A stretch of DNA of 64,000 nt, from assembly GCF_003326795.1 (NCBI RefSeq), contig NZ_JPWI01000001.1, forward strand, positions 124,001-188,000. The letters are read 5' to 3'. The notes under the pieces are model-generated. The model was given only the letters and a program-made list of their open reading frames with translations. It made no database searches and was not told where the DNA came from. Source of the stretch: Thalassospira profundimaris (lineage in GTDB: Bacteria; Pseudomonadota; Alphaproteobacteria; Rhodospirillales; Thalassospiraceae). The position numbers and the translations under genes are program-made. Positions 1 through 64,000 of this stretch are shown one piece after another. Numbering within the stretch: position 1 is the first letter of the stretch; each line of letters begins with the position of its first letter.

Positions 1-421
1 TCATCAGATCGGCCATGATCTGGCACGGGTGGCTCTGATCGGTCAGGCCGTTGATCACCGGAACCGTCGCATATTTCGCCATTTCGAAAAGCTTCGATTC
101 ATCCGTCGTACGGATCATGATCGCATCGACAAAACGCGACAGGACGCGTGCCGTATCGGCAATGGTCTCACCGCGGCCAAGCTGGCTGCTTTCCGCATCA
201 AGAATAACCACATCGCCACCAAGCTGGCGCATCCCGACTTCAAACGAAACGCGTGTACGGGTCGACGGTTTTTCAAAAATCAGCGCAAGCGTCTTGCCCG
301 CAAGCGGCTTTGCACCGAACGGGGCATTACCGGCCTTCTCGGAATCGCCAAGGGCGAGAATATCTTTCAATGTTCCCGACGGCAGTTTGTCGAGATCAAG
401 AAAATGGCGGATATCAGTCAT
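1..421 (-). CDS. argF: Ornithine carbamoyltransferase, N-terminal part (truncated by window edge)
   Basis: About 140 N-terminal residues are visible, from the ATG at 421 to the window edge. The protein makes citrulline from ornithine and carbamoyl phosphate in arginine synthesis, in the cytoplasm. The carbamoyl-phosphate binding motif STRTR is visible near residue 55 in the context [13 protein letters not shown], followed by a GMRQLGGDV stretch and the [10 protein letters not shown] segment at the edge, which is diagnostic of the carbamoyltransferase family. It lies 24 bases downstream of argD on the same strand, so argD-argF is probably one operon. The C-terminal ornithine-binding half is outside the window. 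Confidence 0.95.
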
Positions 422-445
422 AGCTAAGTCTTCCTTCCTGCGCCC

Positions 446-1618
446 TTATTTCGCCAGAGCTGCGGCTGCTGCTTCAATGGCAGCAAGCGCTTCGTCAACA
501 TGGGATTTGGTGATGTTGAGTGGCGGCAGAATACGCACCACATTATCGCCGGCCGGAACTGTCAACAGGTTCAGCTCGCGCAGTTTGGCGACAACATCGA
601 CATTGGTCGGGACAGTCTTCATGCCCAACAACAGACCCATGCCACGGATTTCCTCGATGAAGCCCGGATGTTTCCGGGCAATGGCGTCAAGCCCATCGCG
701 GATCAATTGGCTCATGTCCAGAACATGGTCCATGAAGCCGGGTTTCAAAACTTCGTCCAACACCGCATTGGCGGCTGCCATGGCAAGCGGATTGCCACCA
801 AAGGTCGTGCCATGCATGCCCGCCGGAAGGGCCGCAGCGGCCTTTTCCGTCGCCAGAAGTGCCCCGACCGGGAAACCACCGCCAAGGCCCTTGGCCGAGG
901 AAATGATATCCGGGGTCATGTCCGACCACTCATAGGCATAAAGCTTGCCGGTACGGCCAACACCGGTCTGGACTTCGTCAAACATCACCAGCATGCCGAA
1001 CTCGTCAGCGGCCTTGCGCACCCCTTCAAGATAGCCTTCCGGCGGACGGCAAATGCCGCCTTCACCCTGGATCGGCTCCAGAAGGATACCACCGGTATTG
1101 GGCGTAATCGCATTGCGCAATTCATTGAGATTGCCATAGGCGACGCGATCAAAGCCCTCGGGCATTGGTCCGAAACCTTCGCGGTACTTGTCGCTGTAAC
1201 CTGCGGTCAGCGTGCCAAGGGTCCGGCCATGGAACGCATTGGTCGCGACCAGAATGCGGTTCTTTTCCGGATTACCCGATACATGCTGATACCGACGCAG
1301 CATCTTGATGCCCGCCTCGTTGGCCTCGGCACCGGAGTTACAGAAAAACACCGTATCGGCAAAGGTATTGGCAACCAGACGCTCGGCCAGCTTTTCCTGA
1401 CCGGGAATACGGTACAGGTTCGAGGTATGCCAAAGCTTGCCAACCTGTTCGGTCAGCTTGGCAACCAGATGCGGATGCGAATGGCCAAGGGTATTGACGG
1501 CAATACCCGACCCGAAATCAAGGAATCGTCGGCCGCCCTGCGCATAGAGATAAGGTCCTTCACCTTTCTCAAAGGCCAAATCGGCCCGCGCATAGGTCGG
1601 CATGACGGGAGTAATCAC
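446..1618 (-). CDS. argD: Acetylornithine aminotransferase
   Basis: This 390-residue class III PLP aminotransferase converts N-acetylglutamate semialdehyde and glutamate to N-acetylornithine in arginine synthesis. Family features are clear: GSGIAVNTLGHSHP near the N-terminus, FCNSGAEANEAGIK for the cofactor phosphate, FDEVQTGVGRTG, and SSAKGLGGGFPVGA, whose Lys forms the Schiff base. The length is normal. The start taken is a GTG at 1618 with AAGGA upstream; an in-frame ATG five codons later (1603) is an alternative. The neighbour argF fits the pathway. A perfect 7-bp inverted repeat about 37 bases upstream of the start may be an operator. Confidence 0.95.
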   Translation of the reverse strand: MITPVMPTYARADLAFEKGEGPYLYAQGGRRFLDFGSGIAVNTLGHSHPHLVAKLTEQVGKLWHTSNLYRIPGQEKLAERLVANTFADTVFFCNSGAEANEAGIKMLRRYQHVSGNPEKNRILVATNAFHGRTLGTLTAGYSDKYREGFGPMPEGFDRVAYGNLNELRNAITPNTGGILLEPIQGEGGICRPPEGYLEGVRKAADEFGMLVMFDEVQTGVGRTGKLYAYEWSDMTPDIISSAKGLGGGFPVGALLATEKAAAALPAGMHGTTFGGNPLAMAAANAVLDEVLKPGFMDHVLDMSQLIRDGLDAIARKHPGFIEEIRGMGLLLGMKTVPTNVDVVAKLRELNLLTVPAGDNVVRILPPLNITKSHVDEALAAIEAAAAALAK

Positions 1619-1654
1619 TTCTTTAATTCCTTGATTAGGGTAAAAATTGGTTTG

Positions 1655-1670
1655 TTGACCAGTTGGTCAA
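1655..1670. promoter_or_regulatory. Perfect palindrome upstream of argD, candidate operator
   Basis: The arms TTGACCA and TGGTCAA are perfect and separated by GT. The site sits 37 bases upstream of the argD start, overlapping where a -35 element would fall. Its short spacing is typical of TetR- or GntR-like operators rather than the ArgR box of enterics. The binding protein is unknown; the call rests on symmetry and position only. Confidence 0.4.
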
Positions 1671-1776
1671 CACCGGCAGAATACCGGGAAGCCGGGGAGT
1701 ATCAAGAGATTCCTTGACCCTGTCAACGTCCCAAAAACCCCTTAGACCTGCGATAACAGAATGAGAGCGGAAATGA

Positions 1777-1812
1777 AAAAGGACAGCATCCACTTTTGAA
1801 TGCTGTCCTTTT
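1777..1812 (-). terminator. Rho-independent terminator after the ABC-2 permease gene
   Basis: Two 13-base arms, AAAAGGACAGCAT and ATGCTGTCCTTTT, pair perfectly around a 10-base loop. Read on the minus strand the hairpin is followed by a T-rich tail. It ends the transcript of the permease gene, whose stop is at 1850, and separates it from argD. Confidence 0.85.
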
Positions 1813-1849
1813 GATGTGATTTTGCGCCAATGGCGGCTTTGGCAGGCGA

Positions 1850-2644
1850 TTATGCCTTGAGTTTGTAGCCGCTTTTGATCATGCGATAGCACAGTACCCA
1901 AAGCACCGCATTGACCACCGCAAGCACGATGACACCGGTCATGACCGTGCCATCCGAAATCCCGGTAAAGCCATAACGGAACCCGTCAATCATGTAGAAG
2001 AACGGGTTGAAATGAACCAGAATCTTGCCCGCTTCTGGCAAATTCTCGGCACTGTAAAAAGTACCGGACAGGAACGAAAGCGGGGTGACGACAAAGTTGG
2101 TGACAACGGCGATATGGTCAAATTTCTCGGCCCAGACACCCCCGGCAATCCCCAGAAGAGCCAGCATCAGCGATGCCGAAATCCCGAAATACAGGATCGC
2201 CCAGATATTATGGATGCTGACATCGACAAACAGCGCCATGCCAATCGCAGTCGCAAGACCGACCACAATGCCACGGGTCACCGCACCAAAGGCAAAGCCA
2301 GCCACCATTTCACCGGCTGAAAGCGGCGGCATCAGAACATCGACGATATTGCCCTGTACCTTCGAGATCATGATCGAGCTCGATGTATTGGCAAAAGCGT
2401 TCTGTGCCATGGTCATCATGATCAGACCCGGCGCAAGGAAGGTGGCAAACGGAATACCGTTTACGGTTTCAACCGCCCGGCCCAAGGCCAGCAGGAAGAC
2501 GGCCAGAAACAGCAAACTGGTGATAACCGGTGCACCGACGGTTTGCAGATGCACATTGAGGAACCGACGGACTTCTTTGGCATAGAGTGTCCAAAGACCA
2601 AGCCAGTTGACCGCGCCCATCTGACGTGGGGCTAACTCTTTCAT
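1850..2644 (-). CDS. ABC-2 type transporter permease
   Basis: This 264-residue integral membrane protein has the pattern of ABC-2 permeases (NodJ/YadH/DrrB group): a short cytoplasmic N-terminus, about six hydrophobic segments, and the family signature GNIVDVLMPPLSAGEMV in the cytoplasmic loop, with LSGTFYSAENLPE and FNPFFYMIDGFRYG near the end. It would work with a separate ATPase, which may lie outside the window because none is adjacent. The start is placed at the ATG at 2644, preceded by GGAAG; the open frame continues upstream to 2728 without support. The substrate cannot be told from sequence. It is divergent from the RecX-like gene and is followed by a strong terminator. Confidence 0.88.
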   Translation of the reverse strand: MKELAPRQMGAVNWLGLWTLYAKEVRRFLNVHLQTVGAPVITSLLFLAVFLLALGRAVETVNGIPFATFLAPGLIMMTMAQNAFANTSSSIMISKVQGNIVDVLMPPLSAGEMVAGFAFGAVTRGIVVGLATAIGMALFVDVSIHNIWAILYFGISASLMLALLGIAGGVWAEKFDHIAVVTNFVVTPLSFLSGTFYSAENLPEAGKILVHFNPFFYMIDGFRYGFTGISDGTVMTGVIVLAVVNAVLWVLCYRMIKSGYKLKA

Positions 2645-2738
2645 AGAACTTCCTTCGGAAAAATGCAGACAATTGCGCGTAAAATAGGGAGAGTGGGGGT
2701 CTCCTTGCAAGGGTGCGTATTCATTCATTTTGGCTGAT

Positions 2739-3446
2739 ATGGTCGATAAACAGCATCAAAGCCCGGAAACACTGGCGTCAGGCACCGACACAAAGCCTGC
2801 GGGAAATGCCCGTTTTACCAGTTTTGGCGGTAAAAATAGCAAAGACAAAAAGCGCGACCCCAAACGTCCGCGCAAAGTCACCCGTGACTATCTGATGAAT
2901 TATGCCACCTGGTATCTTGAACGCTTTGCCGCGTCCCGTGCCCGGCTTGAAAAACTGATGCGCGGTAAAATCCGCCTGTCTGTTGCCGAATATGGCACCG
3001 ATCCCGATGAGGCCATCGGATGGATGAATTCCGTTCTTTCTGCCTGCGAGAAGGCCGGTTTCATCAATGATGACGCCTATGCACACGGCCGTGCCAGATC
3101 ACTGTTGCGCAAGGGCAAGGCCATGCGCGTCATCGCCGCGGATTTGTCCGCACGCGGCATCGCATCGGATCAGATCGATGACGCCATCCGCGATCTTCGG
3201 GCCGAGGCCGATCAGGCCGCCTACGAAGAAGTCCGCGGCACCGATCCCAATATTGCCGCCGCCGCTGCCTATGCCAGACGCCGTCGTCTTGGCCCATGGC
3301 GCAGACCCGATATCCGCGAGGAAAAGCGGGAAAAGGACATGGCCGCTCTTGCCCGGCAGGGATTTGGCTATGACACCGCAACCCGTATCATCAATAGTGA
3401 CCTTGATGAGCTGAATGATCTGCTTTCAATGATCGACGGGATTTGA
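2739..3446 (+). CDS. recX: RecX-family regulatory protein
   Basis: This protein of about 235 residues has the RecX-type three-helix repeat architecture: a lysine-rich N-terminal extension of about 40 residues, then DYLMNYATWYLERFAASRARLEKLM, then FINDDAYAHGRARSLLRKGKAMRVI and ARGIASDQIDDAI, then a C-terminal repeat ending AARQGFGYDTATRII-like. RecX proteins inhibit RecA filaments in the cytoplasm. It is longer than E. coli RecX (166 residues), as usual in alphaproteobacteria. recA is not adjacent. The ATG at 2739 is preferred; a TTG three codons earlier is in frame. No strong ribosome binding site is visible. Confidence 0.8.
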   Translation: MVDKQHQSPETLASGTDTKPAGNARFTSFGGKNSKDKKRDPKRPRKVTRDYLMNYATWYLERFAASRARLEKLMRGKIRLSVAEYGTDPDEAIGWMNSVLSACEKAGFINDDAYAHGRARSLLRKGKAMRVIAADLSARGIASDQIDDAIRDLRAEADQAAYEEVRGTDPNIAAAAAYARRRRLGPWRRPDIREEKREKDMAALARQGFGYDTATRIINSDLDELNDLLSMIDGI

Positions 3447-3536
3447 TCGCACCCGGTTTGACGGCGCCGGAATTGCCTGATCGGCAAATGCCCGCTATCA
3501 AGGGACATTCAGTTTTTGATTCGGAGAGCCCCCAAG

Positions 3537-3869
3537 ATGGTCCGCATCTATCACAATCCGCGCTGCTCGAAATCGCGCCAGACCCTTGCCCTGATCGAGG
3601 AAAAGGGTATCACACCCGAAATCATCACCTATCTTGATACCCCGCCAAGCCCAAAGGAACTTTCCGATATCCTCGCCAAACTTGGCCTGCAGCCCGAAGA
3701 CATCCTGCGCCAGAAAGAAGCTCGCGAAGAAGGCATAGCCGATCTGACCGGCACCGCACTGATCGAGGCGCTCTGCGCCCATCCGCGCGCCATTGAACGC
3801 CCGATTGTCATCAATGGCGACAAGGCGGTTCTGGGCCGTCCTCCGGAAAATGTTCTGGAAATCCTGTGA
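3537..3869 (+). CDS. arsC: ArsC/YfgD-family glutaredoxin-linked reductase
   Basis: This 110-residue thioredoxin-fold protein belongs to the ArsC family. It begins MVRIYHNPRCSKSRQTL, with the single catalytic cysteine in CSKSR, and ends with ERPIVINGDKAVLGRPPE and LEIL, both hallmarks of the YfgD branch. ArsC proteins reduce arsenate with glutathione and glutaredoxin. No arsR, arsB or acr3 gene is nearby, so a role in arsenic resistance is not supported by context and another thiol-redox role is possible. The start is the ATG at 3537, with GGAGA upstream. A REP-like pair and a terminator follow in the 3' untranslated region. Confidence 0.88.
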   Translation: MVRIYHNPRCSKSRQTLALIEEKGITPEIITYLDTPPSPKELSDILAKLGLQPEDILRQKEAREEGIADLTGTALIEALCAHPRAIERPIVINGDKAVLGRPPENVLEIL

Positions 3870-3884
3870 TCGCATGAGGCATGG

Positions 3885-3944
3885 ATGCCCGCCTTCGCGG
3901 GCATGACGACACACCAACCCCGTCGTTCCCGCGCAAGCGGGAAC
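3885..3944. repeat. Divergent pair of REP-like palindromes
   Basis: Two hairpins with 8-bp perfect arms and 4-base loops lie 20 bases apart: ATGCCCGC-cttc-GCGGGCAT at 3885-3904 and GTTCCCGC-gcaa-GCGGGAAC at 3925-3944. Each has a CGTC tag on its inner side and the two point away from each other, as in REP/BIME pairs. Spurious translations of this repeat (MPAKAGIHA-like) are common in proteobacterial annotation. Confidence 0.8.
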
Positions 3945-4007
3945 CTGTTTGGCCTCAAGCACCGAATGTCGGCAAGCCTGAGCGCAGTATAAATCACCGC
4001 AATTTCA

Positions 4008-4039
4008 AACGCCTGTGCCGGTCCGGCACGGGCGTTTTT
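4008..4039 (+). terminator. Rho-independent terminator
   Basis: The arms AAACGCC-T-GTGCCG and CGGCAC-G-GGCGTTT pair around a 3-base loop, with one internal mismatch, followed by a run of T. It ends the arsC-family transcript, about 140 bases after the stop codon, before the lrgA-like gene. Confidence 0.8.
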
Positions 4040-4123
4040 CGTAATTAATAAAAGTCGAACACCCTCACAGGCATTATGTGTTGCAGATAACATCAAATCA
4101 AAACACCTGTGGGGAGGTCGTTC

Positions 4124-4492
4124 ATGATTGCTGCATTTGCCCTGATCCTTGTCTGCCAGCTTTTTGGCGAGGTGGTCTCGGAGCTTTTTGACCTGCCGGT
4201 TCCCGGCCCGGTCATCGGGCTGGTTCTGTTATTCTTTGGCCTTCTGATCAAACGAAAACCGCCAAAGATTCTGACAGATGCCGCCGACAACCTTCTGATC
4301 CATTTTTCGTTGCTGTTTGTCCCGGCCGGTGTTGGCGTTGTCACCCAGATTGATCGTCTGAAAGGCGACTGGTTGCCGATTGCTGCGGCCCTGATCATCT
4401 CGACCTTGCTGGCAATGGTTTTGACCGCACTGTTGATGTCGAAATTGCTCCCCAAACAGGAAACGGTTGAAAAGGCGGAGGACGCGCAATGA
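4124..4492 (+). CDS. CidA/LrgA-family holin-like membrane protein
   Basis: This 122-residue protein has four predicted membrane segments and the family signature LPVPGPVIGLVLLFFGL near residue 25, then HFSLLFVPAGVGVVTQ. CidA/LrgA proteins resemble phage holins and, with LrgB partners, affect murein hydrolase export, autolysis or small-metabolite transport at the inner membrane. The start at 4124 follows a strong GGGGAGG site; an upstream in-frame start at 4109 lacks support. Its last four bases overlap the start of the lrgB-like gene (ATGA), so the two are translationally coupled. Confidence 0.9.
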   Translation: MIAAFALILVCQLFGEVVSELFDLPVPGPVIGLVLLFFGLLIKRKPPKILTDAADNLLIHFSLLFVPAGVGVVTQIDRLKGDWLPIAAALIISTLLAMVLTALLMSKLLPKQETVEKAEDAQ

Positions 4493-5214
4493 ACGAGACC
4501 GATATCACCCAGCTTTGGGTTTATTTGTCGACCAAGCCGCTGACTGGCCTGACCATTACGCTTGTCGCCTATGCCATCGGCTTCTGGCTCTATCAGAAAA
4601 GCAACCGTAACCCGCTATGTAACCCGGTGGTGATTGCCATTGCCCTGATTGCGCTTGTGCTTCATCTGACCGGCACGCCCTATGCCGCCTATTTCGAAGG
4701 CGCACAGTTCGTGCACTTCCTGCTGGGTCCGGCGACCGTGGCCCTGGCCGTCCCATTGTTTCGCCAGACCGCGACGCTTAAACGTGCCCTGCCGGTGATC
4801 GCGTTCGGTGTTCTGTTCGGATCACTGGTCGCCAGTGCAAGTACCGTCATTCTGGCATGGGCACTGGGCGCAAGCCCCGAAACCCTGGCATCGCTGGCCC
4901 CGAAATCGGTGACAACCCCGGTTGCCATGGGCATTGCCGAGGAAATTGGCGGCGTACCGGCCCTGACCGCCGTTTGCGTGATTGCAACCGGCATCGTTGG
5001 CGCAACCCTTGGCCCGACGGTGATGAATCTTGCCCGGCTCAAGGACTGGCGCGCACGCGGCTTTGCCATGGGTGTTGCAGCACACGGGATCGGAACCGCA
5101 CGCGCCTTTCAGGTCAATGAAACCGCAGGCGCATTTTCCGGCCTTGCCATGGGCCTGAACACCATGGCCACCGCCCTGACCATCCCGTTCCTGTGGCACT
5201 GGATGTTTGGATAA
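4489..5214 (+). CDS. LrgB-family membrane protein
   Basis: This 241-residue, highly hydrophobic protein carries the LrgB motif series: HFLLGPATVALAVPL, LAPKSVTTPVAMGIAEEIGG, IVGATLGPTVMN and GFAMGVAAHGIGTARAFQ. It is the partner of the LrgA-like protein encoded directly upstream, with a 4-base overlap. In bacteria and plastids LrgAB pairs are linked to control of murein hydrolases and to glycolate or pyruvate export. Which of these applies here cannot be told. No LytTR regulator is adjacent. Confidence 0.92.
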   Translation: MNETDITQLWVYLSTKPLTGLTITLVAYAIGFWLYQKSNRNPLCNPVVIAIALIALVLHLTGTPYAAYFEGAQFVHFLLGPATVALAVPLFRQTATLKRALPVIAFGVLFGSLVASASTVILAWALGASPETLASLAPKSVTTPVAMGIAEEIGGVPALTAVCVIATGIVGATLGPTVMNLARLKDWRARGFAMGVAAHGIGTARAFQVNETAGAFSGLAMGLNTMATALTIPFLWHWMFG

Positions 5215-5346
5215 GAACTTTCTTTATTGCGGGATCAACGATGAAAAAGCATGCATGTCTTTGTTAACCGCTTGTCATTACCGTGTTCTCAATGAGATTC
5301 GCTGTAACGAGATGTCGCAAAAAGCAAATGGCACAAAGGAACTGGG

Positions 5347-6099
5347 ATGAAAATCAAGGTCTTTGGCGAACGCAACACGGGAACGAATGCCCTGATGTCT
5401 GTTATCCGGGGCAATTCCCAGTCTGTCATTCTGCCAAGTGTTCTGGCTGAGGTCTCACCGGAAGCCCGTAAAAACCTTGCGGTTATGATGAGCCTTGGCA
5501 TTTCGACGAAGGGAAAAGAGCAGCTGATTGATGCTGCTTTCAAAGGACGCCCGGTTCTCGAACAGTGGAAACATGCGGCAACATATTTTGACGTCAATGA
5601 CATCGGGAATGACGTCCATTTCGTATTTACCGTTCGCAATCCGCTGTCCTGGCTCATCGGCTTGTTTCAAAAGCCGTATCATTTGCTCTCGGCCATGCCC
5701 GACAATCTGGTTGATTTTTCAAAGATGGATTGGGAAACCGTCGGTCGGGATAACTTGCCGAAAAAAACCTACAAGCCGCTTGAGCTCTATGTCGCCAAAC
5801 TGCGCTCCTATCGCAATTTGATGACCAAGCTCGAACAAAACGGTATCGGCTTTACCGTCATCAAGTTTGAAGACTTTGTCACAGACCAGAAACAGGTATT
5901 CGAGAACCTGAAACCTTATCTTGATAACCCGGCCAGCATATTTCGCGAGCTGACAAAATCAACGAAAGAGGCCAACAAGGATTCGGCATTTTACCGAAAC
6001 TACTACGCCAACGAAGTCTGGCGTCAGGAATATCCTGACATCGAGAAAGTGACACTTCCGACCAATACAGAAATCTTCAAATTCTTCGGCTACGCCTGA
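5347..6099 (+). CDS. Sulfotransferase-like P-loop protein
   Basis: This 250-residue cytoplasmic protein has the two PAPS-binding elements of sulfotransferases: an N-terminal loop GERNTGTNAL at residues 7-16 (the 5'-phosphosulfate loop in the form used by several bacterial carbohydrate sulfotransferases) and FTVRNPLSW at residues 94-102 (3'-phosphate loop, R97). The C-terminal half contains VIKFEDFV, also common in the family. The acceptor is unknown. It stands alone, with a 132-base gap upstream and a terminator downstream, away from the glycan genes at 23-43 kb. Fold family is fairly sure; activity is inferred. Confidence 0.7.
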   Translation: MKIKVFGERNTGTNALMSVIRGNSQSVILPSVLAEVSPEARKNLAVMMSLGISTKGKEQLIDAAFKGRPVLEQWKHAATYFDVNDIGNDVHFVFTVRNPLSWLIGLFQKPYHLLSAMPDNLVDFSKMDWETVGRDNLPKKTYKPLELYVAKLRSYRNLMTKLEQNGIGFTVIKFEDFVTDQKQVFENLKPYLDNPASIFRELTKSTKEANKDSAFYRNYYANEVWRQEYPDIEKVTLPTNTEIFKFFGYA

Positions 6100-6125
6100 T
6101 CGTACAGATGCGCAAAGCGCAGCAA

Positions 6126-6151
6126 AAAAGGTGGGCCAAGGCCCACCTTTT
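6126..6151. terminator. Bidirectional terminator between convergent genes
   Basis: AAAAGGTGGGCC and GGCCCACCTTTT pair perfectly around AA. The flanking A and T runs make it work in both directions. It separates the sulfotransferase-like gene (plus) from the chemoreceptor gene (minus). Confidence 0.9.
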
Positions 6152-6173
6152 CATTCTGTCGGCTGTGTCTAAA

Positions 6174-7877
6174 CTAGCCCGCGCGCAGTTGCGAGAGGAA
6201 GTCCGATACCGTGCCTTGAAGGGTGTCGATCTGTTTGGCAAGGGCCGCGACCGTTGTATCAAGTTCCCCCGCGGCAGCGCCGCTTTCGGTGGCTGCTTCG
6301 TGGATTTCATCGATATTGGCGACGACTTCGGTCGATCCCGATGACGCACTGGTCGCGCTGTTGGCAATTTCGTTTACGGCCGAGTTTTGCTCGTTCACGG
6401 CCGATGAAATGCCATTGGCGATTTCGCTGATCGACGAGATCGTCTGGGTCACTTTCTCGATCGCTTCGACTGTCACCTTGGTCTCGTCCTGAATCGCCCC
6501 GATCTGCTGGGCAATTTCATCAGTCGCCTTGGCCGTCTGGTTGGCAAGGTTTTTGACCTCTTGTGCAACCACGGCAAAGCCTTTGCCAGCCTCACCGGCA
6601 CGGGCGGCCTCAATCGTTGCGTTCAATGCCAGAAGATTGGTCTGGGCAGCGATATCATTGATCAGACTGACCACCTCGCCGATGCGTTCTGCGGCCTCGG
6701 CCAGACCACCGACCATTTCATTGGCCCGAGATGCTTCACCCACCGCCGTTTCGGCAATTGATGTTGACTCACTGACCTGCCCGCCAATCGCACTGATCGA
6801 CGCAGACAGTTCTTCGGTGGCAGCAGCAACAGTTTGCACATTGCGCGCCGAATCATTGGCGGCATCGGAAACCTTCTGGCTCTGACTGACCGAATGATTG
6901 GCAGAGTCCCGCATTCTTGCGGTCGATTTCAACATGCCGCCCGTGGCTTCACGCACCGAGCTCACGATCTGGCCAATCGATTGTTCAAGTTCAACCGCAA
7001 GACGGTTGCGCTGTTCAAGACGTTCCTGTTCGGCACGTTGTTCTGCCACCGCACGGGCTTCCTCGGCCTCGTCGATTCTGGCTGCTGTTTCGCGCCAGCG
7101 CACCAGACCATTGGCAATCGAGCCGATCTCGTCCTTGCGATCGGTAAAGGAAACTTCCTGTTTGAAATCACGGTCGACAAAACGCGAAATCGTCTGGCTT
7201 AGCACCCGAAGCGGTCCAAGCTGCCAGCGCAGCAACAGGAACAGCAGCCCAGCCGACGCAACGGCAACAATCAGTCCGACCACAGCGATACGAAAGACGA
7301 TCTCATCTGATACTGCGGCAACGTCTGCCTTCTTGATACCGACATAGAGGATACCCAGAACATCGCCCGCCGGAGTCATGATCGGGCTGTATTGCGTGAT
7401 ATATTCAGTGCCCAGAATAAGGGCCTCACCGCGAAATGTTTTACCCGACATGATCGGCTGATATGCAGCACTGCCCTTGCCAAGCATGGTACCAACTGCA
7501 CGGTTGCCGTCGGGTTTGATGATATTGGTGGAAACACGAACAAAATCCTGTTCGGCCGGGACATAGGCAAAGACCGTGGCGGTTTCGCCGGTTGCCGTCC
7601 CGATACGATCAATCAGTTCATGGGATGACAGATCGGGAATTTCGCTCATCACCAGATTGGATGTTTCACCATCCTTGCTGATCGTCATCCTGAAATCAGG
7701 ATTTGCATCCTGAAGCAACATCGCGGCAATCCGCAGATTAAGCTTCTGTGATGACACACTGTCTGCCGACACCTTCTGATCGACCCTTTGCATGATCAGA
7801 ACACCGAGCAAAATGATCCCGCCCATAAGGATGAGAACAGCGGCAAGCGCAACTTTCAGGATAAGACTTTTGGACAT
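6174..7877 (-). CDS. Methyl-accepting chemotaxis protein with periplasmic Cache domain
   Basis: This 567-residue receptor has a membrane segment at about residues 7-29, a periplasmic Cache-type sensor (about 35-190, with RVSTNIIKPDGNRAVGTML and a YVGIKK end), a second membrane segment (about 195-217), a HAMP domain (DRKDEIGSIANGLVRW) and a cytoplasmic signalling domain. The conserved hairpin tip is LLALNATIEAARAGEAGKGF, followed by AVVAQEVKNLANQT. It would pass ligand state to CheA/CheW. No che gene is adjacent, so it is an orphan receptor. The ligand is unknown; small organic acids are common for this sensor class. There is no CheR/CheB-docking pentapeptide at the C-terminus. Confidence 0.93.
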   Translation of the reverse strand: MSKSLILKVALAAVLILMGGIILLGVLIMQRVDQKVSADSVSSQKLNLRIAAMLLQDANPDFRMTISKDGETSNLVMSEIPDLSSHELIDRIGTATGETATVFAYVPAEQDFVRVSTNIIKPDGNRAVGTMLGKGSAAYQPIMSGKTFRGEALILGTEYITQYSPIMTPAGDVLGILYVGIKKADVAAVSDEIVFRIAVVGLIVAVASAGLLFLLLRWQLGPLRVLSQTISRFVDRDFKQEVSFTDRKDEIGSIANGLVRWRETAARIDEAEEARAVAEQRAEQERLEQRNRLAVELEQSIGQIVSSVREATGGMLKSTARMRDSANHSVSQSQKVSDAANDSARNVQTVAAATEELSASISAIGGQVSESTSIAETAVGEASRANEMVGGLAEAAERIGEVVSLINDIAAQTNLLALNATIEAARAGEAGKGFAVVAQEVKNLANQTAKATDEIAQQIGAIQDETKVTVEAIEKVTQTISSISEIANGISSAVNEQNSAVNEIANSATSASSGSTEVVANIDEIHEAATESGAAAGELDTTVAALAKQIDTLQGTVSDFLSQLRAG

Positions 7878-8007
7878 GCTTTCTCACTTTTCACCATCAC
7901 CGGTAAAATGAGGCATGCCAGTGAATGGTTTATTGTTCACATTTCTCGAAGGTCTTGGCGCCGGGATTTGAATCCTTATAAAAATTAAAATAACACAATT
8001 AATCTTT

Positions 8008-8027
8008 ACGTATAAATAATTATACGT
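8008..8027. promoter_or_regulatory. AT-rich palindrome upstream of the chemoreceptor gene
   Basis: The arms ACGTATAA and TTATACGT are perfect around ATAA. The site lies about 130 bases upstream of the chemoreceptor start, in a strongly AT-rich stretch (about 7975-8045) of the 282-base gap to truA. It could be an operator or part of a promoter. The assignment is from symmetry only. Confidence 0.35.
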
Positions 8028-8159
8028 TTGAATAGTTTACCACAATCAGCCATCAGCCCAAACCGCTCTCAGACAGCTTGACGCAAGGCGTGACAAACGT
8101 CGCAGCCCCTGGGCCACGCGTTTTAAGATGTATGGGAATGGTCGCGGATATGTCCGCCG

Positions 8160-8906
8160 TCAGTAATCGACCTTGACGAAATACAGGCCATCGGCCGGTG
8201 CGGTCGGGCCGCCTGCCCGGCGGTCACAGGCCTCAAGGGCGGTTTTGACGTCAATCGGCTTCCAGGCCCCTTTGCCAACCAGCACAAGGGTCCCGACCAT
8301 ATTGCGGACCTGATGATGCAGGAAGGACCGGCTTTCGGTATAGACCCGGATTTCAAGCGGATTTTCTTCACTGCGTTTGATTTCAAGTTTCTCAAGCGTC
8401 TTGATCGGGCTTTTGGCCTGACATTCGGTGGCCCGGAATGTGGTGAAATCAAACGTACCGATCAAATGCCGGGCCGCTTCATTCATCGCATCAATATCAA
8501 GAGGTTTGTAAATCCCCCATGCGAGCCCCGCCTCGAAGGTCAGCGGCGCACGGCGATTGATGATGCGATACATGTAGTAACGTTTCTTGGATGAAAACCG
8601 CGCATGGAAGTCTTCTGTGACTTCCTCGCATTCCTTGATCGCAACCGGATCAGGTTTGAGGTGATGGTTGATCGCATTCATCACCGCTTCAGCCGGATAG
8701 TATTTTGGCAGGTCAAAATGCACGACCTGACCCAGCGCATGCACCCCGGCATCGGTACGGCCTGAAACATAAACGCGCACGAACGTACCGGCGAATTTTT
8801 CGATTGCGGCCTCGAAAACCCGCTGAACCGAAATCACTTCGTCCTGGTATTGCCAACCGTGATAAGGGCGGCCATCATATTCGACGGTACATTTATAGCG
8901 CTGCAT
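8160..8906 (-). CDS. truA: tRNA pseudouridine synthase A
   Basis: This 248-residue enzyme isomerises uridines 38-40 in the tRNA anticodon stem-loop to pseudouridine. The catalytic aspartate is D52 in SGRTDAGVHA; other family markers are EYDGRPYHGWQ at the N-terminus, HFDLPKYYPAEA, DFHARFSSKKRYYMYR, and FLHHQVRNMVGTLVLVGKG near the C-terminus. The length is typical. The start ATG at 8906 is at the expected place. It lies downstream of argG on the same strand, behind a terminator, so it is probably transcribed separately. Confidence 0.97.
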   Translation of the reverse strand: MQRYKCTVEYDGRPYHGWQYQDEVISVQRVFEAAIEKFAGTFVRVYVSGRTDAGVHALGQVVHFDLPKYYPAEAVMNAINHHLKPDPVAIKECEEVTEDFHARFSSKKRYYMYRIINRRAPLTFEAGLAWGIYKPLDIDAMNEAARHLIGTFDFTTFRATECQAKSPIKTLEKLEIKRSEENPLEIRVYTESRSFLHHQVRNMVGTLVLVGKGAWKPIDVKTALEACDRRAGGPTAPADGLYFVKVDY

Positions 8907-8935
8907 GGGCTGCTTTATAGCTGGGCTTGGAAACG

Positions 8936-8961
8936 AAAACGAGGGGCAAAAATGCCCCTCG
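8936..8961 (-). terminator. Rho-independent terminator after argG
   Basis: On the minus strand CGAGGGGCA-TTTT-TGCCCCTCG is followed by TTTTCGTTT. A smaller hairpin (CCGCAA/TTGCGG, 8971-8986) precedes it directly after the argG stop. Confidence 0.88.
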
Positions 8962-8991
8962 CTTCCCCATCCGCAATCTCTTGCGGAAAAC

Positions 8992-10212
8992 TTACTTCAC
9001 GCCGTCGCGGTCAAAACCAAGGCGCAGACGAAGGGCGTTCAGTTTGATGAAGCCTTCTGCATCGCGCTGGTTATAGACGGTGTCGGCTTCGAACGTGACA
9101 TGCTCTTCGGAGTAGATCGAGTTCGGCGACTTACGACCGGTAACGGTGACGTTGCCCTTGTAAAGATCAAGGCGAACAACGCCGTTCACGGTACGCTGGG
9201 TTTCGTCGATCAGGCGCTGCAGGGCCTGACGTTCCGGCGACCACCAGTAACCGTTATAGATCATCTCGGCATAACGCGGCATCAGCTCGTCCTTGAGGTG
9301 ACCGGCGTTACGATCAAGGGTGATGCTTTCCATGGCACGATGTGCAACCGACAGGATGGTGCCGCCCGGGGTTTCGTAAACGCCGCGCGACTTCATGCCG
9401 ACATAACGGTTTTCGACCAGATCCAGACGACCGATGCCGTTCTTGCCAGCAACTTCGTTCAGTTTGGTCAGAAGGGTTGCCGGGCTCATGCGTTCGCCAT
9501 TGACCGCAACCGGGTTACCCTGTTCGAACTCGATTTCGATCGTGGTGATCGCATCGGGGGCGTTCTGCGGGGAAACGGTGCGCTCGAACATGCCTTCGTT
9601 CGGCTTGACCCACGGATCTTCCAGCGCCTTGCCTTCGTACGAGATGTGCAGAAGGTTGGCATCGGTCGAATAGGGCGGCTCGTCACCACCAAGCTTGTCG
9701 GCCGAAATCGGAATCTGGTGTTCGCGGGCAAAGTTCAGAAGAGCCGTACGCGAATTCAGGTTCCATTCACGCCAGGGCGCGATGACCTTTACATTCGGCT
9801 TAAGGGCATAATAGCCAAGTTCGAAACGAACCTGGTCGTTGCCTTTGCCGGTTGCGCCGTGGGAAACGGCGTCAGCGCCGACTTCCTCGGCGATTTCGAT
9901 CTGGCGCTTGGCAATCAGCGGACGCGCGATCGAGGTGCCGAGCAGGTAAACGCCTTCATAAAGAGCGTTGGCGCGGAACATCGGGAAGACGTAATCGCGG
10001 ACAAATTCTTCGCGCAGATCTTCGATGAAGATCTGTTTTACGCCGAACATCTCAGCCTTTTTACGGGCCGGTTCCAGCTCTTCGCCCTGGCCGAGATCGG
10101 CGGTGAAGGTCACGACTTCGCAGTTATACTGCTCGCGAAGCCATTTCAGGATGATCGAGGTATCAAGCCCGCCTGAATAGGCAAGCACCACCTTTTTGAC
10201 CTGATCGCTCAT
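8992..10212 (-). CDS. argG: Argininosuccinate synthase
   Basis: This 406-residue enzyme condenses citrulline and aspartate with ATP to argininosuccinate, the seventh step of arginine synthesis. The ATP pyrophosphatase loop AYSGGLDTS is at residues 11-19. [31 protein letters not shown] and [24 protein letters not shown] are family hallmarks. The length is normal. The start ATG at 10212 has a GGAGTGACG stretch upstream. It is upstream of truA and separated by a terminator; argF-argD lie about 8 kb away, so the arginine genes here are scattered. The upstream region is rich in hairpins. Confidence 0.98.
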
Positions 10213-10334
10213 TGGAGTGACGCCTTTCGTTTATCGATACAGTTCAGGAAGGGACGCATTTTCGCGACGCTTCCTGTCATAGACGCAATCCACTGATTGC
10301 GTCGGGCCCCGAATCGCCTGTTAGGCGCTCCGAC

Positions 10335-10375
10335 GGCTCTTTATGCAAAATGTCGTACATCTTGCATAAAGAGCC
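10335..10375. repeat. Long hairpin in the argG upstream region
   Basis: The arms GGCTCTTTATGCAAAATGT and ACATCTTGCATAAAGAGCC pair over 19 bases with one mismatch around a CGT loop. There is no T-tail, so it is not an ordinary terminator. It may belong to the neighbouring repetitive element or to the argG leader. Confidence 0.6.
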
Positions 10376-10377
10376 CG

Positions 10378-10643
10378 AGAGCATAATGCTTTAGATCTGA
10401 TGCACTTTGTTTGATTTTGGCGCGTCGTTTGGCAAGGCACAGCGTGCAGGACGATGCGGCGCATCGTTCAAGCGATGTAACGTCGCCAAAGGCCGCCAAA
10501 ATCAAACCCTCCGGGCCGGGACATGGTTTTGTCCAGCAGCGTCAAGGTTCTTGCCCGTAGCCCCGCTACGCTCGGCGAACCTTTCCTTGCTCGACAAAAC
10601 CATGCCTCCGGCAAAGTGGATCAGATCTAAAGTATTATGCTCT
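10378..10643. mobile_element. MITE-like palindromic element with 32-bp terminal inverted repeats
   Basis: The ends 10378-10409 and 10612-10643 are inverted repeats of each other with 30 of 32 matching bases. Both start AGAGCATAAT and share TTTAGATCTGAT. Inside are two further inverted pairs: GTTTGATTTTGGCG (10409-10422) with its perfect complement at 10494-10507, and CATGGTTTTGTC (10522-10533) with its complement at 10593-10604. The element codes for no protein. No target-site duplication is obvious. It could be a non-autonomous transposable element or another intergenic repeat family. Confidence 0.55.
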
Positions 10644-10764
10644 AGACCTTGAGCGCGGAGTATAGGAAAACACTACTAGGGGGCAAGACCCAAGATGGGG
10701 TTGATGTCAAAAAGGCACAAAAACCCGTAAATTTTCGCCCCGCTTTTGGAAAAAACCGCTCCGA

Positions 10765-11481
10765 ATGCTCAAAGCTACCGAAGAAACAGAAATCGACCTG
10801 CCCAAAATCGGCCCGCTTCCGGTCCGGTTGCGCCCGAGTGCGCGCGCATCGCGACTCAAGCTGCGCATTGATCCGGCCTTTGACGGGGTCGAGATCGTTG
10901 TCCCAAATGGCGTATCGCGCAAAACCGCGATTTCCATGCTTCATCAGCATGGCGACTGGGTAACCGCCCATATTCAGCGCCTGCCCGAACGGGTGCAATT
11001 TGCGCCCGGTGCGTGGATTCCCTTCCTCGGTCATGATCATGCCATCCGCACCGTTCCCGACGCCAAACGCGGAGTCTGGGCCGAGGCCGGAGTGATCTGG
11101 GTATCGGGTTTGCCCGAACATACCAACCGGCGCGTGACCGACTGGCTCAAGAAGCAGGCGAAACTTGAAATCGCGCCACGTGCCCATGCCTATGCCGAGA
11201 AAATCGGCAAGAAAATCACCCGCATATCGCTTAAGGACACCCGCACCCGCTGGGGCAGCTGTTCGTCGAACGGTACGCTGTCCTTTAGCTGGCGACTCGT
11301 GCTCGCGCCGGAAGATGTGCTTGATTACGTGGTTGCCCACGAGGTCGCCCATCTTCAGGAACTGAACCATTCGGCACGGTTCTGGGCCGTGGTCGAAGAC
11401 CTGTATGGCCCGTCCAAGAAACAGCAGCACTGGCTGAAACGCAACGGTTCCGGCCTGCATCGCTATGGTGCGGGCAGCTAG
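10765..11481 (+). CDS. YgjP/SprT-like zinc metallopeptidase (M48-related)
   Basis: This 238-residue protein belongs to the YgjP-like metallopeptidase family (former DUF45). The zinc site is HEVAHLQELNH at residues 192-202, with both His of HExxH and a downstream His. It is preceded by the family segment RWGSCSSNGTLSFSWRL (about 163-179). The N-terminal part is a beta-rich domain found in the family. It has no signal peptide, so it is cytoplasmic. The substrate is unknown; in several bacteria such genes neighbour type I restriction systems, which are absent here. The start at 10765 has no strong ribosome binding site. Confidence 0.87.
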   Translation: MLKATEETEIDLPKIGPLPVRLRPSARASRLKLRIDPAFDGVEIVVPNGVSRKTAISMLHQHGDWVTAHIQRLPERVQFAPGAWIPFLGHDHAIRTVPDAKRGVWAEAGVIWVSGLPEHTNRRVTDWLKKQAKLEIAPRAHAYAEKIGKKITRISLKDTRTRWGSCSSNGTLSFSWRLVLAPEDVLDYVVAHEVAHLQELNHSARFWAVVEDLYGPSKKQQHWLKRNGSGLHRYGAGS

Positions 11482-11499
11482 AGTGCGGTGTGGGACAAT

Positions 11500-11529
11500 G
11501 GTGTTACCGGCAAAGGTGTTACCGGCAAA
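11500..11529 (+). repeat. 15-bp tandem duplication
   Basis: GGTGTTACCGGCAAA occurs twice in direct succession, shortly after the YgjP-family stop codon. It is in the 259-base gap before the lysE-like gene, in which I see no gene. Confidence 0.7.
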
Positions 11530-11740
11530 CATGGCACCCCCCGCTGAACACAAAAACACGACGAACACTGCGAACACGGCACACAGCATCCCGGCCGCCA
11601 AACGGATCACCGATCACCATCGCAGATGACCGTCGCACAAGGCCGCACCTGTTACCTGCAATAGACACCAAGTTACGACGCCTGAAACACCCCAAAACGC
11701 CGCAAAGGCCTGCAACAACACAGTTTATGGAGCCCCACCC

Positions 11741-12370
11741 ATGCTGATCCCGATTGAAACACTGGCGATTTTCATTCCGACCGCGCTGGCGCTGAACATG
11801 ACGCCGGGCAATGACATGCTGTTTTGTCTTGGGCAGGGCATCAAATCAGGGCCAAAGGCCGGGAATGCCGCGAGTTTCGGGATTGCCACCGGGGCGATGA
11901 TCCATACCCTTCTGGCCGGATTGGGTCTGGCCGCCCTTGTCGCGGCCCATCCGGTCGCACTGGAGGTTTTGCGCTGGGCGGGGATAGCCTATCTGGTGTG
12001 GCTGGCAATCGGGGCCTTCCGGTCAAGGGATCAACAGCTTGATCCGGCAGAAACCAAACGTTCCAGCGCCTTCGCGGCATGGCGTGACGGGATTGTGGTG
12101 AATTTGCTGAACCCGAAAATCATTGTGTTTGTGCTGGCCTTCATTCCGCAATTTGTTGATGCGTCACGCGGATCGGTATTGGTGCAGTTCGTGATTTTCG
12201 GCCTGATCCTTAATATTGGCGGGACGATCATTAATTGTCTGGTTGGCAGTTTTGCCGGGCAGCTTGGACAGGTTTTTTCACGCTCTGCCCGGATCGCACG
12301 CGGCTTCCAGATTTTTACCGGCTGCGTGTTTCTCGGCCTTGCAGCCAAGCTGGCCTTTGATAAGCGATAA
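11741..12370 (+). CDS. LysE/RhtB-family amino-acid exporter
   Basis: This 209-residue inner-membrane protein shows six hydrophobic segments and the family signature ALNMTPGNDMLFCLGQGIKSG near residue 18. GIATGAMIHTLLAGLGLAAL and the central GIVVNLLNPKIIVFVLAFIPQFV segment also mark the RhtB branch. Such proteins export amino acids or related solutes by proton exchange. The substrate is not predictable. The ATG at 11741 is preceded by GGAG. It is convergent with the LysR gene; LysE proteins are often controlled by LysR partners, but the LysR gene here more likely serves the tct genes. Confidence 0.9.
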   Translation: MLIPIETLAIFIPTALALNMTPGNDMLFCLGQGIKSGPKAGNAASFGIATGAMIHTLLAGLGLAALVAAHPVALEVLRWAGIAYLVWLAIGAFRSRDQQLDPAETKRSSAFAAWRDGIVVNLLNPKIIVFVLAFIPQFVDASRGSVLVQFVIFGLILNIGGTIINCLVGSFAGQLGQVFSRSARIARGFQIFTGCVFLGLAAKLAFDKR

Positions 12371-12462
12371 TGAATAATTCGCACCATTATTAGATTGAAA
12401 TTAATAATAGCCCGACCTCGCCCCTGACAGTCTCCTGACAACGTTGTTGAAGGTCGCCCAAC

Positions 12463-12486
12463 AGCTGTAAACAAATGTTTACAGCT
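12463..12486. terminator. Palindrome between convergent lysE-like and lysR genes
   Basis: AGCTGTAAACA and TGTTTACAGCT pair perfectly around AA. It overlaps the stop codon of the lysR gene. No clear T-run follows on either strand, so it may be a weak terminator or a protein-binding palindrome. Confidence 0.4.
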
Positions 12487-13390
12487 AGACCACACAGCCG
12501 CTTTCGCGCAGGCGGGGCAGTTCGGCGCGCAGGAAACCAAGGAAGCTTTTTTCCACTGCGCTGAGTTCACGGGTAGAGGTAAAAAGCGCAACATCCCATT
12601 CAATGGCCGGGGTGAGTGTGCGGGCAACGACCTTGCCGTGGTCGACCAGAAGGGCCGCAAAGGGATCACTGACGGCAATGCCGACATTGCGTTCGACCAG
12701 ACGCGAGACGGTGCGGATCGTGCGGCCCTCGACCGCGATCTTGCGTGGCCAGCCGGCAATCTGGAAAATATAGTCGATCTTGGTGCGCAGCGGCGAACCG
12801 ATGGAAAGCTCGACAAAGTTTTCGCCACGCAAAAGATCAATATCAATCGTTTCAAACCCGGCCAGACGATGATCGACCGGCATCAGACAAACCGCGCGTG
12901 ATTGCGCAAGCGGCGTGACCAGAACATTGGGGTCCTGCAGATCAAGGGTGATGCCGATCCCCAGATCGCATTCGCGCGTCGAGATCATATCGAGCATCCC
13001 TTCAAGACCGGTATCGGTGATGCTGATCGAGACTTTGGGGTGGGCCTGTTTGAATTTGGCCACCACATCGATCAGATAGGTGTCCACATAGATCGGCTGG
13101 GCCGCAATCCGGATCGAGCCCAACTGATCATTGGCAATGGCGCGGGCCTGGGTTTCGACTTCGCGAAAGGCATTAAGCGAGCGCAATACGGTCGCATGGA
13201 ATTGCTGGGCCTCGGTTGTGGCGGTCAACTGGTTGCGCTTGCGGTTAAACAGAACAAATCCGACGGATTTTTCGAAATTGTTGAGCAAACGGCTGACCAT
13301 CGGCTGACTGATATTCATCGCCCGGGCTGCCTTGGTGACAGAACCATAGGTCATAAAAGCATTGAAGCTTTCAAGTTCACGCAGGTTCAT
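12485..13390 (-). CDS. LysR-family transcriptional regulator
   Basis: This 301-residue protein starts MNLRELESFNAFMTYGSVTKAA, the N-terminal winged helix of the LysR family, with MNISQPMVSRLLNNFEKSVG as the recognition helix region (residues 26-45). The rest is the periplasmic-binding-protein-like effector domain (about 95-300). The ATG at 13390 has GGAG eight bases upstream; the open frame reaches 13648 but lacks support there. It is divergent from tctC. A well-formed T-N11-A operator lies in between, so it probably controls the transporter genes in response to their substrate. Confidence 0.93.
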   Translation of the reverse strand: MNLRELESFNAFMTYGSVTKAARAMNISQPMVSRLLNNFEKSVGFVLFNRKRNQLTATTEAQQFHATVLRSLNAFREVETQARAIANDQLGSIRIAAQPIYVDTYLIDVVAKFKQAHPKVSISITDTGLEGMLDMISTRECDLGIGITLDLQDPNVLVTPLAQSRAVCLMPVDHRLAGFETIDIDLLRGENFVELSIGSPLRTKIDYIFQIAGWPRKIAVEGRTIRTVSRLVERNVGIAVSDPFAALLVDHGKVVARTLTPAIEWDVALFTSTRELSAVEKSFLGFLRAELPRLRESGCVV

Positions 13391-13736
13391 AATCGCAACT
13401 CCGATCATCTGGTTGGCAGCACAACGCCGCTGCAAACAATGCCACAGGCATCGGCTAAGGGTCGGGAACCACGGAACTTTTCCCGATTGAGACAAACCCG
13501 GAAGCATTCCGGCCCCCGCAAAAGCCCGCCACAAATGGCGGCTTGAGTCGGATAACACCCGATACAGCCGCCGTCCATAAAGGGGGCGAACTGCCCGGAC
13601 GCGTTCAGTATGTAAATTAGTTATACTGAAATTAATTTTTTGCGTCACCAGTTATAGTTTGTCTATGGATAATGGATACAAAAACAAAAGACAGAGCTCC
13701 GGCAATCCTGCCACCACTATCCAGGGAGACATGAAA
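13391..13736. other. Divergent promoter region between lysR and tctC
   Basis: The 346-base gap holds the LysR-type operator at 13604-13630 and AT-rich sequence downstream of it that probably contains the tctC promoter. The part next to lysR (13391-13600) shows no clear signal; the lysR frame stays open through it but lacks a start signal. Confidence 0.6.
13604..13630. promoter_or_regulatory. LysR-type operator (T-N11-A palindrome)
   Basis: The arms TTCAGTAT and ATACTGAA are perfect 8-base inverted repeats separated by exactly 11 bases, the T-N11-A form of LysR binding sites. It lies 106 bases upstream of tctC and about 215 upstream of the divergent lysR, in the right place for an activator-binding site of tctC. 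Confidence 0.75.
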
Positions 13737-14726
13737 ATGTTTCGACAGCTCAAAAAAGCCGCCGGCCTAGCCGCCGCCATCCTTGCGACGACCACCATGA
13801 TTTCGACTGCCCAGGCTGATGCCTATCCTGAAAAAGCCATCACCCTTGTTGTGCCTTATGGTGCTGGTGGTGCATCGGATCTTGCCGGCCGTGCGCTTGC
13901 AGAAACCGCACGCAATTACACCGACGGCCAGCCGGTTGTTGTTGTTAACAAAACCGGCAACGGCGGCATGAGCGGTGCAAAATTTGTCACCGAACAGAAG
14001 CCGGACGGTTACACCCTTTTGCTGTCGCGCGTTGGCATGGCCCTGTATCCGGCCGTTTATGCTGACAGCCCGGTTGGCTGGGACGCTTACACCTTCCTGG
14101 GTATTCTTGAATCCACCCCGATGATTCTGGCTGTGAATGCCAATTCCGACATCAAGACCATTGATGACCTGATTGCCAAAATCAAGGACAGCAATGGCGC
14201 GACCACCTATGCCGCATCCGGCCCCACCGCGATTGACGGCTTCTCTGTTCAGGCACTTCTGTCTGACGTTGGTCTTGACCCGCTGACCGCTTCCACCCTC
14301 GTGCCATACAAAGGCGGCTCTGCTTTGGCCGCTGCCCTTCTTGGCGGTCATGTTGACTTCCTCGCAATTGCTGCCGGCTCCCTGATGCCCCATATCGAAG
14401 CCGGTAAAATGCGTCCGCTGATGGTTTATTCGCCGAAACGCATGGCAGCCCTTCCCGATGTCCCGACCGCCAAAGAACTGGGTTACACCCAGGCTGGCCA
14501 GGTTGGCGGCTGGAGCGGTCTGTACGCACCGAAAGACCTGCCTGCAGACGTCGTTGCAAAATGGACCGAAATCCTCGGCAAAGTTGCGACCGACGCACAG
14601 TGGCTTGATCTTGCTGCGAAACGCGGTTCGACCTCGGTTATTGGCGATGAAGATCCGTCTGCTTATGTCAAAAGCCAGTTCGAGCTTTACAACGGCATGG
14701 CCAAAAAGTTCGGCTACATCCAGTAA
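13737..14726 (+). CDS. tctC: Tripartite tricarboxylate transporter substrate-binding protein
   Basis: This protein of about 329 residues begins with a signal peptide (KKAAGLAAAILA, cleavage near AQA-DA) and continues with the TctC signature YPEKAITLVVPYGAGGASDL, then GNGGMSGAKFVTEQKPDGYTLL. TctC proteins bind a carboxylate in the periplasm and pass it to TctAB. The ATG at 13737 is preferred because AGGGAG lies eight bases upstream; the ATG at 13731 is too close to that site. It begins the operon tctC-tctB-tctA-argE. The ligand is unknown. Confidence 0.94.
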   Translation: MFRQLKKAAGLAAAILATTTMISTAQADAYPEKAITLVVPYGAGGASDLAGRALAETARNYTDGQPVVVVNKTGNGGMSGAKFVTEQKPDGYTLLLSRVGMALYPAVYADSPVGWDAYTFLGILESTPMILAVNANSDIKTIDDLIAKIKDSNGATTYAASGPTAIDGFSVQALLSDVGLDPLTASTLVPYKGGSALAAALLGGHVDFLAIAAGSLMPHIEAGKMRPLMVYSPKRMAALPDVPTAKELGYTQAGQVGGWSGLYAPKDLPADVVAKWTEILGKVATDAQWLDLAAKRGSTSVIGDEDPSAYVKSQFELYNGMAKKFGYIQ

Positions 14727-14775
14727 GGCGTTTTCGAACGTCCTTTGATCCAAGACTTTAATGCGAGACGGAACC

Positions 14776-15318
14776 ATGAACCAAAATCGCGATTTCTATG
14801 CAGGGCTGCTTGCCACGGCATTCTTTGCCATCGTCCTGTTCGTTCTGATCCCGATCTATGTGAAGGTTCCGTCTTTCATTCCGGGCTTTGCCCCGCCGCC
14901 TGACATGTGGCCGCGCGTGGTGGCCATTATCGGCCTTGTCATGGGCATTCTGGCGGTTGTTCTGACCTTTCCGAAAATGCGCGAAGCCAGCCGCCAGCAG
15001 GTCACCGGCCTTGGCAGCCGGATCATCAGCCACAAGACACTGATTGCGCGCTTCGTTGCGGTCCTGATCGTGTTTGCCGCCTTTGTCTTTGGCATGCCGA
15101 TGGTCGGTTTTGTCCCGGCAACCATTCTGATGCTGGGCGTGCTGTTTGTCATGACCGGCAATTTTGACCGCAAATTCTGGATGATCGGGCTGGCCCTTGT
15201 TTTCCCGGTTTTGCTTTATCTGCTGTTTACCGAAGTCACCCATACGCCCTTCCCCGAAGGCATGCTGTTTTCCGGCCGTCTTTCCGGCAGCCTTTCTGAC
15301 CTCGTAACCCTGATCTGA
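14776..15318 (+). CDS. tctB: Tripartite tricarboxylate transporter small membrane subunit
   Basis: This 180-residue protein has four predicted membrane segments, starting just after MNQNRDFYAGLLATAFFAIV, a typical TctB opening, and includes PPPDMWPRVVAIIGLVMGI. TctB is the small, poorly conserved subunit that pairs with TctA in the inner membrane. The ATG at 14776 is chosen over the in-frame ATG at 14761 because an ACGGA sequence lies just upstream and the family usually starts here. It sits between tctC and tctA, 18 bases before the latter. Confidence 0.88.
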   Translation: MNQNRDFYAGLLATAFFAIVLFVLIPIYVKVPSFIPGFAPPPDMWPRVVAIIGLVMGILAVVLTFPKMREASRQQVTGLGSRIISHKTLIARFVAVLIVFAAFVFGMPMVGFVPATILMLGVLFVMTGNFDRKFWMIGLALVFPVLLYLLFTEVTHTPFPEGMLFSGRLSGSLSDLVTLI

Positions 15319-15335
15319 TCGAAAGCCCCTTCGTT

Positions 15336-16844
15336 ATGTGGAATGAATTGCTTTATGCCTTCGACGCGGTCGCGACCCTTCCGAACTTTCTGGCGATGTT
15401 TGCCGGAATCTGGGCTGGCGTGATCATTGGTGCCATTCCGGGCATGACCGGTACGATGGCCGTGACCCTTGCGCTGCCCTTTACGTTCTATCTGCCGCCC
15501 GTCACCAGTATTCTTCTTCTGGTTGCGCTCTATAAAGGGTCGACCTATGGCGGGTCGATTTCCGCCATCCTGATCAAGACGCCGGGCACCGCGTCCGCGG
15601 CCTGTACGGTTCTTGACGGCTATCCGCTTGCCCGCGCGGGCAAGGGTGGCAAGGCGCTGAACATGGCGCTGATTTCAAGCTGCATTGGCGATTTCATTTC
15701 CAACATTTCGCTGTTCTTCCTGGCCATTCCGCTGGCGGCATTTGCGCTGCGCATTGGCCCGCCGGAATTCTTCATGCTGATGGCATTTTCGCTGACGATT
15801 GTTGCGAGTATTTCCGGTCGTTCGCTTGTTCTCGGGATTATTTCCGCCTGCCTTGGTCTTTTGCTGGCAACCGTGGGCGAGGATATTTACGGATCCTACC
15901 GGTTTGCGCTGTCTGAAGACATGAAATCGGGTCTTGGCATGGTACCGGTTCTGATCGGTCTGTTTGCCCTGCCCGAACTGATCAAGATGGTTGTCTTCCG
16001 CCCGGAAGAAAACAATGCGGCGCTTAAGCTTGGTGATAACCGCCTGACCCTTTCGGAATTCCGCGGATCAATCAAATCGATCTGCCGCGGGTCGCTGATC
16101 GGTGTTGTTCTGGGCGCCATTCCCGGTATCGGTCCGTCAACGGCTGCGTTCTTCTCCTATAGCGAGGCCCGCCGGACTTCAAAGAATGGCGACAAGTTCG
16201 GCGAAGGTGAGCTTGAAGGTGTTGCAGCATCGGAATCGGCCAATAACGGTGCGTGCGGTGCGACCATGATCCCGCTGATGGCGCTGGGTGTACCGGGTGA
16301 TGTGATTACCGGTGTGATGCTGGGTGCCTTCATGATCCATGGCCTGACCCCCGGCCCGCTTCTGTTCCAGAACAATATCGGCGAGGTTTATGCGCTGTTT
16401 ATCGGCATCCTGTTCAGTTCGGTCTTCCTGTTCATTGCAGGCAAGGTCACGGCAAATGCCTTTACCAAGATCTCGCGCATTCCGCAGACCCTGCTTCTGC
16501 CCTGCATCCTGATCCTGTGCGTCTATGGCATCTATTCCATCGGGGCGAGCCCGTTTGATGTCACGGTTCTTCTGGTGATGGGCGTGGTCGGCTTTTTGAT
16601 GATGCTGCTCAATATCCCGGCAGCACCGTTCCTGATCGCTTTCATCCTTGGCCCGATGTTTGAAGACAATATGCGTCGTTCGCTTGCGATTTCGCGCGGT
16701 GATCTTGGCGTCTTCTTCCAGTCATGGATTTCCTGGGGCTTCTTTGTCCTGACCGTTCTGTTCGTTGTTTTGACCATTCGCCGCGAATGGAAAAAATGGC
16801 GCGAAAAGCGTGACGTTGCCAATAACGCCACGTCCGCTTCCTGA
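15336..16844 (+). CDS. tctA: Tripartite tricarboxylate transporter large membrane subunit
   Basis: This 502-residue protein has about 11-12 membrane segments and the TctA motifs GAIPGMTGTMAVTLALPFTF, YKGSTYGGSISAILIKTPGT, GAIPGIGPSTAAFFSYSEAR and ALGVPGDVITGVMLGAFMIHG. TctA is the main transport subunit, driven by the ion gradient and fed by TctC. The length matches the family. It is followed 23 bases later by the argE-like gene, so transport and hydrolysis of the substrate are probably linked. Confidence 0.95.
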   Translation: MWNELLYAFDAVATLPNFLAMFAGIWAGVIIGAIPGMTGTMAVTLALPFTFYLPPVTSILLLVALYKGSTYGGSISAILIKTPGTASAACTVLDGYPLARAGKGGKALNMALISSCIGDFISNISLFFLAIPLAAFALRIGPPEFFMLMAFSLTIVASISGRSLVLGIISACLGLLLATVGEDIYGSYRFALSEDMKSGLGMVPVLIGLFALPELIKMVVFRPEENNAALKLGDNRLTLSEFRGSIKSICRGSLIGVVLGAIPGIGPSTAAFFSYSEARRTSKNGDKFGEGELEGVAASESANNGACGATMIPLMALGVPGDVITGVMLGAFMIHGLTPGPLLFQNNIGEVYALFIGILFSSVFLFIAGKVTANAFTKISRIPQTLLLPCILILCVYGIYSIGASPFDVTVLLVMGVVGFLMMLLNIPAAPFLIAFILGPMFEDNMRRSLAISRGDLGVFFQSWISWGFFVLTVLFVVLTIRREWKKWREKRDVANNATSAS

Positions 16845-16867
16845 TCCGAGAAACGAGAAATTTTAAA

Positions 16868-18046
16868 ATGTCCAAAACCAATATGTCCCGCCTCCACAGT
16901 GCCATCGATATGCTTGGCAAGCTGGTCGCGTTCGACACCACGAGCAAAAACTCGAATCTCGGTCTGATCCATTTTGTCCGCGACTATCTTGCGGAATATG
17001 GCATTGAATCGACCCTGTTCCATGATGAAACCGGCGAGAAAGCCAACCTGCTTGCGACCATTGGTCCCAAAGGGGTTCCGGGCATCGCGCTTTCGGGTCA
17101 TACCGATGTTGTGCCTGCCCTTGAGACCACCTGGATCAGCCCGGCATTCGAGCTGACCGAGCGTGACGGCAAGCTGTTTGGTCGCGGGGCAGCGGACATG
17201 AAGGGCTTTTCGGCCTGTGTGCTGGCCCTGATCCCCGATCTGGTCAAACGCGATCTGGCAATCCCGTTCCATCTTTGCCTGTCCTATGACGAGGAAGTCG
17301 GCTGCATCGGTGTTGGCTCGATGGTCGATCATCTCGCCGCGATGGATACCCCGCCGCGTCTGGCGGTGATTGGTGAGCCGACCGACATGAAAGTCATCAA
17401 TGGCCAGAAAGGCAAATATTCGATGCGGGTGGGCGTTACCGGCACCGCCGGGCACAGCTCGTTTGCGCCCAACCATGTCAATGCCATCGAATATGCGACC
17501 CGTGCGATCAACCTGATTGCCGAGAAGGCCCGCGAATTCGAAGAAAACGGCCCGTTTGACCACGATTTCACCGTGCCGCACAGCACCATGCTGACCACCA
17601 CGATTGGCGGCGGCACGGCGACCAACGTCACCCCGGATTATTGTGAATTCACCTTTGAAATCCGCCATCTGCCCGAACATGACGCCGAAGCGGTGATTGC
17701 CGAAATTCGCGATACTGTGATGGCGACACTGGATGCGGAAATGAAGGCCAAAGCCCCCGAGACCGGCTTTACATGGGAAAAGATCTTTTCCTATCCGGGG
17801 ATGGGTGATTGCACTGATGCCCCGGCATTCGAGCTTGTGCGCAACATCATCCCCGAAATTTCGGGCAAGGTGTCCTATGGCTCCGAAGGTGGCGTGTTTG
17901 AAAAACAGGGCAATATCCCGTCAATCATTTGCGGTCCGGGCAGCATCAAACAGGCCCATACGCCCAACGAATTTATCGAGATTTCGCAGCTCGAGGAATG
18001 TCTTTCCTTCCTTGAGGCGCTCACAGATCAGGCCGTCGCGGCCTGA
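16868..18046 (+). CDS. argE: Acetylornithine deacetylase (ArgE-like M20 amidohydrolase)
   Basis: This 392-residue M20 metallohydrolase has SGHTDVVP (first zinc His and the adjacent catalytic Asp), GRGAADMKGFSA (bridging Asp), YDEEVGCIG (catalytic and ligand Glu) and the dimerisation-domain segment GTAGHSSFAPNHVNAIEYA. The opening LVAFDTTSKNSNLGLIHFV matches ArgE of alphaproteobacteria. ArgE cleaves N-acetylornithine to ornithine and acetate, but members of this family also cleave other N-acyl amino acids. Being last in the tct operon suggests that it acts on the imported compound. A terminator lies 200 bases downstream. Confidence 0.88.
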   Translation: MSKTNMSRLHSAIDMLGKLVAFDTTSKNSNLGLIHFVRDYLAEYGIESTLFHDETGEKANLLATIGPKGVPGIALSGHTDVVPALETTWISPAFELTERDGKLFGRGAADMKGFSACVLALIPDLVKRDLAIPFHLCLSYDEEVGCIGVGSMVDHLAAMDTPPRLAVIGEPTDMKVINGQKGKYSMRVGVTGTAGHSSFAPNHVNAIEYATRAINLIAEKAREFEENGPFDHDFTVPHSTMLTTTIGGGTATNVTPDYCEFTFEIRHLPEHDAEAVIAEIRDTVMATLDAEMKAKAPETGFTWEKIFSYPGMGDCTDAPAFELVRNIIPEISGKVSYGSEGGVFEKQGNIPSIICGPGSIKQAHTPNEFIEISQLEECLSFLEALTDQAVAA

Positions 18047-18422
18047 TACCCTCACCGCGGCGCTGCGTCACCCTCAGCGCCACTCGGCCGCTGCAAGCAA
18101 GCTGTCCACTCCAGCTTAGCGTCGCGCACCGACAGGTGAGAACTCCCTGACTGCATCTCTCCCCAAGGGATGCAGTTTATGGTCGGGCTTCTCCCCCCAG
18201 ATCCGGCCCCCCGGATTTGACAGATCCCGACCAATAGCAAACCAAACTCAAGACCGGCTCGTTCATCGATGCCGGTCTTTTTTTGTGGTCGGGTCAAGGC
18301 GGCATTCCCAAGCGATCAGACTACGATGGCCTATCGATTATTTTTAGTTAGCAAAGTTTGACAAAACACAAGGAATAGAACCCTAATACAACCTGTGGTT
18401 AATATTGAAAGGGCGAATCACG
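18047..18422. other. Intergenic region after argE
   Basis: The first part holds GC-rich hairpins, including ACTGCATC/GATGCAGT (18150-18176) and ATCCGG-cccc-CCGGAT (18203-18218). The argE terminator is at 18250-18284. After about 18320 base composition falls sharply to AT-rich DNA, which contains the promoter of the small gene at 18423. No gene is visible in the gap. Confidence 0.6.
18250..18284 (+). terminator. Rho-independent terminator of the tct-argE operon
   Basis: AAGACCGGC and GCCGGTCTT pair around a 12-base loop, followed by eight T residues. Confidence 0.9.
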
Positions 18423-18737
18423 ATGTCTACTTACTGCGTAACTTTTCGAATTGCGAGTAAGACGGTCAACGGTAAAACTTACGATGATCGTTACGAGAAG
18501 CTAATTGACAACCTTCACACAGGAAGTAACGGCTTCTGGGCCGAACCGACATCTTTTATCCTCGTAGGCTCAAGCCTAGACACAAACTCTTTTGCAAAAA
18601 AGATTGTAGAAGGACTCAGCAGGTCAGATGACATGCTATTTGTTTTTGACCCAGAAGATATGTCTGCCTGCTACTTCGGCGCAGTAGATGGTCCTGATAT
18701 TTTAAAGTCGTTTTTCCCACGCGCTCAAGAAATCTAA
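18423..18737 (+). CDS. Small protein, possible Cas2-like (SinR-type) fold; function unknown
   Basis: This 104-residue protein starts MSTYCVTFRIASKTVNGKTY. It reads as a small alpha/beta protein: a first strand, then a helix (YDDRYEKLIDNLH), a second strand in WAEPTSFILVGSSLD, a helix, then DDMLFVFDPEDMSACYFG. The pattern of strand, W-x-x-x-S/T-strand and final acidic strand resembles stand-alone Cas2/VapD-like ferredoxin folds that databases call SinR-like, but I infer this from pattern only. It has no cas genes or repeats around it. Its DNA is more AT-rich than its neighbours and it stands alone, which suggests horizontal transfer. The ATG at 18423 has AAAGGG upstream. Confidence 0.7.
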   Translation: MSTYCVTFRIASKTVNGKTYDDRYEKLIDNLHTGSNGFWAEPTSFILVGSSLDTNSFAKKIVEGLSRSDDMLFVFDPEDMSACYFGAVDGPDILKSFFPRAQEI

Positions 18738-18778
18738 CAACCACCTAAGTACATACAAATCAGATAATTCGAAAAGAT

Positions 18779-20782
18779 TTACTCTTTCTTGCTACTCGCA
18801 CTGAAGCCCTTGGTGAAGTCGCGCCAGCTTTCATCTTCGCCGACCTTTTTCGAGCGCGCCAGGGCGGCCTTGCCAAGTGATCGAACCGGGATGTTTTGAT
18901 GGGCATGGAGCATGAAGTCATGCCAGAGCGTTGCGGGCAACCCGCCGCCGGTGACTTCGTCCATCGGACTGCCATTGTCATTCCCAACCCAGACGCCCGC
19001 CACCAGATCGGAGGTATAGCCGATGAACCATGCATCGCGGTAATCCGACGTGGTGCCGGTTTTACCCGCAGCCGGACGGTCAATGATGGCATTGCGCCCG
19101 GTGCCCTTGGCAATCACGGCCGAGAGCATGTTGTTCATTTCACCGGCATGGAGCGGGTTCATCAGACGGCCCGGGAATTCATCGCTGCGCTGATAAAGAA
19201 CTTCGCCGCCCTTGCCGATAATCTTGCTGACGGCATGCGGGAAGACAGCAAAACCGCCATTGGCAACAATGGCATAGGCCCCGGTCAGCTCAAGCATCGA
19301 GACTTCGCTGGTGCCCAGTGCCAGACTGGGTTCAGCGGTAAGCGGGGATGAAACCCCCATGTCACGCGCCTTCTGGACCACGGTGCCCAGACCGACTTCC
19401 ATCGCCATCTGGACGGCAATAGAGTTGTTTGACGTCGCCACCGCATCACGGATCGACATGGTGCCGTGATGCTGGCGATCAAAGTTGCGCGGTTCCCAGC
19501 CATTGATGGTGATCGGCACATCGCGCATCCAGTCGTTCGAACCGAGACTTTTGTCGAGCCCGGCAAGATAGACAAACAGCTTGAAGACCGAACCCGGTTG
19601 ACGGCGGGCCTGTGTCACACGGTTATACTGGCTTTCGAAATAGTCGCGTCCGCCGACCATGGCGCGCACCGCCCCATCGGGCGTCATTGCCAGAAGGGCA
19701 CCCTGTGTCACATTTTTGGCCCGGGCCCCGTTGCTTTCAAGTGCACGTTCAAGATTGAATTCGGCGATTTCCTGAAGACGGGAATCAAGGGTGGTATGGA
19801 CCAGAAGATCCTGATCGACATAGCCGACATAATCGCGCACCCGATCAAGCACCCAGTCCGAGAAATAGCGCACACCCGGCCCGGCATCGGCCTTGCGCGC
19901 GGTGCGCACACGGGTCTGTTTGGCGCGTTCGGCACGCGCATTGGTCAGGGCACCGGTCGAGGCCATTGCATCAAGCACGATATTGGCCCGCTCGGCCGAT
20001 TTGACCGGATCGACCATCGGGTTATAGCGACTTGGCGCCTTTGGCAGACCGGCGAGTACAGCCGCGTCATAAAGGTTCAGACGACGCGGATCGGTCCCGA
20101 AATAATAGCGTGATGCGGCATCAATCCCGTAAAGGCCCGAACCGAAATAGATGCGGTTAAGATAGAGCGACAGGATTTGCTGTTTGTCGAATTTGAATTC
20201 CAGCCAGATCGCCAGAAGGACTTCCTCGATCTTGCGGCCAAAGCTTTTTTCCGGCGACAGGAACAGGTTCTTTGCCAGCTGCTGGGTGATGGTGCTGCCA
20301 CCTTCGGCCAGACGTCCCGAGGACAGGTTTGCCCAGGTCGCGCGCAGGATGCCGACAATATCCACGCCGAAATGGTCATAGAACCGGCGGTCCTCGATCG
20401 AGACAAAGGCCTGACCGACATAATCGGGAAGATTGCGGACCTCGACCGGAGTGCCATAACGGTTGCCATAGGTGGCAAGGGTTGCGCCATCAATGCTGAT
20501 CACTCGGATCGATGGTTTGCGTTCGCTGGCAACATCAAAGCTGACCTTGTCGGGAAGGCCATAGCCGTAATAGGCGACAACACCCCCGCCCAGCACCATG
20601 ACCCAAATGCTGCCCAGAACGATGAATTTTGCAATCGCCTCTGGCCCGGGGATCATATCCCCCAGACGCGCAAAAAGACTTCCCTTGCGTTTGCCTGCGC
20701 TGCTGACGCGCTTTTTCTTTGGCTTCGAACCGGTCGATCCCTTGCGAACGCTGGTTCGTCGTTTGAATTCTCTTTGGGCCAC
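18779..20782 (-). CDS. Bifunctional penicillin-binding protein (class A, PBP1a-type)
   Basis: This 667-residue class A PBP polymerises and crosslinks peptidoglycan at the outer face of the inner membrane. A basic N-terminal tail (about residues 1-45) precedes a membrane anchor (about 50-73). The GT51 domain has the catalytic Glu in SIEDRRFYDHFG (E130) and GGSTITQQLAKNLF. The transpeptidase has SVFK (Ser 398), SNN (451) and KTGTT (574), so both activities look intact. The start is taken as GTG at 20782, with AGGTG seven bases upstream; the frame runs on to 20848. It is downstream of a degenerate paralogue on the same strand. Confidence 0.93.
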   Translation of the reverse strand: MAQREFKRRTSVRKGSTGSKPKKKRVSSAGKRKGSLFARLGDMIPGPEAIAKFIVLGSIWVMVLGGGVVAYYGYGLPDKVSFDVASERKPSIRVISIDGATLATYGNRYGTPVEVRNLPDYVGQAFVSIEDRRFYDHFGVDIVGILRATWANLSSGRLAEGGSTITQQLAKNLFLSPEKSFGRKIEEVLLAIWLEFKFDKQQILSLYLNRIYFGSGLYGIDAASRYYFGTDPRRLNLYDAAVLAGLPKAPSRYNPMVDPVKSAERANIVLDAMASTGALTNARAERAKQTRVRTARKADAGPGVRYFSDWVLDRVRDYVGYVDQDLLVHTTLDSRLQEIAEFNLERALESNGARAKNVTQGALLAMTPDGAVRAMVGGRDYFESQYNRVTQARRQPGSVFKLFVYLAGLDKSLGSNDWMRDVPITINGWEPRNFDRQHHGTMSIRDAVATSNNSIAVQMAMEVGLGTVVQKARDMGVSSPLTAEPSLALGTSEVSMLELTGAYAIVANGGFAVFPHAVSKIIGKGGEVLYQRSDEFPGRLMNPLHAGEMNNMLSAVIAKGTGRNAIIDRPAAGKTGTTSDYRDAWFIGYTSDLVAGVWVGNDNGSPMDEVTGGGLPATLWHDFMLHAHQNIPVRSLGKAALARSKKVGEDESWRDFTKGFSASSKKE

Positions 20783-20985
20783 AAATGCACCTATCGGTCT
20801 GGACCGGTCATGCCATGCGAACCCGTTGACGCGAAAGTGGTGATCCACTTTGCCAGCCCTGCGGGTGCGCCGGACATTCCGGCGTTTCTTATTTCTACCG
20901 GCAGCCCGAAATCAGACAGGCCGGTATTGTTATATGTCCCAACCGAGGAGGGAGTCCCCCGTCTCCCCGCTTTGCGACTGTTGTT

Positions 20986-22902
20986 TTATTTTTTGCCGTT
21001 CAAACCCTGTTTCCACAGGTCGGTTACACCATCACTGTCACGGCGACGTTGCGACGACGCACGGATCATCGAGCGGATGGGTAATCCTTCATGTGCATCA
21101 AGCATAAATAACCGCCACAAAGACGCAAGTTCTACCTCACCGCGGACATCCATGCGTTCACGTTCATCATTGCCCGCCCAGACCGTGGTGATCAGATCAG
21201 ACGAGAAACCGACATACCATGCATCGGTACCGCCACCGGCCACCGTGCCATAACCGGCAAAGGGCCGGTCAAGGCGGACCTGCGGGTCGGTCACACTGGC
21301 ATAGAGCACATAGGATCCCTGAATGGCCTCGTCGGTCAGGCGTTTTTCCTGTTCGGGATCAACGCGCTGATAGATCGGTTGTGCCTTGGGATCGTCGGTG
21401 TAGGAAACCGTGTTGATCAGGGTGATCATCGGAGGTTTTCCCGCATTCTGCGGCAAGGCATGAATGGCGGTAATGTCGCTGAGCGTGACCGGATCAAGAC
21501 CGACCACGGTGCGGATATCGGTCGAAAGCGGACTTTTGATCCCGATATTATGGGCATATTGACGGACATTGAGCAGCCCGTAATGGTCGGCCAGATTGGT
21601 CGGCACCGTATTCACATCGCGGACAAAGGCTTCGCGCAGTGAAATTTGTCCCTGATATTCGTGATCGGGGTTGATCGGCCGCCAGCCCCCTACCGCCATG
21701 CGGTTATCGCGCACCCATTGCGCCGGGTCGCTGTTTTCATTGAGCGCGTAGTAATATGTGGCGATCTTGATCATGCGTCCGGCTGGATGACGGACTTCGG
21801 TCACGCGGTTGCGCTGAAACGGGGAATAGTCCGAACCACCGATCAGCGCACGAATGCGGCCCTCGGGGCTTATGGACAGCAGGCCGACCTGATTGGCCCC
21901 GCGCGGTTTAAGACGCAGCTCCGAGACTTCCCGGACCACATCGCGCGCAAGGTTTTGCACCTTGAGATCAATGCTGGTGACGACATCGATATCGCGGCTG
22001 GTATAGCCGACAAGATCGGCGACTTCTTCAAGCACCATATCGACCACATAGCCCGACAGGACATTTTCCTCGATCTGGACATCGAGCTTGGGCAAGACAA
22101 GGGTCAGGGCCGAAACGCGGTTGCCCTCGATGAATTTGTATTGGGCGAGCTTGGCCAGAATTTCATTGGCCTCGGCAGCGGTTTCATGCGGATTGAACAG
22201 CGGATTGAATTTTTTCGGATCGCTGATCGCCGCAGCCAGAACGGCTGCCTGATGGAGGCTCATGCGTTCGGACGGGCTGCCATACCAGATGCGCGATGCC
22301 GCCGTGATACCGAAAATGCCGCGCCCGACATAGCTGCGTTCAAGGTAGCTGCGCAGGATGGTCTTTTTGCTAAAGCTCCATTCCAGCCAGAGTGCGACGA
22401 GCAGTTCCTGAAAATGGCGACCCGCACTGTTGGCCTTGGTTTTGAAGAAGCTGCGCGCGACCTTCATGGTGATGGTCGAGCCGGAGCCTTCCGCGCCACT
22501 GAAAATGCGGGCGAAATCCGATCCTGACACCCCGAAATGGTCATAGAAATTCGGATCAGCCGCCGCAACAAACACGTTTTGCACCCGTTCGGGCAAGGTG
22601 GTCAGCGAGACATCCTGACTGTAATGGCCCTTGATGGTTTCGAGCAGCGCACCGTCATAGCCCAGAATACGGATTTCGGGGCTTCGGATCATGTTGCGGC
22701 TCAGATCAAGGCTGGACTGGATCGAATATCCAATCCCCAGAATGGCAAAGCCGGTGACCGACAGGAAAAAGGCAATCAGAAACGTTCTGCGCCGCCGGAT
22801 ACGCCGCCGAATGGTGCGCAGCTCGCGCTCGGCAATCCGCTTCATCGCTGTTTGTGCTGCTGATTGTCCGCCGCTTTGTTGTTCGTCGTCGTCTTCTGCC
22901 AC
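20986..22902 (-). CDS. Class A PBP paralogue lacking all catalytic motifs (pseudoenzyme)
   Basis: This intact 638-codon gene encodes the layout of a class A PBP: an acidic then very basic N-terminus, a membrane anchor (about residues 40-60), a GT51-like domain and a transpeptidase-like domain. Aligned by eye with the gene next door, the GT51 Glu is Ala115 (in AAADPNFYDHFG), QQ of STITQQ is MK, the SxxK serine is replaced (AGRMIK, 374-379), SxN is DVN and KTG is YGT (551-553). Scaffold residues such as FYDHFGV and AWYVGFSSDL remain. I infer a structural or regulatory partner of the active PBP. The start is a GTG at 22902; an ATG at codon 20 is an alternative. Confidence 0.85.
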   Translation of the reverse strand: MAEDDDEQQSGGQSAAQTAMKRIAERELRTIRRRIRRRRTFLIAFFLSVTGFAILGIGYSIQSSLDLSRNMIRSPEIRILGYDGALLETIKGHYSQDVSLTTLPERVQNVFVAAADPNFYDHFGVSGSDFARIFSGAEGSGSTITMKVARSFFKTKANSAGRHFQELLVALWLEWSFSKKTILRSYLERSYVGRGIFGITAASRIWYGSPSERMSLHQAAVLAAAISDPKKFNPLFNPHETAAEANEILAKLAQYKFIEGNRVSALTLVLPKLDVQIEENVLSGYVVDMVLEEVADLVGYTSRDIDVVTSIDLKVQNLARDVVREVSELRLKPRGANQVGLLSISPEGRIRALIGGSDYSPFQRNRVTEVRHPAGRMIKIATYYYALNENSDPAQWVRDNRMAVGGWRPINPDHEYQGQISLREAFVRDVNTVPTNLADHYGLLNVRQYAHNIGIKSPLSTDIRTVVGLDPVTLSDITAIHALPQNAGKPPMITLINTVSYTDDPKAQPIYQRVDPEQEKRLTDEAIQGSYVLYASVTDPQVRLDRPFAGYGTVAGGGTDAWYVGFSSDLITTVWAGNDERERMDVRGEVELASLWRLFMLDAHEGLPIRSMIRASSQRRRDSDGVTDLWKQGLNGKK

Positions 22903-23033
22903 GCCGAAATTCCGTTCATTGCCCGTGTTTTATATTGTTCCCCACCAGTAAAACGCCAAGCCGTTAAGAAAATACTTTAACCGCCGGTTTCACAGCGAAT
23001 ATTCGTCAAAGCGGACAGGCCCGAATACAAATG

Positions 23034-23057
23034 GCGGGGCAGCCGAAACTACCCCGC
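23034..23057 (-). terminator. Possible terminator after rfbC
   Basis: GCGGGG and CCCCGC pair around a loop about 50 bases beyond the rfbC stop, with some pairing in the loop. The T-tail on the minus strand is poor (CATTTG), so this may be only a partial signal. Confidence 0.35.
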
Positions 23058-23107
23058 TTTGAACGGTGATGCTGTGATCAATGACCAGGGGAGGTTTTCG
23101 GGCGTGG

Positions 23108-23728
23108 CTAGCGCGCACTCGCGCCAAAGCGTTGCGCATCGGCAAAGCCCCTGATCGGGGGCATGGCGCCGAGCATATCGGGGGCCAGATCGGCCAGACG
23201 CGGCAAATGACGGTCGCGCTCCGAAAGGACGACCTGTTGTCCGAACAATTCCCAGTCTATGCCAAGATCGGGATCATTCCAGGCAATGCCGAAATCATGT
23301 TCGGGGCTGTAATAGTTCGAAGCCTTGGTTGTGACATGGGTTTCGGGACGCAAGGTCTTGAAGCCCTGGGCAAAGCCTTCGGGGATCCAGAGCTGATACC
23401 AGTTTTCTGCACTCAGCTCGATCTTCAGATGCCGTCCAAACGTTTCTGATCGCGGGCGGATATCGACGGCAACATACAGGATTGCGCCCTGTGTCACCCG
23501 GACAAGACGGCCCTGGGCATAGGGGCTGGTCTGAAAATGCAGGCCACAAAGCGTATTGATCGGGGTGCTGATGATCTGGTTTTCCTGAACCAGATCGATC
23601 TCGCCGATCACGTCGCGGAAATCATCATTGCGAAAGGTCTCGGCAAACACGCCGCGCTTGTCCCGGTGGCGGTTGGGCACAAACAGAACCGGTCCGTCGA
23701 TATCAAATTCATCAAATTCCACAGGCAT
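23108..23728 (-). CDS. rfbC: dTDP-4-dehydrorhamnose 3,5-epimerase family protein
   Basis: This 206-residue cupin protein matches RmlC: GPVLFVPNRHRDKRGVFAET at the N-terminus, then CGLHFQTSPYAQGRLVRVTQG with the catalytic His, LWIPEGFAQGFKTL, and NYYSPEHDFGIAWNDPDLGI with the conserved Tyr. It epimerises the 4-keto sugar in dTDP-rhamnose synthesis. The rfbA, rfbB and rfbD genes are not in the window, so either they are elsewhere or the enzyme acts on another 4-keto sugar. It is the last gene of the surface-glycan strand, six bases after the exported propeller-like gene. Confidence 0.92.
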   Translation of the reverse strand: MPVEFDEFDIDGPVLFVPNRHRDKRGVFAETFRNDDFRDVIGEIDLVQENQIISTPINTLCGLHFQTSPYAQGRLVRVTQGAILYVAVDIRPRSETFGRHLKIELSAENWYQLWIPEGFAQGFKTLRPETHVTTKASNYYSPEHDFGIAWNDPDLGIDWELFGQQVVLSERDRHLPRLADLAPDMLGAMPPIRGFADAQRFGASAR

Positions 23729-23734
23729 TGATCG

Positions 23735-24943
23735 TTACTCCCTGATCGAGATCGGAACACGGATCAGTTGACGCGGCACGCGCCAGCGGTCCTTGAAGGG
23801 TTTGGGCACCAGACGGACAAAGATCAGGCTGGCCTGATCATCGACCGTGCCAAACAGGCGGTCTGTGCTGTCATCATCAATGATCGACGGATAGGCCGAA
23901 AAGCTTTCGCCCGGCCCGGCATCGGGTTGCAGGGGCTGCTGATAGAGCAATTTCGGATCGGACCAGCGGGTCAGATCTGTCGAGGTCGAATAGAAAAATC
24001 CTGCGATATCGTCCTTGCCGGTATTGTTCTTACTGCTCTGGCGAATGCGGTGCTGATAGATCGCGATGAAGCGGTTGGAGTTTTCATCGCGGACCAGACC
24101 GCGAATGGATGATACCCCCTTGGGCCCGACGCGCGCGCAGTCGGTTTGGCGAACCGACCAGCCCTGATCGGTCAGGGTGGCGGCCTGCTCAAACCCCGAT
24201 CCGGTCCAGATATCCCACCGGCCCGGATCATTGGCCGGGGCGCGCACCAGACAGTTTCGCGAGTTTTCCCAACTATCGGCACGTCGCCAGACAATGGCAT
24301 AAAGGTAGTTCTGCCACTGAACGATATTGGTCACGGTCACATAGCTTGGCGCGCGTTTGCGATCATCGCGATAGGGCCGGGGCGGCGGAAAGGGGGCATG
24401 ACGGGGCGGATCACCAAAATAGCTGAACGTCTTGCCCCCATCGGTTGATTTCAGGGTCACCAGACCGTTGATCCAGCAATCGGTGCGCTGGGTGCGGCCT
24501 TCACACGGCATGTCATGGCGGTAGGGGATGAAGCTTGCACTGCCAAGCGCATAAACATCGCGCCCGTTGCTGGTATAGATCGCCTGAAGCCAGGTGCGAT
24601 CATCAAGCAATGCCGGGTCGGCCTTGCCTGCGGCCATGAAGCGGCTGTCGCAATCGGGTTTCAGGCTGTCAAAGCCGTAACCGACAAAGGCCCGGTTTTG
24701 AAAATTCGGGGCAAACAGCACCATTTTGCCCTGATCATTGCGAAAGGCGCGGGCCGGTGAGTCAGGAAGATGATGGTTGTCACAACCATCGACATCACTG
24801 TCAAACATCACGGTTTCCGGGCCCGAGACCGTGATTTCGGTATCGGCTGCGGCTGGCGTCCAGCCGGCAAGACCGCCAATCAGCAACCCCGCGACAAAGG
24901 CCGACAGCGCGACAGATGATCTGGAATATTGAAATCCGGGCAC
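23735..24943 (-). CDS. Exported propeller-like protein of unknown function
   Basis: This 402-residue protein has a signal peptide (VALSAFVAGLLIGGLAG, cleavage near AAA-DTE) and a mature part rich in aromatic residues and beta strands. An Asp-box, STDGGKTFSYFG (about residues 164-175), and a sialidase-like STSTDLTRWSDPKLLY suggest a beta-propeller of the sialidase/glycosidase superfamily. I cannot name a substrate, and catalytic residues are not identifiable. Several cysteines (CDNHH, CDSRF, CWING) suggest disulfides in the periplasm. The start is a GTG at 24943 behind AAGGGG. It lies between galE and rfbC, so a role in surface glycan handling is likely. Confidence 0.72.
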   Translation of the reverse strand: MPGFQYSRSSVALSAFVAGLLIGGLAGWTPAAADTEITVSGPETVMFDSDVDGCDNHHLPDSPARAFRNDQGKMVLFAPNFQNRAFVGYGFDSLKPDCDSRFMAAGKADPALLDDRTWLQAIYTSNGRDVYALGSASFIPYRHDMPCEGRTQRTDCWINGLVTLKSTDGGKTFSYFGDPPRHAPFPPPRPYRDDRKRAPSYVTVTNIVQWQNYLYAIVWRRADSWENSRNCLVRAPANDPGRWDIWTGSGFEQAATLTDQGWSVRQTDCARVGPKGVSSIRGLVRDENSNRFIAIYQHRIRQSSKNNTGKDDIAGFFYSTSTDLTRWSDPKLLYQQPLQPDAGPGESFSAYPSIIDDDSTDRLFGTVDDQASLIFVRLVPKPFKDRWRVPRQLIRVPISIRE

Positions 24944-25002
24944 AGCTTACCCCTTTGACAGGCCATAAAAGGACAGGGTGATAAAACAACAAGGAAAAGG
25001 GC

Positions 25003-25036
25003 GACGCGTAGCACTTCTGGGGCAGTGCCACGCGTC
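25003..25036 (-). terminator. Terminator-like hairpin
   Basis: The 13-base arms GACGCGTAGCACT and AGTGCCACGCGTC pair with one mismatch around an 8-base loop. On the minus strand it is followed by GCCCTTTTCCTTG and TTGTTTTATC. It is 12 bases downstream of the small frame at 25049 and 60 upstream of the propeller gene, so it may end the galE transcript or attenuate entry into the next gene. Confidence 0.6.
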
Positions 25037-25048
25037 ACGTCAGCAATG

Positions 25049-25174
25049 TCACGCCGCCTCTGCGACTTTCGGGGCCGGGAGGAAGCCCAGACAGCGTGCC
25101 ATGCTGTGTTCCTTGCAAGACACATTTCGCGCATCACGGCATGACCTTGTCCAAGTCAGGAAGGATCGGGTCAT
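25049..25174 (-). CDS. Candidate 41-residue small protein
   Basis: The frame begins with ATG at 25174, eight bases after a strong AGGAG site, and ends 12 bases before a terminator-like hairpin. The product starts MTRSFLTWTRSC and ends with FLPAPKVAEAA, with three cysteines (residues 12, 20 and 28) and many basic residues. A second ATG at 25102 also has an AAGGA site. The arrangement of good ribosome binding site, short frame and terminator supports a real small gene, but I recognise no family and conservation has not been tested. It might instead be a leader peptide for the propeller gene. Confidence 0.4.
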   Translation of the reverse strand: MTRSFLTWTRSCRDARNVSCKEHSMARCLGFLPAPKVAEAA

Positions 25175-25307
25175 TTTGGTATCTCCTGCCGGGTCGGTGA
25201 GCACCAGTTGAGGCCGGAACATACCGCACCGGGTCATATCGCGCCGGGCCACTTGCCAGCATTTGTGCGAACCGCTTGCGCATGTATCGAATGCAGGATG
25301 CGGCTTG

Positions 25308-26303
25308 TCAGGCCGCACTGACTTCGCGGCCCTTGAGGCTTTCTTCCCAGTCAAGGGCGTGCCGGACAATCGCCGTGAGATCGTCATGGACCGGCTTCCA
25401 GCCAAGTTTCTGACGAATGCGGTCGGCCCCGGCAATCAGGGCTGCCGGATCACCGGCACGGCGTTCGGCCAGATCGACGGTGAAATCAACGCCCGAGACC
25501 TGTTTGACGGCATCAATGACCTCGCGGACCGAGAAACCGCGCCCATACCCGCAATTCATCACATCGCTTTCGCCGCCCTTTTCAAGATATTCAAGCGCAA
25601 GCACATGGGCATTGGCCAGATCGGTGACGTGAATATAGTCACGGATACAGGTGCCATCGGGGGTTTCGTAATCCTCGCCATAGATGGCCATTTTCGGCCG
25701 GACACCGGTTGCGGCCTGACTGGCGATCTTGATCAGATGGGTCGCCTTGCGCGAAGTCTGCCCCGACCGGCCCGCCGGATCAGCACCGGCAACATTGAAG
25801 TAACGCAACGCGACATAGCGCAGATCATGGGCAATCGCGGCATCAGCCAGCATCTTTTCGGTCATCATCTTGGATGTGCCATAAGGCGAGATCGGCTTGA
25901 GCGCAAAGTCTTCAAGGATCGGGGTGGTTTCGGGTTCACCGTAAACGCCCGCGGTCGAGGAAAAGATGAAATGCCTGATCCCGCTATCGACAGCGGCCTG
26001 GGCAAGCGCACGGGAATTGACCGTGTTGTTATAGTAATATTCCAGCGGATAGATCACGGAATCCGGCACAATGATCGAACCGGCAAAATGCATGATTGCC
26101 GTGACCTCATGTTCGGCGATCACCCGACGCACCAGATCATAGTCACCACAGTCACCTTCGACAAAAGCCGCCCCGGCAGGCACCGCCCAGCGATGCCCCT
26201 GAGAGAGATTGTCAAGCACGACGACATTGCGTCCGCCATCAAGCAGTGCGAGTGCCGCGTGGCTACCGATATAACCAGCGCCACCTGTTACAAGTACAGT
26301 CAT
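25308..26303 (-). CDS. galE: UDP-glucose 4-epimerase
   Basis: This 331-residue short-chain dehydrogenase-type enzyme interconverts UDP-glucose and UDP-galactose. It begins MTVLVTGGAGYIGSHAALAL, the NAD-binding GxxGxxG motif; the catalytic pair appears as SSTAGVYGEPE and SPYGTSKMMTE (Y-x3-K). RYFNVAGADP and DGTCIRDYIHVTDLANAH are GalE signatures. The ATG at 26303 has AAGGAGA eight bases upstream; the longer frame to 26417 has no support. It supplies activated sugar to the glycosyltransferases upstream. Confidence 0.96.
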   Translation of the reverse strand: MTVLVTGGAGYIGSHAALALLDGGRNVVVLDNLSQGHRWAVPAGAAFVEGDCGDYDLVRRVIAEHEVTAIMHFAGSIIVPDSVIYPLEYYYNNTVNSRALAQAAVDSGIRHFIFSSTAGVYGEPETTPILEDFALKPISPYGTSKMMTEKMLADAAIAHDLRYVALRYFNVAGADPAGRSGQTSRKATHLIKIASQAATGVRPKMAIYGEDYETPDGTCIRDYIHVTDLANAHVLALEYLEKGGESDVMNCGYGRGFSVREVIDAVKQVSGVDFTVDLAERRAGDPAALIAGADRIRQKLGWKPVHDDLTAIVRHALDWEESLKGREVSAA

Positions 26304-26413
26304 TGCCGTGTCTCCTTGTTGATGTTGCCCATTCTGATCTGGACATACTGGACAAGCACAGCCGCCATGACCTTCCCGCGCCGGGGTCGCCATGGCGGCA
26401 ATACCCGGTGTCG

Positions 26414-27604
26414 TCACGCAACCTTTCGTTCGGGCTGCGCATCCCTGCTCATGACATTGAGCATCTTGTGATCGATGTTGTTTTCGCTCAGGAACGTCGC
26501 CATCTCGCGATAGGTCTGGAACCAGGCGCGGTTGAACTTGTCGAAAAGATCCTGATTCCAGTAATCTTCAAGCACGAATTCCTTGGTCGAGAACACGTCA
26601 TAGGACGGGATCTGATAGGTTTCGGCGAATTCGACCGTCCGGCTGTCATAGGTGAAATAAATCGACGGAACACCATTCGACAACGCCATCAGATTGCCGT
26701 GCAGACGATAGCCCAGCACGCAGTCCTTTTGACGGACGAGGTTTTCATAATCGGCAACCACGTCGGAATAGAACAGCTTTTCGCGATAGAGACGTTCCAT
26801 CGTGTCGTCGAGATACCAGTTCCTGACCCAGTCATTGTTTTTCAGCGCCTGCATCGCTTCTTCGCGCTGCATGTTGCTGCCAAAGACCAGTTTTTTCTCT
26901 TCGGGTTCACCCTGAGCCATCAGGGTGATGTCATCAAACCTGCCAGCAAGCTCCTTGACCAGATCACGATGGAAGGTCAGGTAACGCTTGATGTCCTGCG
27001 CATAGGCCGGTGACACTTCGCGGCGCAGGGTGATGCCGACATTGCGCACACTATCAAGCGACGGCAGTTTGATGCGCATGTCGGGATTGTTTTGGCGGAA
27101 GGCGGTCGGACAGCCAACGATACGGACATTGGTAATCCCCAGATCCCAAAGGACCTGTGCGGTATAAGCCCCGCGCACCCCGATAGAGGTCGTTGAGTCC
27201 GCCATCATGCGCAGAACGGTTTTGGTCTGTTCGGAAAGCTCGAGCTTGCCTTTGACCGGTGCCTGCGCACCAATGCCAAAGCCCAGAACCGGCAATTTCA
27301 AGCGTTTGAGAACATCAATGGTATTGCGCCAATCCATTTCCGAATGGATGTAATTCGACCCGCGCAGGAACACATAGTCATATTCCTCGCGAAGACGGTC
27401 GATATCTTCCATCTTTGGTTCGGCAATCGGCAGAACACCGAGCTTGTCATAGTTCATCAGTTTCAACGATGAATCGAAAACGAAGGCATCACCGATATTG
27501 TGGTAATGGTTGATGCTCCGCTGAACATCCTGATAGTTGTACCACCGGACGCAGTCGTGGTCGTAGACTTCGCCCGACGGGATCATTACGAGAACGCGCG
27601 CCAT
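26414..27604 (-). CDS. Polysaccharide pyruvyl transferase family protein
   Basis: This 396-residue protein belongs to the family that adds ketal-linked pyruvate from phosphoenolpyruvate to sugars (CsaB/ExoV/WcaK type). Visible marks are NIGDAFVFDSSL near the N-terminus, SIGVRGAYTAQVLWDLGI, VRIVGCPTAFRQ, and VLGYRLHGNLMALSNGVPSIY with the conserved GxRLH. The ATG at 27604 is behind AAGGAGA; the frame extends upstream to 27970 inside the next gene, without support. Pyruvyl groups give surface glycans negative charge and in Gram-positives anchor S-layer proteins, which is of interest next to an RTX surface protein. Confidence 0.88.
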   Translation of the reverse strand: MARVLVMIPSGEVYDHDCVRWYNYQDVQRSINHYHNIGDAFVFDSSLKLMNYDKLGVLPIAEPKMEDIDRLREEYDYVFLRGSNYIHSEMDWRNTIDVLKRLKLPVLGFGIGAQAPVKGKLELSEQTKTVLRMMADSTTSIGVRGAYTAQVLWDLGITNVRIVGCPTAFRQNNPDMRIKLPSLDSVRNVGITLRREVSPAYAQDIKRYLTFHRDLVKELAGRFDDITLMAQGEPEEKKLVFGSNMQREEAMQALKNNDWVRNWYLDDTMERLYREKLFYSDVVADYENLVRQKDCVLGYRLHGNLMALSNGVPSIYFTYDSRTVEFAETYQIPSYDVFSTKEFVLEDYWNQDLFDKFNRAWFQTYREMATFLSENNIDHKMLNVMSRDAQPERKVA

Positions 27605-27642
27605 ATTGTGTCTCCTTGGTTGATCACGTTTTTGTTCCGAAT

Positions 27643-28965
27643 TCAGGCCGTGCTTGCCACGCTGTGTTCCGCGGCAGCCTTTGCAGACAGCAGGCGCGTT
27701 TTCAGAACCTCCCGATACTGCGCAAGATGTTGCTCTGCGCATTCCTGATAGGTCGTGACACGCGGAATCCCTTCGCGCATCCGATCCCAGAGTTTGTTGT
27801 CGCTTAGAACTTCGATCAGCCGGTCGGCCAGGTCTTCGGCACTGCCGACACGGAAATGCAGACCATTGACGCCGTCCGTAATTTTTTCGGCCATTCCACC
27901 AATATTCGAGCAAATCATCGGTCGCCCGTGGAAGAATGCCTCCTGAATGACGACGGGCGAGTTTTCCCACCAGATGGACGGAATGATTGTCCAGTCGGCG
28001 AGTTCCATCAGTTTGGGCATTTCCGTATTCTGATAGGCGCCATAGAAACGCACCCGGTCACCGGCCTTTTCGATCAGGTCATGGACCTTGTCCTGATAGT
28101 CCTGTGGCTGGCGGTCCAGATTGCCGCCAAAGATCATCAGACGGGCATCATCGCCCCAGATGTCATCGGGCACACGCCCGACCGCATCAAGCAGGATATC
28201 GGCCCCCTTGAACATCGTCAGCTGCCCGAAAAAGGCAAAGCGCGACCGCCGCGGCTGGGTTTTGGAAAGCGGGCGGTCTTTTGCCCGTTCGTCGATATCA
28301 AGACCGTTCTCGATCACCGACATTTTTTCGGCCTTCATGCCCCAGTCGATAAAACGATTGGCCAGAAATTCGCTGGGCGACACATAGTGGTCAGCCAGTT
28401 CAAGCATCGCCTTGATGAAGCGTTCACGACGCAGGAAGGATGCCGGGGAGATGTTGGGGAAACAGCCATTGCATTCAATCGGGCTTGCCCGGTTGCACAG
28501 CTTGGTCCCGCCGCTTTTGAGCATCTGGCCATGGTTGTGGCAGATGGTCAGGAATTCGTGGAACGTAAAGAAGATCGCCGTTTCCGGAAGTGCTTCACGG
28601 ATGGCATAGATCGTCTCAAGACCAAGGCCCAGATAGTGATGGAAATGCACCACATCGGGTTCGTAATCCTTTACGAAGCGCAGGAAATCGCGATCAATTT
28701 CATCAGTACTGCCATTTGACAGCAGGAAGTGATCATAGTTTTCGGCGTGATAAAGGATTTCATTGTCCTTTTGACGCAGGCTCATCAATGCCGATGCGCC
28801 ATGGCGCGGAACAGGATTGCCGACCCGGGCCAGATAGAAACTTTCGACCCCGTCAATGGCATTGAGTCCCTTATGCAGGTTGTAGGAGGCGACTTCTGCC
28901 CCGCCCAAAGACATGCTGGGGTGACCATGCGAAATAACCAGAACACGCAAATCATTCGACGGCAT
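27643..28965 (-). CDS. Glycosyltransferase family 4 protein
   Basis: This 440-residue GT-B enzyme has an acceptor-side N-terminal half (RVLVISHGHPSMSLGGAEVA) and a donor-binding C-terminal half with FFGQLTMFKGADILLDAVG and IPSIWWENSPVVIQEAFFHG, the E-x7-E region of retaining GT4 enzymes. It resembles the protein of the gene at 32020-33282 (shared WWEN-P-VIQEAF-HGRP and GGMAE), so the two are paralogues. The ATG at 28965 has GGAG nine bases upstream and overlaps the preceding gene by 14 bases. Donor and acceptor are unknown. Confidence 0.92.
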   Translation of the reverse strand: MPSNDLRVLVISHGHPSMSLGGAEVASYNLHKGLNAIDGVESFYLARVGNPVPRHGASALMSLRQKDNEILYHAENYDHFLLSNGSTDEIDRDFLRFVKDYEPDVVHFHHYLGLGLETIYAIREALPETAIFFTFHEFLTICHNHGQMLKSGGTKLCNRASPIECNGCFPNISPASFLRRERFIKAMLELADHYVSPSEFLANRFIDWGMKAEKMSVIENGLDIDERAKDRPLSKTQPRRSRFAFFGQLTMFKGADILLDAVGRVPDDIWGDDARLMIFGGNLDRQPQDYQDKVHDLIEKAGDRVRFYGAYQNTEMPKLMELADWTIIPSIWWENSPVVIQEAFFHGRPMICSNIGGMAEKITDGVNGLHFRVGSAEDLADRLIEVLSDNKLWDRMREGIPRVTTYQECAEQHLAQYREVLKTRLLSAKAAAEHSVASTA

Positions 28966-31147
28966 TGTTATGACTCCGCAAGTTTGAGACGACCAGCGAC
29001 CAGCGGCGATCAAATGCCCAGCGGTCGAGACGATGGGACAGTTCTTCCCAGGCGGGCGCGTTGCTTATGGATTGCTCGCTGCCCAGGACTTCGATTTCGG
29101 GAATCCAGAATGACGGGGTTCCGGCCATGCGCAGCTTGAGCGCCAGATCGAGATTTTTCTCGGCCGGGCCGATATAGCCGCGCGTGAAACCGCCAATATC
29201 GACGATGGCCTTGCGCGGCAGAATGCAGCATTCAATGGTGCCTGCGGTGACTTCGCTGGGTTCGGCCCCGTCCAGAACAGCACAGGGATAGCCGACATAG
29301 CGATCCGACAAATACTGATCACCCTTGGCATCGGCCTCGATCCATGTTCCGGCCCAGCGCACGGAATCGTCTTCAAACAGGATGGTGGGTGACACCAGCG
29401 CCTTGCCACCGCGCTTGCGATAGGCGGCATAAAGCTGATCGAACCATCCGTTATAGCGCGGCAGAATATGGGCAGATACCAGCCCAACCGTTTCGGAACT
29501 GGTTGCGGCAATCCCGACTTCAAGCGCGTCACAGAAATCCTCGACGCCTTCGGCAAAGACGATGCGGGTATTGAGTTTGTAGAAGGCCGCCAGACGCAAC
29601 ATGTCGCTGCCGACCTGATCGAAACTTTCGACCGGGCCTGCAATGACAATCGGCAGATTGCGGGTTGCCTGATCAAGCCCCAGCAGCGCGATGGTGACAC
29701 CAATATCATTGATCGTATCATCGACACCGACGACCAGCGTTACCGGAGAATTTTCGTCAAAATCGCCGATATCATGGATATCCACCGCATAGGGGTTTTG
29801 CGATGTCATGCCCTGAAGCATCGGGCCGAACTGACGTTCAATACTGTTTGATGCGGTCACCGAACGCGGATCAAGTGACGGCAGGACACGCGACAGGGCC
29901 TGACGGGCCGATGAACGGGTCGGGTTCAGGGGACAATATGCCGGAAAGGCATCGCTGATCCCCAGTTCCAGATAAACCGGCTGATCGGAGGGCGGCGTAT
30001 CGTCAAGCGGACAGAACACCAGAAAACCGTGATTGTTGCGCGCCGGATTGAGCCCCGAAAACATCGGATCATTGGCAAAGGCGCTGGTAACATCGGCACG
30101 CGATTGTCTGGTCCAGCGATCATCAATGCGGACCACCTCGCCATTCACACGCAAGAAAACGTTTTCCACAGCCCGGTCAGGATCAAGCATCCAGCCCGAA
30201 ATCAGCACACCGCTGCCTTCGATCAGCAACGAGAAATCAATGCCGATCCGGACGGGACGATCCAGTTCGGAAACCGTATCGCGGCCATCAAAACGATGGG
30301 CAGCCATCTGAAGATGGGTCAGGATATTTTCCGGTGCGCGAACCCGGTCAAGAACCGAACGGATATGGGCCGGGACATCCGAGGGTGCGACCAGAACACG
30401 CTGTTGATAGACCTCGATCCCGTACCAGCCTTCGCGGCCCCGGAAATAGACACGTTTGAGTTTGCCGGGATTGATCGGCTTGTCGCCCAGCATCAGGCCG
30501 GTTACACCCGATGCCTCGTCACCCAGATCATCGCGCTGAAAATCGGCACTGGTCAGTTCAGCCAGAACCGGAACATCTTCAATCGCAATCACACGGGTTC
30601 GCCCGACCGGGAAGTCGCTTGACCAGCCCTGAATATAGATGTCGCCTTCTTCAAGGCCGCCAAGCACCTCGATAAAGCCGTTGCTGCGCGCTGCGGTCTG
30701 CACAAGGGCGGCGACCTTTTTCAGGCGCTTCTTGTCGGGATCGCCGGCAAGCAATGCTTCGATCACGCCATCAATCACGGTTGCAAATGCCGGTCCTGAC
30801 TGATCGGCAATTGATGACAGGATGGCCTCGACCCGTTGTTGACGGTTTTCGATCCGGTATTCGCGCGGCTTTCCCGCCCCCTGAAACAGGGCCGTTTTCA
30901 AACGGCGCGGTGCCACATCCTTCATCGGGACAAGGGCCACGAAACCATAGGCATTTTCAGGATCGGTTTCATTGCGTCGCCAGCTGATCACGGATGCCTG
31001 TACCTTGGCGTCAGACTGACTGTTGAGATAAATGGCAATTGTTGCCGGAAGCGCATTCCCCACCCCGACCAGAAGGGCAAGGCTTTCGTCAATCAGGGCG
31101 GCGACAACCGTTCTGCCATCAAGAGGCATGCCTTGATTTTCCGTCAT
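28952..31147 (-). CDS. Large GT2-like protein with GW-module and degenerate catalytic motif
   Basis: This 731-residue cytoplasmic protein shares its layout with the GT2 gene at 34121: a long N-terminal region with a strand-rich module (LISGWMLDPDRAVENVFLRV near residue 315 and DIYIQGWSSDFP near 168), then a GT-A domain from about residue 470. In the GT-A part the metal-binding DxD of the paralogue (LNSDVIP) is replaced by VSAHILP, although LFEDDSVRWAGTWIE and GGFTRGYIGPAEKNLDLALKL are kept. It may bind sugar without catalysis, or use an unusual metal-free site. It overlaps the next GT4 gene by 14 bases, so it is operonic. Confidence 0.75.
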   Translation of the reverse strand: MTENQGMPLDGRTVVAALIDESLALLVGVGNALPATIAIYLNSQSDAKVQASVISWRRNETDPENAYGFVALVPMKDVAPRRLKTALFQGAGKPREYRIENRQQRVEAILSSIADQSGPAFATVIDGVIEALLAGDPDKKRLKKVAALVQTAARSNGFIEVLGGLEEGDIYIQGWSSDFPVGRTRVIAIEDVPVLAELTSADFQRDDLGDEASGVTGLMLGDKPINPGKLKRVYFRGREGWYGIEVYQQRVLVAPSDVPAHIRSVLDRVRAPENILTHLQMAAHRFDGRDTVSELDRPVRIGIDFSLLIEGSGVLISGWMLDPDRAVENVFLRVNGEVVRIDDRWTRQSRADVTSAFANDPMFSGLNPARNNHGFLVFCPLDDTPPSDQPVYLELGISDAFPAYCPLNPTRSSARQALSRVLPSLDPRSVTASNSIERQFGPMLQGMTSQNPYAVDIHDIGDFDENSPVTLVVGVDDTINDIGVTIALLGLDQATRNLPIVIAGPVESFDQVGSDMLRLAAFYKLNTRIVFAEGVEDFCDALEVGIAATSSETVGLVSAHILPRYNGWFDQLYAAYRKRGGKALVSPTILFEDDSVRWAGTWIEADAKGDQYLSDRYVGYPCAVLDGAEPSEVTAGTIECCILPRKAIVDIGGFTRGYIGPAEKNLDLALKLRMAGTPSFWIPEIEVLGSEQSISNAPAWEELSHRLDRWAFDRRWSLVVSNLRSHNNAVE

Positions 31148-31213
31148 TTGCGGGCCTCATGAATTCTGAAAACATATATTGAAAACAAAGTGCTACCTGT
31201 CATTTTCATGGGA

Positions 31214-31999
31214 TCACCAGACAATCGCGCCGATTGCCAATCCGGTCGTCACACCGATCAGGCATGACAGGATCAGAAGCGGTGTTTTGAGATCATTGGT
31301 GTGCCGCGCAGTCAGCGCCGACAGACGTTCGTCAAAACCGCCCAGCGATTTGTCGAAACGCACAAGAAAGACTTCAAGCTCGTCAACGCGGCTTGAAAGT
31401 TCTTCCTGTCCGGTGCGGACAAGTTTTACCCCGGCTTCGATGCCGTCATCGGCAGAGGCCAGTTCATCCATGCGTTTGGTCGCACCAATCAGCCGTTTGG
31501 CAGCTTCGCGCTGACCGTTTTGCAAGATGTGCTGGGCGGCCAGAAGACGGTCGAGCCGATCAAGAATTTTACCAAGCGGCGCATTCAGGGCGGTGTGGGC
31601 TTGCTGTTCGCTTTGCGAGGGAATGCGCAGATCAACTTCATCACGTGAGCCGGGCATCAATGCACAGACACTGATGGTATCCGGACTGGCCAGAGCGGCG
31701 TCGGGCAATTCGATTTCAAACGCATGTTTGCCATCGCCAATCCCGTTGCGGCGCAGATCGACCCGTTCATTTTCCGCCGTCACCCGCAACAGGGAATGAC
31801 CGTTCAGGCGGATAATGACTTCGATGCGGGCATCGGGTTGCTGCGGGCACCACACCCATCCGAACAGACGGCTTTGATCAATTGCATCGACCCGCCCTTC
31901 GAGCGTCAGCGCATCTTGTGCGTCATTGGCAGACGCATCGTGACCGGCACCCGGTTTCGGGGCGTTTGTCTTGGCTGGCTGTTTCTCGGCGAGTGCCAT
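31214..31999 (-). CDS. Tail-anchored coiled-coil protein with GW-module
   Basis: This 261-residue protein has three parts. A Pro/Ala-rich start is followed by a strand-rich module (FGWVWCPQQPDARIEVIIRL, then RRNGIGDGKHAFEIELPD, about residues 33-105). A helical, probably coiled-coil part follows (about 135-235, with LGKILDRLDRLLAAQHIL and DELEVFLVRFDKSLGG). It ends with a single membrane segment at the very C-terminus (LLILSCLIGVTTGLAIGAIV). The module type recurs in the two GT2-like proteins of this locus. I infer a scaffold that holds glycosyltransferases at the inner membrane. The ATG at 31999 is six bases after AAGGAG. No known family is assigned. Confidence 0.7.
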   Translation of the reverse strand: MALAEKQPAKTNAPKPGAGHDASANDAQDALTLEGRVDAIDQSRLFGWVWCPQQPDARIEVIIRLNGHSLLRVTAENERVDLRRNGIGDGKHAFEIELPDAALASPDTISVCALMPGSRDEVDLRIPSQSEQQAHTALNAPLGKILDRLDRLLAAQHILQNGQREAAKRLIGATKRMDELASADDGIEAGVKLVRTGQEELSSRVDELEVFLVRFDKSLGGFDERLSALTARHTNDLKTPLLILSCLIGVTTGLAIGAIVW

Positions 32000-32019
32000 A
32001 ATCATCTCCTTGGTGGATA

Positions 32020-33282
32020 TCAGGCCGCGACGAAATCGGGACGAACCATCTTGCGGAACATCTTGAGATGTTCCTGCGCGACGTCGTCGATCAGGGCGGG
32101 CGCGCGGACCTGCCCCGACAGTTTTTTCCAGAGTTTGGGATTGGTTGCGCAGTCCTTCATGACGCGCGCAAGTTCGGCCGGGTCATCGGGGCGGACATGA
32201 ATGCCATCGTGACCATCACGCACCATTTCGGCCATGCCACCGATGCCGCTGGTAATCACCGGGCGGCCATGCTGGAAGGCTTCCTGAATGACCAGCGGGG
32301 CATTTTCCCACCAGATTGACGGGACAATGACCCAGTCAACACGCGCCATCAGATCGGCGATTTCATCGCGTTCATAGGCACCCATGTGCTGAACGTGATG
32401 GCTGCTTTTCGCAAACAGGTCGTGCATCTTTTCGGTAAAGGCGACGGTCTGAAACAGCACATCACCGTGAATGCGCAACGCGAAATCGGTTTCCGCCTCA
32501 ACCAGCTTCCGGCTGGCTTCAAGCAGGACATCGGCCCCTTTCCAGGGATTGAGATTGCCGAAATAGCCAAACACATTTGGCATGCCGGTTCCGATATTGC
32601 GTCTTGGTGCAGGTGCAACCGGTGGCCGACCGTTGTTGATCACAACAATCCTGTCGGGATCAATGCCCCAGTCAACATAGCGATCCTTAAGGAACGCGCT
32701 GGGCGAGACGAACTGATCAACAACACGCAGATGATTGCGGATATTGACCGCGCGCATGACATGCTGATCGGATGTAAATCCGTCCAGTCCGCACAGACGA
32801 CCGATGGCATCGGGTTTGGTATAGCGTTTGCGCGTGTCACGATGGACCATCAGCCCGTCATTGGGGCAAATCTGATAATAGTCATGCAAGGTCATGACGA
32901 TCCGGCAATGGGGCAAAACCCGCCGGATCAGCATCGGCAATTCGATCCCCCACAACACCAGATGGTGGATGTGAACAATGTCGGGATCCCAGCTTTTGAG
33001 CAGGCGGGCAAAATCGGGGGCAACCGCATAAAGATCGGTTTGCGACATGTTGAACCGGTCAAAGTGACCCGCCCAGAACAGCATCTCATCGCCCGCATCA
33101 TTGATTGCCTGAAAACTGGTGCCCGGCCGACGTTCGCGATGGACATCGTTGGTCGCCGCCACAAACAGGGCGTCGCATTCGGCGCGCTTGTAGGCGTGGA
33201 ACAGATCATGGGCAAAAATCTCTGTGCCGCCGGGGTGAAGATCGGGGTGATTGTGCGCAAGCACCATGACGCGCGGGTTCAT
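32020..33282 (-). CDS. Glycosyltransferase family 4 protein
   Basis: This 420-residue GT-B protein opens with RVMVLAHNHPDLHPGGTEIF, and carries DIVHIHHLVLWGIELP, VFGYFGNLNPWKGADVLLEA and VPSIWWENAPLVIQEAFQHG in the donor-binding half. It is a paralogue of the product of 27643-28965. Its start overlaps the stop of the methyltransferase gene by four bases, showing translational coupling. It probably transfers one sugar of the surface glycan on the cytoplasmic side. Substrates are unknown. Confidence 0.92.
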   Translation of the reverse strand: MNPRVMVLAHNHPDLHPGGTEIFAHDLFHAYKRAECDALFVAATNDVHRERRPGTSFQAINDAGDEMLFWAGHFDRFNMSQTDLYAVAPDFARLLKSWDPDIVHIHHLVLWGIELPMLIRRVLPHCRIVMTLHDYYQICPNDGLMVHRDTRKRYTKPDAIGRLCGLDGFTSDQHVMRAVNIRNHLRVVDQFVSPSAFLKDRYVDWGIDPDRIVVINNGRPPVAPAPRRNIGTGMPNVFGYFGNLNPWKGADVLLEASRKLVEAETDFALRIHGDVLFQTVAFTEKMHDLFAKSSHHVQHMGAYERDEIADLMARVDWVIVPSIWWENAPLVIQEAFQHGRPVITSGIGGMAEMVRDGHDGIHVRPDDPAELARVMKDCATNPKLWKKLSGQVRAPALIDDVAQEHLKMFRKMVRPDFVAA

Positions 33283-34124
33283 GCGGACCTCCGCGGTTTT
33301 TGGGCAACAAGAATGTCCTGATAGTGATCACCGCCATCCCCGCGCCATGCGCCGAAACTTCTGGTCGCCAGCTCAAGGCCGGTGTGGTTCAGGACGTCTT
33401 CGATAAAGGCCTCGTCGAAGCCGACGGCGGCCATCGGATTTTCCCCGCGCAGATGCCAGGATGGCTGACCTTCGGCCTTTTCAAAGCTGGTCAGGCGGGC
33501 ATCGCATCCCGGTTTTGCCGGATCGTCGGTATCGCGAATGATGAAGGCCGTCATGAAAAGACGACCACCGGGACGCAGCACGCGGAAGACCTCGGAACAA
33601 TAGGTTTCGATTTCTTGTGGCGGTAGATGGGTTGCCACCGAGATCATTGCAGTGAAATCGAATGTTCCGTCCTGAAAAGGCAGCCGCATGCTGCGTCCGC
33701 TGATCGCCCCTTCGGGGTTATAAAGATCGTTATGGATATCAAGCGCTTCGAAGCGGAAATTGGGATAAGCCGGTGTGATGGAGCGTTTGCACCATTCAAT
33801 GCCGCTACGCACCGGATCAAGACCGCGATAAATCGCCTGCGCGGGATCAAGAAACTGTGTCAGGGGCACGGCAATACGGCCAATGCCACAACCGATATCA
33901 AGAACATCATCGGTCGGTGACAAACCGGCACGACGCACAAAATGACCAAGGAATTCGGCACCGATTGTGCGGTAATCGCCATCGCCGACAAAGACTTCTT
34001 CCTCGGGCGGGACCGGCAGGAACCGATTGGCAATCACCTGCTGACACAGCCATTCCAGACGGGTTTCATCGACCGGCATTTTGGGCGGATATTGATGTTC
34101 GGACAGGGCGAGAACCTGGCTCAT
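33279..34124 (-). CDS. Class I SAM-dependent methyltransferase
   Basis: This 281-residue protein has the SAM-binding motif I in DDVLDIGCGIGRIAVPLTQF (about residues 96-115), the post-I acidic region YRGLDPVRSGIEWC, FTAMISVATHLPPQEIE (motif IV region) and FRVLRPGGRLFMTAFI (motif VI region). It resembles small-molecule or sugar methyltransferases with the Methyltransf_11/25 fold. It overlaps both neighbours by four bases, so it is part of the glycan operon and may methylate a sugar of the chain, perhaps as a cap. The acceptor is not known. Confidence 0.9.
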   Translation of the reverse strand: MSQVLALSEHQYPPKMPVDETRLEWLCQQVIANRFLPVPPEEEVFVGDGDYRTIGAEFLGHFVRRAGLSPTDDVLDIGCGIGRIAVPLTQFLDPAQAIYRGLDPVRSGIEWCKRSITPAYPNFRFEALDIHNDLYNPEGAISGRSMRLPFQDGTFDFTAMISVATHLPPQEIETYCSEVFRVLRPGGRLFMTAFIIRDTDDPAKPGCDARLTSFEKAEGQPSWHLRGENPMAAVGFDEAFIEDVLNHTGLELATRSFGAWRGDGGDHYQDILVAQKPRRSA

Positions 34125-36373
34125 GCCGCGGCTCCTTGTCTGGTTTCGGGGCTGGTTTTGGTGGGGGATTTGTTTTGCGAAACGCCATTGGCGTGGATGT
34201 CTTCGAGCATCTCGCGCCAGCGTGACGCATGCAGCCAGCCGTTATATTCGGCAGCCACCCCGCGCATGTAATCGACATGGGTCGAGATCGATTTGCGTTC
34301 GAAGTGATAGAGACTGACATCGGGGATATATTTGATGTCAAAATCGGCCTTGCGGATTTTCAGACACAGATCGCTGTCCTCGAAATCCCCGATCACGTAA
34401 TCCTCGGTAAAGCCGCCGACTTCTTCAAAAGCATCCCGATGGATCATCAGGCAGGCACCGGTGACACCGGGAACGGAGCGTTCAATATTGGCGTCACGGA
34501 ACTGATCGGGCATGCCCTTGTGATAGTGGTAGTTCAACCACTTGCCGCTTTCATTGGGGGCGAAATACATCCCGGCATGCTGGATCGAGCCATCTTCAAA
34601 CAGAAGCTTTGGCCCGACGGCGGCGACTTCCTGTGGCCCGCCCATTTTCGATGCCAGTCCCTCTACCCAGCCGGGCATATGCGGGATCACATCGGAATTC
34701 AGCATTGCCAGCAAATGGGCACGCGCATGCTGCGCACCGGCATTGCAGGCCCGTGCATAACCGCCATTGCGTGACATGATCACAAGCCGCATCGGGATGC
34801 CGTAAAGGATATGAAGCCCGCGCAGCAGATGTTCGCATTCTTCGGCCTGTTCGGGGGAATCAAGGACAAAGATCAGCTCGCAATTGGCAACCAGCCATGG
34901 ATCACAGGCAAAAGCCCCGATCTGGGCCCGCAGGAAACCAAGCACACGATAAAGCGGCACAATGATCGAGGCATGCGGGTCTGGATGCTGGGGGCCAAGC
35001 TCGATCACGCGGTCGGTTTTGGCGAGATTCATCAGCTTTTGCTGCAAATCGCCAATGACCGGCGCCAGACAGTTTTCGATAATTTCATTGGTCAGATGTT
35101 GCGGCGGAACAGCGCGCAAGATGCGGGCGCGCGCCTCGGCCGGGTCAATCGGCTGTGCGGGCGGCACCATCAGATGGCGATTGCCCGATGTCAGGCGCAT
35201 TACGCTTCGGGGCTGAAGGATCGGAACCGGGCTTTGGATATCCTGATAAAAGCCGACAAATCCGGTGGCCGGAACCGTGCGATCCTCGTCCTGGACATTG
35301 CCGGTATAGCGATAGAAACCATCGCCGAACGGATGGGCGATACCATTGCTATCAAGAAGATCAATGCCGGCAATCATATCGACCGGATCACGATACCAGC
35401 CCCCGATCAGCGTGCCACGCGCTGTCGTCACGGCAAGGTCGACCTCGCCACTTGGCAGCGACCCGCCACCGGCAACGCGCTGACTTGCCAGCGGACAACG
35501 GATCTGAAATTCAATTGCGGCCTTGCTTGCGGTCGGGCCGGAGCGCGCCAGTGCCCCGATGATATATTCACGCAAATCGGCATCGGACTTGCCGCGTGCC
35601 TGCCACCAGCGGGCAAGTGACGGCATCTTTGCGGTGCCGGACAATTTCCGGATGGCAAGGGTGCGCACACCGGTCGCAACCACAAAGGCCCCGTCTTCGG
35701 TGCCCGCACGATCCGCAATCATGTAAACAAGGTTCTGGCCGTTCTGGCCGCGATCACTGACATGGGGTGTCTGGGCCAGACGCCGGAAGCCGGTCGGGGA
35801 CACGATATAGACGGCTTCAAGATCGCTAAAGGCTTCGGGCAATCCGGCGGCAAGCAGCATCTTGTCATCGGTCAGCTTGGCAAGCGCATTGGCGCGCTGC
35901 GGACGTTCGACGATTTCCGCGACCAGATGGTTGAGAAAACTGTTGTAGCTTTTGCTCAGGCGCAGACGGAACATGCTGGCCCACATGCCAAACAGGGCGG
36001 CAACCAGCGACAGACGCCCGGCCGGGGTGACGTCATCAATCAGGGACTGGGCATTTACAAAATCGAAATCGCCATCGGGCTCGATTGTGACTTCGTCCTT
36101 TCGCCCGAGCGTTCCCGATTCAGCCAGAAACGACACCGGCTCGTCCTTGGGACGGCGGATAACGCGCAGCAACCGGGTCCCGCCACCATTGAGCGGCAGA
36201 CGCAAGGTCGCCTGGGGCGAAATTGCTTTGTGATCGGTGGTTTCGAGCTTGGGCACCTCCCACAATCGGGTCGGTGTATCCCAGATCAAAAGCAGCGTAT
36301 CAGGGTTCAAAAGGCAAACGTCCGGCGCTTCGCCGGTCGTCCGCACAGCATCGGACGAGGCAAATTCAAGCAT
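34121..36373 (-). CDS. Glycosyltransferase family 2 protein with long N-terminal region
   Basis: This 750-residue protein has an N-terminal region of about 430 residues containing the GW-module (LIGGWYRDPVDMIAGIDL) and a C-terminal GT-A domain. The catalytic part shows HASIIVPLYRVLGFLRAQIG, NGGYARACNAGAQ and the metal-binding DxD-type motif in LAMLNSDVIPHMPGW, then GPKLLFEDGSIQHAGM and GGFTEDYVIGDFEDSDLCLK with the expected ED base. It therefore looks active. The ATG at 36373 is chosen because the frame upstream (to 36436) has no support. It is the first enzyme gene after the RTX gene, 72 bases away. Confidence 0.88.
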   Translation of the reverse strand: MLEFASSDAVRTTGEAPDVCLLNPDTLLLIWDTPTRLWEVPKLETTDHKAISPQATLRLPLNGGGTRLLRVIRRPKDEPVSFLAESGTLGRKDEVTIEPDGDFDFVNAQSLIDDVTPAGRLSLVAALFGMWASMFRLRLSKSYNSFLNHLVAEIVERPQRANALAKLTDDKMLLAAGLPEAFSDLEAVYIVSPTGFRRLAQTPHVSDRGQNGQNLVYMIADRAGTEDGAFVVATGVRTLAIRKLSGTAKMPSLARWWQARGKSDADLREYIIGALARSGPTASKAAIEFQIRCPLASQRVAGGGSLPSGEVDLAVTTARGTLIGGWYRDPVDMIAGIDLLDSNGIAHPFGDGFYRYTGNVQDEDRTVPATGFVGFYQDIQSPVPILQPRSVMRLTSGNRHLMVPPAQPIDPAEARARILRAVPPQHLTNEIIENCLAPVIGDLQQKLMNLAKTDRVIELGPQHPDPHASIIVPLYRVLGFLRAQIGAFACDPWLVANCELIFVLDSPEQAEECEHLLRGLHILYGIPMRLVIMSRNGGYARACNAGAQHARAHLLAMLNSDVIPHMPGWVEGLASKMGGPQEVAAVGPKLLFEDGSIQHAGMYFAPNESGKWLNYHYHKGMPDQFRDANIERSVPGVTGACLMIHRDAFEEVGGFTEDYVIGDFEDSDLCLKIRKADFDIKYIPDVSLYHFERKSISTHVDYMRGVAAEYNGWLHASRWREMLEDIHANGVSQNKSPTKTSPETRQGAAA

Positions 36374-36412
36374 GACTATCTTTCGCTTTACTTGAAGTCG
36401 GGGACGAAGCGC

Positions 36413-36430
36413 CCGCAGCAATGGCTGCGG
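36413..36430. other. Stem-loop between RTX and GT2 genes
   Basis: CCGCAGC and GCTGCGG pair around AATG in the 72-base gap. No T-run follows on the minus strand. It may protect the upstream RTX message or reduce read-through into the glycan genes. Confidence 0.45.
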
Positions 36431-36445
36431 ACGCAACTCGTCGGA

Positions 36446-37240
36446 TTACTGGACGCTAAAGAAGCTGTCCGGATCGTCCTGTACGTCTTCCGCATCGACA
36501 TTGTTAAGGGTGATGGAATCCCCGTTACCAAGGTCAATGACAGTGTTCGCGCCAACCTGCGTTGCACGGGCAGCAACGTCATCGGCGGTTTCAATGCCGG
36601 TGTCGTTGATATTGCTGCTAATGGAAAGCATGTCGTCGCCAGCGTGGAAGTCGAGAACAACATCGTTGCCGCCACCGCCGGAGAACACGAATGTGTCGCC
36701 GCCAGAACCGCCGGAAAGAATGTCGTCACCGGCACCGCCATCGATGACATCATCACCCGAACCGCCAAGAATGACGTCATCACCGGCACCGCCCTGAAGA
36801 ACATCGTCTCCAGAACCGCCCAGCATGACATCATCGCCTTCGCCACCGAGTACGATGTCTTCACCAGCGCCACCGATCAGCAGATCACTACCGGATCCGC
36901 CATCGAGCACGTCGTTGCCTGAACCGCCAAGCAGGGCATCGGAATCAGCCCCCCCGGACAGAACATCTTCACCAGAGCCACCCATCAAAAGGTCGCTGCC
37001 GGCATCCCCGATCAATGCATCGTCTCCCGATCCACCAAACAGGAAGTCGTTTCCTTCGCCGCCAATGGCAATGTCATCGCCCGAGCCGCCGAACAAGGCA
37101 TCATCGCCTTCTTCGCCGAACAGAACGTCGTCATTGCCTTGACCGAAGATTGTATCGTCACCGCCACGTCCAAAGATGACGTCACTGAAACGAGATCCGA
37201 GAAGCGCATCATCAAAGGCGCCGCCTTCGAGAGTTGCCAT
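36446..37240 (-). CDS. Minimal RTX calcium-binding protein, probable type I secretion substrate
   Basis: This 264-residue acidic protein consists of MATLE, then 20 uninterrupted nonapeptides of the form GGxGxDxLx (residues 6-185), then a C-terminal part of about 79 residues (DTFVFSGGGGNDVVLDFHAG and a tail ending DSFFSVQ). Such repeats fold into a calcium-bound beta-roll outside the cell. There is no signal peptide or other domain, as expected for a C-terminally targeted type I substrate; the matching ABC and HlyD genes lie directly upstream. A perfect AGGAGG precedes the ATG at 37240. It heads the glycan gene strand and has its own promoter region. I infer an abundant surface-layer-like or matrix protein. 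Confidence 0.88.
   Translation of the reverse strand: MATLEGGAFDDALLGSRFSDVIFGRGGDDTIFGQGNDDVLFGEEGDDALFGGSGDDIAIGGEGNDFLFGGSGDDALIGDAGSDLLMGGSGEDVLSGGADSDALLGGSGNDVLDGGSGSDLLIGGAGEDIVLGGEGDDVMLGGSGDDVLQGGAGDDVILGGSGDDVIDGGAGDDILSGGSGGDTFVFSGGGGNDVVLDFHAGDDMLSISSNINDTGIETADDVAARATQVGANTVIDLGNGDSITLNNVDAEDVQDDPDSFFSVQ
36686..37225 (-). repeat. 20 tandem 27-bp repeats encoding RTX nonapeptides
   Basis: Codons 6-185 of the RTX gene form 20 consecutive 9-codon units with no insertion. Asp is at position 6 of every unit, and the later units (GGSGDDVLQ, GGAGDDVIL, GGSGDDVID, GGAGDDILS) are nearly identical, which suggests recent duplication. Confidence 0.9.
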
Positions 37241-37380
37241 GTAATCCTCCTTCGTGTCCCAACATTATTGACATCGCGGGGATATTTCCCTCGCGAGAGG
37301 ATGGCCGTTCCCTCAGGGCAAACTGAAAGTCGCCCTGAACGACCACTCAGAAACCCTATATTTTTTTATTTAGTATGTGG

Positions 37381-37409
37381 AGGGTATTGTCGTGTTTTTA
37401 TTTTGTCAA
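37381..37409 (-). promoter_or_regulatory. Candidate sigma-70-type promoter of the RTX gene
   Basis: On the minus strand a perfect -35 element TTGACA (37409-37404) is followed after 17 bases by TACCCT, a weak -10. An AT-rich stretch and a TTACTTC motif lie directly upstream. The leader to the RTX start would be about 130 bases. Confidence 0.35.
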
Positions 37410-37418
37410 TATTGTGAC

Positions 37419-37481
37419 TTACTTCAAAAGTAACTCGCTTATTTGATTATTATTTGTTCTATTTTATTCTTTATTTACTTC
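37419..37481. promoter_or_regulatory. Two TTACTTC motifs upstream of the RTX promoter
   Basis: TTACTTC occurs at 37419-37425, as part of the imperfect palindrome TTACTT-caa-AAGTAA, and again at 37475-37481. The same heptamer makes up the inverted repeat at 40877-40916 in front of the secretion and MarR-like genes. Shared control is inferred. Confidence 0.4.
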
Positions 37482-37503
37482 AAATTTCGATCAATACTTT
37501 AAG

Positions 37504-37541
37504 TAAAAAGGCCGTCCCCGTTGAGTTTCAGGAACGGCCTT
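37504..37541 (-). terminator. Rho-independent terminator of the type I secretion genes
   Basis: AAGGCCGT and ACGGCCTT pair, extended inward by two pairs past a mismatch, and on the minus strand are followed by TTTTTACTT. It lies 29 bases after the HlyD-family stop codon and separates the exporter genes from the RTX gene. Confidence 0.85.
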
Positions 37542-37569
37542 GATGGCAAAGGGCTTGATTTCGGCTGTC

Positions 37570-38952
37570 TTATTCCTCGCGGAATGCCTTTTCCATGCTC
37601 TGGGCAATCGGGTCGATGAGATAATCAATCGCCTTGCGCGGTGACTTCAGCACAAGAATGGTGGCCGGCATGCCCGGGCGCAATTTGATGTCTTCATGCT
37701 TTGCCAACTCATCAGGATTGATGGCCGCACGCACGATGTAATATGAGCTATCACGTTGCTCATCAACGGTTTGGTCGGCCGCGACATAGCGAACTTCACC
37801 GGCCAGCGGGGCCAGTTTGCGCTGACTATAGGCGGTCAGTCGAATTTGCGCCTTTGAGCCGACATGGACCGAGTCGATATCCTGTCGATTGATGCGCGCC
37901 TCGATCACCAATGGTTCGTCTTCGGGGATGATATCCATGATCGGCTCGGCCGGGCTGATGACCCCGCCCGGTGTCCTGATCTGGATATTGGCAACGGTTC
38001 CCGATTGCGGTGCCTTGACTTCAAGACGATCCAGAACATCGCGGCTGGCACGGATACGCTGGGTCACGTCATTCAGCGCCAACTGGGCTTCCTGAATTTC
38101 GGTTGCGATATCGCTTTGCCATTCCATCTCGATTGAAGCCAGATTGATCTCGGCTTCGGCCTTTTGTTGCTGGGCTGCGGCTTTCTGGGCTTTGAATTCA
38201 CCCATATCCCCGACCAGATCCGACCAGTTATTTTCAATTTCAACCAGCTGGGTGCGGGTGGCAAAGCCCTTTTCGGCAAGCTGGCGGATGCCCTGAAGCT
38301 GTTCTGCGACAAGCTTTTCCTGCCGGGTGCGCGCCTTGATCTGGGAAGCAAGCGCCTGGGCTTCGGCTTCGAACTGTTCGATCTGTTTGGCCTGGGCATC
38401 AAGCTTGGCGGCATAGACTTCCTGACGCTTGGCAAACAGGCGTTTTTCATCGCGGAGAATATCGGCGACATAGCTTTCGGCATTCTGCGTAAGTTCGGTC
38501 GGGAAAATGACTTCCCTGTCGCCCCGCTGCTCGGCGCGCAGCCGGGTCAGCTTTGCCAGAAGACCGTAGCGTTCGCCGCGCAACTGACCGAGTTCTGATT
38601 CACTGCGCGTACCATCAAGCAGCGCAAGGGTCTGCCCGACCGTGACCCGATCCCCCTCCTCGACCACAAGCTGTTTGAGGATACCGCCTTCATAGTGGTT
38701 GACGGTCTTTTTGCGGGAATCAACGATCACCGATCCGTTGGCCACCGCCGCACTGTCAAGCTCGGCTGTAAATCCCCAGGTCAGAAAACCGCCAAAGCCC
38801 AGAACAATGACCGCAATCCCGGCAAGGATCGGTTTGCGCAGACTCTGGCGGGATGCTTCGCGTTCTTCGGTCAGGATCTGGTGCCATGGCACCTGCGGAT
38901 CATCGACCGGGATCAGCGCGCCTTCATTATCAACATCAATGACACGGCTCAT
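37570..38952 (-). CDS. HlyD-family membrane fusion protein of a type I secretion system
   Basis: This 460-residue adaptor links the inner-membrane ABC protein to an outer-membrane channel. It has a cytoplasmic N-terminus, one membrane segment (ILAGIAVIVLGFGGFLTWGF, about residues 41-60), a lipoyl half (VVEEGDRVTVGQTLALLDG), a long coiled-coil hairpin (about 120-300), the returning lipoyl half (LEVKAPQSGTVANIQI) and a beta-barrel end (YYIVRAAINPDELAK, then LRPGMPATILVL), all typical of HlyD/PrtE. It overlaps the ABC gene by four bases. No TolC-type gene is in the window. Confidence 0.94.
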   Translation of the reverse strand: MSRVIDVDNEGALIPVDDPQVPWHQILTEEREASRQSLRKPILAGIAVIVLGFGGFLTWGFTAELDSAAVANGSVIVDSRKKTVNHYEGGILKQLVVEEGDRVTVGQTLALLDGTRSESELGQLRGERYGLLAKLTRLRAEQRGDREVIFPTELTQNAESYVADILRDEKRLFAKRQEVYAAKLDAQAKQIEQFEAEAQALASQIKARTRQEKLVAEQLQGIRQLAEKGFATRTQLVEIENNWSDLVGDMGEFKAQKAAAQQQKAEAEINLASIEMEWQSDIATEIQEAQLALNDVTQRIRASRDVLDRLEVKAPQSGTVANIQIRTPGGVISPAEPIMDIIPEDEPLVIEARINRQDIDSVHVGSKAQIRLTAYSQRKLAPLAGEVRYVAADQTVDEQRDSSYYIVRAAINPDELAKHEDIKLRPGMPATILVLKSPRKAIDYLIDPIAQSMEKAFREE

Positions 38953-40739
38953 GCTGCACCTCCGCTTTCCTGCTTATGGGCGATGACGGGAATGTTTTTG
39001 ATCCCGTCGCCCTCATTGGACATGTTGCGGATGATGTCTGTCCGTTCGCCAAACTGTTTGACCCGACCGTCCTGCATCACCAGCAATTTATGGGCGTATT
39101 GCATGATGCTCTGACGATGGGCGATCAGCACCACCATCGCCCCGGAATCGGCGGCCTGCCGCACGGCCCGGATCAGGGATGCCTCGCCTTCGGCATCAAG
39201 ATTTGCGTTGGGTTCATCAAGGACAAGCAGACGCGGCCAGCCATAAAGGGCACGTGCGAGTGCAATGCGCTGTTGCTGCCCGCCTGAAAGTGTATGGCGA
39301 CCCGCCCCAATCGGTGTGTCATAGCCCAGCGGCAGACGCCCGATCATTTCATGCACACCGGCGGCGCGTGCGGCATTGATCACCTTGCGCGGGTTTGAAT
39401 CGCGCATCCGGCTGATATTGTCGCGAATTGTCCCGTTCAAGAGCGACACCGATTGCGGCAAATAGCCCACCATGTCGCCAAACGATCCGCGCTCCCACAA
39501 ATAGGCATTATGCCCATTCAGATAGACCCCGCCCGATGTCGGTTTGGCCGCCCCGACAAGCAACCGCGACAGGGTTGATTTACCCGCCGCAGACGGGCCA
39601 ACCACGCCAAGGATTTCACCGGGGAAAAGTTCAAAACTGACCCCGCGCAACACCGGCACATTTGATCCCGGCACGGCATAGACCAGATTATCCACCAGAA
39701 GCGGACCTTCGGAACGCGGGGTTGGTTTGATTTCACGTTCTGACTGGGTTTCTTCGAGCATCGAGCGAATGCGTTTCCAGGCCGAAATTGCCCCCACCCA
39801 TGCCCGCCAGTCGCGCGTCACATTGTCAAAGGGCAAAAGCAACCGCCCCATGATCACCGTCCCCCCGATCATGGCGCCGGGCGTGGTTTCACCGATAATC
39901 ACCAGATAAGCCCCCATCGCCAGAATGACGATCTGCATGCCGAATCGCACCGTTCGGGTCATGGAATACATGCCCTTGCTGCGCATATTGCCGACATCAA
40001 GAAGCTCGCTTGCATGTATCTGTTCACGCCGCCAGCGCATGGCCAGCGCCGGCATCATGCCCATGGCCTCGATCGCCTCGGCATTGGAAACAGTGGCCCC
40101 GATATCGCCAATATTGCGCAGATTGGCATCGGTTCCCTCCTTGGTGACCTGCCGGACCAGAAGATCACCGAGCAAGCTGAACCCGATCAGGATCAGAACG
40201 GCGACCAGCCCGGCAATGCCGTAATAGGGATGCAGGGCAAACATCACCAACAGGAAGATCGGCGACCACAGGGCTTCCAGCGGTGCGCCGATTGTCGAAC
40301 CATTGATGAAGTTTCGAAGATCGGACAAATCCCGCAGAACCTGCGTGCCATGCAGCGATCCCTTTTCAAGGGCGACGCGCATTGCCGCAGAAATGGCGGG
40401 CAGATTGACACGGCGCAGCAGGGATTTTGCCATTTCCTGAAAAACCAGTGCGCGCAAGAAGTCGAGAATCCCGAACAGGATGATTGCGGCAATCGCGATC
40501 ACCAGAAGCAGGATCAGGGTATCGGTACTTTGACTGTTGATAACGCGATCATGCACCTGAAGCATGAAAAGCGGCACGGTCAATTGCAGCACATTGATAA
40601 AGCCGCTCATGACCCCGGCCCAGCCCAACCCCCGCACAAAGGTATATCGGGCTTCGCGGATTACCGACTGCACGTCGAGTGCTGGTCTGGCATCCTTGTT
40701 TTCCAAAGGTTTTGCCAGCTTTTTCCGACCAAAATGCAT
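38949..40739 (-). CDS. Type I secretion ABC transporter (PrtD-like permease/ATPase)
   Basis: This 596-residue protein fuses a six-helix ABC permease domain (about residues 30-310) to an ATPase. Walker A is GVVGPSAAGKSTLSRLL, the signature is LSGGQQQRIALARAL and Walker B is LLVLDEPNANLD. There is no N-terminal C39 peptidase or C39-like domain, which places it with PrtD/AprD exporters of RTX proteins carrying a C-terminal signal. The likely substrate is the RTX protein encoded downstream. It is first in its operon; an AT-rich region with an inverted repeat precedes it. Confidence 0.95.
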   Translation of the reverse strand: MHFGRKKLAKPLENKDARPALDVQSVIREARYTFVRGLGWAGVMSGFINVLQLTVPLFMLQVHDRVINSQSTDTLILLLVIAIAAIILFGILDFLRALVFQEMAKSLLRRVNLPAISAAMRVALEKGSLHGTQVLRDLSDLRNFINGSTIGAPLEALWSPIFLLVMFALHPYYGIAGLVAVLILIGFSLLGDLLVRQVTKEGTDANLRNIGDIGATVSNAEAIEAMGMMPALAMRWRREQIHASELLDVGNMRSKGMYSMTRTVRFGMQIVILAMGAYLVIIGETTPGAMIGGTVIMGRLLLPFDNVTRDWRAWVGAISAWKRIRSMLEETQSEREIKPTPRSEGPLLVDNLVYAVPGSNVPVLRGVSFELFPGEILGVVGPSAAGKSTLSRLLVGAAKPTSGGVYLNGHNAYLWERGSFGDMVGYLPQSVSLLNGTIRDNISRMRDSNPRKVINAARAAGVHEMIGRLPLGYDTPIGAGRHTLSGGQQQRIALARALYGWPRLLVLDEPNANLDAEGEASLIRAVRQAADSGAMVVLIAHRQSIMQYAHKLLVMQDGRVKQFGERTDIIRNMSNEGDGIKNIPVIAHKQESGGAA

Positions 40740-41064
40740 CGAATTTCATCCAATTACTCAAAAGTCATAGTTTTTCCGCAATCTAATCACATAGTTGCGA
40801 TGACATGATGATCTACAATAAATTTAAATATGTCGATCTCATGTTGATGGTTGGACAATGTAAAAACTAATAACTCAGAAGTAATTCAAAAATAAAAATA
40901 CTTTAGAATTACTTCTTTAATACGAGCATAACTGTGGGAAGTAAGGGCGTGCGGAAAATCGTTCAAGAACAACGTCCTGTTGTCTTCCCCAAAACGAAAA
41001 TTGTGCCTTGGCATATTGCTTTGGCATCAAATCTCGCTTGGGACCAGATAACGGATCGAACACC
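40740..41064. other. AT-rich divergent promoter region between secretion genes and MarR-like gene
   Basis: The 325-base gap is AT-rich between about 40790 and 40935 and contains the inverted repeat at 40877-40916. It must hold the promoters of the exporter operon (minus) and of the MarR-like/GT4 pair (plus). No gene is visible. Confidence 0.65.
40877..40916. promoter_or_regulatory. Inverted repeat AGAAGTAATTC / GAATTACTTCT
   Basis: Two perfect 11-base arms (40877-40887 and 40906-40916) are separated by 18 AT-rich bases. Each arm contains TTACTTC or its complement, the motif also found twice upstream of the RTX gene. It is about 140 bases upstream of the exporter start and about 150 upstream of the MarR-like start, fitting an operator for that regulator. 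Confidence 0.5.
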
Positions 41065-41565
41065 ATGACCGTCACTCATCTTGAACTGGCAAATACTGTC
41101 GAGCGCATTTATCGACGATTTGCAGACTTGCTTCGGGTTGATCTGATTCGACTCGGTAAAGATGACATCAGCCCCGCACAAGTGGCGCTGTTATTCACAA
41201 TTGGCGATGATGAACTCTCTGTTCGTGATCTTCTTGATCGCGGCCATTACATGGGTTCGAACGCTTCCTATAACCTCAAACAGCTTGCTGAGTCGGGCTA
41301 TGTTGAACGGCAGGTAATGGCACGTGACAGACGTTCTGCACGGATCAGGCTTGCCCCGAAGGGTCGTGAATTGTGCCGTGCCCTTCATGAATTTCACGAA
41401 GAATATCACGACGCGCTGGCCAACAATCTTGAAGACCAGCAGGAAATGGAAACAGCCCTGCGAACCTTGCGACGCCTTGAGGAGTTCTGGACCCAGACAC
41501 TTCGATATGGCGGTGTGCCCATCAATGGCATGATTGAAGTAAACGAGGTTCGAAACCGTCGATGA
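41065..41565 (+). CDS. MarR-family (LdtR-like) transcriptional regulator
   Basis: This 166-residue winged-helix protein reads like LdtR-type MarR regulators of alphaproteobacteria: VERIYRRFADLLRVDLIRLG, then SPAQVALLFTIGDDELSVRDL, the recognition helix GHYMGSNASYNLKQLAESGY and the wing DRRSARIRLAPKG. MarR proteins bind palindromes as dimers. The ATG at 41065 is preferred over the open frame from 41008. Its stop overlaps the start of a GT4 gene by four bases, so regulator and glycosyltransferase are made together. The inverted repeat upstream is a candidate for autoregulation and for control of the divergent exporter. Confidence 0.88.
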   Translation: MTVTHLELANTVERIYRRFADLLRVDLIRLGKDDISPAQVALLFTIGDDELSVRDLLDRGHYMGSNASYNLKQLAESGYVERQVMARDRRSARIRLAPKGRELCRALHEFHEEYHDALANNLEDQQEMETALRTLRRLEEFWTQTLRYGGVPINGMIEVNEVRNRR

Positions 41566-42776
41566 AAATAGTCTTCGTCCATCGTCATGGACCGGGACAG
41601 TTTGTTCATCTTGCCTGCCATCTGGCCAATACCGGATGGCAGGTTTCCTTCCTGTGCGAAGCAATGAATGTTCGACTGCCTGGCATCCGCATCCTCCGGC
41701 AACGCGTCACGCCACCGGCACCGACAACACCATTTGGACAATATCATCAGGAAGTCGGTCTCAGGGCGGCGACCACCCTTGATGCACTTGTTCGCGAAGA
41801 AGGACCGCCCGATATCGTTTACGGGCATATCGGATGGGGCAGCATGATGTTTGCCCGCGATGTGCTGCCGGCGACACCGCTGATCGGTTATTGCGAACAT
41901 TACTATCATGCCAGTGGCCGCGATGTCGGGTTTGACCCGAATGATCAGGTTCCCCTGCAAAAGCGCACGCAATTACGCCTGCGCAATGTTGCGCAACTTG
42001 CCAGCCTTGATCATCTTGATGCGGCGATCAGCCCGACACACTGGCAAAAATCGGCCTTTCCAGATGCCTATCACCACAAGATCGGCGTGTGCCATGACGG
42101 GATCGATATCCATCGATGCCGTCCAAATGCACAGGCCAGCTTCACATTGCCAGATGGCCGGGTTCTTACGCGCGAGGACAGGGTGATTACCTATGTCGCG
42201 CGCGATCTTGAACCCTATCGCGGGTTCCCGACCTTTATGCATGCCGCAGTCAGACTTGCAAAACGCGATCCGTCGGTGCAGTTCGTCGTCGCCGGGGGCG
42301 ATGGCGTCAGTTACGGACAGGTGCGCCGCGACGGGCAGAAATGGCGCGATGTCATGATGGCAGAAACCGGTCTTGATCCGTCACGCATTCATTTTCTGGG
42401 TCAGATCAGCCATGACCAGCTTGTGCGGGTCTATCAGATCAGCTCGGCACATATCTATCTGACATATCCGTTTGTGCTGTCATGGTCCGCACTTGAAGCC
42501 ATGGCGTGCGGGGCATTGCTCATCGCATCGGATACCGGCCCCTGTCACGATATTATCAGCGATCAGCAAAACGGCCTTCTGACCGATTTCTGGGACAGCG
42601 ACAGCCTTGCCGAAAAAATGGCGTATTGCCTTGAGAATCAGGAACGGCTTGCGCATTTGCGCGAAAATGCGCGCAAGACAATCACAAACCGGTTCGAATT
42701 GCACAAATGCCTGCAAAGACAAACCAGCCTGATTGAAAGAATGGTCGCGGGAAAGGTCGGTGCTGGAAGTACTTGA
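41562..42776 (+). CDS. Glycosyltransferase family 4 protein
   Basis: This 404-residue GT-B protein starts MKIVFVHRHGPGQFVHLACH and has PDIVYGHIGWGSMMFARDV in the N-terminal half, then YVARDLEPYRGFPTFMHA, FLGQISHDQLVRVYQISSAH and LSWSALEAMACGALLIASD in the donor-binding half. The E-x7-E region is altered at its start but keeps EAMACG. It is unlike the two paralogous GT4 proteins on the other strand. It is translated with the MarR-like regulator through an ATGA overlap. The sugar is unknown. Confidence 0.9.
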   Translation: MKIVFVHRHGPGQFVHLACHLANTGWQVSFLCEAMNVRLPGIRILRQRVTPPAPTTPFGQYHQEVGLRAATTLDALVREEGPPDIVYGHIGWGSMMFARDVLPATPLIGYCEHYYHASGRDVGFDPNDQVPLQKRTQLRLRNVAQLASLDHLDAAISPTHWQKSAFPDAYHHKIGVCHDGIDIHRCRPNAQASFTLPDGRVLTREDRVITYVARDLEPYRGFPTFMHAAVRLAKRDPSVQFVVAGGDGVSYGQVRRDGQKWRDVMMAETGLDPSRIHFLGQISHDQLVRVYQISSAHIYLTYPFVLSWSALEAMACGALLIASDTGPCHDIISDQQNGLLTDFWDSDSLAEKMAYCLENQERLAHLRENARKTITNRFELHKCLQRQTSLIERMVAGKVGAGST

Positions 42777-42899
42777 TCATCTCAATATTCCCTGCTGCAC
42801 CGATCAATCATGCTATTTGGCTCAAAGGATGATGTGAATATACGGTGTTCAAGACGCCGAACCTCTGGCATCCGAAAACCATCCGAAAAGATACTGACT

Positions 42900-43571
42900 T
42901 TAAATCTGGACGGTCAGGGCTTCGGAATTCAGGTCGAATCTTTTGGTCAACTCTATCGGCATCACGCATTCACGAGCATTAGAGTCACTGAGCAAATACG
43001 ACGTTGTTTGCGGTTCACGGTATGCATCCATTTCCGTCTTCGAAGCCCTAACATAAAGCCCGCGAATCAAACGAAAACACCCGCTGTGGGTAACGACCAC
43101 ATGTGGTTGATCGGTAGAGAGCCGGGCAAGCCAGCGTTCAATTCTTGCGCAAAGCTGACTTTTGCTCTCTCCTCCGGGGACCTGATAGTCCCATAGATCG
43201 CGCTGGTGGGCGCCAAACTCTGCTGGACGGATCCGGGAAACTTCCGACAAAGTCATACCTTCCCATGCACCATAATTACGTTCCGCAATCGCATCATGAC
43301 TTTGGAATGCCGAATACCGGATTCCCCAGGAATCAGCGAGGATCGAGGCTGTCTGGCGGGCGCGACCAAGCGGACTGCAGATGTAACTGACGGTGCCGGT
43401 TGCAGACAACTTTGTCCAAATGTCACGCGTGTTCTCTGCAACGGCGCAAATCTGGCGAAAACCGTTCAGGGTCAAGGGGGTATCCTGCCCACCTTGCAAG
43501 CGTCCTTCGATGTTCCACTGGGTTTCACCGTGGCGGATAAGCAGAATGGTCGGGAGTTTGGTTTCAGACAT
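42900..43571 (-). CDS. Histidine phosphatase family protein (phosphoglycerate-mutase-like)
   Basis: This 223-residue cytoplasmic protein has the catalytic LLIRHGETQWNIEGRLQGG (phosphohistidine in RHGE, about residues 13-16), SPLGRARQTASILADSWG, the acid/base region ERNYGAWEGMTL and VVVTHSGCFRLIRGLYV with the second His. Members act on sugar phosphates, cofactor precursors or phosphoproteins, so the substrate is open. It lies after the ABC operon but behind a strong terminator and is convergent with the GT4 gene. No strong ribosome binding site precedes the ATG at 43571. A link with phosphoglycerate uptake next door is possible but unproven. Confidence 0.9.
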   Translation of the reverse strand: MSETKLPTILLIRHGETQWNIEGRLQGGQDTPLTLNGFRQICAVAENTRDIWTKLSATGTVSYICSPLGRARQTASILADSWGIRYSAFQSHDAIAERNYGAWEGMTLSEVSRIRPAEFGAHQRDLWDYQVPGGESKSQLCARIERWLARLSTDQPHVVVTHSGCFRLIRGLYVRASKTEMDAYREPQTTSYLLSDSNARECVMPIELTKRFDLNSEALTVQI

Positions 43572-43598
43572 TTTCTAATCTTCGTGAAGCGGGTCATG

Positions 43599-43635
43599 AA
43601 AAATGGGCACTGAACGATCATGACGTTCAGTGCCC
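43599..43635 (-). terminator. Rho-independent terminator of the ABC transporter operon
   Basis: The 11-base arms GGGCACTGAAC and GTTCAGTGCCC pair perfectly; on the minus strand ATTTTTC follows. It lies 14 bases after the ATPase stop codon. Confidence 0.92.
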
Positions 43636-43648
43636 CGGCTTTTCGAAA

Positions 43649-44722
43649 TCAGTCGCGGATCAGAACCGCCTGAGCAGGATCAAGCTTCAAGATAACCTGT
43701 TTCCCCTTTTCCATCCGCTTCTGGCCACGCGTGTGGCGTTCATCGACCAACAGTTCCTGTCCATTGACATCAACGGCATAACGTACCATTCCGCCGAGGA
43801 ACTCGGCCGATACAACCGAGCCCGACAGGGGGTCTTTCGTACTGTCGCTGCCAAACTCGATACTTTCGGGACGCACCACCAACCGTGCCTTGCCGGTTGC
43901 TTCGTCTGCACTAACGGGAATGCGAAGGCCGGCACCGCAATCGAAGCTCCTGCCATCCGCAGACGGGACGACCTCGCCTTCGAGGATGTTTGCCGTGCCA
44001 AGGAACTTTGCAACAAAGCTGTTGGCCGGATTGTCATAAACTTCATCGGGGCGACCGATTTGCTGAACCACGCCATCTGCCATTACCGCAATACGGTCAC
44101 AGATGGTGTTGGCTTCTTCCTGATCATGGGTCACGAAGATGGTGGTAATGCCAAGACGACGTTGCAGTTTGAGCAAATCCTGACGCATCTGCACACGCAG
44201 GTTGGCATCAAGATTTGAAAGTGGTTCGTCAAGAAGCAGAACGCGCGGCTCAACCACGATGGTACGTGCAAGTGCAACGCGCTGCTGCTGCCCGCCCGAA
44301 AGCTGTGACGGGAAACGTTCGGCATAATCACCCATGCCAACCAGTTCCAGCGCAGCACGGACTTTCGGGCCAATCTCGGATGCCGGGACCTTGCGTTCTT
44401 CAAGGCCAAAGGCAACGTTTTTGGCAACCGTCATATGCGGCCAAAGTGCATAGCTTTGGAACACCATGCCGACATTACGCTGCCAGGGAACGGAACCGAC
44501 AATATCCTGACCATCCAGTTTGATCTGACCTTTAGGGGTCGGACCAAATCCGGCAATGGCACGTAACAGCGTGGATTTTCCCGAACCCGACGGCCCGAGA
44601 AAAGCAAAGAATTCGCCTGGACGAATGGCAAGATTGACCCCTTTGAGAACTTCGGTATTACCGAATGACAGGGAAAGATTTTCAATGTCGATCTGAACCG
44701 GTGAGGTTTGCATCGTGGTCAT
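43649..44722 (-). CDS. ABC transporter ATP-binding protein (FbpC/PotA-type)
   Basis: This 357-residue ATPase powers the adjacent permease. Walker A is FLGPSGSGKSTLLRAIAG, the Q-loop follows in GMVFQSYALWPHMTV, the signature is LSGGQQQRVALARTI and Walker B LLLDEPLSNLDANLR. A C-terminal TOBE-like domain (RLVVRPESIEFG onward) is typical of iron, spermidine and phosphonate importers. The ATG at 44722 has GGAGG nine bases upstream; an earlier ATG at 44773 overlaps the permease stop by four bases and cannot be excluded. It is the last gene of the operon. Confidence 0.93.
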   Translation of the reverse strand: MTTMQTSPVQIDIENLSLSFGNTEVLKGVNLAIRPGEFFAFLGPSGSGKSTLLRAIAGFGPTPKGQIKLDGQDIVGSVPWQRNVGMVFQSYALWPHMTVAKNVAFGLEERKVPASEIGPKVRAALELVGMGDYAERFPSQLSGGQQQRVALARTIVVEPRVLLLDEPLSNLDANLRVQMRQDLLKLQRRLGITTIFVTHDQEEANTICDRIAVMADGVVQQIGRPDEVYDNPANSFVAKFLGTANILEGEVVPSADGRSFDCGAGLRIPVSADEATGKARLVVRPESIEFGSDSTKDPLSGSVVSAEFLGGMVRYAVDVNGQELLVDERHTRGQKRMEKGKQVILKLDPAQAVLIRD

Positions 44723-44769
44723 GGTGTCGGCCTCCGCGCGACGATTATTGGAAGGATTGCTTGTGACGG

Positions 44770-46500
44770 TCATGCGACGTCCCCTGTGGCTTGTTCCATG
44801 CTGCTGCGCTGTTGACGCGCACGGTCAACCATGCGGTGTGACAGATAGGTCGCCAGACCAACAATGATCACAGCCATCACACCCAGTGCCGCACCCGGAC
44901 CACGCCCGGCAGCCGACTGCATGAACAGATAAAGTCCATAGGCAAGCGGTGCGTCATTTTCAGTCGAAACAAGCATGATGGTTGCGGAAAGTTCCACCGC
45001 TGCGGTCGAGAAGCTGGTGACAAAGCCAGCGACAAGGCCGCTTGCCATCAGCGGTACAACAATGCGTCGAACTGTACGGAACTTGGATGCACCAAGGTTT
45101 TCCGATGCTTCTTCAAGCGACGGGGAAACCTGCTGCAAGGCAGCGGTGCAAGAACGAAGCGCATAAGGCAAACGGCGTACAGCAAGGGCAATAACAATAA
45201 TCCCCCACCAGGTTGCCATTGGCTGATCGGTGAATGGCATATTCACGCCATAGAACACACGCAGATAACCGATACCAAGCACGACGCCCGGAACCGCAAG
45301 GGCCGAAACCGCAAGGTAATCAAGCCATTTACGACCAATCACATTGGTGCGCATCACCACATAGGCAATCGCCGTTCCAAGAACGATATCAATAACCCCG
45401 GCAAGACCGGCATAGATCAGTGTGTTCTTGATAAAGGTCCAGGCAGAGGTAAATGCCGTGCCATAGTGGCTGGTGGTGAAGCTGTCGGGCAGGACACTAA
45501 AGGACCAGACAGAGCCGAATGACAGCAGCAACAAGCCCAGATGCGGGGCCAGAACGATCCCCAGGATCGAGAAAATCACAACATAGCAAAGGATGGCTTC
45601 ATGTGAGCGCAGATCGCGCTTGGAAAGGCCGCCACCGCCTTTTTGCGTGGTCGAGTAATCCTTGCCGCGCATGCCAAGGAACGCCACCCACATCGCAAAG
45701 ACCGAGAAGACGATCAGGATACAGGAAATCACATATCCCATCGGGTCAGAGATACCGATCGACGAAATACGCAGATAAGCCTGCGGGGCCAGCATGGTGT
45801 TGACGTTCAGCAAAAGCGGCGTCCCCAGATCGTCAAAAACCTTGACGAACACCAGCGACGCACCGGCGATATAGCCAGGCATGGCTAGCGGGAAGACAAT
45901 TCGGCGGAACAGACGGAAGCCGCTTGAACCCAGCATCTGGCCTGCTTCTTCCATCGAACGGTCAATGTTCTGAAGGCTGGCACTCAGATTGATCAGGATG
46001 AACGGGAAATAGTGGATCGACTGAACAAAGATGACCCCATTCAGACCTTCCATGAAGGGAATGTCGAACCCGAACCAGTCGCGCATCAAAAGGTTTACAC
46101 TGCCATTCGATCCAAACAGCAACTGCATGGCCACAGCCCCAATAAAGGGTGGCATGATGAGTGGCACAAAGGCCAGCGTCTGGATAATGACCGAACCGGA
46201 AAAATTGAACCGGGTCGTGAAATAGGCCAGTGGCAACGCAAATGCCGACGCAAACACGACAGACATACCCGACACATAGACCGAGTTGAAGAAGGACTGG
46301 CGGAAAAGCGAACTGTTAAAGAAGTCCTGGAAGTTCACCATCGTGAACGAACCGCTGGACGGGTCCTGGAATGCCACCTGAATAACTTTCAGGACCGGCA
46401 CCAGAAGGAATGCCCCAAGGAACAGGACCACAATCCCAGCGACCATGTATGGACCAAGCGAAGAAAAACGCACCGGTCGCGCAATAGCGGCGGAGGACAT
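44770..46500 (-). CDS. Fused ABC transporter permease (two permease domains)
   Basis: This 576-residue protein joins two six-helix permease units in one chain, as in FbpB-type and 2-aminoethylphosphonate-type importers. Each half has an EAA loop: SMEEAGQMLGSSGFRLFRRI in the first and SLEEASENLGASKFRTVRRI in the second. The ATG at 46500 is eight bases after GGAG; the frame to 46599 upstream overlaps the intergenic hairpin and is not used. The solute-binding protein upstream resembles PgtC, so phosphoglycerate or a related phosphorylated acid is the likeliest substrate, by inference. Confidence 0.92.
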   Translation of the reverse strand: MSSAAIARPVRFSSLGPYMVAGIVVLFLGAFLLVPVLKVIQVAFQDPSSGSFTMVNFQDFFNSSLFRQSFFNSVYVSGMSVVFASAFALPLAYFTTRFNFSGSVIIQTLAFVPLIMPPFIGAVAMQLLFGSNGSVNLLMRDWFGFDIPFMEGLNGVIFVQSIHYFPFILINLSASLQNIDRSMEEAGQMLGSSGFRLFRRIVFPLAMPGYIAGASLVFVKVFDDLGTPLLLNVNTMLAPQAYLRISSIGISDPMGYVISCILIVFSVFAMWVAFLGMRGKDYSTTQKGGGGLSKRDLRSHEAILCYVVIFSILGIVLAPHLGLLLLSFGSVWSFSVLPDSFTTSHYGTAFTSAWTFIKNTLIYAGLAGVIDIVLGTAIAYVVMRTNVIGRKWLDYLAVSALAVPGVVLGIGYLRVFYGVNMPFTDQPMATWWGIIVIALAVRRLPYALRSCTAALQQVSPSLEEASENLGASKFRTVRRIVVPLMASGLVAGFVTSFSTAAVELSATIMLVSTENDAPLAYGLYLFMQSAAGRGPGAALGVMAVIIVGLATYLSHRMVDRARQQRSSMEQATGDVA

Positions 46501-46529
46501 GAGTATTCTCCAATGTCGGGAAATTAGGC

Positions 46530-46570
46530 CCCTGCCAGAGAGGTCAATGTGATGAAATTCTCTGGCAGGG
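46530..46570. other. Intercistronic stem-loop between binding-protein and permease genes
   Basis: CCCTGCCAGAGA and TCTCTGGCAGGG pair perfectly over 12 bases around a 17-base loop. There is no T-tail. Such loops commonly protect binding-protein messages from 3' decay, giving more binding protein than permease. Confidence 0.7.
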
Positions 46571-46652
46571 AGGGTGAGCATCATGCAGGCCCCGCGCATA
46601 CCCCCAGCGGCTGCGTGGTGGCGCTACATGACACCAGGGAGGTCAGTACAGC

Positions 46653-47999
46653 CTAGAACATGAAGCGAGCCGTATTCGCGAGCTCGGCTGCTTTCTGATA
46701 GTTCTGAACAATCTGGTTGTCCCATTCCTGCTCGATCTCAGCCTGACGGCCTTCGACCTTGTCTGTCTGCTTCTTACGCTTGGTTTTGAAAATTGCAGCA
46801 AATTCAGGATCATTTGCCTTTGCTTCGTCAACCGGAAGCGTATGAAGAAGTGCCTTGGCTTCGGCGATCAGCTTGGTTGCCTCGGCATTGGCAGAACCGT
46901 TTTCAGCCAGGGCAACTTCGGCTTCCTGGATGGCAACAACTGCTGCACGCAGGTCTTCCAGACGATAGGTCACCATGACGTCGAACAGCGAGTTCACAAC
47001 GTTATAGCGTCCCTGCGAAACAGCAGTGTCAAATTTGACTTCGGACTTGATCGAGCCGTCAAACGGGTTCGGCAGGCCCTTCGGTGCGTTTGCATAAACG
47101 CTTTTATTGACCGGAAGACGCATGATTTTCGGATCGAACAACAGGCCCTGACCGGTTTCAGACATCAGGAAGTCGATGAATTTCTTGGCTGGTTCGCTAT
47201 TCGGGGCGTTGTTGATCACACCAATGTTGGCCGGAACAAGTGCGGTGACGCTCGGATAACGGAAATCAACCGGGAAGCCCGATGCCATCGACGAGAAACC
47301 GAAGAAGTCGATAACGATACCGATGCCGAATGAACCGCTGTTCACGCCGTCCGGCACGCCAAAGCTGCGCTCGGTGATGGTTTTGGCATTACCGGAAATA
47401 TCGCGGATGGTCTGCCATCCTTTTTCCCACCCTTCGCCCTGAAGAATGGTTTCAATCGTCAGGTGCGTGGTACCGGAACGCGACGGCGCAGAAATACCGA
47501 CATGACCGTTATAGACCGGTTTTGCCAGATCTTCCCATTCGGTCGGCTCCGGAAGTTTGTAGGCGTCCATGTAACGTTCGTTCCACATGAAGCCATAACC
47601 CGACAGGGCAAAACCGGAATAGTAGCCATCCGGATCGTTGATCGGGTAACCGTTCAGTTCGCTGGCAACGCCGCCGACAGATGATTCATACTTCGCCAGA
47701 AGGCTGTTTTCTTTCAGCACCTCAAAAGCATCCGGTGCCGACGCCCAGAAGATATCGGACTGGTTGTTCTGTGCCGTTTCAATCAGGTACTTCACGCCTG
47801 ACGAGGTGCTTTTATTGACGACCTCGACGGAAATCGACGGGTTTTCCTTCATGAAGGCATTTTTGAAAACGTCGGTCAGGTCAGACGGAAACGACGTAAC
47901 AATGACAAGCTTGTCGTCGGCGGCATGGGCCGTCGCTGTGGCAAGCATTGCCGCGATCGCAACACCTGTCCCCAGGTGGCGCAGAGTCTTGTGAACCAT
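46653..47999 (-). CDS. PgtC-like solute-binding protein of the ABC transporter
   Basis: This 448-residue protein has a signal peptide (TGVAIAAMLATATAHAADD) and the fold of family 1 solute-binding proteins. It strongly recalls Salmonella PgtC: SAPSRSGTTHLTIETILQGE, GWQTIRDISGNAKTITERSF and GVPDGVNSG correspond to PgtC segments. PgtC works in phosphoglycerate sensing; here the gene is first in an operon with a permease and an ATPase, so it is probably the transport binding protein. The ATG at 47999 is used. A sigma-54 promoter precedes it. A paralogue is encoded next to the kinase. Confidence 0.9.
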   Translation of the reverse strand: MVHKTLRHLGTGVAIAAMLATATAHAADDKLVIVTSFPSDLTDVFKNAFMKENPSISVEVVNKSTSSGVKYLIETAQNNQSDIFWASAPDAFEVLKENSLLAKYESSVGGVASELNGYPINDPDGYYSGFALSGYGFMWNERYMDAYKLPEPTEWEDLAKPVYNGHVGISAPSRSGTTHLTIETILQGEGWEKGWQTIRDISGNAKTITERSFGVPDGVNSGSFGIGIVIDFFGFSSMASGFPVDFRYPSVTALVPANIGVINNAPNSEPAKKFIDFLMSETGQGLLFDPKIMRLPVNKSVYANAPKGLPNPFDGSIKSEVKFDTAVSQGRYNVVNSLFDVMVTYRLEDLRAAVVAIQEAEVALAENGSANAEATKLIAEAKALLHTLPVDEAKANDPEFAAIFKTKRKKQTDKVEGRQAEIEQEWDNQIVQNYQKAAELANTARFMF

Positions 48000-48036
48000 T
48001 TTAGACACTGGTTCCTCCCTATTTGGTTGTTCATTG

Positions 48037-48051
48037 ACCGACAATGTCGGT
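48037..48051. promoter_or_regulatory. Palindrome in the leader of the PgtC-like transport operon
   Basis: ACCGACA and TGTCGGT are perfect arms around a single A. The site lies just downstream of the sigma-54 promoter, around the expected transcription start, so it could be a repressor site or a short RNA hairpin. Confidence 0.35.
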
Positions 48052-48062
48052 AACCAAACAAG

Positions 48063-48078
48063 AGCAACGCCTATGCCA
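48063..48078 (-). promoter_or_regulatory. Sigma-54 (-24/-12) promoter of the transport operon
   Basis: On the minus strand TGGCAT-AGGCG-TTGCT matches the consensus TGGCAC-N5-TTGCW at all positions but one, with invariant GG and GC correctly spaced. It is about 64 bases upstream of the binding-protein start and follows the gene for a sigma-54 activator. Confidence 0.8.
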
Positions 48079-48164
48079 GAACACGTACTTTCCGCATGTT
48101 GCTATAAATATCTGAAAAATATGGGAAAATTTAATAACCCCCAGCACACCAAAATACTATTTGG

Positions 48165-48176
48165 GTCAATATTGAC
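48165..48176. promoter_or_regulatory. Palindrome upstream of the sigma-54 promoter, candidate activator site
   Basis: GTCAATATTGAC is a perfect 12-base palindrome about 90-110 bases upstream of the -24 element. A second partial inverted pair, TGACAC (48173-48178) with GTGTCA (48195-48200), overlaps it. Position and symmetry fit an upstream activating site for the NtrC-type regulator. Confidence 0.5.
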
Positions 48177-48211
48177 ACATTTTCAAAAAGTCACGTGTCA
48201 CAAACGACCCG

Positions 48212-49570
48212 TTATTCGGTGCTGGAAAATGTGCGTTTGTCGATCGTGTGGTACTGCATCCGAAGGTACAGTTTCTTGCGCGGGATCGACAGATAATCAG
48301 CGGTTTCCTGAACCCGTCCGCCACAACGCCGCAAGGCAGATACAATGACCTTTTTCTCAAAGGCATCAATCTGATCCGGCAATGACATGACCCCGCTATC
48401 TAGCGGATCGGATACCATCCCGGCATTTTCGAGCTGCAAGGCATAGCGTTCGGCTGCATTTACCAGTTCACGCACATTCCCTGGCCATGACTTTCCACGT
48501 AGCTCGTCAAGATTGATCTCGCTGATTTCCGGGATTGTCAAACCGTGCTTGCGACAGGCCTTGGTCACGTAGTGCACAAACAAAAGTGCGATATCATCCC
48601 CACGTTCTCGCAAGGACGGAATGGTCAGGGACGCAACCGCCAACCGATAGTAAAGATCAGCACGGAACCGTGTTTCCTCGGATGCCAGTTCGAGGTCTTC
48701 CTTGGCGGCAGCAACCACACGTACATCAATCTTGATCTGGGATTTGCCGCCGAGCCGTTCAATCACCTGCCCTTGCAAGGCACGCAAAAGCTGGGTTTGC
48801 TGGCCAAGCGGCATGCTTTCAATTTCATCAAGGAAAAGTGTTCCGCCGCTGGCCTGTTCGAGCTTGCCGATACGGCGACGATCAGCACCGGTAAACGCCC
48901 CGGTTTCATGACCAAACAACTCGCTGGCAATCAGGTTTTCGTTCAGGGCACCACAATTGATCGCGATGAACGGCCCGTCCTTGCGCGGTCCCAATTCATG
49001 TAATGCGCGGGCAACCAGCTCCTTACCGGTACCGGTTTCTCCATAGATCACCGTGTTGACATCCGCCCCGGCAACGACCGCAATTTGCGCGCGCAGACGC
49101 TCGATTTTCGGGTGGTTGCCCATGATGTGGTTTTCGATCTTGTAACCGTCCGGACTGCTATTGCTCAGACGGCGGTTCTCCAGAACCAGCCGGCGGAGTT
49201 CGGCTGCACGCGCCATAACCGCAAGCAAAGTGTCAGGGTCAGCGGGCTTTTCGATGAAATCATAGGCCCCGGCTTTGACCGCCTTGGTTGCCATTGGAAT
49301 ATCACCGTGCCCGGTCACGATAATAACCGGGATTTTCGGATCAATGCGTTTAACCGCATCCAGCACGCCAAACCCGTCCATCCCCGGCATTCGCAGATCT
49401 GTCAGGACCACACCCGGCCAACCTGCATCCAGGGTCGCAATTGCCGCCGCCCCGTCTTCGAACGGATGCGGGGTGAAGTCATTCAAATGCAGGGTTTCTT
49501 CCCAGGCACGGCGAATTTCAGCTTCGTCGTCAATCAGCAGGACAGGTGGTTTTACACTGTTATCGGTCAC
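48212..49570 (-). CDS. Sigma-54-dependent response regulator, NtrC/PgtA type
   Basis: This 452-residue activator has a receiver domain (phospho-acceptor D58 in VVLTDLRMPGMDG), a AAA+ domain with Walker A YGETGTGKE (about 176-184), the sigma-54 contact loop GAFTGAD (224-230) and LFLDEIESMP, and a Fis-type DNA-binding end (RCGGRVQETADYLSIPRKKL). It would activate the -24/-12 promoter found directly downstream. Its start overlaps the kinase stop by four bases, so it forms an operon with the sensor genes. Gene order and the PgtC-like partners point to a PgtA role. Confidence 0.95.
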   Translation of the reverse strand: MTDNSVKPPVLLIDDEAEIRRAWEETLHLNDFTPHPFEDGAAAIATLDAGWPGVVLTDLRMPGMDGFGVLDAVKRIDPKIPVIIVTGHGDIPMATKAVKAGAYDFIEKPADPDTLLAVMARAAELRRLVLENRRLSNSSPDGYKIENHIMGNHPKIERLRAQIAVVAGADVNTVIYGETGTGKELVARALHELGPRKDGPFIAINCGALNENLIASELFGHETGAFTGADRRRIGKLEQASGGTLFLDEIESMPLGQQTQLLRALQGQVIERLGGKSQIKIDVRVVAAAKEDLELASEETRFRADLYYRLAVASLTIPSLRERGDDIALLFVHYVTKACRKHGLTIPEISEINLDELRGKSWPGNVRELVNAAERYALQLENAGMVSDPLDSGVMSLPDQIDAFEKKVIVSALRRCGGRVQETADYLSIPRKKLYLRMQYHTIDKRTFSSTE

Positions 49571-51576
49571 GTTTTAAACAGCTCCACAGTTGCGGTCGTC
49601 CCACCCTGATCACCGGTCCCCGGCAAAACCTGCAAGCGGCCGCCAAGGTCACGAATGATGTTGAATGAAATCGACAATCCAAGCCCCAGCCCCTTGCCCG
49701 GTGGCTTGGTCGTAAAGAAGGGTTCAAACAGTTTATCACTGACTTCCTGTGCAAATCCGGTGCCATTATCCACCACCGAAATGATCGCCCGACGGTCGGT
49801 TTCACTGATCACCAGATGCAAGGTCGGCGTTTCCTGATTTTCCACCGCATCAATCGCGTTACTGATCAGATTGACCAAGACCTGTTCAAGCTTTGCCGGA
49901 TCGGTCAGCACATGAACCGGGCCTTCGGGATAATCACGAACAAGTTTGATATTGCCCCGCGTCACCCGCTCGTCAAACAGCGACAATGCGTTTTCCAAAA
50001 CCTCGACCGCGCTATGGCGTGTAACGGCTTCTTGCGGTCGGCGGGCAAAGCTTTTCAAATGGTTCGATGTCTTTGAAAGACGTTTGACCAGCCTGTCGAT
50101 ATCTTCCAGCTTTTCGCGGCATTTTTCGATTTCGCCACGCTCCAGATACAGTTCGGCATTGTGGTTATAGGAACTGAGGGCGGCGAGTGGCTGATTGAAT
50201 TCATGGGCGATACTTGCAGATAACTGCCCCAACGCAGCAAGTTTGGCTGCCTGCAAAAGCTCAGCCTGGGTTTCGCGCAAATCCTGCTCGGCCTGATGGC
50301 GCAAGGCAATTTCGTGGCGCAATTCACTGTTGGTTTCCTGAAGCACCTCGGCATGGGTTTCAAGTTCCTGGGACTTGTGACGGAACAATCGCACCGCATC
50401 AGCAAGCTGTCCGATCTCATCCTTGCCATCAACCAGAACCCGGTGCGCAAAATTACCGTCGGCTATGATCTGCATGGAAGACAAGACACGCATCAATCGC
50501 TGCAACAACTGCCCACGGATAAAGAACACCGAAAACAGGATCAACAATACCACAGTGGCAACACCGGCAAGGACACCGAACAACTGCCCGTTTCGCACTT
50601 CCTGTTTGATCTGAAGCGATACACTTTCTGTCCGCTGACCACTTTCGCGCACCGTATCGGCAACAAGCCCGCCCAATGCCTCAAGCAAGATGGCACTTTC
50701 ATTCTGAAGCTGGGTATTTTGACGGCGCAACGCCGTTTCACGCAGCTTCAATTCAAGCAGATCACGCGGACTATCCCCATAAGATGCAATTTCACGCCAA
50801 ATCTGAAGCAGGGTGATGGAACTGCTGTTTTGCTGCAAAGCTGGAAGATTTTCGTTGGCCTCTGTAATGCTTTCCAGAAGCCGGAGCCGAAGTTGTTCAA
50901 TCGCCCCGAAGTCATCTTCGCCAACCGCGCGCAACATCAAACCAACAATCAGATTACACGCTGCGTGCAAACGACCAAGTGCCTCGGTAAAACGAACTTC
51001 GTTGATGACTGCATCGGCCTGAATTTCCTGTCCCGGTGTCGCAAAGCTGCGATCAATTGCCGATGTCACGTTAAAATTGGCATCAATCAGCAAGGGATCG
51101 ACTTCAAGCAAGAAGTCACTATGCAGCCGGTTGATCCTTGCCACCTGTCGGCCCAGATCGTCGCGCATGGTAAATTTGCCCGCGACATTGGCATCAAGCT
51201 TTTCGACATTGCTCATCAAGGCATCCAGCAACCCCGTCAGCTTTTCAGTCAGTTCCGGCGCATAGATTGCAAGTTCGTCGCTGAGCTGTTTCAGGTCCCT
51301 GAAATGGCCTTCCAGATTGTTAAGGGCCTCTTGTCGACCATATTGGGTCGTGGCACTGCCTAAACGCGGAGTATCAACCCTGATTTCCTGACCGATCTCG
51401 GCAAAGCGGGCACTGGTCGCGGTAACCGAAAGATTTTCCGATGCCAGATCGGCAACTGTCTGGCTGACGCCGCCCAGTGTCAGGTTGGAAATCACGGTTG
51501 CCATCACAGAAACACTGGCGATGACAAAAATCGACAAGGTCAGCTTGGATTTGAGACTGTTCGGACGCCACTTCAT
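49567..51576 (-). CDS. Membrane sensor histidine kinase, PgtB-like
   Basis: This 669-residue kinase has a membrane segment at about residues 12-32, a long helical periplasmic domain (about 35-330), a second membrane segment (about 333-354), a HAMP domain, a HisKA domain with phospho-acceptor H458 in SIAHEFNQPLAAL, and a HATPase domain (NLISNAIDAVENQ, DNGTGFA, GKGLGLGLSISFNI). The HEFNQPL form is typical of DctB/PgtB-type kinases. It overlaps the regulator gene and the PgtC-like sensor gene by four bases each, so binding protein, kinase and regulator are co-expressed. Confidence 0.94.
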   Translation of the reverse strand: MKWRPNSLKSKLTLSIFVIASVSVMATVISNLTLGGVSQTVADLASENLSVTATSARFAEIGQEIRVDTPRLGSATTQYGRQEALNNLEGHFRDLKQLSDELAIYAPELTEKLTGLLDALMSNVEKLDANVAGKFTMRDDLGRQVARINRLHSDFLLEVDPLLIDANFNVTSAIDRSFATPGQEIQADAVINEVRFTEALGRLHAACNLIVGLMLRAVGEDDFGAIEQLRLRLLESITEANENLPALQQNSSSITLLQIWREIASYGDSPRDLLELKLRETALRRQNTQLQNESAILLEALGGLVADTVRESGQRTESVSLQIKQEVRNGQLFGVLAGVATVVLLILFSVFFIRGQLLQRLMRVLSSMQIIADGNFAHRVLVDGKDEIGQLADAVRLFRHKSQELETHAEVLQETNSELRHEIALRHQAEQDLRETQAELLQAAKLAALGQLSASIAHEFNQPLAALSSYNHNAELYLERGEIEKCREKLEDIDRLVKRLSKTSNHLKSFARRPQEAVTRHSAVEVLENALSLFDERVTRGNIKLVRDYPEGPVHVLTDPAKLEQVLVNLISNAIDAVENQETPTLHLVISETDRRAIISVVDNGTGFAQEVSDKLFEPFFTTKPPGKGLGLGLSISFNIIRDLGGRLQVLPGTGDQGGTTATVELFKT

Positions 51577-52910
51577 TTCACTGCGCCCGTATCAAGATGG
51601 CTTTGAAACGAGTCCATTCGCGCAATCAATTCACGGGCCGATTTGAAACGCTGACTGAAATCGTTTGACCAGCTGTCCTGCACGCGAAGCCTGCCAACGA
51701 CCGAGTTTTCCGATGGAATGGCATCGGAGAACACCCGTTCAAAACTGTGTTCATTGGCCATAAAGGCCGCAACAGGGACAGTTTCCAATGCGTCGCGTAC
51801 GGCGCTTAACAATGGTTTGGTCGCATCAGACTGGGCAATCACCGGAGTGGCTTCCAGCCGGCGCAACGATTGCCACAGTTTCCGAAGCTCAAGCAACCGA
51901 TGCGTGATCATGTCATCATAAAGCGCATTGACTACCGCCATGCGCCGTGCGGCCAGTTTCAGGTCAAGCCCCTGTGCCGGATTGTTTTCAGACGGTGAGA
52001 AGCCCGCCTGCGGCCACAATTTCGGATCAATCGGGATACGCCGGATTTCGGGTTGCAACAGCAATCTCTGGGCAGCATCACCACGCAGGAAATCAACAAA
52101 TTCAAGGGACCGCGCATTTTTCGCCCCCAGTCCTGTCACCGCCACACTGGCTGGAAAATACCAGCCGGGAGAAAAGGACTGAAATGACAAGGCATCGCCT
52201 GTTTGTGGTTCAGACTGGGCCAGAAAATCAATTCCGATCCCGTATCGGAACCGTTTGCGTGCCACACCGTCGCGGACCCCGAAACTGCGCGCAGTGACCG
52301 TGGCCAAGTTCCCGCCAATTTGCGACAGCAATGCCCATCCATCCTGCCAGCCATATTGTTGCAACAGGCTTTCGACAAAAAGGTGGGTGGTGCCGCTGCG
52401 TGATGGTGAACTCATGCCCAGCAGACCGTAATAGTCCGGTGACGCCAGATCGGCGATTTCAATTGCCGTGCTTCCAAACGGCTGATCCGCCCCAGACATC
52501 ACTCCGATCGTCGAAAGTGCAAAACCAAACCGTGATCCGTCAGGTGCATCTGGCTGAATACCTCCACCCCCAATCGGTTTTGATACCTTTTCGGGGAATC
52601 TGGCCAAGGCATCTTGCTGGTCAAGAAGCTCGAACGCGACAGGCGAACTGGCCCAGACAATATCGGGAACCGGTCGGCGGTTTTCGCGTACATGGGAGAT
52701 CAGGCCAATGGTGTTCTTGTTCTGAACGCATACGCCTTCTGCGCCCGTTTGCTGAACAAAAAGGTCAATAAACGGCTTGTAGAATGACGACGGATAGGAC
52801 GTCAGAATGCTCAGTTCACACGCATCCGCCTTACCGTATGTCGCAAGTGCCACGATACCGGCAACCAGTCGGACCACAGCGCGAAACGAAATCGCTGGCC
52901 TCAAACGCAT
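51573..52910 (-). CDS. PgtC-like periplasmic sensor protein
   Basis: This 445-residue protein has a signal peptide (AVVRLVAGIVALATYGKADA) and resembles PgtC even more in the segment MSSPSRSGTTHLFVESLLQQ and NLATVTARSFGVRDGV. It is the first gene of the sensor operon, overlapping the kinase gene by four bases. I infer that it binds the ligand and signals to the kinase, while its paralogue at 46653 serves transport. The ATG at 52910 has GGAA about nine bases upstream; a GTG five codons earlier (52925) is in frame. Confidence 0.88.
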   Translation of the reverse strand: MRLRPAISFRAVVRLVAGIVALATYGKADACELSILTSYPSSFYKPFIDLFVQQTGAEGVCVQNKNTIGLISHVRENRRPVPDIVWASSPVAFELLDQQDALARFPEKVSKPIGGGGIQPDAPDGSRFGFALSTIGVMSGADQPFGSTAIEIADLASPDYYGLLGMSSPSRSGTTHLFVESLLQQYGWQDGWALLSQIGGNLATVTARSFGVRDGVARKRFRYGIGIDFLAQSEPQTGDALSFQSFSPGWYFPASVAVTGLGAKNARSLEFVDFLRGDAAQRLLLQPEIRRIPIDPKLWPQAGFSPSENNPAQGLDLKLAARRMAVVNALYDDMITHRLLELRKLWQSLRRLEATPVIAQSDATKPLLSAVRDALETVPVAAFMANEHSFERVFSDAIPSENSVVGRLRVQDSWSNDFSQRFKSARELIARMDSFQSHLDTGAVK

Positions 52911-53108
52911 TGCGTTATTTTCCACGGATCAACGACCTTTGGGCCTGTTGTCCGCGCCTCCCGAATTGGTATTTGTTTTTATATTTTCCGACGGGGCAAT
53001 ACCCCGCCTGACGAGCAGATACTATTCAGGAAGCCACTTCATGGCGACCTTTTTTGACGACTTGGAGTTCGAGGGTGATTCTTCGGACCAGGTTATCAGT
53101 CCATATCC

Positions 53109-53147
53109 AAAAAAAAACCATGGCTGCAAAAGTTCACAGCCATGGTT
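53109..53147 (-). terminator. Rho-independent terminator of gyrB
   Basis: AACCATGGCTG and CAGCCATGGTT pair perfectly around a 10-base loop and on the minus strand run into nine T residues. Confidence 0.95.
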
Positions 53148-53182
53148 CCAGTTTTATGAGTCAATTCACACAAGAATCGGTC

Positions 53183-56819
<3,637 letters not shown>

Positions 56820-56882
56820 GGACGAACCGTCTTTTGGCATGAGGTTATTGGCAAGAACAGCCACAGCGTATCGTGCTTACCG

Positions 56883-58001
56883 TCAAACACGCATCGGCAT
56901 CAGAACATACAATGCCGAGAGGTCATCGGTATCACGCAGAATGGTCGGGCTTGAGCCGTCCGACATCAGCAGGTTAAGCGTATCGCCCTTAACCTGCTTG
57001 GCAATGTCGAGCAGATAGCGTGAGTTAAAGCCGATCTCGATGTCCTCGGCATCATAATTGATTTCAAGTTCCTCGGACGCAGTCCCATGTTCCGGGCTTG
57101 AAGCCGAAAGGGTCAGGGTATTGCCCGACAGAACGACCTTTACCGCGCGCGATTTTTCAATCGAGATCGCAGAGACACGATCAACCGCATCGGCAAAGGC
57201 CTTGCATTCGATATCAAGGGTTTTGTCATTGCCCGACGGGATCACACGTTCGTAGTCCGGGAAGGTGCCGTCAATCAGCTTGGACGTCAGGATCGCATTG
57301 CCGAAACCGAAACGGATTTTGGTATCCGAAAGAGCGATATCGACCGCCTCGCCGGTTTCCTCGATCAGCTTGCGCAGCTCGCCAACGGTTTTGCGCGGCA
57401 CGATGACGCCCGGCATGTTTTCCGCGCCATCAGGAAGCGGTGCCTCGACGCGGGCCAGACGGTGCCCGTCGGTTGCAACCGCGCGCAGGATCTTGGTGCC
57501 TTCGGCGTCGGTGGCATGGAAATAGATACCGTTAAGGTAATAACGGGTTTCCTCGGTCGAGATCGCGAATTCAGCGCGATCAATCAGGCCACGCAATTCA
57601 GCAGCAGCAAGACCGAAGGTCACCGGAAGATCACCCCCCGACATGACCGGGAAATCATCAACCGGCAGAACAGCCAGATTGAATTTCGACCGGCCAGCAG
57701 CAAGGGTCAGACGACCGGCACCGGGCTCAAGCGCGATCTGCACCTGCGAGCCTTCGGGCAGTTTGCGGACAATTTCATACAGCGTATGCGCCGGTGTGGT
57801 TGTCGCCCCGGCTTCGGAAACTTCGGCCGTCGTGGTTTCGACGACTTCAAGGTCCATATCCGTTGCGGTCAGGGAAAGACGATCATTCTCTGCCCGCAGC
57901 AAGATATTGGACAGAATCGGGATGGTGTTGCGTCGTTCAACAACACTTTGAACATGGGTCAGCGATTTCAACAGAGCCGCGCGTTCGATGGTCAGCTTCA
58001 T
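56883..58001 (-). CDS. dnaN: DNA polymerase III beta subunit (sliding clamp)
   Basis: This 372-residue protein forms the dimeric ring that holds DNA polymerase III on DNA. It begins MKLTIERAALLKSLTHVQSV, contains NTIPILSNILLRAENDRLSL, and ends YVLMPMRV, the classic C-terminus of the clamp. Three repeated domains of about 120 residues fit the length. It lies between dnaA and recF. Confidence 0.98.
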   Translation of the reverse strand: MKLTIERAALLKSLTHVQSVVERRNTIPILSNILLRAENDRLSLTATDMDLEVVETTTAEVSEAGATTTPAHTLYEIVRKLPEGSQVQIALEPGAGRLTLAAGRSKFNLAVLPVDDFPVMSGGDLPVTFGLAAAELRGLIDRAEFAISTEETRYYLNGIYFHATDAEGTKILRAVATDGHRLARVEAPLPDGAENMPGVIVPRKTVGELRKLIEETGEAVDIALSDTKIRFGFGNAILTSKLIDGTFPDYERVIPSGNDKTLDIECKAFADAVDRVSAISIEKSRAVKVVLSGNTLTLSASSPEHGTASEELEINYDAEDIEIGFNSRYLLDIAKQVKGDTLNLLMSDGSSPTILRDTDDLSALYVLMPMRV

Positions 58002-58338
58002 GCCCGTCCTATCCGTCTGTCAGTATTAGTTTAACAAATTGATTTTTAATCAGTTTTCTCACCTGACCCCCACCCTTCCGGGCAAGGAAAGCGCATTATA
58101 ACATGCATGGCACGAAATCGAAGGATTTTTACGGCTTAAACCCAAGCAAATAAAAGGAGTCGCCGGGCCAATTTGCGCCTAAAACGCGCAAAGCGGCGCA
58201 TACTGCGCGACTCGCAGTTTCGCTTATGTGTTTCGGGGGAAATTTACCACCATCGCAGCCCGGAAATCCATCCGCAGAACCAGGCGGTTTCCCGCCACAT
58301 CACAGCCAAAAAACAACGTGATGTGGCGCAAGGAATAC
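58002..58338. other. Gap between dnaA and dnaN
   Basis: The 337-base gap has two hairpins directly after dnaA (58283-58328), then GC-rich sequence with repeated GCGC words, then an AT-rich stretch (about 58015-58060) next to dnaN that probably holds its promoter. I found no good DnaA boxes and no gene. Confidence 0.55.
58283..58328. terminator. Tandem hairpins after dnaA
   Basis: CGCCACATCAC and GTGATGTGGCG (58293-58303 and 58318-58328) pair perfectly, and GGCGG-tttc-CCGCC overlaps their outer edge (58283-58297). The hairpins lack a T-tail on the minus strand, so they may pause or weakly terminate transcription, or act as alternative structures. Confidence 0.45.
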
Positions 58339-59820
58339 CTAACCTTCGAGCATCCGGCGCAGAAGATCGATATCTTCAGAAAGCGACGGATCGGAGCTGT
58401 GCAGTTCTTCGATCTTGCGGACCGCATGCATGACCGTGGTGTGGTCACGCCCACCAAACTTGCGTCCGATTTCCGGCAGGGAATGGGTGGTCAGCTGTTT
58501 GGACAAATACATCGCAACCTGACGCGGACGGGCAACTGCGCGCGCACGGCGGGCCGAATGCATGTCCGAGACCTTGATGTTGAAATGTTCAGCCACGCGT
58601 TTCTGGATTTCCTCGATCGAGACACGGCGTTCGGACGCACGCAGAACGTCATGCAGAACGTCCTGAACCATCTCGAGGCTGATTTCACGACCGACCAGCT
58701 GCGAATGGGCAATCACACGGTTCAGCGCACCTTCAAGCTCACGCACGTTTGCGGTGATCTTGTGCGCAAGGAATTCCATGACGCGCTGGGGAAGTTCGAC
58801 CCCCTGACGTTCTGCCTTGGATTCGAGAATGCCGAGGCGCAGCTCATAGGTGGTTGCATGAATATCAGCAACCAGACCGGAACCAAGGCGCGAACGCAGG
58901 CGTTCTTCGATATCTTCAAGGTCAGACGGCGATTTGTCGGCAGACACGATGATCTGGCGACCCTGATCGACGAGCGCGTTAAAGGTGTGGAAAAATTCTT
59001 CCTGGGTCGAATCCTTGCCCGAGATGAACTGGACATCATCAACCATCAGAACATCGACGGAGCGGAACTGGTCCTTGAAATCGACCGTATTCTTGTCGCG
59101 CAGTGCGCGGATGAAACGATACATGAATTTCTCGGCCGACAGGTAAATCACCGTGCGATGCGGCTGGGTGCGGCGGATATGCCAGGCAATCGCATGCATC
59201 AGGTGGGTTTTACCAAGACCGACACCGCCATACAGGAACAGCGGGTTGAACGGCACCGATTCGGCCTCTGCCAGACGGCGGGCCGCGGCATAGGCAAATT
59301 CGTTCGGCTTGCCGATCACAAAGTTATCGAACGTGTAGCGCGGATCAAGGGCCGCCGAAATACCATCATCAGACATGCTGGCAATGGCGGTGCGGCCCGA
59401 TGCCGGCGGCTGGCTTTCGGTACGGTAATTGGTATTGGAACCGGAAACCGTTTTCGGTGCCTGTGCACTGACCGACATCGTGTTACCGGAAACCGATGCA
59501 GACACCGGGGTATCTGCCGTTACAGTCGACGTGCTGTTGCCGGAACCGGAAATGATGTTGATTTCGACGAAATGCACATTGGCATCTTCGGCGTGCCAGA
59601 AGGCCTGAATACGGTCGAGATAATGCTGGGTGACCCAGTCACGCATGGCGCGCGTTGGCGCACCAAGACGCGCCACCCCTGCTTCAACACCGATCAGGGC
59701 AACCGGCTCAAGCCAGTAGCGATAGGCTGTTGCACCGAACTCGGCGCGCAGCTTTTCGCGAACGACCTGCCAAATTGCAACTGTATGATCATCAAGTGCT
59801 GCCTGCTGGTCACCCTGCAT
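58339..59820 (-). CDS. dnaA: Chromosomal replication initiator protein DnaA
   Basis: This protein of about 493 residues opens the replication origin. Domain I begins near HTVAIWQVVREKLRAEFG; domain II is a Ser/Thr-rich linker of about 65 residues; domain III has Walker A LYGGVGLGKTHLMHAI (about 198-205) and Walker B DVLMVDDVQFISGKD; domain IV ends with the signature GGRDHTTVMHAVRKIEEL. The ATG at 59820 gives a normal N-terminus. A GTG at 59874 with AAGG eight bases upstream would add 18 residues and has the better ribosome binding site, so the start is uncertain. Confidence 0.97.
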   Translation of the reverse strand: MQGDQQAALDDHTVAIWQVVREKLRAEFGATAYRYWLEPVALIGVEAGVARLGAPTRAMRDWVTQHYLDRIQAFWHAEDANVHFVEINIISGSGNSTSTVTADTPVSASVSGNTMSVSAQAPKTVSGSNTNYRTESQPPASGRTAIASMSDDGISAALDPRYTFDNFVIGKPNEFAYAAARRLAEAESVPFNPLFLYGGVGLGKTHLMHAIAWHIRRTQPHRTVIYLSAEKFMYRFIRALRDKNTVDFKDQFRSVDVLMVDDVQFISGKDSTQEEFFHTFNALVDQGRQIIVSADKSPSDLEDIEERLRSRLGSGLVADIHATTYELRLGILESKAERQGVELPQRVMEFLAHKITANVRELEGALNRVIAHSQLVGREISLEMVQDVLHDVLRASERRVSIEEIQKRVAEHFNIKVSDMHSARRARAVARPRQVAMYLSKQLTTHSLPEIGRKFGGRDHTTVMHAVRKIEELHSSDPSLSEDIDLLRRMLEG

Positions 59821-60066
59821 CCCCCCACCGGATTGCCCGAGTGCCGATTGCGTTCCCCTCACGGCGTGCTGCACTGTTTGAACCTTCCCCGATATCCCAA
59901 AATTCCACACAAACAAATCTGCAAAAGACAAAATGGTACTGGATCGCGTTCATCACGGTTGTGATCAACACGCTGGTCTTCCGCAAAATCGTGGAAGCGT
60001 ACTCGCGCCTTTTGTTTTTTTGGTTCTTCGTCTCGGGCCGCTTTGCGCGGCCTGCGAAGTCCAAAC

Positions 60067-60095
60067 ACTGTACTGATGCGACCCACATCAGGCAA
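60067..60095 (-). promoter_or_regulatory. Candidate dnaA promoter
   Basis: On the minus strand TTGCCT and TACAGT are separated by 17 bases, a fair sigma-70-type promoter. The leader to the dnaA ATG would be about 240 bases, which is long. Confidence 0.4.
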
Positions 60096-60144
60096 GGCGA
60101 TCTTTAACAGAACGTTAAAAGGATTACGGCACCAAAACGTTCCT

Positions 60145-60159
60145 TATTTTCTGCGGTTT
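60145..60159 (-). repeat. 15-base repeat, copy upstream of dnaA
   Basis: TATTTTCTGCGGTTT (plus strand) is identical to 60626-60640 upstream of the rpsT promoter. It lies about 50 bases upstream of the candidate dnaA -35 element. Confidence 0.5.
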
Positions 60160-60212
60160 CTTCCACCCGCGGAATCATGGAACAAAAGGTGATTCTCCGG
60201 AATCCGGGCAGC

Positions 60213-60240
60213 GAAAAGGCCGCACCAGAGGAGCGGCCTT
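60213..60240 (-). terminator. Terminator of rpsT
   Basis: AAGGCCGC and GCGGCCTT pair around a 9-base loop, 26 bases after the rpsT stop codon, with a short T-run on the minus strand. Confidence 0.8.
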
Positions 60241-60266
60241 CGACTCGCCATCCCGTAAGGGATAAA

Positions 60267-60527
60267 TTAAAGCGCCTTGATACGAGCGGTCAGACGCGAA
60301 ACTTTGCGAGCAACGGTGTTCTTGTGCAGAACGCCGAGCTGTGCGCCGCGCGCCATTTCCGGCTCGGCGATTTTCATCGCAGCCTGAGCAGCATCTTTGT
60401 CGCCAACGTTCAGCGCAGCTTCGACCTTCTTAACGAAGGTACGAATGCGACCGATACGTGCACCGTTGACTTCTGCACGGGCGGCGTTGCGGCGAATGCG
60501 CTTCTTGGCCGATTTATGGTGAGCCAT
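60267..60527 (-). CDS. rpsT: 30S ribosomal protein S20
   Basis: This 86-residue, very basic protein binds 16S rRNA early in assembly of the small subunit. It starts [21 protein letters not shown] and contains [16 protein letters not shown] near the end, typical of bS20. It is transcribed from a good promoter about 50 bases upstream and ends in its own terminator, before dnaA. Confidence 0.98.
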
Positions 60528-60573
60528 TGCGAACCTGTCTCTTCAAACAAATGTTACGTAATTCGGAGCGCGG

Positions 60574-60602
60574 CTTATAGCTCTGTCCGAAACCCTCGTC
60601 AA
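60574..60602 (-). promoter_or_regulatory. Sigma-70-type promoter of rpsT
   Basis: On the minus strand TTGACG and TATAAG are separated by exactly 17 bases. Transcription would start about 40 bases before the rpsT ATG. Copy two of the 15-base repeat lies 24 bases upstream of the -35 element. Confidence 0.75.
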
Positions 60603-60625
60603 CCCCCGATACCGCGTCGACGCCC

Positions 60626-60640
60626 TATTTTCTGCGGTTT
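60626..60640 (-). repeat. 15-base repeat, copy upstream of rpsT
   Basis: Identical to 60145-60159; located just upstream of the rpsT promoter, where an UP element or activator site could lie. Confidence 0.5.
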
Positions 60641-60713
60641 AGGACTCTGTTGATGTGCAACACAGATATGCAGCACCGGAATCAGGGGTCAACTTGTAGC
60701 GATCACTGCACAA

Positions 60714-61490
60714 TCAACGGTGCTTGAAATCGGCTTTTCTCTTTTCAGAGAAGGCTTTCATGCCTTCGGCGCGGTCTTCGAGTGCGAAAGTCGAATGGAA
60801 TTCACGGCGTTCAAACATCAGACCTTCGGTCAGGGTCATTTCATAGGCCTTGTTGACCGATTCCTTGACCTTCATCGATACCGGCCCCGAGAAGGAAGCG
60901 ATCTTTTCAGCTGTTTTAAGCGCTTCTTCAAGCAGCGAGTCGGCCGGGACGATTCGCGCGACCAGTCCGGAACGCTCGGCTTCCTCGGCATCCATCATCC
61001 GACCCGTCAGGCACATTTCCATTGCCTTGGCCTTACCAACTGCACGGGTCAGGCGCTGGGTCCCGCCGGCACCGGGGATGGTGCCGATGGTGATTTCCGG
61101 CTGACCGAACTTGGCGGTATCTGCGGCAATCAAGATGTCGCACATCATCGCCAGTTCACAGCCACCGCCCAGCGCGAATCCGGCGACAGCGGCAATGGTC
61201 GGCTTGCGGCAGCTGGCCACACGGGTCCAGCCCTTGGTGATGAAGTCGTTCTTATAGACATCCATATATGTGTAGTCGGCCATTTCCTTGATGTCAGCAC
61301 CGGCAGCAAAGGCCCGTTCCGATCCGGTAATGACGATGGCACGAATGTTTTCATCGGATTCGAAATCATCAAGGGCCGCACCGATATCCGTGATCAGGGC
61401 AGCGCACAGGGCATTAAGTGCCTGCGGGCGGTTCAGGGTGATAAGCCCGACATTGCCTTTTTTCTCGGCGATGATGTTTTCATATGACAT
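60714..61490 (-). CDS. Enoyl-CoA hydratase
   Basis: This 258-residue crotonase-fold enzyme hydrates trans-2-enoyl-CoA in fatty-acid breakdown. The oxyanion-hole segments [14 protein letters not shown] and [19 protein letters not shown] are present, with the two catalytic glutamates in GGGCELA and in [20 protein letters not shown]. The C-terminal [19 protein letters not shown] segment is typical. Placement between mutM and rpsT is usual in alphaproteobacteria. A precise substrate range cannot be given; PaaF/EchA-type names would be guesses. Confidence 0.95.
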
Positions 61491-61699
61491 GCCAGTGATC
61501 CTTTATACGCGATCAACCCGGTTTTCTGAGGGTCGATTCGTCTGAAACCATATTTTGATACTGTTTTACCGAATTCGATCACGCGCCGCAACCGAACCTG
61601 CATAAAAGCATCCGCGATCTGGATCAAAAGATGCCTGCGATCAAACCATCGGGGGTGTCAGATACGACAAAAGAGCACCGGACGGGAACAAACCCCACC

Positions 61700-62539
61700 C
61701 TATTTCTGGCAGGTCGGACAGAAAAAGGTCGACCGCCCGGCCTGAACAATCCGCTCGATTGTGCTGCCGCAGCCATCTGCAACGCAGGTCTCGCCCTCGC
61801 GGCCATAGACACGGAAATTATGCTGGAAATAGCCAAGCTCGCCATTGGTCTGACGATGATCCTTAAGGCTTGAGCCCCCGGCGGCAATTGCGTCTTCAAG
61901 AACCAGACGGATTTCGCGATACAGGCGATCAATCTCGCCGGGCTTCAAATCCTTTGCCAGACGGTCCGGTGCGATACCGGACCGGAACAGGGCTTCGCAC
62001 ACATATATATTGCCAAGTCCTGCGACCAGTTTCTGATCAAGCAAGGCGGTTTTGACCGGACTGCCGCGACGTGCGAGTCCCTCTGCCAGGACTGAACTGT
62101 TAAAGGCATTGCCCAACGGTTCGGGGCCAATATCGGCCAGCATCTTGTGGCTGGCGACCTCATCGGCAGCAATCAATGTTATGACGCCAAAGCGTCTGGG
62201 ATCATTGAAGCGCACAACTGCACCATCCTGCATGACAAAATCGACATGGTCATGCTTGCCCGGCGCGGGGACTTCGATTGCCGGGTCGTTATGGATGGTC
62301 ATGCGGCCCGACATACCCAGATGGATCAAAAGAACCTGTCCGTCATCAAGATAGCCCAGAATGTATTTCGCCCGCCGGGTCAGCTGATTGATCCTGCGCC
62401 CGGCCATCCGGTCGACAAAACCGTCGGGAAACGGAAAGCGCAAATTGGGACGACGTTGCACCACATGGTCGACGACATGGCCTTCCATCACGGGGGTCAG
62501 GCCACGGGTAACTGTTTCGACCTCTGGCAATTCGGGCAT
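61700..62539 (-). CDS. mutM: Formamidopyrimidine-DNA glycosylase
   Basis: This 279-residue bifunctional repair enzyme removes 8-oxoguanine and formamidopyrimidines and nicks the DNA. The N-terminus MPELPEVETV supplies the catalytic Pro and Glu after Met removal. Later motifs are LIHLGMSGRMTIH, KTALLDQKLVAGLGNIYVCE (helix-two-turn-helix) and a C-terminal zinc finger with C-x4-C and C-x2-C ending CPTCQK. The ATG at 62539 is fixed by the catalytic Pro, although the frame is open to 62929. Confidence 0.98.
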   Translation of the reverse strand: MPELPEVETVTRGLTPVMEGHVVDHVVQRRPNLRFPFPDGFVDRMAGRRINQLTRRAKYILGYLDDGQVLLIHLGMSGRMTIHNDPAIEVPAPGKHDHVDFVMQDGAVVRFNDPRRFGVITLIAADEVASHKMLADIGPEPLGNAFNSSVLAEGLARRGSPVKTALLDQKLVAGLGNIYVCEALFRSGIAPDRLAKDLKPGEIDRLYREIRLVLEDAIAAGGSSLKDHRQTNGELGYFQHNFRVYGREGETCVADGCGSTIERIVQAGRSTFFCPTCQK

Positions 62540-62609
62540 ATCTGGAACTCGTCTAAATGAAAGCGTCCCACTTTCTAGACCAGAATCCACCGCAAAATAA
62601 GGACCAATT

Positions 62610-63767
62610 TCAATTGCGTGGTGGCGGACCATTCCCCTTTTGTCCATCGGGACGCGGTTTTGGCCCCGGCCCGGCCTTGCCAGTGCCGGCCGGACCCTTG
62701 CGCGACTGGGCAGACCCAAGATAGGGTTCAAAGATCGCAAGCGAGGCAAGGTCAAAACCCGCCGGGCAGGCATCATCAATATAATCGTAATAGATTGCCC
62801 TACCGCGAATGGAAGATGCGCGGTCCGCCTCGAAGAACAGGCCATAGCAGGCGGCATTGCAGTAAAAGAGCGCGCCGTCCTGACGATCAATCCGTTTGGT
62901 CGTGCCGTTACTTTGCAAAAGTTGTTCACCGCGCAAGGTCCCGGTCATCACCCGGCAAACATCCCCGCGAAACGATTGTGACGACGCGGTTTTGATTTCA
63001 AAGGGAATCGGCAGACCGACAATATCCTGTCCGGTGCGGTCGCGGCGCATGGTCCAACGATCCCGGGCAAATCCGCGTGGCGTGCCCGAAAGACAATTCA
63101 GAACATTCCAGTCCGGCGTGGTTTTGACATTATAGAAGTAGGATCCCTTGTCATCTTTCATGCCACGACAGGCATCCAGCAGAGACTCGACCGAATTGGC
63201 GGGTTCAAACCAGCCAAGGGCAAGAATCGGGAAGCTGTCCATGGCATAGCCAACCGGCTTTTTATCGATATCGATCCATTGGCGACCAAGGTCATTGATC
63301 AGGCATCTTGGCGCGATGTGGTAATGATAGTCATCGCCGCGCCCGGCATGACCGCCGCATTCATCAAGCTCGCCCTCGGTAAAGGCCGATGGACGTTTGC
63401 CGGTTTGCGGATTGACCGGACCTTGTGTCGACGGATCAAAAATCGGCACCCCGTTGATGGCAACCCCAACTGGCCCGGCCTCGGTCATGGTTGGTCGGGA
63501 TGCCAGTTGGGGATGTTGCAGAATTTCGAATTCAAAATCATGGGCGGCGGGGAATTGCTGATTGCTGGCGGTAATGCCGGTCATGACAGGATGGGACGGA
63601 TCGGGCAGACCCTTGGCCGAAAATCGCACCTTGTCGCGATCACAGGCCAGATGGGAAATCTCGTCGGTGAAGCAGGCCTCGTCACATTTGCAATTCTTGA
63701 TTTCGTGGGCACTGACCGGGCTTATCGCGCCCAATATCAACGCCAATCCGAAAAGCCAGATCTTCAT
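62610..63767 (-). CDS. Secreted YHYH-domain protein
   Basis: This 385-residue protein has a signal peptide (KIWLFGLALILGAISPVSAH) and cysteine pairs in the mature N-terminus (CKCDEAC). The domain name motif is in GRGDDYHYHIAPRC (about residues 143-156), followed by GYAMDSFPILALGW. YHYH proteins are periplasmic or secreted; their function is not established. The C-terminus is a low-complexity Gly/Pro/Lys tail of about 30 residues. The ATG at 63767 is used; a GTG one codon upstream (63770) lies next to GGGAAAGGG. It stands alone after mutM with 70 bases between. Confidence 0.85.
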   Translation of the reverse strand: MKIWLFGLALILGAISPVSAHEIKNCKCDEACFTDEISHLACDRDKVRFSAKGLPDPSHPVMTGITASNQQFPAAHDFEFEILQHPQLASRPTMTEAGPVGVAINGVPIFDPSTQGPVNPQTGKRPSAFTEGELDECGGHAGRGDDYHYHIAPRCLINDLGRQWIDIDKKPVGYAMDSFPILALGWFEPANSVESLLDACRGMKDDKGSYFYNVKTTPDWNVLNCLSGTPRGFARDRWTMRRDRTGQDIVGLPIPFEIKTASSQSFRGDVCRVMTGTLRGEQLLQSNGTTKRIDRQDGALFYCNAACYGLFFEADRASSIRGRAIYYDYIDDACPAGFDLASLAIFEPYLGSAQSRKGPAGTGKAGPGPKPRPDGQKGNGPPPRN

Positions 63768-63983
63768 CACCCTTTCCCCCGATCACTTCCCCGGTCACGA
63801 CCTGATCGCCATAGAGTATCACGGGCGCAACAAGGCGGTCATCTTCGACTGGACGCCGATCCACAAAACCATATGATGGCGACGCCCGGCGTCGTTGACA
63901 CCCCATGTCAGACCTGCGTTCGGGATTTCAAATCGCGCCTTGCCCCACCCTTTGCGCGATGACCTATTTACGAAAGCCGCCCC

Positions 63984-64000
63984 ATGGAATTTGGTTTTGA
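63984..64000 (+). CDS. Possible start of a gene cut by the window edge
   Basis: An ATG at 63984 opens a frame reading MEFGF to the end of the window. Acyl-CoA dehydrogenases often begin this way, but five residues cannot support a call. No strong ribosome binding site is visible. Confidence 0.2.

Follow-up and report, generated by a model that had tools for sequence, protein, structure and literature searches.

Class A penicillin-binding proteins (PBPs) join a GT51 (transglycosylase) module to a transpeptidase module. In E. coli PBP1A and PBP1B, mutants in the GT51 glutamate or in the serine of the transpeptidase SxxK motif (E233 and S510 in PBP1B) lose the respective activity; class A PBPs are under the control of protein partners and of their own association with one another, and PBP1B is more active where it is dimerised, as stated in parts of PMC4632607. 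Caulobacter PbpC is a class A PBP whose N-terminal peptide binds the bactofilin BacA (PMC12448750, in part). Replacement of the catalytic glutamate in another GT51 protein, SaMGT E100Q, does not abolish moenomycin binding in the donor site (PMC6053601, in part).

The window analysed here is a stretch of 64,000 nucleotides from Thalassospira profundimaris, in which two class A PBP genes stand in tandem (Table 1). An earlier note on this DNA had described one of them as an intact frame of 638 codons that has lost both active sites, a description that was borne out by alignment with the neighbouring gene, by 29 orthologues of each of the two genes and by reading of the codons. The product, here called the pseudo-PBP, is 33% identical to its active sister by pairwise alignment. 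Both modules were recognised by Pfam: PF00912 scored 124.4 bits (4.5e-36, gathering cut-off 27) in the pseudo-PBP and 216.1 bits in the active sister, and PF00905 scored 25.8 bits (7.5e-6, gathering cut-off 22.1) and 90.3 bits, respectively. A chance match is excluded, because both modules lie above the cut-off and the gene occurs in all 29 genomes of the genus. Among NCBIfam models, NF051885 (PbpC) gave the top score for both proteins, at 312.8 for the pseudo-PBP and 661.5 for the active sister, both under the cut-off of 900; TIGR02074 (PBP1A, cut-off 508.75) is passed by the active sister at 588 and not by the pseudo-PBP at 293.

The AlphaFold model of the pseudo-PBP shows the whole bimodular fold with a pLDDT of 83.3, from an input alignment that included active paralogues, whose fold may be imposed on the model; when the input consisted of the 29 pseudo-PBPs only, the prediction was of low quality (pLDDT 49.9). 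The model matches class A PBP structures over residues 72-621.

Table 1 Position of the PBP pair, its modules, altered residues and conserved non-coding elements in the window
Feature	Position	Strand	Remarks
Pseudo-PBP gene	20986..22902	-	638 aa, GTG start; predicted bitopic GT51 + transpeptidase protein, both active sites lost
Active sister gene	18779..20848	-	class A PBP, PBP1a/PbpC-like, catalytic motifs intact; in tandem, downstream of the pseudo-PBP gene
Predicted continuous basic cytoplasmic + transmembrane helix	22696..22866	-	pseudo-PBP residues 13-69, from the structure model
GT51 (transglycosylase) module	22138..22611	-	pseudo-PBP residues 98-255; PF00912 match residues 84-252
Transpeptidase module	21088..21897	-	pseudo-PBP residues 336-605; PF00905 match residues 348-459
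Ala115 codon	22558..22560	-	replaces the GT51 catalytic Glu (sister E152); T 14, A 11, S 4 of 29
Lys147 codon	22462..22464	-	replaces the second Gln of motif II; K 25, R 3, Q 1 of 29
Motif IV helix cluster	22339..22362	-	residues 181-188; T181, R184, S185, E188 in 29/29, against Q, S, L, N in 29/29 sisters
Arg376 codon	21775..21777	-	replaces the SxxK nucleophile (sister S420); R 28, S 1 of 29
Asp429 codon	21616..21618	-	replaces the SxN serine (sister S473); D in 29/29 (DVN)
DIRTVVGLD	21493..21519	-	residues 462-470; replaces EPSLALGTS of the sister; 8 of 9 positions fixed differently
Y551-G552-T553 codons	21244..21252	-	replace KTG (sister K596-T597-G598); Lys replaced in 29/29
Conserved upstream block	22946..22971	-	TTTCTTAA-N2-GCTT-N3-G-N-TTTACTG; 44-69 bases before the pseudo-PBP start
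Conserved gap element	20934-20969	-	CGGGGAGACGGGGGACTCCCTCCTCGGTTGGGACAT; between the two PBP genes; 17/29 genomes; single-copy in the window's genome

The GT51 Glu, SxxK Ser, SxN Ser and KTG Lys are invariant in the 29 active sisters. All 29 pseudo-PBPs have lost the first, third and fourth of these residues, and 28 have lost the SxxK serine; at the position of the KTG lysine they carry Tyr (24) or Phe (5). Alignment and codons confirmed the reading of the GT51 Glu as Ala115, of SxN as DVN and of KTG as YGT. For the SxxK serine, 'Gly or Arg' had been proposed: Arg376 stands at the position of the nucleophile, and the Gly aligns with an invariant preceding Gly and was dropped. Arginine is unable to serve as an acyl nucleophile. 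A proposed change from QQ to MK in motif II is clear at the second position but not at the first, since STITMQ occurs in solved PBP1a enzymes (3udf, 4oon).

Other active-site residues were kept in both paralogues, each in at least 28 of 29 proteins: in the GT51 module D116, F119, H122, S142, T143, T145, R162, K179 and E166, the second GT51 glutamate, and in the transpeptidase module K379 of SxxK and N431 of SxN. The GT51 groove of the pseudo-PBP is altered by Q147>K and K150>R. Orthologues that keep the catalytic residues were also sought, and none of the 29 has the full set. The pseudo-PBP of one genome (L057 in G020, 6528-8435, minus strand) is the only one with an SxxK serine (PGSMIK), and it also has Gln147; it reads A115, DVN and YGT, so that it is without the Glu, the SxN serine and KTG. 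This protein could represent an intermediate stage in the succession of losses, or else a reversion. The pseudo-PBP thus has both class A modules and lacks the Glu, the SxxK Ser, SxN and KTG; judged from its sequence, it is a class A PBP by descent and fold but fails as a synthase by the defining catalytic motifs, and its status as a pseudoenzyme is near certain.

The pseudo-PBP was found in all 29 Thalassospira genomes examined, which are also all the genomes examined of the family, with 54-93% identity to the copy in the window. Its GTG start aligns in 29/29 (the window and 28 genomes). Frame disruption in relatives was looked for and none was found; a TAA in one genome (G006) lies at the C-terminal end, and that frame measures 640 aa from the GTG. 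Synteny was equally constant, with the active sister downstream of the pseudo-PBP on the same strand in 29/29 genomes. The gap, with the aligned equivalent of the window's active start taken as its end point, spans 104-194 bp in 24 genomes and 384-450 bp in the other 5, which form a clade (L058-L062) that includes T. mesophila (G026). On contig C1 of one genome (G013) the pair is present at both ends, with pseudo-PBP frames at 5711-7603 and 4699367-4701259 and identical scores, probably an unresolved end overlap of a circular contig. The window's genome has three GT51 matches only, the tandem pair and one PBP1a. Seven genomes (G027, G023, G011, G019, G025, G010 and G007) have a further distant PBP match in frames of 709-758 aa, at 25-27% identity.

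Pairwise dN/dS was calculated by NG86; of 406 possible pairs 358 were finite and 353 fell into bins. Medians for the pseudo-PBP and the active sister, respectively, were 0.121 and 0.029 at dS 0.01-0.1 (2 pairs), 0.033 and 0.026 at dS 0.1-0.3 (14 pairs), 0.144 and 0.048 at dS 0.3-0.6 (8 pairs), 0.134 and 0.072 at dS 0.6-1.0 (59 pairs), and 0.160 and 0.103 at dS 1.0-2.5 (270 pairs), where dS above 1 is near saturation. By region (67 pairs, 62-67 usable depending on the region), the medians for the pseudo-PBP were 0.298 in the cytoplasmic part, 0.382 in the transmembrane (TM) segment, 0.118 in GT51, 0.112 in the linker, 0.108 in the transpeptidase and 0.151 in the C-terminal tail, and for the active sister 0.122, 0.099, 0.063, 0.140, 0.049 and 0.071 in the same order. 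Constraint on the pseudo-PBP is looser than on its sister, by a factor of 1.3 to 4 depending on the bin, yet it is strong, most of all in the periplasmic part with both dead modules. This pattern speaks against decay, and likewise against a periplasmic part that is no more than a passive remnant. The claim that the gene is not simply decaying therefore stood, with frames intact in 29/29 and dN/dS far below 1; relaxed selection, with dN/dS near 1, was looked for and not found, the medians by dS bin being 0.03-0.16.

Of the alignment columns in which each group agrees in at least 28 of its 29 proteins, 117 have the same residue in both groups and 63 a different one. The four replacements in the motif IV helix have the spacing i, i+3, i+4, i+7, like one face of a helix. 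Taken with the exchanged nine-residue segment of the transpeptidase (Table 1), this looks like remodelling followed by conservation, and not like drift. Cytoplasmic positions conserved in the pseudo-PBP and variable in the sister include G12, A15, A16, A19, I23, R36 and R37, the first six of which are invariant in the 29 pseudo-PBPs. Conservation is low in the TM segment (mean entropy 1.80 against 0.73; dN/dS 0.38), which counts against a specific TM-TM interface.

Homologues outside the genus were searched for in 199 genomes of the order, 23 of them Thalassospira, and in 385 genomes of the class, 2 of them Thalassospira, leaving 176 and 383 outside genomes; three order genomes were in both sets. 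Up to 6 or 3 first-look candidates were scored per genome, and the best E-value of each genome was seen. Among the matches listed, none in the 176 order and 383 class genomes was as good as the Thalassospira active sisters, the best outside bit score being 376 against 400-432 for the sisters. A wider pseudo-PBP family outside the genus was not found in the order and class searches or in a contig scan by two short peptide patterns; the 22 named contig loci in the orthologue alignment belong to Thalassospira (21) and to one 'Rhodospirillales bacterium'. Pattern matching found the Glu of motif I, STxxQQ, the SxxK Ser and K[TS]GT in all 28 order homologues inspected (27 whole frames and one split). 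In the class homologues the patterns were found in 28/28 (Glu), 28/28 (KTGT), 27/28 (PGSxxK) and 24/28 (STxxQQ), and the one without PGSxxK (L144) reads TGSSFK by alignment; all 56 inspected outside homologues thus keep the Glu, the SxxK Ser and K[TS]GT. The split homologue of the active PBP (L128, 3647-5917, minus strand, in G126) is divided into two frames by one TGA. In a genome of another family of the order (G091), a 244-aa second GT51-like frame, possibly mtgA-like, lies beside the active-PBP homologue (L092, 3495-4229, plus strand).

A tree of 86 rows was built by a quick method with SH-aLRT support only and rooted on the outside homologues. The 29 pseudo-PBPs were monophyletic (100), with a stem 3.52 changes per site long; the 29 active sisters grouped together (89), and the pseudo-PBPs joined between the active sisters and a set of 27 outside homologues and PBP1a (support 80), an attachment that is insecure because of the long branch and the weak support. 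The tree is consistent with what seems the most likely origin, a tandem duplication in the Thalassospira stem followed by a long branch. When seven genes around the pair were compared by BLAST with the loci of outside homologues, one weak match was obtained, to galE; therefore synteny outside the genus gives no backing to the view that the active sister and these homologues are orthologous, and it neither supports the duplication nor dates it. Recent acquisition as a foreign gene was considered and rejected, the same pair being present in 29/29 genomes and the pseudo and active subtrees being largely congruent.

The block upstream of the pseudo-PBP gene is recognisable in 29/29 aligned upstream regions, with the core TTAA ... 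TTTACT. A search of the 4.68-Mb genome with up to 3 mismatches returned one match, with 0 mismatches; the pattern read backwards, as a control, gave 1+1. The block may serve the pseudo-PBP gene as promoter or operator, and its conservation suggests that expression is maintained. RNA from the gap between the two genes folds better than shuffled sequences (z -2.8). Since the gap has its own conserved element in 17/29 genomes, co-transcription of the pair need not hold. Rfam gave no match in window positions 15000-30000, and a promoter and terminator scan of the sequence was near shuffle expectation. Upstream of the pseudo-PBP, at 23108-29013 on the minus strand, lies a series of polysaccharide genes, for a dTDP-sugar epimerase, an NAD-dependent epimerase, a polysaccharide pyruvyl transferase and a group 1 glycosyltransferase, together with a frame of 402 aa (23735-24943) in which Pfam recognised nothing. 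No sensor or signalling family was found by Pfam in eight neighbouring frames scanned, two of which had no match at all. Two bactofilin-family genes are present in the window's genome.

An association of the pseudo-PBP with its sister was assessed from protein distances across the 29 genomes, with rne, amiC and prfB regressed out; argE, which the stretch examined contained in 25 genomes only, was omitted. The partial correlation was 0.72 for the pseudo-PBP and the active neighbour (0.58 without the five-species clade), 0.49 for the pseudo-PBP and PBP1a (0.21) and 0.80 for the active sister and PBP1a (0.62), and argE as sole control (25 genomes) gave 0.90 for the pseudo-PBP and its sister. The raw distance correlation of the pseudo-PBP was 0.969 with amiC and 0.980 with the active sister. 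The correlation within the pair is unspecific, because that of the sister with PBP1a is higher and the raw value for amiC is nearly equal, and it is weakened further by the non-independence of distance pairs and the linkage of the two genes. It lends weak support to a partnership. A role as a partner that may modulate or scaffold the sister, or in glycan binding, is favoured by the 29/29 synteny and by a GT51 pocket of which much is kept.

The explanation we prefer, tentatively and at somewhat short of an even chance, is that the pseudo-PBP is a tandem duplicate from the stem of the genus, dead at both sites and under purifying selection, that acts as a pseudoenzyme partner of the neighbouring synthase. 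The sequences show that the duplicate has lost the GT51 general base and the transpeptidase nucleophile, SxN and KTG, that its frame is intact and that it is under purifying selection; it would have been remodelled at about 60 positions and maintained since then as a pseudoenzyme. Like other class A PBPs it would reside in the inner membrane, where it may associate with the active sister in the way that E. coli PBP1B does with itself and so modulate where, or how strongly, the sister acts. The GT51 groove, without its base and with many of the substrate-side residues kept, may hold lipid II or nascent glycan unpolymerised, and a salt bridge between Arg376 and Asp429 may fill the old transpeptidase site. 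A stricter form is rather doubtful: an obligate, genus-wide heterodimer, its dead subunit gating the live one allosterically while retaining lipid II or nascent glycan in a GT51 groove that has no base, with Arg376 and Asp429 plugging the transpeptidase site. If true, the obligate pair would be a wall-synthesis analogue of kinase/pseudokinase pairs.

The pseudo-PBP could instead be a binder or sensor that stands alone, its dead GT51 groove, its transpeptidase cleft or both binding lipid II or nascent glycan, which it would report or sequester independently of the neighbour. This is unlikely, though it is the alternative that survives best: the residues kept in both paralogues, the strong constraint on the periplasmic modules and linker and the unspecific correlation with the sister all agree with it, and the cytoplasmic residues conserved only in the pseudo-PBP could couple it to a cytosolic partner. 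Against it stand the tandem, unbroken in 29 genomes, and the eight scanned neighbouring frames, among which no sensor or signalling family was found. Less probable by far is a membrane anchor or recruitment hub that works through its cytoplasmic tail, as in Caulobacter PbpC, with the periplasmic part a passive remnant. In favour of such a role are the six tail positions invariant in 29/29, the binding of PbpC to BacA as a precedent (PMC12448750, in part) and the two bactofilin-family genes, but the median dN/dS of the tail (0.30) exceeds that of GT51 (0.118) and of the transpeptidase (0.108), the opposite of what a passive periplasmic remnant predicts.

That the pseudo-PBP has kept a catalytic activity through some non-canonical route, with E166 as sole GT acid/base for instance, is very improbable. 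E166 and much of the groove are indeed invariant, but Arg cannot be the acyl nucleophile, the position of the lost Glu is free to vary between A, T and S, as expected if it is unused, and mutation of the key Glu blocks glycosyltransferase activity in E. coli PBP1A and PBP1B (PMC4632607, in part). A young pseudogene or neutral decay, to which the faster evolution of the pseudo-PBP (mean protein distance over 29 genomes 0.415 against 0.255 for the sister) and its long stem might point, was rejected as hardly credible given 29/29 intact frames, dN/dS far below 1, invariant replacement residues and the conserved GTG start and upstream block.

The openly licensed PMC literature was searched for precedents. 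Among the matches listed, titles and abstract starts described neither an inactive class A PBP nor a pseudoenzyme of the PBP kind, and a search for Thalassospira with penicillin-binding returned no such protein in titles or abstract starts. One candidate, PMC6107284, was dropped as a precedent, since in the part of that text concerned the degenerate site is the GGDEF domain of RgsP; an inactive class A PBP was also looked for in PMC8546619, and is not mentioned in the portion of that text covered. Pseudoenzymes are known as a kind, and a doubly dead, genus-fixed class A PBP beside a live sister is new as far as these searches go, within the openly licensed literature and among the matches listed. 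Wall synthesis would be controlled in a different way by a dead paralogue that is fixed next to its live counterpart throughout a genus. The pair also offers a natural test of non-catalytic class A PBP roles, both activities being gone and the rest kept since the species diverged, and the retained and newly fixed residues mark candidate non-catalytic surfaces. The SxxK serine is the residue acylated by penicillin; annotation by domains alone would probably name the pseudo-PBP a penicillin-binding protein, although it is without that serine.

Compared with PBP1a/PbpC-like and other class A PBPs (3udf and 3udi, A. baumannii PBP1a; 5fgz, E. coli PBP1b), the pseudo-PBP shares the domain order, the membrane anchor and the fold of the model, as well as the scaffold motifs, the second GT51 Glu, the SxxK Lys and the SxN Asn. 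It differs in being without the GT51 general base, the nucleophile, the SxN Ser and the KTG Lys, and in falling under the NCBIfam cut-offs. Caulobacter PbpC is likewise an alphaproteobacterial class A PBP and provides a precedent for a tail-mediated role; it is a cell-wall synthase, unlike the pseudo-PBP, and the likeness was judged by the NF051885 score. In E. coli, the activity of PBP1B is raised by the activators LpoB and FtsN, and class A PBP activity by partners and PBP-PBP association (PMC4632607, in part). The candidate partner in Thalassospira differs from LpoB and FtsN in being a dead paralogue. To our knowledge, LpoB and FtsN are not homologues of PBPs. EnvC and NlpD, degenerate LytM factors, are catalytically dead members of a wall-enzyme family that are kept as regulators; they differ from the pseudo-PBP in belonging to another enzyme class and in being activators of hydrolases, not paralogues of a synthase.
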